A stretch of 64,000 nt of DNA from Saccoglossus kowalevskii (Eukaryota; Hemichordata; Enteropneusta; Harrimaniidae), in the NCBI RefSeq assembly GCF_000003605.2, contig NW_003158491.1, positions 1-64,000 on the forward strand, read 5' to 3'. Shown here in pieces: positions 1 through 64,000 of this stretch; position 1 is the stretch's first letter; every line of letters starts with the position of its first letter. The position numbers and the translations under genes are program-made. Under the pieces are notes generated by a model that was given only the letters and a program-made list of their open reading frames with translations, searched no databases and was not told the DNA's origin.

Positions 1-340
1 CATCATAAATGTATCGATAATGCCTCACATATAAGCAGATTATCACAACAGCCAACTGAAAATCGACAATAATTAGTTACAAAGTTGTGAAAAGCGATTG
101 TAAATTTGGTAGTTTCATTCGGAATTGGTACCTGTGATATCATATTAACAAGTCTCATAGTTAAAAGTTCAAAAATGTGAATAAATATTTTTGTTAAAAA
201 CTGTTAAATTACCGTACTGTTACACCAAGTATGTAGAGGTCATAGGTCAATTCTAGAAGTTACCTGTGCCAGCAATATCGATTTTAAAACATGCAAATAC
301 ATGAAATAGCGGCCAATTCGGCTTAATTTCAAATAATCCT

Positions 341-662
341 TGCAGATATGTGTTAGGTCACCGACAAATGTTTAAAGTAAAGCACAATCGGGCGTGGTTA
401 GTACTTGCATGGGAGACTCCCTCAGTAAACAAGCTGTTGAATTTTTTTTCATCACACACATGTAAAACATATAAAACAACGTTCCTGCATTCTTTCTTAC
501 TTGCAGATATGTGTTAGGTCACCGACAAATGTTAAAAGTAAAGCACAATCGGGCCTGGTTAGTACTTGCATGTGAGACTCCCTCAGTAAATAAGCTGTTG
601 AATTTTTTTTCATCACACACATGTAAAACATATAAAACAACGTTCCTGCATTCTTTCTTACT
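341..662 (+). repeat. 161-bp tandem duplication carrying two 5S-derived segments
   Basis: The segment from TGCAGATATGTG to TTCTTAC (341-501) is followed directly by a second copy (502-662), so this monomer has two 5S-like cores (396 and 557) and two oligo-T runs. The copies are not identical: the first has CGGGCGTGG and AAACAAG, the second CGGGCCTGG, GTGAGAC and AAATAAG. They have therefore diverged, or the second was supplied by another subfamily. The two junction edges share only CTTGCAG/ACTTGCAG-like bases. Confidence 0.9.
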
Positions 663-2684
663 GTGATGTCAATTATTTATAGCGGAAAATCGCGGAATCG
701 TTGTAACTATTTTAATTTAATAAAAAGTTTTCAAAATCCTTCTAATTTTCAAGAACAAGTTGTTTATGTCGTCGGCACGTAGTGGGTTTTAAGCTATTAA
801 CACACCGTTCAAAGTTGTTTAAAGTGATTGCAAAGTTGTGCAAAGTTATTACAAAGTTGGTAGATGTATTTGTATGTATGACCTAAGTTGTTGGCATATA
901 GAAACGCGCAGTTGTAAAGTCGACAAATTTAATAAAATCAGTTGAAAGCTGCCTATAGAAGTTCACATGAGCTGACTGTAAACTGTTAGAAAACAGGGTG
1001 CAAAGTTGAAAAAACGAACGAAATGTTGGCGAAGATGCTTGTATATTTATCCTAAGTCATTGTAATGACAACCCCGCAGTTAAATGTTGAAAACATTAAG
1101 TATATGTATCGATAATGCCTCATATATAGGCAGTTTATCACAACAGCCAATCGAAAAATCGACAAAAAATGGTTACAAAGTTGTAAAAAGCGATTGTAAA
1201 GTTGGTAGTTTCATTCGGAATTGGTACCTGTGATATCATATTAACAAGTCTCATAGTTAAAAGTTCGAAAATGTGAATAAATATTTTTGTTAAAAACTGT
1301 TTAAATTACCGTACTGTTACTCCAAGTATGTAGAGGTCATAGGTCAATTCTAGAAGTTACCTGTGCCAGCAATATCGATTTTTAAAACATGCAAAAACAT
1401 GAAAATAGCGGCCAATTCGGCTTAATTTCAAATAATCCTTGCAGCTATGTGGTTAGGTCACCGACAAATGTTTAAAGTAAAGCACAATCGGGCCTGGTTA
1501 GTAATTGCATGGGAGACTTCCTCAGTAAACAAGCTGTTGAATTTTTTTTCATCACACACATGTAAAACATATAAAACAACGTTTCTGCATTTTTTCTTAC
1601 TGTGATGTCAATCATTTATAGCGGAAAATCGCGGAATTGTTGTAACTATTTTAATTTAATAAAAAGTTTTCAAAATCCTTCTAATTTTCAAGAACAAGTT
1701 GTTTATGTCGTCGGCACGTAGTGGCTTTTAAGCTGTTAACACACCGTTCAAAGTTGTTTAAAGTGATTGCAAAGTTGTGCAAAGTTATTACAAAGTGAGT
1801 AGATGTATTCGTATGTATGACCTAAGTTGTTGGCATATAGAAACGCGCAGTTCTAAATCCAAAAATTTAATAAAATCAGTTGGAAGCTGCCTATAGATGT
1901 TCACATGAGCCTACTGTAAACTGTTAGAAAACAGGGTGCAAAGTTGAAAAAACGAACGAAATGTTGGCGAAGAAGATTGTGTATTTATCCTAAGTCATTG
2001 TAATGACAACCCCGCAGTTAAATGTTGAAAACATTAAGTAAATGTATCGATAATGCCTCATATATAAGCAGATTATCACAACAGCCAACCGAAAAATCGA
2101 CAAAAAATGGTTACAAAGTTGTGAAAAGCGATTGTAAAGTTGGTAGTTTCATTCGGAATTGGTACCTGTGATATCATATTAACAAGTCTCATAGTTAAAA
2201 GTTCGAAAATGTGAATAAATATTTTTGTTAAAAACTGTTAAATTACCGTACTGATACACCAAGTATGTAGAGGTCATAGGTCAATTCTAGAATTTACCTG
2301 TGCCAGCAATATCGATTTTAAAACATGCAAAAACATGAAATAGCGGCCAATTCGGCTTATTTTCAAATAATCCTTGCAGATATGTGGTTAGGGCACCTAC
2401 AAATGTTTAAAGTAAAGCACAATCGGGCGTGGTTAGTACTTGCATGGGAGACTCCCTCAGTAAACAAACTGTTGAATTTTTTTTCATCACACACATGTAA
2501 AACATATAAAACAACGTTCCTGCATTCTTTCTTACTGTGATGTCAATTATTTATAGCGCAAAATTGCGGAATTGTTGTAACTACTTTAATTTAATAAAAA
2601 GTTTTCAAAATCCTTCTAATTTTCAAGAACAAGTTGTTTATGTCGTCGGCACGTAGTGGGTTTTAAGCTGTTAACACACTGTTC

Positions 2685-2737
2685 AAGGTTGTTTAAAGTG
2701 ATTGCAAAGTTGTGCAAAGTTATTACAAAGTTGGTAG
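2685..2737 (+). repeat. Helically phased AAAGTT motifs (subrepeat A)
   Basis: Five AAAG(T) motifs begin at 2685 (one base changed in this copy), 2695, 2706, 2716 and 2727, giving intervals of 10, 11, 10 and 11 bp, an average of 10.5 bp. That equals the helical repeat of B-DNA. The same block follows CACACCGTTC in nearly every monomer. Phased short A-tracts of this kind are known to curve DNA and to influence nucleosome placement. That role is inferred here. Confidence 0.75.
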
Positions 2738-2866
2738 ATGTATTCGTATGTATGACCTAAGTTGCTGGCATATAGAAACGCACAGTTGTAAAGTCGACAA
2801 ATTTAATAAAATCAGTTGAAAGCTGCATATAGAAGTTCACATGAGCTGACTGTAAACTGTTAGAAA
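2695..2866 (+). repeat. Internal subrepeat A (~170 bp)
   Basis: The first of three diverged tandem subrepeats inside the monomer. It is anchored by AAAGTTGGTAG at 2727 and continues with GATGTATTCGTATG, ATGACCTAAGTTG, CGCAGTTGTAAAGTCGAC and AATTTAATAAAATCAG. It carries two more 10.5-bp AAAGTT motifs than subrepeat C. Boundaries are approximate because the copies are old. Confidence 0.6.
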
Positions 2867-2930
2867 ACAGGGTGCAAAGTTGAAAAAACGAACGAAATGT
2901 TGGCGAAGATGCTTGTATATTTATCCTAAG

Positions 2931-2942
2931 TCATTGTAATGA
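2931..2942 (+). other. Short dyad TCATT-GT-AATGA
   Basis: A perfect 5-bp inverted repeat with a 2-base centre. It recurs in nearly all monomers just before the GC-richer ACAACCCCGCAG. It is too short to claim a stable cruciform. It could be a protein-binding dyad, but there is no direct evidence of one. Confidence 0.4.
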
Positions 2943-2956
2943 CAACCCCGCAGTTA

Positions 2957-2971
2957 AATGTTGAAAACATT
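2957..2971 (+). other. Short dyad AATGTT-GAA-AACATT
   Basis: A perfect 6-bp inverted repeat around GAA, 14 bp after the preceding dyad and present in nearly every monomer. A few units lose it by substitution (for example GTTGAACACATT at 3897 and 37690, and ATTGAAAAC at 27390, 40488 and 49838). A smaller dyad, CTGTT-AGAA-AACAG, lies upstream at 2857-2870. Confidence 0.4.
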
Positions 2972-3039
2972 AAGTATATGTATCGATAATGCCTCATATA
3001 TAAGCAGATTATCACAACAGCCAATCGAAAAATCGACAA

Positions 3040-3215
3040 AAAATGGTTACAAAGTTATGAAAAGCGATTGTAAAGTTGGTAGTTTCATTCGGAATTGGTA
3101 CCTGTGATATCATATTAACAAGTCTCATAGTTAAAAGTTCGAAAATGTGAATAAATATTTTTATTAAAAATTGTTAAATTACCGTACTGTTACTCCAAGT
3201 ATGTAGAGGTCATAG
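3040..3215 (+). repeat. Internal subrepeat C (~175 bp)
   Basis: The third subrepeat, anchored by AAAGTTGGTAG at 3072, 177 bp after the B anchor and 345 bp after the A anchor. AAAG motifs at 3051, 3061 and 3072 again show 10- and 11-bp spacing. It continues GTTTCATTCGGAATTGG, ACCTGTGATATCATATT, AGTTAAAAGTTCGAAAATG and GAATAAAT, matching A in order. The following ~130 bp may hold a fourth, more decayed copy (TTACCTGTGCCAGC). I could not establish that by eye. Confidence 0.6.
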
Positions 3216-3358
3216 GTCAATTCTAGAAGTTACCTGTGCCAGCAATATCGATTTTAAAACATGAAAAAACATGAAATAGCAACCAATTCGGCTTAATTTC
3301 AAATAATCCTTGCAGCTATGTGGTTAGGTCACCGACAAATGTTTAAAGTAAAGCACAA

Positions 3359-3388
3359 TCGGGCCTGGTTAGTACTTGCATGGGAGAC
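3359..3388 (+). promoter_or_regulatory. Box C / intermediate element-like Pol III internal promoter core
   Basis: This is the best preserved stretch of the 5S-derived segment. Against the animal 5S internal control region only one base differs (TTGCATGG for TTGGATGG). The copy at 20310 has the canonical TTGGATG. Known 5S biology assigns TFIIIA contacts to box A, the intermediate element and box C. Whether TFIIIA binds here is inference, since box A is only partly kept. Subfamily variants change the intermediate-element region: CGGGCGTGG in many units, CGTGCGTGG at 4303, 19216, 24991, 40898, 61118, 62054 and 62987, and CGGCCGTGG at 8956 and 9890. Confidence 0.5.
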
Positions 3389-3412
3389 TCCCTCAGTAAA
3401 CAAGCTGTTGAA

Positions 3413-3420
3413 TTTTTTTT
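3413..3420 (+). terminator. Oligo-T run in the position of the 5S terminator
   Basis: Eight T follow the 5S-like 3' end, the place where RNA polymerase III stops on real 5S genes. Run length varies between units, from an interrupted TTTATTTT (for example cores 4303, 17344, 19216, 24991, 41835, 60182-62987) or TTTGTTTT (14554, 15483, 39966) up to about 11 T near 50288. Even the interrupted forms keep four consecutive T, the usual minimum for Pol III. Use as a terminator is inferred from position only. Confidence 0.4.
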
Positions 3421-6400
3421 CATCACACACATGTAAAACATATAAAACAACGTTCCTGCATTTTTTCTTACTGTGATGTCAATCATTTATAGCGGAAAAT
3501 CGCGGAATTGTTGTAACTATTTTAATTTAATAAAAAGTTTTCAAAATCCTTCTAATTTTCAAGAACAAGTTGTTTATGTCGTCGGCACGTAGTGGGTTTT
3601 AAGCTGTTAACTCACCGTTCAAAGTTGTTTAAAGTGATTGCAAAGTTGTGCAAAGTTATTACAAAGTTGGTAGATGTATTCGTATGTATGACCTAAGTTG
3701 TTGGCATATAGAAACGCGCAGTTCTAAAATCGACAAATTTAATAAAATCAGTTGGAAGCTGCCTATAGATGTTCACATGAGCTGACTGTAAACTGTTAGA
3801 AAACAGGGTGCAAAGTTGAAAAAACGAACGAAATGTTGGCGAAGATACTTGTATATTTATCCTAAGTCATTGTAATGACAACCCCGCAGTTAAATGTTGA
3901 ACACATTCAGTAAATGTATCGATAATGCCTCATATATAAGCAGATTATCACAACAGCCAACCGAAAAATCGACAAAAAATGGTTACAAAGTTGTGAAAAG
4001 CGATTGTAAAGTTGGTAGTTTCATTCGGAATTGGTACCTATGATATCATATTAACAAGTCTCATAGTTAAAAGTTCGAAAATGTGAATAATTGTTTTTTT
4101 TAAATACTGTTAAATTACCGTACTTTTACTCCAAGTATGTAGAGGTCATAGGTCAATTCTAGAAGTTACCTGTGCCAGCGATATCGATTTTATAACATAC
4201 AAAAACATGAAATAGCCGCCAAATCGGTTTAAATTCAAATAATTGATGCACCTGTGTGGTTAGGATACCGACAAATGTTTAAAGTAAAGCATAATCGTGC
4301 GTGGTTAGTACTTGCATGGGAGACTCCCTCAGTAAACAAGTTGTTGAATTTATTTTCATCACACACATGTAAAACATATAAAACAACGTTCCTGCATTCT
4401 TTCTTACTGTGATGTCAATTATTTATAGCGGAAAATTGCGGAATTGTTGTAACTATTTTAATTTAATAAAAAGTTTTCAAAATCCTTCTAATTTTCAAGA
4501 ACAAGTTGTTTATGTCGTCGGCACGTAGTGGGTTTTAAGCTGTTAACACACTGTTCAAAGTTGTTTAAAGTGATTGCAAAGTTGTGCAAAGTTATTACAA
4601 AGTTGGTAGATGTATTCGTATGTATGACCTAAGTGTGGGCATATAGAAACGCGCAGTTCTAAAGTCGACAAATTTGATAAAATCAGTTGAAAGCTGCCTA
4701 TAGATGTTCACATGAGCTGACTGTAAACGGTTAGAAAACAGGGTGCAAAGTTGAAAAAACGAACGAAATGTTGGCGAAGAAGCTTGTATATTTATCCTAA
4801 GTCATTGTAATGACAACCCCGCAGTTACATGTTGAAAACATTAAGTAAATGTATCGATAATGCCTCATATATAAGCAGATTATCACAATAGCCAACCGAA
4901 AAATCGACAAAAAATAGTTACAAAGTTGTGAAAAGCGATTGTAAAGTTGGTAGTTTCATTCGGAATTGGTTCCTGTGATATCATATTAACAAGTCTCATA
5001 GTTAAAAGTTCGAAAATGTGAATAAATATTTTTGTTAAATACTGTTAAATTACCGTACTGTTACTCCAAGTATGTAGAGGTCATAGGTCAATTCTAGAAG
5101 TTACCAGTGCCAGCGATATCGATTTTAAAACATGCAAAAACATGAAATAGCCGCCAAATCGGCTTAATTTCAAATAATTCATGCACCTGTGTGGTTAGCT
5201 CACTGACAAATGTTTAAAGTAAAGCACAATCGGGTGTGGTTAGTACTTGCATGGGAGACTCCCTCAGTAAACCAGCTGTTGAATTTTTTTTCATCACACA
5301 CATGTAAAACATATAAAACAACGTTCCTGCATTCTTTTTTACTGTGATGTCAATCATTTATAGTGGAAAATCGCGGAATTGTTGTAACTATTTTAATTTA
5401 AGTTTTCAAAATCCTTCTAATTTTCAAGAACAAGTTGTTTATGTCGTCGGCACGTAGTGGGTTTTAAGCTGTTAACACACTGTTCAAAGTTGTTTAAAGT
5501 GATTGCAAAGTTGTGCAAAGTTATTAGAAAGTTGGTAGATGTATTCGTATGTATGACCTAAGTTGTTGGCATATGGAAACGCGCAGTTCTAAAGTCGACA
5601 AATTTAATAAAATCAGTTGGAAGCTGCCTATAGATGTTCACATGAGCTGACTGTAAACTGTTAGAAAACAAGGTGCAAAGTTGAAAAAACGAACGAAATG
5701 TTGGCGAAGAAGCTTGTATATTTATCCTAAGTCATTTTAATGACAACCCCGCAGTTAAATGTTGAAAACATTAAGTAAATGTATCGATAATGCCTCATAT
5801 ATAAGCAGATTATCACAACAGCCAACCGAAAAATCGACAAAAAATAGTTACAAAGTTGTGAAAAGCGATTGTAAAGTTGGTAGTTTCATTCGGAATTGGT
5901 ACCTGTGATATCATATTAACAAGTCTCATAGATAAAAGTTCGAAAATGTGAATAAATATTTTTGTTAAATACTGTTAAATTACCGTACTGTTACTCCAAG
6001 TATGTAGAGGTCATAGGTCAATTCTAGAAGTTACCAGTGCCAGCGATATCGATTTTAAAACATGCAAAAACATGAAATAACCGCCAAATCGGCTTAATTT
6101 TAAATAATCCATGCAGCTGTGTGGTTAGGTCACTGACCAATGTTTAAAGTAAAGCACAATCGGGCATGTTTAGTACTTGCATGGGAGACTCCCTCAGTAA
6201 ACAAGCGGTTGATTTTTTTTTCATCACACACATGTAAAACATATAAAACAACGTTCCTGCATTCTTTCTTACTGCGATGTCAATCATTTATAGTGGAAAA
6301 TCGCGGAATTGTTGTAACTATTTTAATTTAATAAAACGTTTTCAAAATCCTTCTAATTTTCAAGAACAAGTTGTTTATGTCGTCGGCACGTAGTGGGTTT

Positions 6401-8092
6401 TAAGCTGTTAACACACCGTTCAAAGTTGTTTAAAGTGATTGCAAAGTTGTGCAAAGTTATTACAAAGTTGGTAGATGTATTCGTATGTATGACCTAAGTT
6501 GTTGGCATATAGAAACGCGCAGTTGTAAAGTCGACAATTTTAATAAAATCAGTTGGAAGCTGCCTATAGATGTAAACATGAGCTGACTGTAAACTGTTAG
6601 AAAACAGGGTGCAAAGTTGAAAAACGAACGAAATGTTGGCGAAGAAGCTTGTATATTTATCCTAAGTCATTGTAATGACAACCCCGCAGTTAAATGTTGA
6701 AAACATTAAGTAAATGTATCGATAATGCCTCATACATAAGCAGATTATCACAACAGCCAACCGAAAAATCGACAAAAAATAGTTACAAAGTTGTGAAAAG
6801 CGATTGTACAGTTGGTAGTTTCATTCGGAATTGGTACCTGTGATATCATATTAACAAGTCTCATTGTTAAAAGTTCGAAAATGCGAATAAATATTTTTGT
6901 TAAATACTGTTAAATTACCGTACTGTTACTCCAAGTATGTAGAGGTCATAGGTCAATTCTAGAAGTTACCTGTGCCAGCGATATCGATTTTAAAACATGC
7001 AAAAACATGAAATAGCCGCCAAATCGGCTTAATTTCAAATAATTCATGCACCTGTGTGGTTAGGTCACCGACAAATGTTTAAAGTAAAGCACAATCGGGC
7101 GTGGTTAGTACTGGCATGGGAGACTCCCTCAGTAAACGAGCTGTTGAATTTGTTTTCATCAAACACATGTAAACCATATAAAACAACGTTCCTGCATTCT
7201 TTCTTACTGTGATGTCAATCATTTATAGTGGAAAATCGCGGAATTGTTGTAACTATTTTAATTTAATAAAAAGTTTTCAAAATCCTTCTAATTTTCAAAA
7301 ACAAGTTGTTTATGTCGTCGGCACGTAGTGGGTTTTAAGCTGTTAACACACCGTTCAAAGTTGTTTAAAGTGATTGCAAAGTTGTGCAAAGTTATTACAA
7401 AGTTGGTAGATGTATTCGTATGTATGACCTAAGTTGTTGGCATATAGAAACGCGCAGTTGTAAAGTCGACAAATTTAATAAAATCAGTTGAAAGCTGCCT
7501 ATAGATGTTCACATGAGCTGACTGTAAACTGTTAGAAAACAGGGTGCAAAGTTGAAAAAACGAACGAAATGTTGGCGAAGATACTTGTATATTTATCCTA
7601 AGTCATTGTAATGACAACCCCGCAGTTAAATGTTGAAAACATTAAGTATATGTACCGATAATGCCTCATATATAAGCAGATTATCACAACAGCCAACCGA
7701 AAAATCGACAAAAAATGGTTACAAAGTTGTGAAAAGCGATTGTAAAGTTGGTAGTTTCATTCGGAAATGGTACCTGTGATATCATATTAACAAGTCTCAT
7801 AGTTAAAAGTTCGAAAATGTGAATAAATATTTTTGTTAAAAACTGTTAAATTACCGTACTGTTACTCCAAGTATGTAGAGGTCATAGGTCAATTCTAGAA
7901 GTTACCTGTGCCAGCGATATCGATTTTAAAACATGCAAAAACATGAAATAGCCGCCAAATCGGCTTAATTTCAAATAATCCATGCAGCTGTGTGGTTAGG
8001 TCACCGACAAATGTTTAAAGTAAAGCACAATCGGGCGTGGTTAGTACTTGCATGTGAGACTCCCTCAGTAATCGAGCTGCTGAATTTTTTTT

Positions 8093-9943
8093 CATCACAC
8101 ACATGTAAACCATATTAAACAACGTTCCTGCATTCTTTCTTACTGTGATGTCAATCATTTATAGTGGAAAATCGCGGAATTGTTGTAACTATTTTAATTA
8201 TAAAAAGTGTCAACATCTTCTAATTTCAAGAACAAGTTGTTTATGTCGTCGGCACGTAGTGGGTTTTAAGCGTTCAAAATTGTTTAAAGTGATTGCAAAG
8301 TTGTGCAAAGTTATTACAAAGTTGGTAGATGTATTTGTATGTATGACTAAGTTGTTGGCATATAGAAACGCGCAGTTGTAAAGTCGACAAATTTAATAAA
8401 ATCAGTTGGAAGCTGCCTATCGATGTTTACATGAGCTGACTGTAATCTGTTAAAAAACAGGGTGCAAAGTTGAAAAAACGAACGAAATGTTGGCGAAGAA
8501 GCTTGTATATTTATCCTAAGTCATTGTAATGACAACCCCGCAGTTAAATGTTGAAAACATTAAGTAAATGTATCGATAATGCCTCATATATAAGTAGATT
8601 ATCACAACAGCCAACCGAAAAAGCGACAAAAAATGGTTACAAAGTTGTGAAAAGCGATTGTAAAGTTGGTAGTTTCATTCGAAATTGGTACCTGTGATAT
8701 CATATTAACAAGTCTCATAGTTAAAAGTTCGAAAATGTGAATAAATATTTGTTTAAATACTGTTAAATTACCGTACTGTAACTCCAAGTATGTAGAGGTC
8801 ATAGGTCAATTCTAGAAGTTACCTGTGCCAGCGATATCGATTTTAAAACTTCCAAAAACATGAAATAGCCACCAATTCGGCTTAATTTTAAATAATCCAT
8901 GCACCTGTGTGGTTAGGTCACCGACAAATGTTTAAATTAAAGCACAATCGGCCGTGGTTAGTACTTGCATGGGAGACTCCCTCAGTAAACAAGCTGTTGA
9001 ATTTGATTTCATCACACACATGTAAAACATATAAAACAACGTTCCTGCATTCTTTCTTACTGTGATGTCAATCATTTATAGCGGAAAATCGCGGAATTGT
9101 TGTAACTATTTTAATTTAATAAAAAGTTTTCAAAATCCTTCTAATTTTCAAGAACAAGTTGTTTATGTCGTCGGCACGTAGTGGGTTTTAAGCTGTTAAC
9201 ACACCGTTAAAAGTTGTTTAAAGTGATTGAAAATTGTGCAAAGTTATTACAAAGTTGGTAGATGTATTTGTATTTATGACCTAAGTTGTTGGCATATAGA
9301 AATGCGCAGTTGTAAAGTCGACAAATTTAATAAAATCAGTTGGAAGCTGCCTATCGATGTTTACATGAGCTGACTGTAAACTGTTAGAAAACCGGGTGCA
9401 AAGTTGAAAAAACGAACGAAATGTTGGCGAAGAAGCTTGTATATTTATCCTAAGTCATTGTAATGACAACCCCGCAGTTAAATGTTGAAAACATTAAGTA
9501 AATGTATCGATAATGCCTCATATATAAGCAGATTATCGCAACAGCCAACCGAAAAAGCGACAAAAAATGGTTACAAAGTTGTGAAAAGCGATTGTAAAGT
9601 TGGTAGTTTCATTCGGAATTGGTACCAGTGATATCATATTAACAAGTCTCATAGTTAAAAGTTCGAAAATGTGAATAAATATTTGTTTAAATACTGTTAA
9701 ATTGCCGTACTGTAACTCCAAGTATGTAGAGGTCATAGGTCAATTCTAGAAGTTACCTGTGCCAGCGATATCGATTTTAAAACTTCCAAAAACATGAAAT
9801 AGACACCAATTCGGCTTAATTTTAAATAATCCATGCACCTGTGTGGTTAGGTCACCGACAAATGTTTAAATTAAAGCACAATCGGCCGTGGTTAGTACTT
9901 GCATGGGAGACTCCCTCAGTAAACAAGCTGTTGATTTTTTTTT
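8093..9943 (+). repeat. Two class IV monomers (ACTTCCAA variant)
   Basis: These adjacent units share ACTTCCAAAAACATG (8848, 9782) where most units have ACATGCAAAAACATG. They also share CACCAATTCGG, TTTTAAATAATCC, AAATTAAAGCAC and CGGCCGTGG in the 5S-like part. Related forms occur at 11641 and 52945. The first unit is the shortest otherwise normal one (917 bp) because of many small deletions near 8190-8280. Confidence 0.75.
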
Positions 9944-12900
9944 CATCACACACATGTAAAACATATAAAACAACGTTCCTGCATTCTTTCTTACTGTGAT
10001 GTCAATCATTTATAGCGGAAAATCGCGGAATTGTTGTAAATATTTTAATTTAATAAAAAGTTTTCAAAATCCTTCTAATTTTCAAGAACAAGTTGTTTAT
10101 GTCGTCGGCACGTAGTGGGTTTTAAGCTGTTAACACACCGTTCAAAGTTGTTTAAAGTGATTGAAAAGTTGTGCAAAGTTATTACAAAGTTGGTAGATGT
10201 CTTTGTATTTATGACCTATGTTGTTGGCATATAGAAATGCGCAGTTGTAAAGTCGACAAATTTAATAAAATCAGTTGGAAGCTGCCTATCGATGTTTACA
10301 TGAGCTGACTGTAAACTGTTAGAAAACAGGGTGCAAAGTTGAAAAAACGAACGAAATGTTGGCGAAGAAGCTTGTATATTTATCCTAAGTCATTGTAATG
10401 ACAACCCCGCAGTTAAATGTTGAAAACATTAAGTAAATGTATCGATAATGCCTCACATATAAGCAGATTATCACAACAGCCAACTGAAAATCGACAATAA
10501 TTAGTTACAAAGTTGTGAAAAGCGATTGTAAAGTTGGTAGTTTCATTCGGAATTGGTACCTGTGATATCATATTAACAAGTCTCATATTTAAAAGTTCGA
10601 AAATGTGAATAAATATTTTTGTTAAAAACTGTTAAATTACCGTACTGTTACTCCAAGTATGTAGAGGTCATAGGTCAATTCTAGAAGTTACCTGTACCAG
10701 CAATATCGATTTTAAAACATGCAAAAACATGAAATAGCGGCCAATTCGACTATTTAAATAATCCTTGCAGCTATGTGGTTAGTTCACCGACAAATGTTTA
10801 AAGTAAAGCACAATCGGGCCTGGTTAGTACTTGCATGGGAGACTCCCTCAGTAAACAAGCTGTTGATTTTTTTTTCATCACACACATGTAAAACATAAAA
10901 AACAACGTTCCTGCATTCTTTCTTACTGTGATGTCAATTATTTATAGTGGAAAATCGCGGAATTGTTGTAACTATTTTAATTTAATAAAAGGTTTTTAAA
11001 ATCCTTCTAATTTTCAGACAGTTGTTTATGTCGTCAGCACGTAGTGGGTTTAGCTATTAACACACCGTTCAAGTTGTTTAAGTGATTGTAAGTTGTGCAA
11101 AGTTATTACAAAGTTGGTAGATGTATTTGTATGTATGACTTAATTTGTTGGCATATAAAAACGCGCAGTTGTAAAGTCGACAAATTTAATAAAATCAGTT
11201 GGAAGCTGCCTATAGATGTTCACATGAGCTGACTGTAAACTGTTAGAAAACAGTGTGCAAAGTTGAAAAAACGAACGAAATGTTGGCGAAGAAGCTTGTA
11301 TATTTATCCTAAGTCATTGTAATGACAACCCCGCAGTTGAATATTGAAAACATTAGGTAAGTGTATCGATAATGCCTCATATATAAGCAGATTATCACAA
11401 CAGCCAACCGAAAAATCGACAAAAATTAGTTACAAAGTTGTGAAAAGGGATTGTAAAGTTGGTAGTTTCATTCGGAATTGGTACCTGTGATATCATATTA
11501 ACAAGTCGCATAGGTAAAAGTTCGAAAATGTGAATAAATACTTTTTTAAATACTGTTAAGTTACCGTACTGTTACTCCAAGTATGTAGAGGTCATAGGTC
11601 AATTCTAGAAGTTACCTGTGCCAGCGATATCGATTTCAAAACTTCCAATAACATGAAATAGCCACCAATTCGGCTTAATTTCAAATAATCCATTCAGCTG
11701 TGTGTTTAGTTCACTGACAAATGTTTAAATTAAAGCACAATCGGGCGTGGTTAGTACTTGCATGGGAGACTCCCTCAGTAAACAAGCTGTTGATTTTTTT
11801 TTTCATCACACACATGCAAAACATATAAAACAACGTTCCTGCATTCTTTTCTTACTGTGATGTCAATCATTTATAGCGGAAAATCGCGGAAGTGTGTAAC
11901 TATTTTAATTTAATAAAAAGTTTTCAAAATCCTTCTAATTTTCAAGAACAAGTTGTTTATGTCGTCGGCACGTAGTGGGTTTTAAGCTGTTAACACACCG
12001 TTCAAAGTTGTTTAAAGTGATTGCAAAGTTGTGCAAAGTTATTACAAAGTTGGTAGATGTATTTGTATGTATGACCCAAGTTGTTGGCATATAGAAACGC
12101 GCAGTTGTAATGTCGACAAATTTAATAAAATCAGTTGAAATCTGCCTATAGATGTTCACAAGAGCTGACTGTAAACTGTTAGAAAACAGGGTGCAAAGTT
12201 GAAAAACGAACGAAATGTTGACGAAGAAGCTTGTATATTTATTCTAAGTCATTGTAATGACAACCCCGCAGTTAAATGTTGAAAATATTAAGTAAATGTA
12301 TCGATAATGCCTCATATATAAGCAGATTATCACAACAGCCAACCGAAAAATCGACAAAAATTAGTTATAAAGTTGTGAAAAATCGATTGTAAAGATGGTA
12401 GTTTCATTCGGAATTGCTACGTGTGATATCAAATTAACAAATCTCATAGTTAAAAGTTCGGAAATGTGAATAAATATTTTTTTAAATACTGTTAAATTAC
12501 CGTACTGTTACTCCAAGTATGTAGAGGTCATAGGTCAATTCTAGAAGTTACCTGTGCCAGCGATATCGATTTTAAAACATGCAAAAACATGAAATAGCCG
12601 CCAAATCGGCTTAATTTCAAATAATTCATGCACCTGTGTGGTTAGGTCACCGACAAATGTTTAAAGTAAAGCACAATCGGGCGTTGTTAGTACTTGCATG
12701 GGAGACTCCCTCAGTAAACAAGCTGTTGATTTTTTTTTCATCACACACATGTAAAACATATAAAACAACGTTCCTGCATTCTTTCTTACTGTGATGTCAT
12801 CATTTATACCGGGAAATCGCGGAATTGTTGTAACTATTTTAATTTAATAAAAAGTTTTCAAAATCCTTCTAATTTTCAAGAACAAGTTGTTTATGTCGTC

Positions 12901-13949
12901 GGCACGTAGTGGGTTTTAAGCTGTAAACACACCGTTCAAAGTTGTTTAAAGTGATTGCAAAGTTGTGCAAAGTTATTACAAAGTTGGTAGATGTATTCGT
13001 ATGTATGACCTAAGTTGTTGGCATATAGAAACGCGCAGTTGTAAAGTCGACAATTTTGATAAAATCAGTTGAAAGCTGCCTATAGATGTTCACATGAGCT
13101 GACTGTAAACTGTTAGAAAACAGGGTGCAAAGTTGAAAAAACGAACGAAATGTTGGCGAAGAAGCTTGTATATTTATCCTAAGTCATTGTAATGACAACC
13201 CCGCAGTTAAATGTTGAAAACATTAAGTAAATGTATCGATAATGCCTCAAATATAAGCAGATTATCACAACAGCCAACCGAAAAAGCGACAAAAAATGGT
13301 TACAAAGTTGTGAAAACCGATTGTAAAGTTGGTAGTTTCATTCGGAATTGGTACCTGTGATATCATATTAACAAGTCTCATAGTTAAAAGTTCTATAATG
13401 TGAATAAATATTTTTGTTAAATACTGTTAAATTACCGTACTGTTACTCCAAGTATGTAGAGGTCATAGGTCAATTCTAGAAGTTACCTGTGCCAGCAATA
13501 TCGATTTTAAAACATGCAAAAACATGAAATAGCCGCCAAATCGGCTTAATTTCAAATAATCCTTGCAGCTATGTGGTTAGGTCACCGACAAATGTGTAAG
13601 GTAAAGCACAATGGGGCCTGGTTAGTACTTGCATGGGAGACTCCCTCAGTAAACGAGTTGTTGAATTTTTTTTCATCACACACATGTAAAACATATAAAA
13701 CAACGTTCCTTCATTCTTTCGTACTGTGATGTCAATCATTTATAGTGGAAAATCGCGGAATTGTTGTAACTATTTTAATTTAATAAAAAGTTTTCAAAAT
13801 CCTTCTAATTTTCAAGAACAAGTTGTTTATGTCGTCGGCACGTAGTGGGTTTTAAGCTGTTAACACACCGTTCAAAGTTGTTTAAAGTGATTGCAAAGTT
13901 GTGCAAAGTTATTACAAAGTTGGTAGATGTATTCGTATGTATGACCTAA

Positions 13950-15650
13950 GTTGTTGGCATATAGAAACGCGCAGTTGTAAAGTCGACAAATTTAATAAAA
14001 TCAGTTGGAAGCTGCCAATAGATGTTCACATGAGCTGACTGTAAACTGTTAGAAAACAGGGTGCAAAGTTGAAAAACGAACGAAACGTTGGAGAAGAAGC
14101 TTGTATATTTATCCTAAGTCATTGTAATGACAGCCCCGCAGTTAAATGTTGAAAACATTAAGTAAATGTATCGATAATGCCTCATATATAAGCAGATTAT
14201 CACAACAGCCAACCGAAAAATCGACAAAAATTAGTTACAAAGTTGTGAAAAGCGATTGTAAAGTTGGTAGTTTCATTCGGAATTGGTACCTCTGATATCA
14301 TATTAACAAGTCTCATAGTTAAAAGTTCGAAAATGTGAATAAATATTTTGTTAAATATTGTTAAATTACCGTACTGTTACTCCAAGTATATAGAGGTCAT
14401 AATTCAATTCTTGAAGTTACCTGTGCCAGCGATATCGATTTTAAAACATGCAAAAACATGAAATAGCCGCCAAATCAGCTTAATTTCAAGTAATCCTTGC
14501 AGCTATGTGGTTAGGTCACCGACAAATGTTTAAAGTAAAGCACAATCGGGCGTGGTTAGTACTTGCATGGGAGACTCCCTCAGTAAACAAGCTGTTGAAT
14601 TTGTTTTCATCACACACATGTAAAACATATAAAACAACGTTCTTGCATTCTTTTTTACTGTGATGTCAATCATTTATAGTGGAAAATCGCGGAATTTGTT
14701 GTAACTATTTTAATTTAAGTTTTCAAAATCCTTCTAATTTTCAAGAACAAGTTGTTTATGTCGTCGGCACGTAGTGGGTTTTAAGCTGTTAACACACCGT
14801 TCAAAGTTGTTTAAAGTGATTGCAAAGTTGTGCAAAGTTATTACAAAGTTGGTAGATGTATTCGTATGTATGACCTAAGTTGTTGGCATATAGAAACGCG
14901 CAGTTGTAAAGTCGACAAATTTAATAAAATCAGTTGGAAGCTGCCAATAGATGTTCACATGAGCTGACTGTAAACTGTTAGAAAACAGGGTGCAAAGTTG
15001 AAAAACGAACGAAACGTTGGAGAAGAAGCTTGTATATTTATCCTAAGTCATTGTAATGACAGCCCCGCAGTTAAATGTTGAAAACATTAAGTAAATGTAT
15101 CGATAATGCCTCATATATAAGCAGATTATCACAACAGCCAACCGAAAAATCGACAAAAATTAGTTACAAAGTTGTGAAAAGCGATTGTAAAGTTGGTAGT
15201 TTCATTCGGAATTGGTACCTCTGATATCATATTAACAAGTCTCACAGTTAAAAGTTCGAAAATGTGAATAAATATTTTGTTAAATACTGTTAAATTACTG
15301 TACTGTTACTCCAAGTATATAGAGGTCATAATTCAATTCTTGAAGTTACCTGTGCCAGCGATATCGATTTTAAAACATGCAAAAACATGAAATAGCCGCC
15401 AAATCAGCTTAATTTCAAGTAATCCATGCAGCTATGTGGTTAGGTCACCGACAAATGTTTAAAGTAAAGCACAATCGGGCGTGGTTAGTACTTGCATGGG
15501 AGACTCCCTCAGTAAACAAGCTGTTGAATTTGTTTTCATCACACACATGTAAAACATATAAAACAACGTTCTTGCATTCTTTTTTACTGTGATGTCAATC
15601 ATTTATAGTGGAAAATCGCGGAATTGTTGTAACTATTTTAATTTAAGTTT
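13950..15650 (+). repeat. Adjacent near-identical monomers, 929-bp offset
   Basis: Private variants occur twice 929 bp apart: CGAAACGTTGGAG (14081, 15010), GACAGCCCCG, CCTCTGATATC, TATATAGAGGTCATAATTC, TTTGTTTTCATC, GTTCTTGCATTC and a 6-bp deletion giving ATTTAAGTTTTC. The identity fades after about 15,650. A very recent local duplication by unequal exchange or replication slippage is the likely cause. The ATTTAAGTTTTC deletion is also present near 5397. Confidence 0.85.
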
Positions 15651-16464
15651 TCAAAATCCTTCTAATTTTCAAGAACAAGTTGTTTATGTCGTCGGCACGT
15701 AGTGGGTTTTAAGCTGTTAACACACCGTTCAAAGTTGTTTAAAGTGATTACAAAGTTGTGCAAAGTTATTACAAAGTTGGTAGATGTATTCGTATGTATG
15801 ACCTAAGTTGTTGGCATATAGAAACGCGCAGTTGTAAAGTCGACAAATTTGATAAAATCAGTTGAAAGCTGCCTATAGATGTTGACATGAGCTGACTGTA
15901 AACTGTTAGAAAACAGGGTGCAAAGTTGAAAAACGAACGATATGTTGGCGAAGAAGCTTGTATATTTATCCTAAGTCATTGTAATGACAACCCCGCAGTT
16001 AAATGTTGAAAACATTAAGTAAATGTATCGATAATGCCTCATATATAAGCAGATTATCTCAACAGCCAACTGAAAAATCGACAAAAATTAGTTACAAAGT
16101 TGTGAAAAGCGATTGTAAAGTTGGTAGTTTCATTCGGATTTGGTTCCTGTGATTTCATATTAACAAGTCTCATAGTTAAAAGTTCGAAAATGTGAATAAA
16201 TATTTGTTTTCAATACTGTTAAATTACCGTACTGTTACTCCATGTATTTAGAGGTCATAGGTCAATTCTAGAAGTTACCTGCGCCAGCGATATCGGTTTT
16301 AAAACATGCAAAAACATGAAATAGACGCCAAATCGGCTTAATTATAAATAATCCATGCAGCTGTGTGGTTAGGTCACTGACAAATGTTTAAAGTACAGCA
16401 CAATCGGGCGTGTTTAGTACTTGCATGGGAGACTCCCTCAGTAAACAAGCGGTTGAATTTTTTT

Positions 16465-19269
16465 CATCACACACATGTAAAACATATAAAACAACGTTCC
16501 TGCATTCTTTCTTACTGTGATGTCAATCATTTATAGTGGAAAATCGCGGAATTGTTGTAACTATTTTAATTTAATAAAACGTTTTCAAAATCCTTCTAAT
16601 TTTCAAGAACAAGTTGTTTATGTCGTCGGCACGTAGTGGGTTTTAAGCTGTTAACACACCGTTCAAAGTTGTTTAAAGTGATTGCAAAGTTGTGCAAAGT
16701 TATTAGAAAGTTGGTAGATGTATTCGTATGTATGACCTAAGTTGTTGGCATATAGAAACGCGCAGTTCTAAAGTCGACAAATTTGATAAAATCAGTTGAA
16801 AGCTGCCTATAGATGTTCACATGAGCTGACTGTAAACTGTTAGAAAACAGTGTGCAAAGTTGAAAAACGAACGAAATGTTGGCGAAGAAGCTTGTATATT
16901 ATCATAAGTCATTGTAATGACAACCCCGCAGTTAAATGTTGAAAACATTAAGCAAATGTATCGATAATGCCTCACATAAAAGCAGATTATCACAACAGCC
17001 AACTGAAAATCGACAATAATTTGTTACAAAGTTGTGAAAAGCGATTGTAAAGTTGGTAGTTTCATTCGGAATTGGTACCTGTGATATCATATTAATAAGT
17101 CTCATAGTTAAAAGTTCGAAAATGTGAATAAATATTTTTGTTAAAAACTGTTAAATTACCGTACTGTTACTCCAAGTATGTAGAGGTCATAGGTCAATTC
17201 TAGAAGTTACCTGTGCCAGCAATATCGATTTTAAAACATGCAAAAACATGAAATAGCCGCCAAATCGGCTTAAATTCAAATATTTGATGCACCTGTGTGG
17301 TTAGGATATCGACAAATGTTTAAAGTAAAGCACAATCGGGCCTGGTTAGTACTTGCATGGGAGACTCCCACAGTAAACAAGCTGTTGAATTTATTTTCAT
17401 CACACACATGTAAAACATATAAAACAACGTTCCTGCATTTTTTCTTACTGTGATGTCAATCATTTATAGTGGAAAATCGCGGAATTGTTGTAACTATTTT
17501 AATTTAATAAAAAGTTTTCAAAATCCTTCTACATTTCAAGAACAAGTTGTTTATGTCGTCGGCACGTAGTGGGTTTTAAGCTATTAACACACCGTTCAAA
17601 GTTGTTTAAAGTGATTGCAAAGTTGTGCAAATTTATTACAAAGTTGGTAGATGTATTCGTAAGTATGACCTAAGTTGTTGGCATATAGAAACGCGCAGTT
17701 GTAAAGTCGACAAATTTAATAAAATCAGTTGAAAGCTGCTTATAGAAGTTCACATGAGCTGACTGTAAACTGTTAGAAAACAGTGTGCAAAGTTGAAAAA
17801 ACGAACGAAATGTTGGCGAAGAGGCTTGTATATTTATCCTAAGTCATTGTAATGACAACCCCGCAGTTAAATGTTGAAAACATTAAGTAAATGTATCGAT
17901 AATGCCTCATATATAAGCAGATTATCAAAAAACAGCCAACCGAAAAATCGACAAAAATTAGTTACAAAGTTGTGAAAAGCGATTGTAAAGTTGGTAGTTT
18001 CATTCGGAATTGGTACCTGTGATATCATATTAACAAGTCTCATAGTTAAAAGTTCGAAAATGTGAATAATTGTTTTTTTAAATACTGTTAAATTACCGTA
18101 CTGTTACTCCAAGTATGTAGAGGTCATTGGTCAATTCTAGAAGTTACCTGTGCCAGCGATATCGATTTTAAAACATGCAAAAACATGAAATAGCCGCCAA
18201 ATCGGCTTAAATTCAAATATTTGATGCACCTGTGTGGTTAGGATATCGACAAATGTTTAAAGTAAAGCACAATCGGGCCTGGTTAGTACTTGCATAGGAG
18301 ACTCCCTCAATAAACAAGCTGTTGAATTTATTTTCATCACACACATGTAAAACATATAAAACAACGTTCCTGCATTCTTTCTTACTGTGATGTCAATCAT
18401 TTATAGTGGAAAATCGCGGAATTGTTGTAACTATTTTAATTTAATAAAAAGTTTTCAAAATCCTTCTAATTTTCAAGAACAAGTTGTTTATTTCGTCGGC
18501 ACGTAGTGGGTTTTAAGCTGTTAACACACCGTTCAAAGTTGTTTAAAGTGATTGCAAAGTTGTGCAAAGTTATTACAAAGTTGGTAGATGTATTCGTATG
18601 TATGACATAAGTAGTTGGCATTTAGAAACGCGCAGTTGTAACGTCGACAATTTTAATAAAATCAGTTGAAAGCTGCCTATAGATGTTCACATGAGCTGAC
18701 TGTAAACTGTTAGAAAACAGTGTGCAAAGTTGAAAAACGAACGAAATGTTGGCGAAGAAGCTTGTATATTTATCCTAAGTCATTGTAATGACAACCCCGC
18801 AGTTAAATGTTGAAAACATTAAGTAAATGTGTCGATAATGCCTCATATATAAGCAGATTATCACAACAGCCAACCGAAAAATCGACAAAAATTAGTTACA
18901 AAGTTGTGAAAAGCGATTGTAAAGTTGGTAGTTTCAGTCGGAATTGGTACCTGTGATATCATATTAACAAGTCTCTTAGTTAAAAGTTCGAAAATGTGAA
19001 TAAATAGTTTTGTTAAATACTGTTAAATTACCATACTGTTACTCCAAGTATGTAGAGGTCATAGGTCAATTCTAGAAGTTACCTGTGCCAGCGATATCGA
19101 TTTTAAAACATGCAAAAACATGAAATAGCCGCCAAATCGGCTTAAATTCAAATAATTGATGCACCTGTGTGGTTAGGATACCGAGAAATGTTTAAAGTAA
19201 AGCACAATCGTGCGTGGTTAGTACTTGCATGGGAGACTCCCTCAGTAAACAAGCTGTTGAATTTATTTT
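16465..19269 (+). repeat. Three class III monomers (GGATA.CGAC, TTTATTTT variant)
   Basis: Three consecutive units share TTAAATTCAAATA, TTGATGCACC, GGTTAGGATA and an oligo-T run interrupted by A. The middle unit also has TTTCGTCGG in place of TGTCGTCGG, found again near 42045 in another class III unit. The first two carry GGATATCGAC and a CGGGCCTGG core, the third GGATACCGAG and CGTGCGTGG. The class is therefore itself subdivided. Confidence 0.75.
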
Positions 19270-20093
19270 CATCACACACATGTAAAACATATAAAACAAC
19301 GTTCCTGCATTTTTTCTTACTGTGATGTCAATCATTTATAGTGGAAAATCGCGGAATTGTTGTAACTATTTTAATTTAATAAAAAGTTTTCAAAATCCTT
19401 CTAATTTTCAAGAACAAGTTGTTTATGTCGTCGGCACGTGGTGGGTTTTAAGCTGTTACACACCGTTCAAGTTGTTTAAAGTGATTGCAAAGTTGTGCTA
19501 AGTTATTACAAAGTTGGTAGATGTATACGTATGTATGACCTAAGTTGTTGGCATATAGAAACGCGCAGTTCTAAAGTCCAAAAATTTAATAAAATCAGTT
19601 GGAAGCTGCCTATAGATGTTCACATGAGCCTACTGTAAACTGTTAGAAAACAGGGTGCAAAGTTGAAAAAACGAACGAAATGTTGGCGAAGAAGATTGTA
19701 TATTTATCCTAAATCATTGTAATGACAACCCCGCAGTTAAATGTTGAAAACATTCAGTAAATGTATCGATAATGCCTCATATATAAGCAGATTATCACAA
19801 CAGCCAACCGAAAAATCGACAAAAAATGGTTACAAAGTTGTGAAAAGCGATTGTAAAGTCGGTAGTTTCATTTGGAATTGGTACCTGTGATATCATATTA
19901 ACAAGTCTCATAGTTAAAAGTTCAAAAATGTGAATAAATATTTTTGTTAAAAACTGTTAAATTACCGTACTGTTACACCAAGTATGTAGAGGTCATAGGT
20001 CAATTCTAGAAGTTACCTGTGCCAGCAATATCGATTTTAAAACATGCATATACATGAAATAGCGGCCAATTCGGCTTAATTTCAAATAATCCT

Positions 20094-20415
20094 TGCAGAT
20101 ATGTGTTAGGTCACCGACAAATGTTTAAAGTAAAGCACAATCGGGCGTGGTTAGTACTTGCATGGGAGACTCCCTCAGTAAACAAGCTGTTGAATTTTTT
20201 TTCATCACACACATGTAAAACATATAAAACAACGTTCCTGCATTCTTTCTTACTTGCAGATATGTGTTAGGTCACCGACAAATGTTAAAAGTAAAGCACA
20301 TTCGGGCCTGGTTAGTACTTGGATGTGAGACTCCCTCAGTAAATAAGCTGTTGAATTTTTTTTCATCACACACATGTAAAACATATAAAACAACGTTCCT
20401 GCATTCTTTCTTACT
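20094..20415 (+). repeat. Second occurrence of the same 161-bp duplication
   Basis: The junction, copy length (161 bp) and internal variants (GTTAAAAGTAAAG, GTGAGAC, AAATAAG) match those at 341-662. The sequence just before both loci also shares TTCAAAAATGTGAAT and GTTACACCAAG. Farther upstream the two loci differ (CAACTGAAAATCGAC at base 51 against CAACCGAAAAATCGAC here). This points to a copied block, not two independent duplications. The core at 20310 reads TTGGATG, the canonical 5S form. Confidence 0.9.
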
Positions 20416-23099
20416 GTGATGTCAATTATTTATAGCGGAAAATCGCGGAATTGTTGTAACTATTTTAATTTAATAAACAGTTTTCAAAATCCTTCTAATT
20501 TTCAAGAACAAGTTGTTTATGTCGTCGGCACGTAGTGGGTTTTAAGCTATTAACACACCGTTCAAAGTTGTTTAAAGTGATTGCAAAGTTGTGCAAAGTT
20601 ATTACAAAGTTGGTAGATGTATTTGTATGTATGACCTAAGTTGTTGTCATATAGAAACGCGCAGTTGTAAAGTCGACAAATTTAATAAAATCAGTTGGAA
20701 GCTGCCTATAGATGTTTACATGAGCTGACTGTAAACTGTCAGAAAACAGGGTGCAAAGTTGAAACAACGAACGAAATGTTGGCGAAGAAGCTTGTATATT
20801 TATCCTAAGTCATTGTAATGACAACGCCGCAGTTAAATGTTGAAAACATTAAGTAAATGTATCGATAATGCCTCACATATAAGCAGATTATCACAACAGC
20901 CAACTGAAAATCGACAATAATTAGTTACAAAGTTGTGAAAAGCGATTGTAAAGTTGGTAGTTTCATTCGGAATTGGTACCTGTGATATCATATTAACAAG
21001 TCTCATAGTTAAAAGTTCGAAAATGTGAATAAATATTTTTGTTAAAAACTGTTAAATTACCGTACTGTTACTCCAAGTATGTAGAGGTCATAGATGAATT
21101 CTAGAAGTTACCTGTGCCAGCAATATCGATTTTAAAACATGCAAAAACATGAAATAGCCGCCAATTCGGCTTAGTTTCAAATAATCCATGCAGCTATGTG
21201 GTTAGGTCACCGACAAATGTTTAAAGTAAAGCACAATCGGGCGTGGTTAGTACGTGCATGGGAGACTCCCTCAGTAAACAAGCTGTTGAATTTTTTTTCA
21301 TCACACACATGTAAAACATATAAAACAACGTTCCTGCATTCTTTCTTTCTGTGATGTCAATCATTTATAGTGGAAAATCGCGGAATTGTTGTAACTATTT
21401 TAATTTAATAAAAAGTTTTCAAAATCCTTCTAATTTTCAAGAACAAGTTGTTTATGTCGTCGGCACGTAGTGGGTTTTAAGCTGTTAACACACCGTTCAA
21501 AGTTGTTTAAAGTGATTGCAAAGTTGTGCAAAGTTATTACAAAGTTGGTAGATGTATTCGTATGTATGACCTAAGTTGTTGGCATATAGAAACGCGCAGT
21601 TGTAAAGTCGACAAATTTAATAAAATCAGTTGAAAGCTGCCTATAGATGTTTACATGAGCTGACTGTAAACTGTTAGAAAACAGTGTGCAAAGTTGAAAA
21701 AACGAACGAAATGTTGGCGAAGAAGCTTGTATATTTATCCTAAGTCATTGTAATGACAACCCCGCAGTTAAATGTTGAAAACATTAAGTAAATGTATCGA
21801 TAATGCCTCATATATAAGCAGATTATCACAACAGCCAACCGAAAAAGCGACAAAAAATGGTTACAAAGTTGTGAAAACCGATTGTAAAGTTGGTAGTTTC
21901 ATTCGGAATTGGTACCTGTGATATCATATTAACAAGTCTCATAGTTAAAAGTTCGAAAATGTGAATAATTGTTTTTTTTTAAATACTGTTAAATTACCGT
22001 ACTGTTACTCCAAGTATGTAGAGGTCATAGGTCAATTCTAGAAGTTACCTGTGCCAGCGATATCGATTTTAAAACATGCAAAAACATGAAATAGCCGCCA
22101 AATCGGCTTAGTTTCAAATAATCCATGCACCTGTGTGGTTAGGTCACCGACAAATGTTTAAAGTAAAGCACAATCGGGCGTGGTTAGTACTTGCATGGGA
22201 GACTGCTTCAGTAAACAAGCTGTTGAATGTTTTTTATCACACTCATGTAAAACATATAAAACAACGTTCCTGCATTCTTTCTTACTGTGATGTGAATCAT
22301 ATATAGCGGAAAATCGCGGAATTGTTGTAACAATTTTAATTTAATAAAATGTTTTCAAAATCCTTCTAATTTGCAAGAACAAGTTGTTTATGTCGTCGGC
22401 ACGTAGTGGGTTTTAATCTGTTAACACACCGTTCAAAGTTGTTTAAAGTGATTGCAAAGTTGTGCAAAGTTATTACAAAGTTGGTAGATGTATTCGTATG
22501 TATGACCTAAGTTGTTGGCATATAGAAACGCGCAGTTGTAAAGTCGACAAATTTAATAAAATCAGTTGGAAGCTGCCTACCGATGTTTACATGAGCTGAC
22601 TGTAAACTGTTAAAAAACAGGGTGCAAAGTTGAGAAAACGAACGAAATGTTGGCGAAGAAGCTTGTATATTTATCCTAAGTCATTGTAATGACAACCCCG
22701 CAGTTAAATGTTGAAAACATTAAGTAAATGTATCGATAATGCCTCACATATAAGCAGATTATCACAACAGCCAACCGAATAATCGACAAATAATAGTTAC
22801 AAAGTTGTGAAAAGCAATTGTAAAGTTGGTAGTTTCATTCGGAATTGGTACCTGTGATATCATATTAACAAGTCTCATAGTTTAAAGTTCGAAAATGTCT
22901 ATAATTGTTTTTTTTAAATACTGTTAAATTACCGTACTGTAACTCCAAGTATGTAGAGGTCACAGGTCAATTCTAGAAGTTACCTGTGCCAGCGATATCG
23001 ATTTTAAAACATGCAAAAACATGAAATAGCGGCCAAATCGGCTTAATTTCAAATAATCCTTGCAGCTGTGTGGTTAGGTCACCGACAAATGTTTAAAGT

Positions 23100-24640
23100 A
23101 AAGCACAATCGGGCCTGGTTAGTACTTGCATGGGAGACTCCCTCAGTAAACAAGCTGTCGAATTTTTTTTTCATCACACACATGTAAAACATATAAAACA
23201 ACGTTCCTGCATTCTTTCTTACTGTGATGTCAATCATTTATAGCGGCAAATCGCGGAATTGTTGTAACTATTTTAATTTAATAAAAAGTTTTCAAAATCC
23301 TTCTAATTTTCAATAACAAGTTGTTTATGTCGTCGGCACGTAGTGGGTTTTAAGCTGTTAACACACCGTTCAAAGTTGTTTAAAGTGATTGCAAAGTTGT
23401 GCAAAGTTATTACAAAGTTAGTAGATGTATTCGTATGTATGACCTAAGTTGTTGGCATATAGAAACGCGCAGTTCTAAAGTCCAAAAATTTAATAAAATC
23501 AGTTGGAAGCTGCCTATAGATGTTCACATGAGCCTACTGTAAACTGTTAGAAAACAGGGTGCAAAGTTGAAAAAACGAACGAAATGTTGGCGAAGAAGCT
23601 TGTATATTTATCCTAAGTCATTGTAATGACAACCCCGCAGTTAAATGTTGAAAACATTAAGTAAATGTATCGATAATGCCTCATATATAAGCAAATTATC
23701 ACAACAGCCAACCGAAAAAGCGACAAAAAATGGTTACAATGTTGTGAAAACCGATTGTAAAGTTGGTAGTTTCATTCGGAATTGGTACCTGTGATATCAT
23801 ATTAACAAGTCTCATAGTTAAAAGTTCGAAAATGTCTATAAATATTTGTTTAAATACTGTTAAATTACCGTACTGTTACTGCAAGTATGTAGAGGTCATA
23901 GGTCAATTCTAGAAGTTACCTGTGCCAGCAATATCGGTTTTAAAACATGCAAAAACATGAAATAGCGGCCAATTCGGCTTAATTTCAAATAATCCTTGCA
24001 GCTATGTGGTTAGGTCACCGACAAATGTTTAAAGTAAACCACAATCGGGCCTGGTTAGTACTTGCATGGGAGACTCCCTCAGTAAACAAGCTGTCGAATT
24101 TTTTTTTCATCACACACATGTAAAACATATAAAACAACGTTCCTGCATTCTTTCTTACTGTGAGGTCAATCATTTATAGCGGCAAATCGCGGAATTGTTG
24201 TAACTATTTTAATTTAATAAAAAGTTTTCAAAATCCTTCTAATTTTCAATAACAAGTTGTTTATGTCGTCGGCACGTAGTGGGTTTTAAGCTGTTAACAC
24301 ACCGTTCAAAGTTGTTTAAAGTGATTGCAAAGTTGTGCAAAGTTATTACAAAGTTAGTAGATGTATTCGTATGTATGACCTAAGTTGTTGGCATATAGAA
24401 ACGCGCAGTTCTAAAGTCCAAAAATTTAATAAAATCAGTTGGAAGCTGCCTATAGATGTTCACATGAGCCTACTGTAAACTGTTAGAAAACAGGGTGCAA
24501 AGTTGAAAAAACGAACGAAATGTTGGCGAAGAAGCTTGTATATTTATCCTAAGTCATTGTAATGACAACCCCGCAGTTAAATGTTGAAAACATTAAGTAA
24601 ATGTATCGATAATGCCTCATATATAAGCAGATTATCACAA
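23100..24640 (+). repeat. Adjacent related monomers sharing rare variants, 936-bp offset
   Basis: Both units (cores 23117, 24053) carry AGCTGTCGAA, GCGGCAAATCGCGG, CAATAACAAG, AAAGTTAGTAG, TCTAAAGTCCAAAAATT and GAGCCTACTG. The later part of this variant set recurs at 50,370-50,700, about 28 units away. Single elements (TCTAAA.CCAAAAATT, GAGCCTACTG) appear near 1855-1915 and 19570-19635. Confidence 0.75.
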
Positions 24641-27600
24641 CAGCCAACCGAAAAATCGACAAAAAATGGTTACAAAGTTGTGAAAAGCGATTGTAAAGTT
24701 GGTAGTTTCATTCGGAATTGGTACCTATGATATCATATTAACAAGTCTCATAGTTAAAAGTTCGAAAATGTGAATAATTGTTTTTTTTTAAATACTGTTA
24801 AATTACCGTACTGTTACTCCAAGTATGTAGAGGTCATAGGTCAATTCTAGAAGTTACCTGTGCCAGCGATATCGATTTTAAAACATGCAAAAACATGAAA
24901 TAGCCGCCAAATCGGCTTAGTTTCAAATAATCCATGCACCTGTGTGGTTAGGTCACCGACAAATGTTTAAAGTAAAGCACAATCGTGCGTGGTTAGTACT
25001 TGCATGGGAGACTCCCTCAGTAAACAAGCTGTTGAATTTATTTTCATCACACACATGTAAAACATATAAAACAACGTTCCTGCATTTTTTCTTACTGTGA
25101 TGTCAATCACTTATAGTGGAAAATCGCGGAATTGTTGTAACTATTTTAATTTAATAAAAAGTTTTCAAAATCCTTCTAATTTTCAAGAACAAGTTGTTTA
25201 TGTCGTCGGCACGTAGTGGGTTTTAAGCTGTTAACACACCGTTCAAAGTTGTTTGAAGTGATTGCAAAGTTGTGCAAAGTTATTACAAAGTTGGTAGATG
25301 TATTTGTATGTATGACCTAAGTTGTTGGCATATAGAAACGCACAGTTGTAAAGTCGACAAATTTGATAAAATCAGTTGACAGCTGCCTATAGATGTTCAC
25401 ATGAGCAGACTGTAAACTGTTAGAAAACAGTGTGCAAAGTTGAAGAAACGAAAGAAATGTTGGCGCAGAAGCTTGTATATTTATCCTAAGTCATTGTAAT
25501 AACAACCCCGCAGTTAAATGTTGAAAACATTAAGTAAATGTATCGATAATGCCTCATATATAAGCAGATTATCACAACAGCCAACCGAAAAAGCGACAAA
25601 AAATGGTTACAAAGTTGTGAAAACCGATTGTAAAGTTGGTAGTTTCATTCGGAATTGGTACCTGTGATATCATATTAACAAGTCTCATAGTTAAAAGTTC
25701 GAAAATGTCTATAAATATTTGTTTAAATACTGTTATTTTACCGTACTGTAACTCCAAGTATGTAGAGGTCACAGGTCAATTCTAGAAGTTACCTGTGCCA
25801 GCGATATCGATTTTAAAACATGCAAAAACATGAAATAGCCGCCAAATCGGCTTAATTTCAAATAATCCATGCAGCTGTGTGGTTAGGTCACCGACAAATG
25901 TTTAAAGTAAAGCACAATCGGGCGTGGTTAGTACTTGCATGTGAGACTCCCTCAGTATTCGAGCTGTTGAATTTTTTTTCATCACACACATGTAAAACAT
26001 ATAAAACAACGTTCCTGCATTCTTTCTTACTGTGATGTCAATCATTTATAGTGGAAAATCGCGGAATTGTTGTAACTATTTTAATTTAATAAAAAGTTTT
26101 CAAAATCCTTCTAATTTTCAAGAACAAGTTGTTTATGTCGTCGGCACGTAGTGGGTTTTAAGCTGTTAACACACCGTTCAAAGTTGTTTAAAGTGATTGC
26201 AAAATTGTGCAAAGTTATTACAAAGTTGGTAGATGTATTTGTATGTATGACCTAAGTTGTTGGCATATAGAAACGCGCAGTTGTAAAGTCGACAAATTTA
26301 ATAAAATCAGTTGGAAGCTGCCTATAGATGTTTACATGAGCTGACTGTAAACTGTCAGAAAACAGGGTGCAAAGTTGCAACAACGAACGAAATGTTGGCG
26401 AAGAAGCTTTTATATTTATCCTAAGTCATTGTAATGACAACCCCGCAGTTAAATGTTGAAAACATTAAGTAAATGTATCGATAATGCCTCACATAAAAGC
26501 AGATTATCACAACAGCCAACTGGAAATCGACAAAAATTAGTTACAAAGTTGTGAAAAGCGATTGTAAAGTTGGTAGTTTCATTCGGAATTGGTACCTGTG
26601 ATATCATATTAACAAGTCTCATAGTTAAAAGTTCGAAAATGTGAATAAATATTTTTGTTAAAAACTGTTAAATTACCGTACTGTTACTCCAAGTATGTAG
26701 AGGTCATAGATGAAATCTAGAAGTTACCTGTGCCAGCAATATCGATTTTAAAACATGCAAAAACATGAAATAGCGCCAATTCGGCTTAGTTTTAAATAAT
26801 CCTTGCAGCTATGTGGTTAGGTCACCGACAAATGTTTAAAGTAAAGCACAATCGGGCCTGGTTAGTACTTGCATGGGAGACTCCCTCAGCAAACAAGCTG
26901 TTGAAATTTTTTTTTCATCACACACATGTAAAACATATAAAACAATGTTCCTGCATTCTTTCTTACTGTGATGTCAATTATTTATAGCGGAAAATCGCGG
27001 AATTGTTGTAACTATTTTAATTTAATAAAAAGTTTTCAAAATCCTTCTAATTTTTAAGAACAAGTTGTTTATGTCGTCGGCACGTAGTGGGTTTTAAGCT
27101 ATTAACACACCGTTCAAAGTTGTTTAAAGTGATTGCAAAGTTGTGCAAAGTTATTACAAAGTTGGTAGATGTATTCGTATGTATGACCTAAGTTGTTGGC
27201 ATATAGAAACGCGCAGTTGTAAAGTCGACAAATTTAATAAAATCAGTTGAAAGCTGCCTATAGAAGTTCACATGAGCTGACTGTAAACTGTTAGAAAACA
27301 GGGTGCAAAGTTGCAAAAACGAACGAAATGTTGGCGAAGATGCTTGTATATTTATCCTAAGTCATTGTAATGACAACCCCGCAGTTAAATATTGAAAACA
27401 TTAAGTATATGTATCGATAATGCCTCATATATAAGCAGATTATCACAACAGCCAACAGAAAAATCGACAAATAATAGTTACAAAGTTGTGAAAAGCGATT
27501 GCAAAGTTGGTAGTTTCATTCGGAATTGGTACCTGTGATATCATATTAACAAGTCTCATAGTTAAAAGTTCGAAAATGTGAATAAATAGTTTTGTTAAAT

Positions 27601-28689
27601 ACTGTTAAATTACCGTACTGTTACTCCAAGTATGTAGAGGTCATAGGTCAATTCTACAAGTTACCTGTGCCAGCGATATCGATTTAAAACATGCACAAAC
27701 ATGAAATAGCCGCCAAATCGGCTTATTTTCATATAATCCATGCAGCTGTGTGGTTAGGTCACCGACAAATGTTTAAAGTAAAGCACAATCGGGCGTGGTT
27801 AGTACTTGCATGTGAGACTCCTTCAGTAATCGAGCTGTTGAATTTTGTTTCATCACACACATGTAAAACACATAAAACAACGTTCCTACATTCTTTCTTA
27901 CTGTGATGTCAATTATTTATAGCGGAAAATCGCGGAATTGTTGTAACTATTTTAATTTAATAAAAAGTTTTCAAAATCCTTCTAATTTTCAAGAACAAGT
28001 TGTTTATGTCGTCGGCACGTAGTGGGTTTTAAGCTGTTAACACACCGTTCAAAGTTGTTTAAAGTGATTGCAAAGTTGTGCAAAGTTATTACAACAAAGT
28101 TGGTAGATGTATTCGTATGTATGACCTAAGTTGATGGCATATAGAAACGCGCAGTTGTAAAGTCGACAATTTTAATAAAATCAGTTGAAAGCTGCCTATA
28201 GATGTTCACATGAGCTGACTGTAAACTGTTAGAAAACAGTGTGCAAAGTTGAAAAAAACGAACGAAATGTTGGCGAAGAAGCTTGTATATTTATCCTAAG
28301 TCATTGTAATGACAACCCCGCAGTTAAATGTTGAAAACATTAAGTATATGTATCGATAATGCCTCATATATAAGCAGATTATCACAACAGCCAACCGAAA
28401 AATCGACAAAAATTAGTTACAAAGTTGTGAAAAGCGATTGTAAAGTTGGTAGTTTCAATCGGAATTGGTACCTGTGATATCATATTAACAAGTCTCATAG
28501 TTAAAAGTTCGAAAATGTGAATAATTGTTTTTTTTAAAAACTGTTAAATTACCGTACTGTTACTCCAAGTATGTAGAGGTCATAGGTCAATTCTAGAAGT
28601 TACCTGTGCCAGCAATATCGATTTTAAAACATGCAAAAACATGAAATAGCGGCCAATTCGGCCATTTAAATAATCCTTGCAGCTATGTG

Positions 28690-30130
28690 GTTAGGTCACC
28701 GACAAATGTTTTAAGTAAAGCACAATCGGGCCTGGTTAGTACTTGAATGGGAGACTCCCTCAGTAAACAAGCTGTTGATTTTTTTTTCATCACACACATG
28801 TAAAACATATAAAACAACGTTCCTCTATTCTTTCTTACTGTGATGTCAATTATTTATAGCGGAAAATCGCGGAATTGTTTTAACTATTTTAATTTAATAA
28901 AAAGTTTTCAAAATCCTTCTAATTTTCAAGAACAAGTTGTTTATGTCGTCGGCACGTAGTGGGTTTTAAGCTATTAACACACCGTTCAAAGTTGTTTAAA
29001 GTGATTGCAAAGTTGTGCAAAGTTATTACAAAGTTGGTAGATGTATTTGTATGTATGACCTAAGTTGTTGGCATATAGAAACGCGCAGTTGTAAAGTCGA
29101 CAAATTTAATAAAATCAGTTGGAAGCTGCCTATAGATGTTTACATGAGCTGACTGTAAACTGTTAGAAAACAGGATGCAAAGTTGAAAAAACGAACGAAA
29201 TGTTGGCGAAGATGCTTGTATATTTATCCTAAGTCATTGTAATGACAACCCCGCAGTTAAATGTTGAAAACATTAAGTAAATGTATCGATAATGCATCAT
29301 ATATAAGCAGATCATCACAACAGCCAACCGAAAAATCGACAAATAATAGTTACAAAGTTGTGAAAAGCGATTGTAAAGTTGGTAGTTTCATTCGGAATTG
29401 GTACCTGTGTTATCATATTAACAAGTCTCATAGTTAAAAGTTCGAAAATGTGAATAAATATTTTTGTTAAAAACTGTTAAATTACCGTACTGTTACTCCA
29501 AGTATGTAGAGGTCATAGGTCAATTCTAGAAGTTACCTGTGCCAGCAATATCGATTTTAAAACATGCAAAAACATGAAATAGCCGCCAATTCGGCTTAAT
29601 TTCAAATAATCCTTGCAGCTATGTGGTTAGGTCACCGACAAATGTTTAAAGTAAAGCACAATCGGGCCTGGTTAGTACTTGAATGGGAGACTCCCTCAGT
29701 AAACAAGCTGTTGATTTTTTTTTCATCACACACATGTAAAACATATAAAACAACGTTCCTCTATTCTTTCTTACTGTGATGTCAATTATTTATAGCGGAA
29801 AATCGCGGAATTGTTTTAACTATTTTAATTTAATAAAAAGTTTTCAAAATCCTTCTAATTTTCAAGAACAAGTTGTTTATGTCGTCGGCACGTAGTGGGT
29901 TTTAAGCTATTAACACACCGTTCAAAGTTGTTTAAAGTGATTGCAAAGTTGTGCAAAGTTATTACAAAGTTGGTAGATGTATTTGTATGTATGACCTAAG
30001 TTGTTGGCATATAGAAACGCGCAGTTGTAAAGTCGACAAATTTAATAAAATCAGTTGGAAGCTGCCTATAGATGTTTACATGAGCTGACTGTAAACTGTT
30101 AGAAAACAGGGTGCAAAGTTGAAAAAACGA
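28690..30130 (+). repeat. Adjacent near-identical monomers, 936-bp offset
   Basis: ACTTGAATGGGAG inside the 5S-like core, CCTCTATTC, and GTTTTAACTATT recur at 936-bp spacing (cores 28734 and 29670). These variants are not seen elsewhere in the window, so the pair is a recent tandem duplication. A similar recent pair lies at 34,060-35,330 (CAGTCGG, GTTACAAGTTCG and AATAAATAATTTTG). Confidence 0.8.
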
Positions 30131-32099
30131 ACGAAATGTTGGCGAAGATGCTTGTATATTTATCCTCAGTCATTGTAATGACAACCCCGCAGTTAAATGT
30201 TGAAAACATTAAGTAAATGTATCGATAATGCCTCATATATAAGCAGATTATCACAACAGCCAACCGAAAAATCGACAAATAATAGTTACAAAGTTGTGAA
30301 AAGCGATTGTAAAGTTGGTAGTTTCATTCGGAATTGGTACCTGTGTTATCATATTAACAAGTCTCATAGTTAAAAGTTCGAAAATGTGAATAAATATTTT
30401 TGTTAAAAACTGTTAAATTACCGTACTGTTACTCCAAGTATGTAGAGGTCATAGGTCAATTCTAGAAGTTACCTGTGCCAGCAATATCGATTTTAAAACA
30501 TGCAAAAACATGAAATAGCCGCCAATTCGGCTTAATTTCAAATAATCCTTGCAGCTATGTGGTTAGGTCACCGACAAATGTTTAAAGTAAAGCACAATCG
30601 GGCGTGGTTAGTACTTGCATGGGAGACTGCCTCAGTAAACAAGCTGTTGAATGTTTTTTTATCACACACATGTAAAACATATAAAACAACGTTCCTGCAT
30701 TTTTTCTTACTGTGATGTCAATCATTTATAGTGGAAAATCGCGGAATTGTTGTAACTATTTTAATTTAATAAAGAGTTTTCAAAATCCTTCTAATTTTCA
30801 AGAACAAGTTGTTTATGTCGTCGGCACATAGTGGGTTTTAAGCTGTTAACACACCGTTCAAAGTTGTTTAAAGTGATTGCAATGTTGTGCAAAGTTATTA
30901 CAAAAGTTGGTAGATGTATTCGTATGTATGACTTAAGTTGTTGGCATATAGAAACGCGCAGTTGTAAAGTCGACAAATTTAATAAAAATCAGTTGGAAGC
31001 TGCCTATAGATGTTTACATGAGCTGGCTGTAAACCTGTTAGAAAACAGGATGCAAAGTTGAAAAAACGAACGAAATTTTGGGCGAAGATGCTTGTATATT
31101 TATCCAAAGTCATTGTAATGACAACCCCGCAGTTAAATGTTGAAAACATTAAGTATATGTACCGATAATGCCTCATATATAAACAGATTATCACAACAGC
31201 CAACCGAAAAATCGACAAAAAATGGTTACAAAGTTGTGAAAAGCGATTGTAAAGTTGGTAGTGTCATTCGGAATTGGTACCTGTGATATCATATTAACAA
31301 GTCTCATAGTTAAAAGTTCGAAAATGTGAATACATATTTTTGTTAAAAACTGTTAAATTACCGTACTGTTACTCCAAGTATGTAGAGGTCATAGGTCAAT
31401 TCTAGAAGTTACCTGTGCCAGCGATATCGATTTTAAAACATGCACAAACATGAAATAGCCGCCAAATCGGCTTAATTTCATATAATCCGTGCAGCTGTGT
31501 GGTTAGGTCACCGACAAATGTTTAAAGTAAAGCACTATCGGGCGTGGTTAGTACGTGCATGGGAGACTCCCTCAGTAAACAAGCTGTTGATTTTTTTTTC
31601 ATCACACATATGTAAAACCTATAAAACAACGTTCCTGCATTCTTTCTTTCTGTGATGTCAATCATTTATAGTGGACAATCGCGGAATTGTTGTAACTATT
31701 TTAATTTAATAAAACGTTTTCAAAATCCTTCTAATTTTCAAGAACAAGTTGTTTATGTCGTCGGCACGTAGTGGGTTTTAAGCTGTTCACACACCGTTCA
31801 AAGTTGTTTAAAGTGATTGCAAAGTTGTGCAAAGTTATTACAAAGTTGGTAGATGTATTCGTATGTATGACCTAAGTTGTTGGCATATAGAAACGCGCAG
31901 TTGTAAAGTCGACAAATTTAATAAAATCAGTTGAAAGCTGCCTATAGATGTTCACATGAGCTGACTGTAAACTGTTAGAAAACAGGGTGCAAAGTTGAAA
32001 AAAACGAACAAAATGTTGGCGAAGATGCTTGTATATTTATCCTAAGTCATTGTAATGACAACCCCGCAGTTAAATGTTGAAAACATTAAGTAAATGTAT

Positions 32100-34020
32100 C
32101 GATAATGCCTCATATATTAGCAGATTATCACAACAGCCAACCGAAAAATCGATAAAAAATGGTTACAAAGTTGTGAAAAGCGATTGTAAAGTTGGTAGTT
32201 TCATTCGAAATTGGTACCTGTGATATCATATTAACAAGTCTCATAGTTAAAAGTTCGAAAATGTGAATAAATATTTTTGTTAAAAACTGTTAAATTACCG
32301 TACTGTTACTCCAAGTATGTAGAGGTCATAGGTAAATTCTAGAAGTTACCTGTGCCAGCGATATCGATTTTAAAACATACAAAAACATGAAATAGCCGCC
32401 AAATCGGCTTAATTTCAAATAATCCATGCAGCTGTGTGGTTAGGTCACCGACAAATGTTTAAAGTAAAGCACAATCGGGCGTGGTTAGTACTTGCATGTG
32501 AGACTCCCTCAGTAATCGAGCTGTTGAATTTTTTTTCATCACACACATGTAAAACATATAAAACAACGTTCCTGCATTATTTCTTACTGTGATGTCAATC
32601 ATTTATAGTGGAAATCGCGGAATTGTTGTAACTATTTTAATTTAATAAAAAGTTTTCAAAATCCTTCTAATTTTCAAGAACAAGTTGTTTATGTCGTCGG
32701 CACGTAGTGGGTTTTAAGCTGTTAACACACCGTTCAAAGTTGTTTAAAGTGATTGCAAAGTTGTGCAAAGTTATTACAAAGTTGGTAGATGTATTCGTAC
32801 GTATGACCTAAGTTGTTGGCATATAGAAACGCGCAGTTGTAAAGTCGACAAATTTAATAAAATCAGTTGGAAACTGCCTATAGATGTTTACATGAGCTGA
32901 CTGTAAACTGTTAGAAAACAGGGTGCAAAGTTGAAAAAACGAACGAAATGTTGGCGAAGAAGCTTGTATATTTATCCTAAGTCATTGTAATGAAAACCCC
33001 GCAGTTAAATGTTGAAAACATTAAGTAAATGTATCGATAATGCCTCACATATAAGCAGATTATCACAACAGCCAACTGAAAATCGACAATAATTAGTTAC
33101 AAAGTTGTGAAAAGCGATTGTAAAGTTGGTAGTTTCATTCGGAATTGGTACCTGTGATATCATATTAACAAGTCTCATAGTTAAAAGTTCGAAAATGTGA
33201 ATAAATATTTTTGTTAAAAACTGTTAAATTACCGTACTGTTACTCCAAGTATGTAGAGGTCATAGGTCAATTCTAGAAGTTACCTGTGCCAGCAATATCG
33301 ATTTTAAAACATGCAAAAACATGAAATAGCGGCCAATTCGGCTCAATTTCAAATAATCCTTGCAGCTATGTGGTTAGGTCACCGACAAATGTTTAAAGTA
33401 AAGCACAATCGGGCCTGGTTAGTACTTGCATGGAAGACTCCCTCAGTAAACAAGCTGTTGATTTTTTGTTCATCACACACATGTAAAACATATAAAACAA
33501 CGTTCCTGCATTCTTTCTTACTGTGATGTCAATTATTTATAGCGGAAAATCGCGGAATTGTTGTAACTATTTTAATTTAATAAAAAGTTTTCAAAATCCT
33601 TCTAATTTTCAAGAACAAGTTGTTCATGTCGTCGGCACGTAGTGGGTTTTAAACTATTAACACACCGTTCAAAGTTGTTTAAAGTGATTGCAAAGTTGTG
33701 CAAAGTTATTACAAAGTTGGTAGATGTATTCGTATGTATGACCTAAGTTGTTGGCATATGGAAACGCGCAGTTGTAAAGTCGACAAATTTAATAAAATCA
33801 GTTGGAAGCTGCCTATCGATGTTTACATGAGCTGACTGTAAACTGTTAAAAAACAGGGTGCAAAGTTGAAAAAACGAACGAAATGTTGGCGAAGATGCTT
33901 GTATATTTATCCTAAGTCATTGTAATGACAACCCCGCAGTTAAATGTTGAAAACATTAAGTAAATGTATCGGTAATGCCTCATATATAAGCAGATTATCA
34001 CAACAGCCAACCGAAAAATC
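32100..34020 (+). repeat. Long-range duplicated block spanning about two monomers, first copy
   Basis: Matches 53,606-55,526 at an offset of 21,506 bp (23 monomers). Shared rare variants are ATTCGAAATTGG, GGTAAATTCTA, GGAAACTGCC, TAATGAAAACCCCG (near 32990 and 54496), CGGCTCAATTTC, GATTTTTTGTTCATC, TTGTTCATGTCG and TTTTAAACTATTAAC. In the middle, near 32360 against 53865, the copies differ as class II against class I. This looks like a gene-conversion patch. Confidence 0.8.
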
Positions 34021-35349
34021 GATAAAAAATGGTTACAAAGTTGTGAAAAGCGATTGTAAAGTTGGTAGTTCAGTCGGAATTGGTACCTGTGATATCATAT
34101 TAACAAGTCTCATAGTTACAAGTTCGAAAATGTGAATAAATAATTTTGTTAAATACTGTTAAATTACCGTACTGTTACTCCAAGTATGTAGAGGTCATAG
34201 GTCAATTCTAGAAGTTACCTGTGCCAGCGATATCGATTTTAAAACATGCACAAACATGAAATAGCCGCCAAATCGGCTTAATTTCATATAATCCGTGCAG
34301 CTGTGTGGTTAGGTCACCGACAAATGTTTAAAGTAAAGCACAATCGGGCGTGGTTAGTACTTGCATGTGAGACTCCCTCAGTAATCGAGCTGTTGAATTT
34401 TTTTTCATCACACACATGTAAAACATATAAAACAACGTTCCTGCATTCTTTCTTACTGTGATGTCAATCATTTATAGTGGAAAATCGCGGAATTGTTGTA
34501 ACTATTTTAATTTAATAAAAAGTTTTCAAAATCCTTCTAATTTTCAAGAACAAGTTGTTTATGTCGTCGGCACGTAGTGGGTTTTAAGCTGTTAACACAC
34601 CGTTCAAAGTTGTTTAAAGTGATTGCAAAGTTGTGCAAAGTTATTACAAGGTTGGTAGATGTATTCGTATGTATGACCTAAGTTGTTGGCATATAGAAAC
34701 GCGCAGTTGTAAAGTCGACAATTTTAATAAAATCAGTTGAAAGCTGCCTATAGATGTTCACATGAGCTGACTGTAAACTGTTAGAAAACAGTGTGCAAAG
34801 TTGAAAAAACGAACAAAATGTTGGCGAAGAAGCTTGTATATTTATCCTAAGTCATTGTAATGACAACCCCGCAGTTAAATGTTGAAAACATTAAGTAAAT
34901 GTGTCGATAATGCCTCATATATAAGCAGATTATCACAACAGCCAACCGAAAAATCGAGAAAAATTAGTTACAAAGTTGTGAAAAGCGATTGTAAAGTTGG
35001 TAGTTTCAGTCGGAATTGGTACCTGTGATATCATATTAACAAGTCTCATAGTTACAAGTTCGAAAATGTGAATAAATAATTTTGTTAAATACTGTTAAAT
35101 TACCGTACTGTTACTCCAAGTATGTAGAGGTCATAGGTCAATTCTAGAAGTTACCTGTGCCAGCGATATCGATTTTAAAACATGCACAAACATGAAATAG
35201 CCGCCAAATCGGCTTAATTTCATATAATCCGTGCAGCTGTGTGGTTAGGTCACCGACAAATGTTTAAAGTAAAGCACAATCGGGCGTGGTTAGTACTTGC
35301 ATGTGAGACTCCCTCAGTAATCGAGCTGTTGAATTTTTTTTCATCATAC

Positions 35350-36780
35350 ACATGTAAAACATATAAAACAACGTTCCTGCATTCTTTCTTACTGTGATGT
35401 CAATCATTTATAGTGGAAAATCGCGGAATTGTTGTAACTATTTTAATTTAATAAAAAGTTTTCAAAATCCTTCTAATTTTCAAGAACAAGTTGTTTATGT
35501 CGTCGGCACGTAGTGGGTTTTAAGCTGTTAACACGCCGTTCAAAGTTGTTTAAAGTGATTGCAAAGTTGTGCAAAGTTATTACAAAGTTGGTAGATGTAT
35601 TCGTATGTATGACCTAAGTTGTTGGCATATAGAAACGCGCAGTTGTAAAGTCGACAATTTTAATAAAATCAGTTGAAAGCTGCCTATAGATGTTCACATG
35701 AGCTGACTGTAAACTGTTAGAAAACAGGGTGCAAAGTTGAAAAAACGAACGAAATGTTGGCGAAGATGCTTGTATATTTATCCTAAGTCATTGTAATGAC
35801 AACCCCGCAGTTTAATGTTGAAAACATTAAGTATATGTACCGATAATGCCTCATATATAAGCAGATTATCACAACAGCCAACCGAAAAATCGACAAAAAA
35901 TGGTTACAAAGTTGAGAAAAGCGATTGTAAAGTTGGTAGTTTCATTCGGAATTGGTACCTGTGATATCATATTAACAAGTCTCATAGTTAAAAGTTCGAA
36001 AATGTGAATAAATATTTTTGTTAAAAACTGTTAAATTACCGTACTGTTACTCCAAGTATGTAGAGGTCATAGGTCAATTCTAGAAGTTACCTGTGCCAGC
36101 GATATCGATTTTAAAACATGCAAAAACATGCAATAGCCGCCAAATCGGCTTAATTTCAAATAATCCATGCAGCTGTGTGGTTAGTTCAACGACAAATATT
36201 TAAAGTAAAGCACAATCGGGCGTGGTTAGTACTTGCATGTGAGACTCCCTCAGTAATCGAGCAGTTGAATTTTTTTTAATCACACACATGTAAACCATAT
36301 AAAACAACGTTCCTGCATTCTTTCTTACTGTGATGTCAATCATTTATAGTGGAAAATCGCGGAATTGTTGTAACTATATTAATTTAATAAAAGTTTTCAA
36401 AATCCTTCTAATTTTCAAGAACAAGTTGTTTATGTCGTCGGCACGTAGTGGGTTTTAAGCTGTTAACACACCGTTCAAAGTTGTTTAAAGTGATTGCAAA
36501 GTTGTGCAAAGTTATTACAAAGTTGGTAGATGTATTCGTATGTATGACCTAAGTTGTTGGCATATAGAAACGCGCAGTTGTAAAGTCGACAATTTTAATA
36601 AAATCAGTTGAAAGCTGCCTATAGATGTAAACATGAGCTGACTGTAAACTGTTAGAAAACAGTGTGCAAAGTTTAAAAAACGAACGAAATGTTGGCGAAG
36701 AAGCTTGTATATTTATCCTAAGTCATTGTAATGACAACTCCGCAGTTAAATGTTGAAAACATTAAGTAAATGTGTCGATA
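35350..36780 (+). repeat. Long-range duplicated block, first copy
   Basis: This stretch matches 42,833-44,263 at an offset of 7,483 bp (8 monomers) with only about eight differences seen by eye. Shared rare variants include ACACGCCGTTC (35531, 43014), CGCAGTTTAATG, GTACCGATAATG, AAGTTGAGAAAAGCG, TTAGTTCAACGAC, CAAATATTTAAAG, TTTTTTAATCAC, ACTATATTAATTT and GATGTAAACATG. Similarity drops at both ends, so a block of roughly 1.4 kb was copied. Confidence 0.85.
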
Positions 36781-39700
36781 ATGCCTCATATATAAGCAGA
36801 TTATCACAACAGCCAACCGAAAAATCGACAAAAATTGGTTACAAAGTTGTGAAAACCGATTGTAAAGTTGGTAGTTTCATTCGGAATTGGTACCTGTGAT
36901 ATCATATTAACAAGTCTCATAGTTAAAAGTTCGAAAATGTCTATAAATATTTGTTTTAAATACTGTTAAATTACCGTACTGTTACTGCAAGTATGTAGAG
37001 GTCATAGGTCAATTCTAGAAGTTACCTGTGCCAGCAATATCGGTTTTAAAACATGCAAAAACATGAAATAGCGGCCAATTCGGCTTAATTTCAAATAATC
37101 CTTGCAGCTATGTGGTTAGGTCACCGACAAATGTTTAAAGTAAAGCACAATCGGGCCTGGTTAGTACTTGCATGGGAGACTCCCTCAGTAAACGATCTGT
37201 TGAATTTTTTTTCATCACACACATGTAAAACATATAAAACAACGTTCCTGCATTCTTTCTTACTGTGATGTCAATCATTTATAGTGGAAAATCGCGCAAT
37301 TGTTGTAACTATTTTAATTTAATAAAAAGTTTTCAAAATCCTTCTAATTTTCAAGAACAAGTTGTTTATGTCGTCGGCACGTAGTGGGTTTTAAGCTGTT
37401 AACACACCGTTCAAAGTTGTTTAAAGTGATTGCAAAGTTGTGCAAAGTTATTACAAAGTTGGTAGATGTATTCGTATGTATGACCTAAGTTGTTGGCATA
37501 TAGAAACGCGCAGTTGTAAAGTCGACAAATTTGATAAAATCAGTTGAAAGCTGCCTATAGATGTTTACATGAGCTGACTGTAAACTGTTAGAAAACAGGG
37601 TGCAAAGTTAAAAAAACGAACGAAATGTTGGCGAAGAAGCTTATATATTTATCCTAATTCATTGTAATGACAACCCCGCAGTTAAATGTTGAACACATTA
37701 AGTAAATGTATCGATAATGCCTCATATATAAGCAGATTATCACAACAGCCAACCAAAAAATCGACAAAAATTAGTTATAAAGTTGTGAAAAGCGATTGTG
37801 AAGATGGTAGTTTCATTCGGAATTGCTACGTGTGATATCAAATTAACAAGTCTCATAGTTAAAAGTTCGGAAATGTGAATAAATATTGTTTTAAATACTG
37901 TTAAATTACCGTACTGTTACTCCAAGTATGTAGAGGTCATAGGTCAATTCAAGAAGTTACCTGTGCCAGCGATATCGATTTTAAAACATGCAAAAACATG
38001 AAATAGCCGCCAAATCAGCTTAATTTCAAATAGTCCATGCAGCTCTGTGGTTAGGTCACCGACAAATGTTTAAAGTAAAGAACAATCGGGCCTGGTTAGT
38101 ACTTGCATGGGATACTCCCTCAGTAACCAAGCTGTGGAATTTTTTTTCATCACACACATGTAAAAAATATAAAACAACGTTCCTGCATTCTTTCTTACTG
38201 TAATGTCAATCATTTATAGCGGAAAATCGCGGAATTGTTGTAACTATTTTAATTTAATAAAAAGTTTTCAAAATCCTTCTAATTTTCAAGAACAAGTTGT
38301 TTATGTCGTCGGCACGTAGTGGGTTTTAAGCTGTTAACACACCGTTCAAAGTTGTTTAAAGTGATTGCAAAGTTGTGCAAAGTTATTACAAAGTTGGTAG
38401 ATGTATTCGTATGTATGACCTAAGTTGTTGGCATATAGAAACGCGCAGTTGTAAAGTCGACAAATTTAATAAAATCAGTTGAAAGATGCCTATAGATGTT
38501 TACATGAGCTGACTGTAAACTGTTAGAAAACAGGGTGCAAAGTTGAAAAACGAACGAAATGTTGGCGAAGAAGCTTGTATATTTATTCTAAGTCATTGTA
38601 ATGACAACCCCGCAGTTAAATGTTGAAAATATTAAGTAAATGTATCGATAATGCCTCATATATAAGCAGATTATCACAACAGCCAACCGAAAAATCGACA
38701 AAAATTAGTTATAAAGTTGTGAAAAATCGATTGTAAAGATGGTAGTTTCATTCGGAATTGCTACGTGTGATATCAAATTAACAAATCTCATAGTTAAAAG
38801 TTCGGAAATGTGAATAAATATTTTTTTAAATACTGATAAATTACCGTACTGTTACTCCAAGTATGTAGAGGTCATAGGTCAATTCTAGAAGTTACCTGTG
38901 CCAGCGATATCGATTTTAAAACATGCAAAAACATGAAATAGCCGCCAAATCGGCTTAATTTCAAATAATTCATGCACCTGTGTGGTTAGGTCACCGACAA
39001 ATGTTTAAAGTAAAGCACAATCGGGCGTTGTTAGTACTTGCATGGGAGACTCCCATCAGTAAACAAGCTGTTGATTTTTTTTTCATCACACACATGTAAA
39101 AACATATAAAAATAACGTTCCTGCATTCTATCTTACTGTGATGTCAATCATTTATAGCGGAAAATCGCGGAATTGTGTAACTATTTTAATTTAATAAAAA
39201 GTTTTCAAAATCCTTCTAATTTTCAAGAACAAGTTGTTTATGTCATCGGCACGTAGTGGGTTTTAAGCTGTTAACACACCGTTCAAAGTTGTTTAAAGTG
39301 ATTGCAAATTTGTGCAAATTTATTACAAAGTTGGTAGATGTATTCGTATGTATGACCTAAGTTTTTGGCATATAGAAACGCGCAGTTGTAAAGTCGACAA
39401 ATTTAATAAAATCAGTTGAAAGCTGCCTATAGATGTTTACATGAGCTGACTGTAAACTGTTAGAAAACAGTGTGCAAAGTTGAAAAAACGAACGAAATGT
39501 TGGCGAAGAAGCTTGTATATTTATCCTAAGTCATTGTAATGACAACCCCGCAGTTAAATGTTGAAAACATTAAGTAAATGTATCGATAATGCCTCATATA
39601 TAAGCAGATTATCACAACAGCCAACCGTAAAATCGACAAAAATTAGTTACAAAGTTGTAAAAAGCGATTGTAAAGTTGGTAGTTTCATTTGGAATTGGTA

Positions 39701-40199
39701 CCTGTGATATCATATTAACAAGTCTCATAGTTAAAAGTTCTATAATGTGAATAAATATTTTGTTAAATACTGTTAAATTACCGTACTGTTACTCCAAGTA
39801 TGTAGAGGTCATAGGTCAATTCTAGAAGTTACCTGTGCCAGCAATATCGATTATAAAACATGCAAAAACATGAAATAGCCGCCAATTCGGCTTAATTTCA
39901 AATAATCCTTGCAGCTATGTGGTTAGGTCACCGACAAATATTTAAGGTAAAGCACAATGGGGCCTGGTTATTACTTGCATGGGAGACTCCCTCAGTAAAC
40001 AAGCTGTTGAATTTGTTTTCATCACACACATGTAAAACATATAAAACAACGTTCTTGCATTCTTTTTTACTGTGATGTCAATCATTTATAGTGAAAAATC
40101 GCGGAATTGTTGTAACTATTTTAATTTAATAAAAAGTATTCAAAATCCTTCTAATTTTCAAGAACAAGTTGTTTATGTCGTCGGCACGTAGTGGGTTTT

Positions 40200-40500
40200 A
40201 AGCTGTTAACGTTCAAAGTTGTTTAAAGTGATTGCAAAGTTGTGCAAAGTTATTACAAAATTGGTAGATGTATTCGTATGTATGACCTAAGTTGTTGGCA
40301 TATAGAAACGCGCAGTTGTAAAGTCGACAAATTTAATAAAATCAGTTGAAAGCTGCCTATAGATGTTCACATGAGCTGACTGTAAACTGTTAGAAAACAG
40401 GGTGCAAAGTTGAAAAAACGAACGAAATTTTGGCGAAGAAGCTTGTATATTTATCCTAAGTCATTGTAATGACAACCCCGCAGTTAAATATTGAAAACAT
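40200..40500 (+). repeat. Segment with 7-bp deletion shared with 49,550-49,850
   Basis: GCTGTTAACGTTCAAAG lacks the ACACACC present in other units and recurs 9,349 bp away (10 monomers) at 49,551. Three further variants travel with it: ACAAAATTGG, CGAAATTTTGGCG and GTTAAATATTG. The two segments share a recent common source. Confidence 0.8.
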
Positions 40501-42832
40501 TAAGTAAATTTATCGATAATGCCTCATATATAAGCAGATTATCACAACAGCCAGCCGAAAAATCGACAAAAAATAGTTACAAAGTTTGTGAAAAGCGATT
40601 GTAAAGTTGGTAGTTTCATTCGGAATTGGTACCTGTGATATCATATTAACAAGTCTCATAGTTAAAAGTTCGAAAATGTGAATAAATAGTTTTGTTAAAT
40701 ACTGTTAAATTACCGTACTGTTACTCCAAGTATGTAGAGGTCATAGGTCAATTCTAGAAGATACCTGTGCCAGCGATATTGATTTTAAAACATGCAAAAA
40801 CATGAAATAGCCGTCAAATCGGCTTAAATTCATATAATTGATGCACCTGTGTGGTTAGGATACCGACACATTTTTAAAGTAAAGCACAATCGTGCGTGGT
40901 TAGTACTTGCATGTGAGACTCCCTCAGTAAACAAGCTGTTGATTTGTTTTTCATCACACACATGTAAAACATATAAAACAACGTTCCTGCATTCTTTCTT
41001 ACTGTGATGTCAATTATTTATAGCGGAAAATCGCGGAATTGTTGTAACTATTTTAATTTAATAAAAAGTTTTCAAAATCCTTCTAATTTTCAAGAACAAG
41101 TTGTTTATGTCGTCGGCACGTAGTGGGTTTTAAGCTATTAACACACCGTTCAAAGTTGTTTAAAGTGATTGCAAAGTTGTGCAAAGTTATTACAAAGTTG
41201 GTAGATGTATTCGTTTGTATGACCTAAGTTGTTGGCATATAGAAATACGCAGTTGTAAAGTCGACAAATTTAATAAAATCAGTTGAAAGCTGCCTATAGA
41301 TGTTCACATGAGCTGACTGTAAACTGTTAGAAAACAGGGTGCAAAGTTGAAAAAACGAACGAAATGTTGGCGAAGAAGCTTGTATATTTATCCTAAGTCA
41401 TTGTAATGACAACCCCGCAGTTTAAATGTTGAAAACATTAAGTAAATGTGTCGATAATGCCTCATATATAAGCAGATTATCAAAACAGCCAACCGAAAAA
41501 TCGACAAAAATTAGTTACAAAGTTGTGAAAAGCGATTGTAAAGTTGGTAGTTTCATTCGGAATTGGTACCTGTGATATCATATTAACAAGTCTCATAGTT
41601 AAAAGTTCGAAAATGTGAATAAATAGTTTTGTTAAATACTGTTAAATTACCGTACTGTTACTCCAAGTATGTAGAGGTCATAGGTCAATTCTAGAAGTTA
41701 CCTGTGCCAGCGATATCGATTTTAAAACATGCAAAAACATGAAATAGCCGCCAAATCGGCTTAAATTCAAATAATTGATGCACCTGTGTGGTTAGGATAT
41801 CGACAAATGTTTAAAGTAAAGCACAATCGGGCTAGGTTAGTACTTTCATGGGAGACTCCCTCAATAAACAAGCTGTTGAATTTATTTTCATCACACACAT
41901 GTAAAACATATAAAACAACGTTCCTGCATTCTTTCTTACTGTGATGTCATTCATTTATAGTGGAAAATCGCGGAATTGTTGTAACTATTTTAATTTAATA
42001 AAAAGTTTTCAAAATCCTTCTAATTTTCAAGAACAAGTTGTTTATTTCGTCGGCACGTAGTGGGTTTAAAGCTGTTAACACACCGTTCAAAGTTGTTTAA
42101 AGTTATTGCAAAGTTGTGTAAAGTTATTACAAAGTTGGTAGATGTATTTGTATGTATGACCTAAGTTGTTGGCATACAGAAACGCGCAGTTGTAAAGTCG
42201 ACAAATTTAATAAAATCAGTTGAAAGCTGCCTATAGATGTTTACATGTGCTGACTGTAAACTGTTAGAAAACAGGGTGCAAAGTTGAAACAACGAACGAA
42301 ATGTTGGCGAAGAAGCTTGTATATTTATTCTACGTCATTGTAATGACAACCCCTCAGTTAAATGTTGAAAACATTAAGTAAATGTATCGATAATGCCTCA
42401 TATATAAGCAGATTATAACAACAGCCAACCGAGAAATCGACAAAAATTAGTTACAAAGTTGTGAAAAGCGATTGTAAAGTTGGTAGTTTCATTCGGAATT
42501 GGTACCTGTGATATCATATTAACAATTCTCATAGTTAAATGTTCGAAAATGTGAATAAATATTTTTAGTAAAAACTGTTAAATTACCGTAATGTTACTCC
42601 AAGTATGTAGAGGTCATAGGTCAATTCCAGAAGTTACCTGTGCCAGCGATATCGATTTTAAAACATGCACAAACATGAAATAGCCGCCAAATCGGCTTAG
42701 TTTCAAATAATCCATGCAGCTGTGTGGTTAGGTCACCGACAAATGTTTAAAGTAAAGCACAATCCGGCGTGGTTAGTACTTGCATGTGAGACTCCCTCAG
42801 TAATCGAGCTGTTGAATTTTTTTTCATCACAC

Positions 42833-44263
42833 ACATGTAAAACATATAAAACAACGTTCCTGCATTCTTTCTTACTGTGATGTCAATCATTTATAGTGGA
42901 AAATCGCGGAATTGTTGTAACTATTTTAATTTAATAAAAAGTTTTCAAAATCCTTCTAATTTTCAAGAACAAGTTGTTTATGTCGTCGGCACGTAGTGGG
43001 TTTTAAGCTGTTAACACGCCGTTCAAAGTTGTTTAAAGTGATTGCAAAGTTGTGCAAAGTTATTACAAAGTTGGTAGATGTATTCGTATGTATGACCTAA
43101 GTTGTTGGCATATAGAAACGCGCAGTTGTAAAGTCGACAATTTTAATAAAATCAGTTGAAAGCTGCCTATAGATGTTCACATGAGCTGACTGTAAACTGT
43201 TAGAAAACAGGGTGCAAAGTTGAAAAAACGAACGAAATGTTGGCGAAGATGATTGTATATTTATCCTAAGTCATTGTAATGACAACCCCGCAGTTTAATG
43301 TTGAAAACATTAAGTATATGTACCGATAATGCCTCATATATAAGCAGATTATCACAACAGCCAACCGAAAAATCGACAAAAAATGGTTACAAAGTTGAGA
43401 AAAGCGATTGTAAAGTTGGAAGTTTCATTCGGAATTGGTACCTGTGATATCATATTAACAAGTCTCATAGTTAAAAGTTCGAAAATGTGAATAAATATTT
43501 TTGTTAAAAACTGTTAAATTACCGTACTGTTACTCCAAGTATGTAGAGGTCATAGGTCAATTCTAGAAGTTACCTGTGCCAGCGATATCGATTTTAAAAC
43601 ATGCAAAAACATGAAATAGCCGCCAAATCGGCTTAATTTCAAATAATCCATGCAGCTGTGTGGTTAGTTCAACGACAAATATTTAAAGTAAAGCACAATC
43701 GGGCGTGGTTAGTACTTGCATGTGAGACTCCCTCAGTAATCGAGCAGTTGAATTTTTTTTAATCACACACATGTAAACCATATAAAACAACGTTCCTGCA
43801 TTCTTTCTTACTGTGATGTCAATCATTTATAGTGGAAAATCGCGGAATTGTTGTAACTATATTAATTTAATAAAAGTTTTCAAAATCCTTCTAATTTTCA
43901 AGAACAAGTTGTTTATGTCGTCGGCACGTAGTGGGTTTTAAGCTGTTAACACACCGTTCAAAGTTGTTTAAAGTGATTGCAAAGTTGTGCAAAGTTATTA
44001 CAAAGTTGGTAGATGTATTCGTATGTATGACCTAAGTTGTTGGCATATAGAAACGCGCAGTTGTAAAGTCGACAATTTTAATAAAATCAGTTGAAAGCTG
44101 CCTATAGATGTAAACATGAGCTGACTGTAAACTGTTAGAAAACAGGGTGCAAAGTTGAAAAAACGAACGAAATGTTGGCGAAGAAGCTTGTATATTTATC
44201 TAAGTCATTGTAATGACAACCCCGCAGTTAAATGTTGAAAACATTAAGTAAATATGTCGATAA
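42833..44263 (+). repeat. Long-range duplicated block, second copy
   Basis: Partner of 35,350-36,780. The few differences include GATGATTG for GATGCTTG (near 43250), GGAAGTTTC for GGTAGTTTC, and a missing C in TTATCTAAG (near 44198). The low divergence implies that the event is recent compared with the age of most monomers in the array. Confidence 0.85.
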
Positions 44264-47200
44264 TGCCTCATATATAAGCAGATTATCACAACAGCCAACC
44301 GAAAAATCGACAAAAATTAGTTACAAAGTTGTGAAAAGCGATTGTAAAGTTGGTAGTTTCAGTCGGAATTGGTACCTGTGATATCATATTAACAAGTCTC
44401 ATAGTTAAAAGTTCGAAAATGTGAATAAATAGTTTTGTTAAATACTGTTAAATTACCGTACTGTTACTCCAAGTATGTAGAAGTCATAGGTCAATTCTAC
44501 AAGTTACCTGTGCCAGCGATATCGATTTTAAAACATGCAAAAACATGAAATAGCCGCCAAATCGGCTTAAATTCAAATAGTTGATGCACCTGTGTGGTTA
44601 GGTCACCGACAAATGTTTAAAGTAAAGCACAATCGGGCGTGGTTAGTACTTGCATGTGAGACTCCTTCAGTAATCGAGCTGTTGAATTTTGTTTCATCAC
44701 ACACGTGTAAAACACATAAAACAACGTTCCTGCATTCTTTCTTACTGTGATGTCAATCATTTATAGTGGAAAATCGCGGAATTGTTGTAACTATTTTAAT
44801 TTAATAAAAAGTTTTCAAAATCCTTCTAATTTTCAAGAACAAGTTGTTTATGTCGTCGGCACGTAGTGGGTTTTAAGCTGTTAACACACCGTTCAAAGTT
44901 GTTTAAAGTGATTGCAAAGTTGTGCAAAGTTATTACAAAGTTGGTAGATGTATTCGTATGTATGACCTAAGTTGTTGGCATATAGAAACGCGCAGTTGTA
45001 AAGTCGACAATTTTAATAAAATCAGTTGAAAGCTGCCTATAGATGTTCACATGAGCTGACTGTAAACTGTTAGAAAACAGTGTGCAAAGTTGAAAAAACG
45101 AACGAAATGTTGGCGAAGAAGCTTGTATATTTATCCTAAGTCATTGTAATGACAACCTCGCAGTTAAATGTTGAAAACATTAAGTAAATATGTCGATAAT
45201 GCCTCATATATAAGCAGATTATCACAACAGCCAACCGAAAAATCGACAAAAATTAGTTACAAAGTTGTGAAAAGCGATTGTAAAGTTGGTAGTTTCAGTC
45301 GGAATTGGTACTTGTGATATCATATTAACAAGTCTCATAGTTAAAAGTTCGAAAATGTGAATAAATAGTTTTGTTAAATACTGTTAAATTACCGTACTGT
45401 TACTCCAAATATGTAGAGGTCATAGGTCAATTCTAGAAGTTACCTGTGCCAGCGATATCGATTTTAAAACATGCACAAACATGAAATAGCCGCCAAATCG
45501 GCTTAATTTCATATAATCCATGCAGCTGTGTGGTTAGGTCACCGACAAATGTTTAAAGTAAAGCACAATCGGGCCTGGTTTAGTACTTGCATGGGAGACT
45601 CCCTCAGTAGACGAGCTGTTGAATTTTTTTTCATCACACACATGTAAAACATATAAAACAACGTTCCTTCATTCTTTCTTACTGTGATGTCAATCATTTA
45701 TAGTGGAAAATCGCGGAATTGTTGTAACTATTTTAATTTAATAAAAAGTTTTCAAAATCCTTCTAATTTTCAAGAACAAGTTGTTTATGTCGTCGGCACG
45801 TAGTGGGTTTTAAGCTGTTAACACACCGTTCAAAGTTGTTTAAAGTGATTGCAAAGTTGTGCAAAGTTATTACAAAGTTGGTAGATGTATTCGTATGTAT
45901 GACCTAAGTTGTTGGCATATAGAAACGCGCAGTTGTAATGTCGACAAATTTAATAAAATCAGTTGAAAGCTGCCTATAGATGTTTACATGAGCTGACTGT
46001 AAACTGTTAGAAAACAGTGTGCAAAGTTGAAAAAACGAACGAAATGTTGGCGAAAAAGCTTGTATATTTATCCTAAGTCATTGTAATGACAACCTCGCAG
46101 TTAAATGTTGAAAACATTAAGTAAATGTATCGATAATGCCTCATATATAAGCAGATTATCACAACAGCCAACCGAAAAATCGACAAAAAATAGTTACAAA
46201 GTTGTGAAAAGCGATTGTAAAGTTGGTAGTTTCATTCGGAATTGGTACCTGTGATATCATATTAACAAGTCTCATAGTTAAAAGTTCGAAAATGTGAATA
46301 AATAATTTTGTTAAATACTGTTAAATTACCGTACTGTTACTCCAAGTATGTAGAGGTCATAGGTCAATTCTAGAAGTTGCCTGTGCCAGCGTTATCGATT
46401 TTAAAACATGCAAAAACATGAAATAGCCGCCAAATCGGCTTAATTTCAAATAATTCCTGCACCTGTGTGGTTAGGTCACCGACAAATGTTTAAAGTAAAG
46501 CACAACCGGGTGTGGTTAGTACTTGCATGGGAGACTCCCTCAGTAAACAAGCTGTTGAATTTTTTTTCATCACACACATGTAAAACATATAAAACAACGT
46601 TCCTGCATTCTTTTTTACTGTGATGTCAACCATTTATAGTGGAAAATCGCGGAATTGCTGTAACTATTTTAATTTAATAAAAGTTTTCAAAATCCTTCTA
46701 ATTTTCAAGAACAAGTTGTTTATGTCGCCAGCACGTAGTGGGTTTTAAACTGTTAAAACACCGTTCAAAGTTGTTTAAAGTGATTGCAAAGTTGTGCAAA
46801 GTTGTTACAAAGTTGGTAGATGTATTCGTATGTATGACCTAAGTTGTTGGCATATAGAAACGCGCAGTTCTAAAGTCGACAAATTTAATAAAATCAGTTG
46901 GAAGCTGCCTATAGATGTTCACATGAGCTGACTGTAAACTGTTAGAAAACAGGGTGCAAAGTTGAAAAAACGAACGAAATGTTGGCGAAGAAGCTTGTAT
47001 ATTTATCCTAAGTCATTGTAATGACAACCCCGCAGTTAAATGTTGAAAACATTAAGTAAATGTACCGATAATGCTCATATATAAGCAGATTATCACAACA
47101 GCCAACCGAAAAATCGACAAAAAATGGTTACAAAGTTGTGAAAAGCGATTGTAAAGTTGGTAGTTCATTCGGAATTGGTACCTGTGATATCATATTAACA

Positions 47201-50200
47201 AGTCTCATAGTTAAAAGTTCGAAAATGTGAATGAATATTTTTGTTAAAAACTGTTAAATTACCGTACTGTTACTCCAAGTATGTAGAGGTCATAGGTCAA
47301 TTCTAGAAGTTACCTGTGCCAGCGATATCGATTTTAAAACATGCAAAAACATGAAATAGCCGCCAAATCGGCTTAATTTCAAATAATCCATGCACCTGTG
47401 TGGTTAGGTCACTGACAAATGTTTAAAGTAAAGCACAATCGGGCGTGGTTAGTACTTGCATCTGAGACCCCCTCAGTAATCGAGCTGCTGAATTTTTTTT
47501 CATCACACACATGTAAACCATATAAAACAACGTTCCTGCATTCTTTCTTACTGTGATGTCAATCATTTATAGTGGAAAATCGCGGAATTGTTGTAACTAT
47601 TTTAATTTAATAAAAAGTTTTCAAAATCATTCTAATTTTCAAGAACAAGTTGTTTATGTCGTCGGCACGTAGTGGGTTTTAAGCTGTTAACACACCGTTC
47701 AAAGTTGTTTAAAGTGATTGCAAAGTTGTGCAAAGTTATTACAAAGTTGGTAGATGTATTCGTATGTATGACCTAAGTTGTTGGCATATAGAAACGCGCA
47801 GTTGTAAAGTCGACAAATTTAATAAAATCAGTTGAAAGCTGCCTATAGATGTTCACATGAGCTGACTGTAAACTGTTAGAAAACAGGGTGCAAAGTTGAA
47901 AAAACGAACGAATGTTGGCGAAGATACTTGTATATTTATCCTAAGTCATTGTAATGACAACCCCGCAGTTAAATGTTGAAAACATTAAGTATATGTACCG
48001 ATAATGCCTCATATATAAGCAGATTATCACAACAGCAACCGAAAAATCACAAAAAATGGTTACAAAGTTGTGAAAAGCGATTGTAAAGTTGGTAGTTTCA
48101 TTCGGAATTGGTACCTGTGATATCATATTAACAAGTCTCATAGTTAAAAGTTCGAAAATGTGAATAAATATTTTTGTTAAAAACTGTTAAATTACCGTAC
48201 TGTTACTCCAAGTCTGTAGAGGTCATAGGTCAATTCTAGAAGTTACCTGTGCCAGCGATATCGATTTTAAAACATGCACAAACATGAAATAGCCGCCAAT
48301 TCGGCTTAATTTCAAATATTCCATGCAGCTGTGTGGTTAGGTCACCGACAAATGTTTAAAGTAAAGCACAATCGGGCGTGGTTAGTACTTGCATGTGAGA
48401 CTCCCTCAGTAATCGAGCTGCTGAATTTTTTTTCATCACACACATGTAAACCATATAAAACAACGTTCCTGCATTCTTTCTTACTGTGATGTCAATCATT
48501 TATAGTGGAAAATCGCGGAATTGTTGTAACTATTTTAATTTAATAAAAAGTTTTCAAAATCGTTCTAATTTTCAAGAACAAGTTGTTTATGTCGTCGGCA
48601 CGTAGTGGGTTTTAAGCTGTTAACACACCGTTCAAAGTTGTTTAAAGTGATTGCAAAGTTGTGCAAAGTTATTACAAAGTTGGTAGATGTATTCGTATGT
48701 ATGACCTAAGTTGTTGGCATATAGAAACGCGCAGTTGTAAAGTCGACAAATTTAATAAAATCAGTTGAAAGCTGCCTATAGATGTTCACATGAGCTCACT
48801 GTAAACTGTTAGAAAACAGGGTGCAAAGTTGAAAAAACGAACGAAATGTTAGCGAAGATGCTTGTATATTTATCCTAAGTCATTGAAATGACAACCCCGC
48901 AGTTAAATGTTGAAAACATTAAGTAAATGTATCGATAATGCCTCATATATAAGCAGATTATCATAACAGCCAACCGAAAAAGCGACAAAAAATGGTTACA
49001 AAGTTGTGAAAACCGATTGTAAAGTTGGTAGTTTCATTCGGAATTGGTACCTGTGATATCATATTAACAAGTCTCATAGTTAAAAGTTCGAAAATGTCTA
49101 TAAATATTTGTTTAAATACTGTTAATTTACCGTACTGTAACTCCAAGTATGTAGAGGTCACAGGTCAATTCTAGAAGTTACCTGTGCCAGCGATATCGAT
49201 TTTAAAACATGCAAAAACATGAAATAGCCGCCAAATCGGCTTAATTTCAAATAATCCATGCAGCTGTGTGGTTAGGTCACCGACAAATGTTTAAAGTAAA
49301 GCACAATCGGGCGTGGTTAGTACTTGCATGTGATACTCCCTCAGTAATCGAGCTGTTGAATTTTTTGTCATCACACACATGTAAAACATATAAAACAACG
49401 TTCCTGCATTCTTTCTTACTGTGATGTCAATTATTTATAGCGGAAAATCGCGGAATTGTTGTAACTATTTTAATTTAATAAAAAGTTATCAAAATCCTTC
49501 TAATTTTCAAGAACAAGTTGTTTATGTCGTCGGCACGTAGTGGGTTTTAAGCTGTTAACGTTCAAAGTTGTTTAAAGTGATTGCAAAGTTGTGCAAAGTT
49601 ATTACAAAATTGGTAGATGTATTCGTATGTATGACCTAAGTTGTTGGCATATAGAAACGCGCAGTTCTAAAGTCGACAAATTTAATAAAATCAGTTGGAA
49701 GCTGCCTATAGATGTTCACATGAGCTGACTGTAAACTGTTAGAAAACAGGGTGCAAAGTTGAAAAAACGAACGAAATTTTGGCGAAGAAGCTTGTATATT
49801 TATCCTAAGTCATTGTAATGACAACCCCGCAGTTAAATATTGAAAACATTAAGTAAATGTATCGATAATGCCTCATATATAAGTAGATTATCACAACAGC
49901 CAACCGAAAAATCGACAAAAAATAGTTACAAAGTTGTGAAAAGCGATTGTAAAGTTGGTAGTTTCATTCGGAATTGGTACCTGTGATATCATATTAACAA
50001 GTCTCATAGTTAAAAGTTCGAAAAGGTGAATAAATATTTTTTTTAATTACTGTTAAATTACCGTACTGTAACTCCAAGTATATAGAGGTCATAGGTCAAT
50101 TCTAGAAGTTACTTGTGCCAGCGATATCGATTTTAAAACATGCAAAAACATGAATAGCCGCAAAATCGGCATAATTTCAAATAATCCTTGTAGCTATGTG

Positions 50201-53200
50201 GTTAGGTCACCGACAAATGTTTAAAGTAAAGCACAATCGGGCGTGGTTAGTACTTGCATGGGAGACTCCCTCAGTAACGATCTGTTGATTTTTTTTTTTC
50301 ATCACACACATGTAAAACATATAAAACAACGTTCCTGCATTCTTTCTTACTGTGATGTCAATCATTTATAGCGGCAAATCGCGGAATTGTTGTAACTATT
50401 TTAATTTAATATAAAGTTTTCAAAATCCTTCTAATTTTCAATAACAAGTTGTTTATGTCGTCGGCACGTAGTGGGTTTTAAGCTGTTAACACACCGTTCA
50501 AAGTTGTTTAAAGTGATTGCAAAGTTGTGCAAAGTTATTACAAAGTTAGTAGATGTATTCGTATGTATGACCTAAGTTGTTGGCATATAGAAACGCGCAG
50601 TGCTAAAGTCCAAAAATTTAATAAAATCAGTTGGAAGCTGCCTATAGATGTTCACATGAGCCTACTGTAAACTGTTAGAAAACTGGGCGCAATGTTGAAA
50701 AAACGAACGAAATGTTGGCGAAGAAGCTTGTATATTTATCCTAAGTCATTGTAATGACAACCCCGCAGTTAAATGTTGAAAACATTAAGTAAATATATCG
50801 ATAATGCCTCATATATAAGCAGATTATCACAACAGCCAACCGAAAAATCGACAAAAAATGGTTACAAAGTTGTGAAAAGCGATTGTAAAGTTGGTAGTTT
50901 CATTCGGAATTGGTACCTGTGATATCATAATAACAAGTCTCATAGTTAAAAGTTCGAAAATGTGAATAAATATTTTTGTTAAAAACTGTTAAATTACCGT
51001 ACTGTTACACCAAGTATGTAGAGGTCATAGGTCAATTCTAGAAGTTACCTGTGCCAGCAATATCGATTTTAAAACATGCAAAAACATGAAATAGCGGCCA
51101 ATTCGCCTTAATTTCAAATAATCCTTGCAGATATGTGGTTAGGTCACCGTCAAATATTTAAAGTAAAGCACAATCGGGCGTGGTTAGTACTTGCATGGGA
51201 GACTCCCTCAGTAATCAAGCTGTTGAATTTTTTTTCATCACACACATGTAAAACATATAAAACAACGTTCCTGCATTCTTTCTTACTGTGATGTCAATTA
51301 TTTATAGCGGAAAATCGCGGAATTGTTGTAACTATTTTAATTTAATAAAAAGTTATCAAAATCCTTCTAATTTTCAAGAACAAGTTGTTTATGTCGTCGG
51401 CACGTAGTGGGTTTTAAGCTGTTAACACACCGTTCAAAGTTGTTTAAAGTGATTGCAAAGTTGTGCAAAGTTATTACAAAGTTGGTAGATGTATTCGTAT
51501 GTATGACCTAAGTTGTTGGCATATAGAAACGCGCAGTTGTAAAGTCGACAAATTTAATAAAATCAGTTGAAAGCTGCCTATAGAAGTTCACATGAGCTGA
51601 CTGTAAACTGTTAGAAAACAGGGTGCAAAGTTGAAAAAACGAACGAAATGTTGGCGAAGATGCTTGTATATTTATCCTAAGTCATTGTAATGACAACCCC
51701 GCAGTTAAATGTTGAAAACATTAAGTATATGTATCGATAATGCCTCATATATAAGCAGATTATCACAACAGCCAATCGAAAAATCGACAAAAAATGGTTA
51801 CAAAGTTGTGAAAAGCGATTGTAAACTTGGTAGTTTCATTCGGAATTGGACCTGTGATATCATATTAACAAGTCTCATAGTTAAAAGTTCGAAAATGTGA
51901 ATAAATATTTTTGTTAAAAACTGTTAAATTACCGTACTGTTACTCCAAGTACGTAGAGGTCATTGGTCAATTCTAGAAGTTACCTGTGCCAGCGATATCG
52001 ATTTTAAAACATGCACAAACATGAAATAGCCGGCAAATCGGCTTAATTTCAAATAATCCATGCAGCTGTGTGGTTAGGTCACCGACAAATGTTTAAAGTA
52101 AAGCACAATCGGGCGTGGTTAGTACTTGCATGGGAGACTCCCTCAGTAATCGAGCTGTTGATTTTTTTTTCATCACACACATGTAAAACATATAAAACAA
52201 CGTTCCTGCATTCTTTCTTACTGTGATGTCAATCATTTATAGTGGAAAATCGCGGAATTGTTGTAACTATTTTAATTTAATAAAAAGTTTTCAAAATCCT
52301 TCTAATTTTCAAGAACAAGTTGTTTATGTCGTCGGCACGTAATGGGTTTTAAGCTGTTAACACACCGTTCAAAGTTGTTTAAAGTGATTGCAAAGTTGTG
52401 CAAAATTATTACAAAGTTGGTAGATGTATTTGTATGTATGACCTAAGTTGTTGGCATATAGAAATGCGCAGTTGTAAAGTCGACAAATTTAATAAAATCA
52501 GTTGGAAGCTGCCTATCGATGTTTACATGAGCTGACTGTAATCTGTTAAAAAACAGGGTGCAAAGTTGAAAAAACGAACGAAATGTTGGCGAAGAAGCTT
52601 GTATATTTATCCTAAGTCATTGTAATGACAAACCCGCAGTTAAATGTTGAAAACATTAAGTAAATATATCGATAATGTCTCATATATATAAGCAGATTAT
52701 CACAACAGCCAACCGAAAAAGCGACAAAAATGGTTACAAAGTTGTGAAAAGCGATTGTAAAGTTGGTAGTTTCATTCGGAATTAGTACCTGTGATATCAT
52801 ATTAACAAGTCTCATAGTTAAAAGTTCGAAAATGTGAATAAATATTTGTTTAAATACTGTTAAATTACCGTACTGTAACTCCAAGTATGTAGAGGTCATA
52901 GGTCAATTCTAGAAGTTACCTGTGCCAGCGATATCGATTTTAAAACTTCCAAAAACATGAAATAGCCACCAATTCGGCTTAACTCCAAATAATCCATGCA
53001 CCTGTGTGGTTAGGTCACCGACAAATGTTTAAAGTAAAGCACAATCGGGCGTGGTTAGTACTTGCATGTGAGACTCTCTCAGTAAACAAGCTGTTGAATT
53101 TTTTTTCATCACACACATGTAAAACATATAAAACAACGTTCCTGCATTCTTTCTTTCTGTGATGTCAATCATTTATAGTGGAAAATCGCGGAATTGTTGT

Positions 53201-53605
53201 AACTATTTTAATTTAATAAAAAGTTTTCAAAATCCTTCTAATTTTCAAGAACAAGTTGTTTATGTCGTCGGCACGTAGTGGGTTTTAAGCTGTTAACACA
53301 CCGTTCAAAATTGTTTAAAGTGATTGCAAAGTTGTGCAAAGTTATTACAAAGTTGGTAGATGTATTTGTATGTATGACCTAAGTTGTTGGCATATAGAAA
53401 CGCGCAGTTGTAAAGTCGACAAATTTAATAAAATCAGTTGGAAGCTGCCTATCGATGTTTACATGAGCTGACTGTAATCTGTTAAAAAACAGGGTGCAAA
53501 GTGAAAAAACGAACGAAATGTTGGCGAAGATGCTTGTATATTTATCCTAAGTCATTGTAATGACAACCCCGCAGTTAAATGTTGAAAACATTAAGTAAAT
53601 GTATC

Positions 53606-55526
53606 GATAATGTCTCATATATAAGCAGATTATCACAACAGTCAACCGAAAAATCGATAAGAAATGGTTACAAAGTTGTGAAAAGCGATTGTAAAGTTGG
53701 TAGTTTCATTCGAAATTGGTACCTGTGATATCATATTAACAAGTCTCATAGTTAAAAGTTCGAAAATGTGAATAAATATTTTTGTTAAAAACTGTTAAAT
53801 TACCGTACTGTTACTCCAAGAATGTAGAGGTCATAGGTAAATTCTACAAGTTACCTGTGCCAGCAATATCGATTTTAAAACATGCAAAAACATGAAATAG
53901 CGGCCAATTCGGATTTATTTCAAATAATCCTTGCAGCTATGTGGTTAGGTCACCGACAAATGTTTAAAGTAAAGCACAATCGGGCCTGGTTAGTACTTGC
54001 ATGTGAGACTCCCAAAGTAATCGACCTGTTGAATTTTTTTTCATCACACACATGTAAAACATATAAAACAACGTTCCTGCATTCTTTCTTACTGTGATGT
54101 CAATCATTTATAGTGGAAAATCGCGGAATTGTTGTAACTATTTTAATTTAATAAAAAGTTTTCAAAATCTTTCTAATTTTCAAGAACATGTTGTTTATGT
54201 CGTCGGCACGTAGTGGGTTTTAAGCTGTTAACACACCGTTCAAAGTTGTTTAAAGTGATTGCAAAGTTGTGCAAAGTTATTACATAGTTGGTAGATGTAT
54301 TTATATGTATGACCTAAGTTGTTGGCATATAGAAACGCGCAGTTGTAAAGTCGACAAATTTAATAAAATCAGTTGGAAACTGCCTATAGATGTTTACATG
54401 AGCTGACTGTAAACTGTTAGAAAACAGGGTGCAAAGTTGAAAAAACAAACGAAATGTTGGCGAAGAAGCTTGTATATTTATCCTAAGTCATTGTAATGAA
54501 AACCCCGCAGTTAAATGTTGAAAACATTAAGTAAATGTATCGATAATGCCTCACATATAAGCAGATTATCACAACAGCCAACTGAAAATCGACAATAATT
54601 AGTTACAAAGTTGTGAAAAGCGATTGTAAAGTTGGTAGTTTCATTCGGAATTGGTACCTGTGATATCATATAAACAAGTCTCATAATTAAAAGTTCGAAA
54701 ATGTGAATAAATATTTTTGTTAAAAACTGTTAAATTACCGTACTGTTACTCCAAGTATGTAGAGGTCATAGGTCAATTCTAGAAGTTACCTGTGCCAGCA
54801 ATATCGATTTTAAAACATGCAAAAACATGAAATAGCGGCCAATTCGGCTCAATTTCAAATAATCCTTGCAGCTATGTGGTTAGGTCACCGACAAATGTTT
54901 AAAGTAAAGCACAATCGGGCGTTGTTAGTACTTGCATGGGAGACTCCCTCAGTAAACAAGCTGTTGATTTTTTGTTCATCACACACATGTAAAACATATA
55001 AAACAACGTTCCTGCATTCTTTCTTACTGTGATGTCAATTATTTATAGCGGAAAATCGCGGAATTGTTGTAACTATTTTAATTTAATAAAAAGTTTTCAA
55101 AATCCTTCTAATTTTCAAGAACAAGTTGTTCATGTCGTCGGCACGTAGTGGGTTTTAAACTATTAACACACCGTTCAAAGTTGTTTAAAGTGATTGCAAA
55201 GTTGTGCAAAGTTATTACAAAGTTGGTAGATGTATTCGTATGTATGACCTAAGTTGTTGGCATATAGAAACGCGCAGTTGTAAAGTCGACAAATTTAATA
55301 AAATCAGTTGGAAGCTGCCTATCGATGTTTACATGAGCTGACTGTAAACTGTTAAAAAACAGGGTGCAAAGTTGAAAAAACGAACGAAATGTTGGCGAAG
55401 ATGCTTGTATATTTATCCTAAGTCATTGTAATGACAACCCCGCAGTTAAATGTTGAAAACATTAAGTAAATGTATCGATAATGCCTCATATATAAGCAGA
55501 TTATCACAACAGCCAACCGAAAAATT
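53606..55526 (+). repeat. Long-range duplicated block spanning about two monomers, second copy
   Basis: Partner of 32,100-34,020. After its end, 55,527-55,900 again resembles 32,150-32,500 (GATAAAAAATGG, ATTCGAAATTGG, GGTAAATTC). The source block was therefore probably reused, or the original contained this segment twice. Confidence 0.75.
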
Positions 55527-55912
55527 GATAAAAAATGGTTACAAAGTTGTGAAAAGCGATTGTAAAGTTGGTAGTTTCATTCGAAATTGGTACCTGTGAT
55601 ATCATATTAACAAGTCTCATAGTTAAAAGTTCGAAAATGTGAATAAATATTTTTGTTAAAAACTGTTAAATTACCGTACTGTTACTCCAAGTATGTAGAG
55701 GTCATAGGTAAATTCTAGAAGTTACCTGTGCCAGCGATATCGATTTTAAAACATGCAAAAACATGAAATAGCCGCCAAATCGGCTTAATTTCAAATAATC
55801 CATGCAGCTGTGTGGTTAGGTCACCGACAAATGTTTAAAGTAAAGCACAATCGGGCGTGGTTAGTACTTGCATGTGAGACTCCCTCAGTAATCGAGCTGC
55901 TGAATTTTTTTT

Positions 55913-56495
55913 CATCACACACATGTAAACCATATAAAACAACGTTCCTGCATTCTTTCTTACTGTGATGTCAATCATTTATAGTGGAAAATCGCGGAAT
56001 TGTTGTCATTGTAATGACAACCCCGCAGTTAAATGTTGAAAACATTAAGTATATGTACCGATAATGCCTCATATATAAGCAGATTATCACAACAGCCAAC
56101 CGAAAAATCGACAAAAAATGGTTACAAAGTTGTGATAAGCGATTGTAAAGTTGGTAGTTTCATTCGGAATTGGTACCTGTGATATCATATTAACAAGTCT
56201 CATAGTTAAAAGTTCGAAAATGTGAATAAATATTTTTGTTAAAAACTGTTAAATTACCGTACTGTTACTCCAAGTCTGTAGAGGTCATAGGTCAATTCTA
56301 GAAGTTACCTGTGCCAGCGATATCGATTTTAAAACATGCACAAACATGAAATAGCCGCCAATTCGGCTTAATTTCAAATATTCCATGCAGCTGTGTGGTT
56401 AGGTCACCGACAAATGTTTAAAGTAAAGCACAATCGGGCGTGGTTAGTACTTGCATGAGAGACTCCCTCAGTAATCGAGCTGTTGAATTTTTTTT
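55913..56495 (+). repeat. Shortened monomer (583 bp) with a 352-bp internal deletion
   Basis: GGAATTGTTGT is joined directly to CATTGTAATGACAAC at 56006/56007. In full units, such as the one around 47,594-47,947, 352 bp lie between these points. The loss removes the CGGCACGTAG region, the phased AAAGTT block, subrepeat A and half of B. The 5S-derived segment (core 56442) is intact. The breakpoints share only GT, and 352 bp is close to twice the internal subrepeat length. Confidence 0.9.
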
Positions 56496-59299
56496 CATCA
56501 CACACATGTAAACCATATAAAACAACGTTCCTGCATTCTTTCTTACTGTGATGTCAATCATTTATAGTGGAAAATCGCGGAATTGTTGTAACTATTTTAA
56601 TTTAATAAAAAGTTTTCAAAATCCTTCTAATTTTCAAGAACAAGTTATTTATGTCGTCGGCACGTAGTGGGTTTTAAGCTGTTAACACACCGTTCAAAGT
56701 TGTTTAAAGTGATTGCAAAGTTGTGCAAAGTTATTACAAAGTTGGTAGATGTATTCGTATGTATGACCTAAGTTGTTGGCATATAGAAACGCGCAGTTGT
56801 AAAGTCGACAAATTTAATAAAATCAGTTGAAAGCTGCCTATAGATGTTTACATGAGCTGACTGTAAACTGTTAGAAAATAGTGTGCAAAGTTGAAAAACG
56901 AACGAAATGTTGGCGAAAAAGCTTGTATATTTATCCTAAGTCATTGTAATGATAACCCCGCAGTTAAATGTTGAAAACATTAAGTAAATGTATCGATAAT
57001 GCCTCATATATAAGCAGATTATCACAACAGCCAACCGAAAAATCGACAAAAAATAGTTACAAAGTTGTGAAAAGCGATTGTAAAGTTGGTAGTTTCATTC
57101 GGAATTGGTACATGTGATATCATATTAACAAGTCTCATAGTTAAAAGTTCGAAAATGTGAATAAATATTTTTGTTAAATACTGTTAAATTACCATACTGT
57201 TACTCCAAGTATGTAGAGGTCATAGGTCAATTCTAGAAGTTACCTGTGCCAGCAATATCGATTTTAAAACATGCAAAAACATGAAATAGCCGCCAATTCG
57301 GCTTAATTTCAAATAATCCTTGCAGATATGTGGTTAGGTCACCGACAAATATTTAAGGTAAAGCACAATGGGGCCTGGTTAGTACTTGCATGGGAGACTC
57401 CCTCAGTAAACGAGCTGTTGAATTTTTTTCATCACACACATGTAAAACATATAAAATAACGTTCCTTCATTCTTTCTTACTGTGATGTCAATCATTTATA
57501 GCGGAAAATCGCGGAATTGTTGTAACTATTTTAATTTAATAAAAAGTTTTCAAAATCCTTCTAATTTTCAAGAACAAGTTGTTTATGTCGTCGGCACGTA
57601 GTGGGTTTTAAGCTGTTAACACACCGTTCAAGTTGTTTAAAGTGATTGCAAAGTTGTGCAATTTATTACAAAGTTGGTAGATGTATTCGTATGTATGACC
57701 TAAGTTTTTGGCATATAGAAACGCGCAGTGTAAAGTCGAAAAATTTAATAAAATCAGTTGAAAACTTCCTATAGAAGTTCACATGAGCTGACTGTAAACT
57801 GTTAGAAAACAGGGTGCAAAGTTGAAAAAACGAACGAAATGTTGGCGAAGAAGCTTGTATATTTATCTAAGTCATTGTAATGACAACCCCGCAGTTAAAT
57901 GTTGAAAACATTAAGTATATGTATCGATAATGCCTCATATATAAGCAGATTATCACAACAGCCAATCGAAAAATCGACAAAAAATGGTTACAAAGTTGTG
58001 AAAAGCGATTGTAAAGTTGGTAGTTTCATTCGGAATTGGCACCTGTGATATCATATTAACAAGTCTCATAGTTAAAAGTTCGAAAATGTGAATAAATATT
58101 TTTTTTAAAAACTGTTAAATTACCGTACTGTTACTCCAAGTATATGTAGAGGTCATAGGTCAATTCTAGAAGTTACCTGTGCCAGCAATATCGATTATCA
58201 AACATGCCAAAACATGAAATTGCGGCCAATTCGGCTTAATTTCAAATAATCCTTGCAGCTATGTGGTTAGGTCACCGACAAATGTTTAAAGTAAAGCACA
58301 ATCGGGCCTGGTTAGTACTTGCATGGGAGACTCCCTCAGTAAACAAGCTGTTGAATTTTTTTTCATCACACACATGTAAAACATATAAAACAACGTTCCT
58401 GCATCCTTTCTTACTGTGATGTCAATTATTTATAGCGGAAAATAGCGGAATTGTTGTAACTATTTTAATTTAATAAAAAGTTTTCAAAATCCTTTAATTT
58501 TCAAGAACAAGTTGTTTATGTCGTCGGCACGTAGTGGGTTTTAAGCTGTTAACACACCGTTCAAAGTTGTTTAAAGTGATTGCAAAGTTGTGCAAAGTTA
58601 TTACAAAGTTGGTAGATGTATTTGTATGTATGACCTAAGTTGATGGCATATAGAAACGCGCAGTTGTAAAGTCGACAAAATTTAATAAAATCAGTTGGAA
58701 GCTGCCTATAGATGTTTACATGAGCTGACTGTAAACTGTTAGAAAACAGGGTGCAAAGTTGAAAAAACGAACGAAATGTTGGCGAAGAAGCTTGTATATT
58801 TATCCTAAGTCATTGTAATGACAACCCCGCAGTTAAATGTTGAAAACATTAAGTAAATGTATCGATAATGCCTCACATATAAGCAGATTATCACAACAGC
58901 CAACTGAAAATCGACAATAATTAGTTACAAAGTTGTGAAAAGCGATTGTAAAGTTGGTAGTTTCATTCGGAATTGGTACCTGTGATATCATATTAACAAG
59001 TCTCATAGTTAAAAGTTCGAAAATGTGAATAAATATTTTTGTTAAAAACTGTTAAATTTACCGTACTGTTACTCCAAGTATGTAGAGGTCATAGGTCAAT
59101 TCTAGAAGTTACCTGTGCCAGCAATATCGATTTTAAAACATGCAAAAACATGAAATAGCGACCAATTCGGCTTAATTTCAAATAATCCTTGCAGCTATGT
59201 GGTTAGGTCACCGACAAATGTTTAAAGTAAAGCACAATCGGGCCTGGTTAGTACTTGCATGGGAGACTCCCTCAGTAAACAAGCTGTTGAATTGTTTTT

Positions 59300-62200
59300 C
59301 ATCACACACATGTAAAACATATAAAACAACGTTCCTGCATTCTTTCTTACTGTGATGTCAATTATTTATAGCGGAAAATCGCGGAATTGTTGTAACTATT
59401 TTAATTTAATAAAAAGTTTTCAAAATCCTTCTAATTTTCAAGAACAAGTTGTTTATGTCGTCGGCACGTAGTGGGTTTTAAGCTGTTAACACACCGTTCA
59501 AAGTTGTTTAAAGTGATTGCAAAGTTGTGCAAGGTTATTACAAAGTTGGTAGATGTATTCGTATGTATGACCTAAGTTGTTGGCATATAGAAACGCACAG
59601 TTGTAAAGTCGACAAATTTAATAAAATCAGTTGAAAGCTGCCTATAGATGTTCACATGAGCTGACTGTAAACTGTTAGATAACAGTGTGCAAAGTTGAAA
59701 AATCGAACGAAATGTTGACGAAGAAGCTTGTATTTTTATCCTAAGTCATTGTAATGACAACCTCGCAGTTAAATGTTGAAAACATTAAGTAAATGTATCC
59801 ATAATGCCTCATATATAAGCAGATTATCAAAACAGCCAACCGAAAAATCGACAAAAATTAGTTACAAAGTTGTGAAAAGCGATTGTAAAGTTGGTAGTTT
59901 CAGTCGGAATTGGTACCTGTGATATCATATTAACAAGTCTCATAGTTAAAAGTTCGAAAATGTGAATAAATAGTTTTGTTAAATACTGTTAAATTACCGT
60001 ACTGTTACTCCAAGTATGTCGAGGTCATAGGTCAATTCTAGAAGTTACCTGTGCCAGCGATATCGATTTTAAAACATGCAAAAACATGAAATAGCCGCCA
60101 AATCGGCTTAAATTTAAATAATTGATGCACCTGTGTGGTTAGGATACCGACAAATGTTTAAAGTAAAGCACAATCGTATTTGGTTAGTACTTGCATGGGA
60201 GACTCCCTCAGTAAACAAGCTGTTGAATTTATTTTCATCACACACATGTAAAACATATAAAACAACGTTCCTGCATTTTTTCTTACTGTGATGCCAATCA
60301 TTTATAGTGGAAAATCGCGGAATTGTTGTAACTATTTTAATTTAATAAAAAGTTTTCAAAATCCTTCTAATTTTCAAGAACAAGTTGTTTATGTCGTCGG
60401 CACGTAGTGGGTTTTAAGCTGTTAACACACCGTTCAAAGTTGTTTAAAGTGATTGCAAAGTTGTGCAAAGTTATTACAAAGTTGGTAGATGTATTCGTAT
60501 GTATGACCTAAGTTGTTGGCATATAGAAATGCGCAGTTGTAAAGTCGACAAATTTAATAACATCAGTTGGAAGCTGCCTATCGATGTTTACATGAGCTGA
60601 CTGTAAACTGTTAGAAAACAGGGTGCAAAGTTGAAAAAACGAACGAAATGTTGGCGAAGAAGCTTGTATATTTATCCTAAGTCATTGTAATGACAACCCC
60701 GCAGTTAAATGTTGAAAACATTAAGTAAATGTAACGATAATGCCTCATATATAAGCAGATTATCAAAACAGCCAACCGAAAAATCGACAAAAATTAGTTA
60801 CAAAGTTGTGAAAAGCGATTGTAAAGTTGGTAGTTTCAGTCGGAATTGGTACCTGTGATATCATATTAACAAGTCTCATAGTTAAAAGTTCGAAAATGTG
60901 AATAAATAGTTTTGTTAAATACTGTTAAATTACCGTACTGTTACTCCAAGTATGTCGAGGTCATAGGTCAATTCTAGAAGTTACCTGTGCCAGCGATATC
61001 GATTTTAAAACATGCAAAAACATGAAATAGCCGCCAAATCGGCTTAAATTTAAATAATTGATGCACCTGTGTGGTTAGGATACCGACAAATGTTTAAAGT
61101 AAAACACAATCGTGCGTGGTTAGTACTTGCATGGGAGACTCCCTCAGTAAACAAGCTGTTGAATTTATTTTCATCACACACATGTAAAACATATAAAACA
61201 ACGTTCCTGCATTTTTTCTTACTGTGATGTCAATCATTTATAGTGGAAAATCGCGGAATTGTTGTAACTATTTTAATTTAATAAAAAGTTTTCAAAATCC
61301 TTCTAATTTTCAAGAACAAGTTGTTTATGTCGTCGGCACGTAGTGGGTTTTAAGCTGTTAACACACCGTTCAAAGTTGTTTAAAGTGATTGCAAAGTTGT
61401 GCAAAGTTATTACAAAGTTGGTAGATGTATTCGTATGTATGACCTAAGTTGTTGGCATATAGAAACGCGCAGTTGTAAAGTCGACAATTTTAATAAAATC
61501 AGTTGAAAGCTGCCTATAGATGTTCACGTGAGCTGACTGTAAACTGGTAGAAAACAGTGTGCAAAGTTGAAAAAACGAACGAAATGTTGGCGAAGAAGCT
61601 TGTATATTTATCCTAAGTCATTGTAATGACAACCCCGCAGTTAAATGTTGAAAACATTAAGTAAATGTATCGATAATGCCTCATATATAAGCAGATTATC
61701 AAAACAGCCAACCGAAAAATCGACAAAAATTAGTTACAAAGTTGTGAAAAGCGATTGTAAAGTTGGTAGTTTCAGTCGGAATTGGTACCTGTGATATCAT
61801 ATTAACAAGTCTCATAGTTAAAAGTTCGAAAATGTGAATAAATAGTTTTGTTAAATACTGTTAAATTACCGTACTGTTACTCCAAGTATGTCGAGGTCAT
61901 AGGTCAATTCTAGAAGTTACCTGTGCCAGCGATATCGATTTTAAAACATGCAAAAACATGAAATAGCCGCCAAATCGGCTTAAATTTAAATAATTGATGC
62001 ACCTGTGTGGTTAGGATACCGACAAATGTTTAAAGTAAAGCACAATCGTGCGTGGTTAGTACTTGCATGGGAGACTCCCTCAGTAAACAAGCTGTTGAAT
62101 TTATTTTCATCACACACATGTAAAACATATAAAACAACGTTCCTGCATTTTTTCTTACTGTGATGCCAATCATTTATAGTGGAAAATCGCGGAATTGTTG

Positions 62201-63040
62201 TAACTATTTTAATTTAATAAAAAGTTTTCAAAATCCTTCTAATTTTCAAGAACAAGTTGTTTATGTCGTCGGCACGTAGTGGGTTTTAAGCTGTTAACAC
62301 ACCGTTCAAAGTTGTTTAAAGTGATTGCAAAGTTGTGCAAAGTTATTACAAAGTTGGTAGATGTATTCGTATGTATGACCTAAGTTGTTGGCATATAGAA
62401 ATGCGCAGTTGTAAAGTCGACAAATTTAATAACATCAGTTGGAAGCTGCCTATCGATGTTTACATGAGCTGACTGTAAACTGTTAGAAAACAGGGTGCAA
62501 AGTTGAAAAAACGAACGAAATGTTGGCGAAGAAGCTTGTATATTTATCCTAAGTCATTGTAATGACAACCCCGCAGTTAAATGTTGAAAACATTAAGTAA
62601 TGTAACGATAATGCCTCATATATAAGCAGATTATCAAAACAGCCAACCGAAAATCGACAAAATTAGTTACAAAGTTGTGAAAAGCGATTGTAAAGTGGTA
62701 GTTCATTCGGAATTGGTACCTATGATATCATATTAACAAGTCTCATAGTTAAAAGTTCGAAAATGTGAATAATTGTTTTTTTTTAAATACCGTTAAATTA
62801 CCGTACTGTTACTCCAAGTATGTAGAGGTCATAGGTCAATTCTAGAAGTTTACCTGTGCCAGCGATATCGATTTTAAAACATGCAAAAACATAAAATAGC
62901 CGCCAAATCGGCTTAAATTCAAATAGTTGATGCACCTGTGTGGTTAGGATACCGACAAATGTTTAAAGTAAAGCACAATCGTGCGTGGTTAGTACTTGCA
63001 TGGGAGACTCCCTCAGTAAACAAGCTGTTGAATTTATTTT
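59300..63040 (+). repeat. Four class III monomers with local dimer-type higher-order repeat
   Basis: All four units have TTGATGCACC, GGATACCGAC and TTTATTTT. TATGTCGAGGTC marks the first three (near 60015, 60951, 61886). Units one and three share GATGCCAATC (near 60290 and 62162), AACATCAGTTGG and GTAACGATAATG. The second unit has the usual GATGTCAATC and AAAATCAG. Repetition at about 1,872 bp is twice the monomer, so a two-monomer block has been copied. Confidence 0.8.
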
Positions 63041-64000
63041 CATCACACACATGTAAAACATATAAAACAACGTTCCTGCATTTTTTCTTACTGTGATGTC
63101 AATCATTTATAGCGGAAAATCGCGGAATTGTTGTAACTATTTTAATTTAATAAACAGTTTTCAAAATCCTTCTAATTTTCAAGAACAAGTTGTTTATGTC
63201 GTCGGCACGTAGTGGATTTTAAGCTGTTAACACACCGTTCAAAGTTGTTTAAAGTGATTGCAAAGTTGTGCAAAGTTATTACAAAGTTGGTAGATGTATT
63301 CGTATGTATGACCTAAGTTGTTGGCATATAGAAACGCGCAGTTGTAAAGTCGACAAATTTAATAAAATCAGTTGGAAGCTGCCTATCGATGTTTACATGA
63401 GCTGACTGTAAACTGTTAAAAAAAAGGGTGCAAAGTTGAAAAACGAACGAAATGTTGGCGAAGAAGCTTGTATATTTATCCTAAGTCATTGTAATGACAA
63501 CCCCGCAGTTAAATGTTGAAAACATTAAGTAAATGTATCGATAATGCCTCATATATAAGCAGATTATCACAACAGCCAACCGAAAAAGCGACAAAAAATG
63601 GTTACAAAGTTGTGAAAACCGATTGTAAAGTTGGTAGTTTCATTCGGAATTGGTACCTGTGATATCATATTAACAAGTCTCATAGTTAAAAGTTCGAAAA
63701 TGTCTATAAATATGTGTTTAAATACTGTTAAATTACCGTACTGTAACTCCAAGTATGTAGAGGTCATAGGTCAATTCTAGAAGTTACCTGTGCCAGCAAT
63801 ATCGATTTTAAAACATACACAAACATGAAATAGCCGCCAAATCGGCTTAATTTCATATAATCCATGCAGCTGTGTGGTTAGGTCACCGACAAATATTTAA
63901 AGTAAAGCACAATCGGGCGTGGTTAGTACTTGCATGTGAGACTCCGTCATGATCAGTAATCGAGCTGTTGAATTTTTTTTCATCACACACATGTAAAACA

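Follow-up and report, generated by a model that had tools for sequence, protein, structure and literature searches.

The window, by which we mean the whole stretch of DNA analysed (64,000 nt, positions 1..64000 of contig C4758, which is 72,811 bp long, in the 572-Mb, 4830-contig assembly of Saccoglossus kowalevskii), is occupied by a satellite array whose monomers carry a stretch resembling the 5S rRNA gene. Its features are given below; the limits of the intermediate element (5S nt 67-72) and of box C (nt 80-90) come from Xenopus, and we take them to hold here.

1..64000, + strand: satellite array of ~936-bp monomers, 67 of them full, defined by core positions and monomer cutting; continues past the window
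339..662, + strand: 161-bp module containing the 5S-like stretch, duplicated in tandem (97% matches; core spacing)
3259..4194, + strand: monomer discussed here, consensus positions 1-936, cut 100 bp upstream of the core
3346..3388, + strand: secure 5S homology, 5S nt 49-91, 38/43 in the consensus (register from the core at 3359)
3359..3388, + strand: 30-nt core, 5S nt 62-91; the consensus equals host 5S, and the copy here has C for G at nt 68
3364..3369, + strand: position of the intermediate element, 5S nt 67-72 (register from the core)
3377..3387, + strand: start of box C, 5S nt 80-90 (register from the core)
3389..3415, + strand: weak similarity to 5S nt 92-118 (consensus comparisons with shuffles)
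3413..3420, + strand: T8 run at the terminator position (read from the sequence)
3631..3803, + strand: subrepeat A of the ~172-bp triplication, consensus 373-545 (window position by register)
3804..3975, + strand: subrepeat B, consensus 546-717 (window position by register)
3976..4147, + strand: subrepeat C, consensus 718-889 (window position by register)
20092..20415, + strand: another tandem pair of the 161-bp module containing the 5S-like stretch (96% matches; core spacing)
55751..56333, + strand: shortened monomer of 583 bp (monomer cutting)

We found 71 copies of the 5S-like core in the 64-kb window, all on the + strand, and none on the - strand with up to eight substitutions allowed. Successive cores lie 917-940 bp apart, except for two distances of 161 bp and one of 583 bp. 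None of these distances is twice the usual one, so every monomer contains the core, as the first-pass annotation had stated for its 5S-like stretch. The 67 monomers of 900-960 bp yield a 936-bp consensus and have a mean pairwise identity of 0.949. No higher-order repeat was found in the window: mean identity is 0.954 at distance 1 and 0.948-0.951 at the other distances up to 24. Such a long head-to-tail array of a non-coding repeat is what a 5S-derived satellite should look like. More than half of the monomer (consensus 373-889) consists of a ~172-bp unit that occurs three times in diverged form, recognized by self-comparison and alignment (self-comparison score 36, maximum 23 in 60 shuffles). 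This unit shows no similarity to host 5S: its copies score 8-9 against it, and the 5S stretch scores 36. The 161-bp module is duplicated at two distant places (339-662 and 20092-20415) with identical boundaries, which may reflect either copying between monomers or a recurrent breakpoint.

The core had been described as matching animal 5S at 29 of 30 positions, and indeed the copy at 3359-3388 differs at one position of 30 from human 5S and at one of 30 from host 5S. The array consensus agrees with the functional host gene throughout the core (30/30, nt 62-91) and at 38 of 43 positions over nt 49-91 (E about 5e-11). Local alignment to human 5S scores 51, and the maximum in 1000 dinucleotide shuffles is 30. 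This part of the monomer hence derives from a 5S gene. Host and human 5S differ at two of these 30 positions, and the consensus core has the host base at both; therefore, the source lies among the 5S genes of this lineage.

The homology falls short of the proposed ungapped match running from box A through to the 3' end. It is secure for nt 49-91 only. Similarity to nt 92-118 is weak both for the window consensus (11/27, as good in 89 of 5000 shuffles) and for the subfamily consensus (12/27, as good in 246 of 20000 shuffles and at 4 of 888 other placements); it keeps the register downstream of nt 91 and ends in the sole T8 run of the monomer. Homology of nt 1-48 is unsupported, being equalled by 441 of 5000 shuffles for the window consensus and by 1573 of 3000 for the subfamily consensus. 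Oligo-T at the position of the 5S terminator was borne out: 70 of the 71 copies have a run of at least four T within 45 nt after the core, a run found in 250 of the 936 consensus windows of that size. The single T8 run, which falls inside 38 of the 936, is located at the terminator position. As to the Pol III promoter core, which was said to be kept, the intermediate element and box C are retained at the consensus level and box A only in part; both elements are exact in 21 of the 71 copies, and 11 of the 71 are identical to the host core. With Rfam model RF00001, no match at the gathering score was obtained in the window or on three further loci of its family (L047, L049 and L051); the best score at a lax threshold was 19.7 bits versus the 38 needed (E 0.95, 3 kb searched).

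Genome-wide, the RF00001 search scored 47 5S genes, on contigs C3485, C2212 and C3801. The functional units measure ~1139 bp on C3485 and ~1579 bp on C2212 and C3801, which removes the ~935-bp monomer size as a sign of 5S rDNA. Genes of the two kinds of unit (L021, L022, L023) are near-identical, and their spacers differ outside the gene and the first 3' bases. Similarity to the spacers of real 5S repeats had been set beforehand as a test of direct descent, and it failed: when C3485, C2212 and C3801 were sampled with a single unit each, nothing but the gene match of 43 nt was significant. Otherwise these units gave just AT-rich matches of 18-23 nt (E 0.009 or worse), and the subfamily consensus matched the three spacers at E 0.11 or worse. 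Separate contigs, different unit lengths and unrelated spacers in the units read set the satellite apart from functional 5S repeats.

The first-pass annotation saw here a 5S rDNA array that decayed into a satellite. The 5S origin stands, given a core identical to the host gene, but descent of the whole unit is not supported. If both genes and spacers of an array had decayed into the ~936-bp satellite, one would expect a 5S fragment in each monomer, weak similarity to the 3' end of the gene and a T run in register, all of which are present, and the monomer length is of the same order as that of 5S units. Moreover, the two functional unit types are mutually unlike outside the gene, so the relevant spacer type might be extinct. 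However, none of the three spacers read shows significant similarity, and the ~172-bp triplication makes up more than half of the monomer. We consider whole-unit descent improbable and favour capture of a 5S fragment by another repeat over decay of an entire 5S array.

The family is abundant. A non-core pattern (consensus 603-632, up to 3 mismatches) matched 2756 genome sites, the reversed control matching none; with one monomer per site, this amounts to about 2.6 Mb. Contigs C2590, C829, C4210 and C2655 are of the window type (consensi 0.988-0.999 to the window consensus), while C324, C389, C482 and C525 represent diverged types (0.860-0.902), C389 and C482 being 0.922 identical to each other. 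C124, with 2 monomers only, was excluded from counts. Five of these first-compared contigs were chosen by an exact core match and are thus biased toward conserved cores. A rare-variant non-core pattern matched 13 sites and led to seven new contigs, in which 15 segments were read; two of them, C585 and C1642, form a sixth subfamily. The family comprises at least six subfamilies.

We compared divergence of the core with that of its surroundings. Among the window type W, C324, C389, C482 and C525, 74.9% of columns are invariant overall and 30/30 in the core. Of 907 30-nt windows, six reach 30/30, all of them overlapping the core (the 35-nt run was picked post hoc). Diverged columns among these five consensi number 0/30 in the core versus 226/871 outside the 5S stretch (P-value = 3.2e-4), and with the sixth subfamily included 3/30 in the core versus 68/178 in the flanks (P-value = 0.0018), both P-values being too small because columns and monomers have common ancestry. 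The remainder of the 5S-like stretch, with 9/35 diverged columns, behaves like the outside. When the monomer is cut into 30 non-overlapping blocks of 30 nt, the core block is free of diverged columns, against 4-14 in each of the remaining 29. Across six subfamilies, the intermediate element and box C together show 0/17 diverged columns (with the Xenopus element limits); one of the three diverged core columns, nt 64, depends on a three-way tie.

The contrast is not uniform. Overall, the core diverges less than the flanks, and it does so in five of the seven contigs chosen by the non-core pattern. In C585 and C1642 it has diverged like its flanks (12/90 versus 100/676; core 0.133 in each, flanks 0.141 and 0.150), and in C4051 both of two monomers carry G70T within the intermediate element. 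Inside the window array, the core is in fact more variable than the rest (0.0413 versus 0.0278). Selection on individual copies is thus not seen in this array, where only the 21 of 71 copies mentioned above have both elements exact. Constraint from folding of 5S RNA is unlikely for the ~936-bp family because, of the ten stem pairs read in the 3' half, each subfamily examined has lost three or four: 6-7/10 form in five subfamilies and 10/10 in the host, so that the stretch does not keep the stems of a functional 5S gene.

Conservation of the core might then reflect no function at all, only chance and sampling or conversion between repeats. The higher core variability within the array, the exceptional C585/C1642 subfamily, the changed intermediate element of C4051 and the biased choice of the first contigs all fit such an account, and conversion between satellite and 5S sequences could work only where similarity persists, that is, in the core. 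Contigs selected without regard to the core nevertheless give the same overall contrast, with mismatches to the window consensus at 21/450 core positions versus 652/3807 flank positions (15 monomers, 7 contigs). Also, a shared stretch of 30-43 nt is probably short for frequent conversion. We give this explanation a little less than an even chance. Array consensi that diverge little at the core despite ordinary or higher variation among copies would be expected if homogenisation favours the ancestral core, whether by binding or by conversion.

A further 5S satellite is present in the genome. Searching with a pattern for the 5' half of 5S gave 121 sites; among those listed are rDNA and a ~216-bp satellite on several contigs.

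L038-L046, on contigs C1639, C827, C242, C1528, C2140, C3892 and C111: loci of the ~216-bp satellite

The ~216-bp unit consists of a full-length 5S-like part plus ~96 bp. Single copies of its 5S part are 80 to about 92.5% identical to host 5S, and the consensus is about 91% identical. All 60 Rfam gathering matches fell on two ~216-bp loci, versus none on the three window-family loci. Compared with host 5S, 5 of 34 stem pairs are changed in the consensus; all five still pair, three of them by double change. Within the family, 93.5% of cells pair and four pairs show double changes (0 of 500 shuffles); as slid controls also give 2-4 double-change pairs and the host row was included among the sequences, this evidence is weaker than that at the consensus level. 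Possibly, the ~216-bp satellite is a second type of 5S gene, or a satellite born from one. TTAAAT lies about 30 nt upstream. At L038 (C1639:37300-43900), one 5S variant returns with a period of about 1510 bp (7 x 216), hinting that this satellite has a higher-order repeat.

The two families have only the 43-nt stretch in common, and one could suppose that the fragment in the ~936-bp monomer was taken from the ~216-bp satellite and not from rDNA. Within the aligned 43 nt, nt 61 is the lone difference between the ~216-bp consensus and rDNA; it is A in 113 of 116 window-family and 135 of 142 ~216-bp-family monomers and G in the rDNA units read. The match is 90.7% to the ~216-bp consensus and 88.4% to rDNA. 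Yet the argument turns on a single site, and spacer similarity to the ~216-bp unit is at chance level only. We regard this source as possible, leaning towards improbable; it would be compatible with capture in any case.

Another conceivable route is insertion into the satellite of a SINE3-type element, that is, a 5S-derived SINE of which the fragment would be the head. Core sites in the genome (8519) do exceed the sum of the 3914 sites matching a pattern for the ~216-bp or rDNA 3' half and the 2756 non-core sites, which leaves room for other carriers of the core, though the patterns differ and the counts need not add up. SINE heads typically retain the 5' part of 5S, whereas nt 1-48 are undetectable in the ~936-bp family, and the window contains no tRNA gene or tRNA-like part (ARAGORN). 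An origin of this kind is very improbable.

Overall, we suggest, with somewhat more confidence than doubt, that a complex ~936-bp satellite captured a fragment of a host-lineage 5S gene and then spread and split, its core being slowed in divergence. The fragment would have entered an existing repeat by recombination or insertion and would have been multiplied by unequal exchange or circular-DNA amplification, after which the satellite presumably spread and diversified into no fewer than six subfamilies. Slowing of the core (5S nt 62-91) by some cause acting at the DNA level is the least certain step. Binding of TFIIIA or a Pol III factor might favour arrays whose consensus retains the core; alternatively, the core may be converted by other genomic 5S copies, of which there are thousands.

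We also compared the family with known systems. PcP190 of hyloid frogs is a repeat of ~190 bp in which a 120-bp region resembles 5S (about 70% identity), and both regions are transcribed in two frogs (PMC11675491, PMC4201667, PMC4877019). Like PcP190, the window family has a region resembling the transcribed part of 5S, a spacer unlike known 5S spacers, a conserved versus a variable region and contigs apart from 5S rDNA (PMC11675491, PMC4201667, PMC4877019). It differs in its ~936-bp unit with 43 secure 5S nucleotides. The ~216-bp satellite, likened here by description, has the PcP190 layout but is about 91% identical to host 5S. The unit of 5SHindIII-DNA, a fish satellite, is likewise shorter than that of the window family. 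This 5S rDNA-derived satellite of Hoplias malabaricus, now HmaSat03, was earlier proposed to have a centromere function, for which a 2024 paper favours another satellite (PMC11369246). No spacer link was found in the window family. In pikes, 5S rDNA is amplified to very many copies in blocks, homogeneous and with potentially functional genes, a situation relevant to the ~216-bp family, while the window family has just a 43-nt remnant (PMC5437419). No ~936-bp 5S-bearing satellite was found in a search of open-access literature. The family is a 5S-derived satellite with a new layout.

Short conserved motifs in otherwise variable satellites have precedents in the CENP-B box and the 19-bp centromeric box of Meloidogyne; of these two, according to the cited paper, binding is known for the CENP-B box alone (PMC9673304). 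Any likeness would lie in a short motif that overall diverges less than its flanks, with exceptions in C585/C1642 and C4051; those two boxes are not 5S. The same 30-nt consensus core occurs in the ~936- and ~216-bp satellites, which have no common spacer. It could be a putative 5S internal-promoter box, with TFIIIA or some other Pol III factor binding to it, that marks or transcribes the arrays and leaves the rest free to change; we hold this to be unlikely. If true, it would be the 5S counterpart of the CENP-B box. Frog and fish 5S-derived satellites are known, and the cause of conservation of their 5S part is posed as a question in the literature (PMC4201667, PMC11675491). Here, the 5S part is reduced to the internal-promoter core inside a long repeat, several subfamilies make it possible to weigh divergence against variation within arrays, and an independent ~216-bp 5S satellite is present in the same genome; together, these features make selection for a protein site versus conversion testable.

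Apart from the satellites, we noted a mitochondrial COX1 piece at L078 (C4830:13900-14860). It contains in-frame TGA and, in the piece read, no AGA or AGG. ATA occurs at what we take to be isoleucine sites, and one AAA is found at a presumed lysine site.
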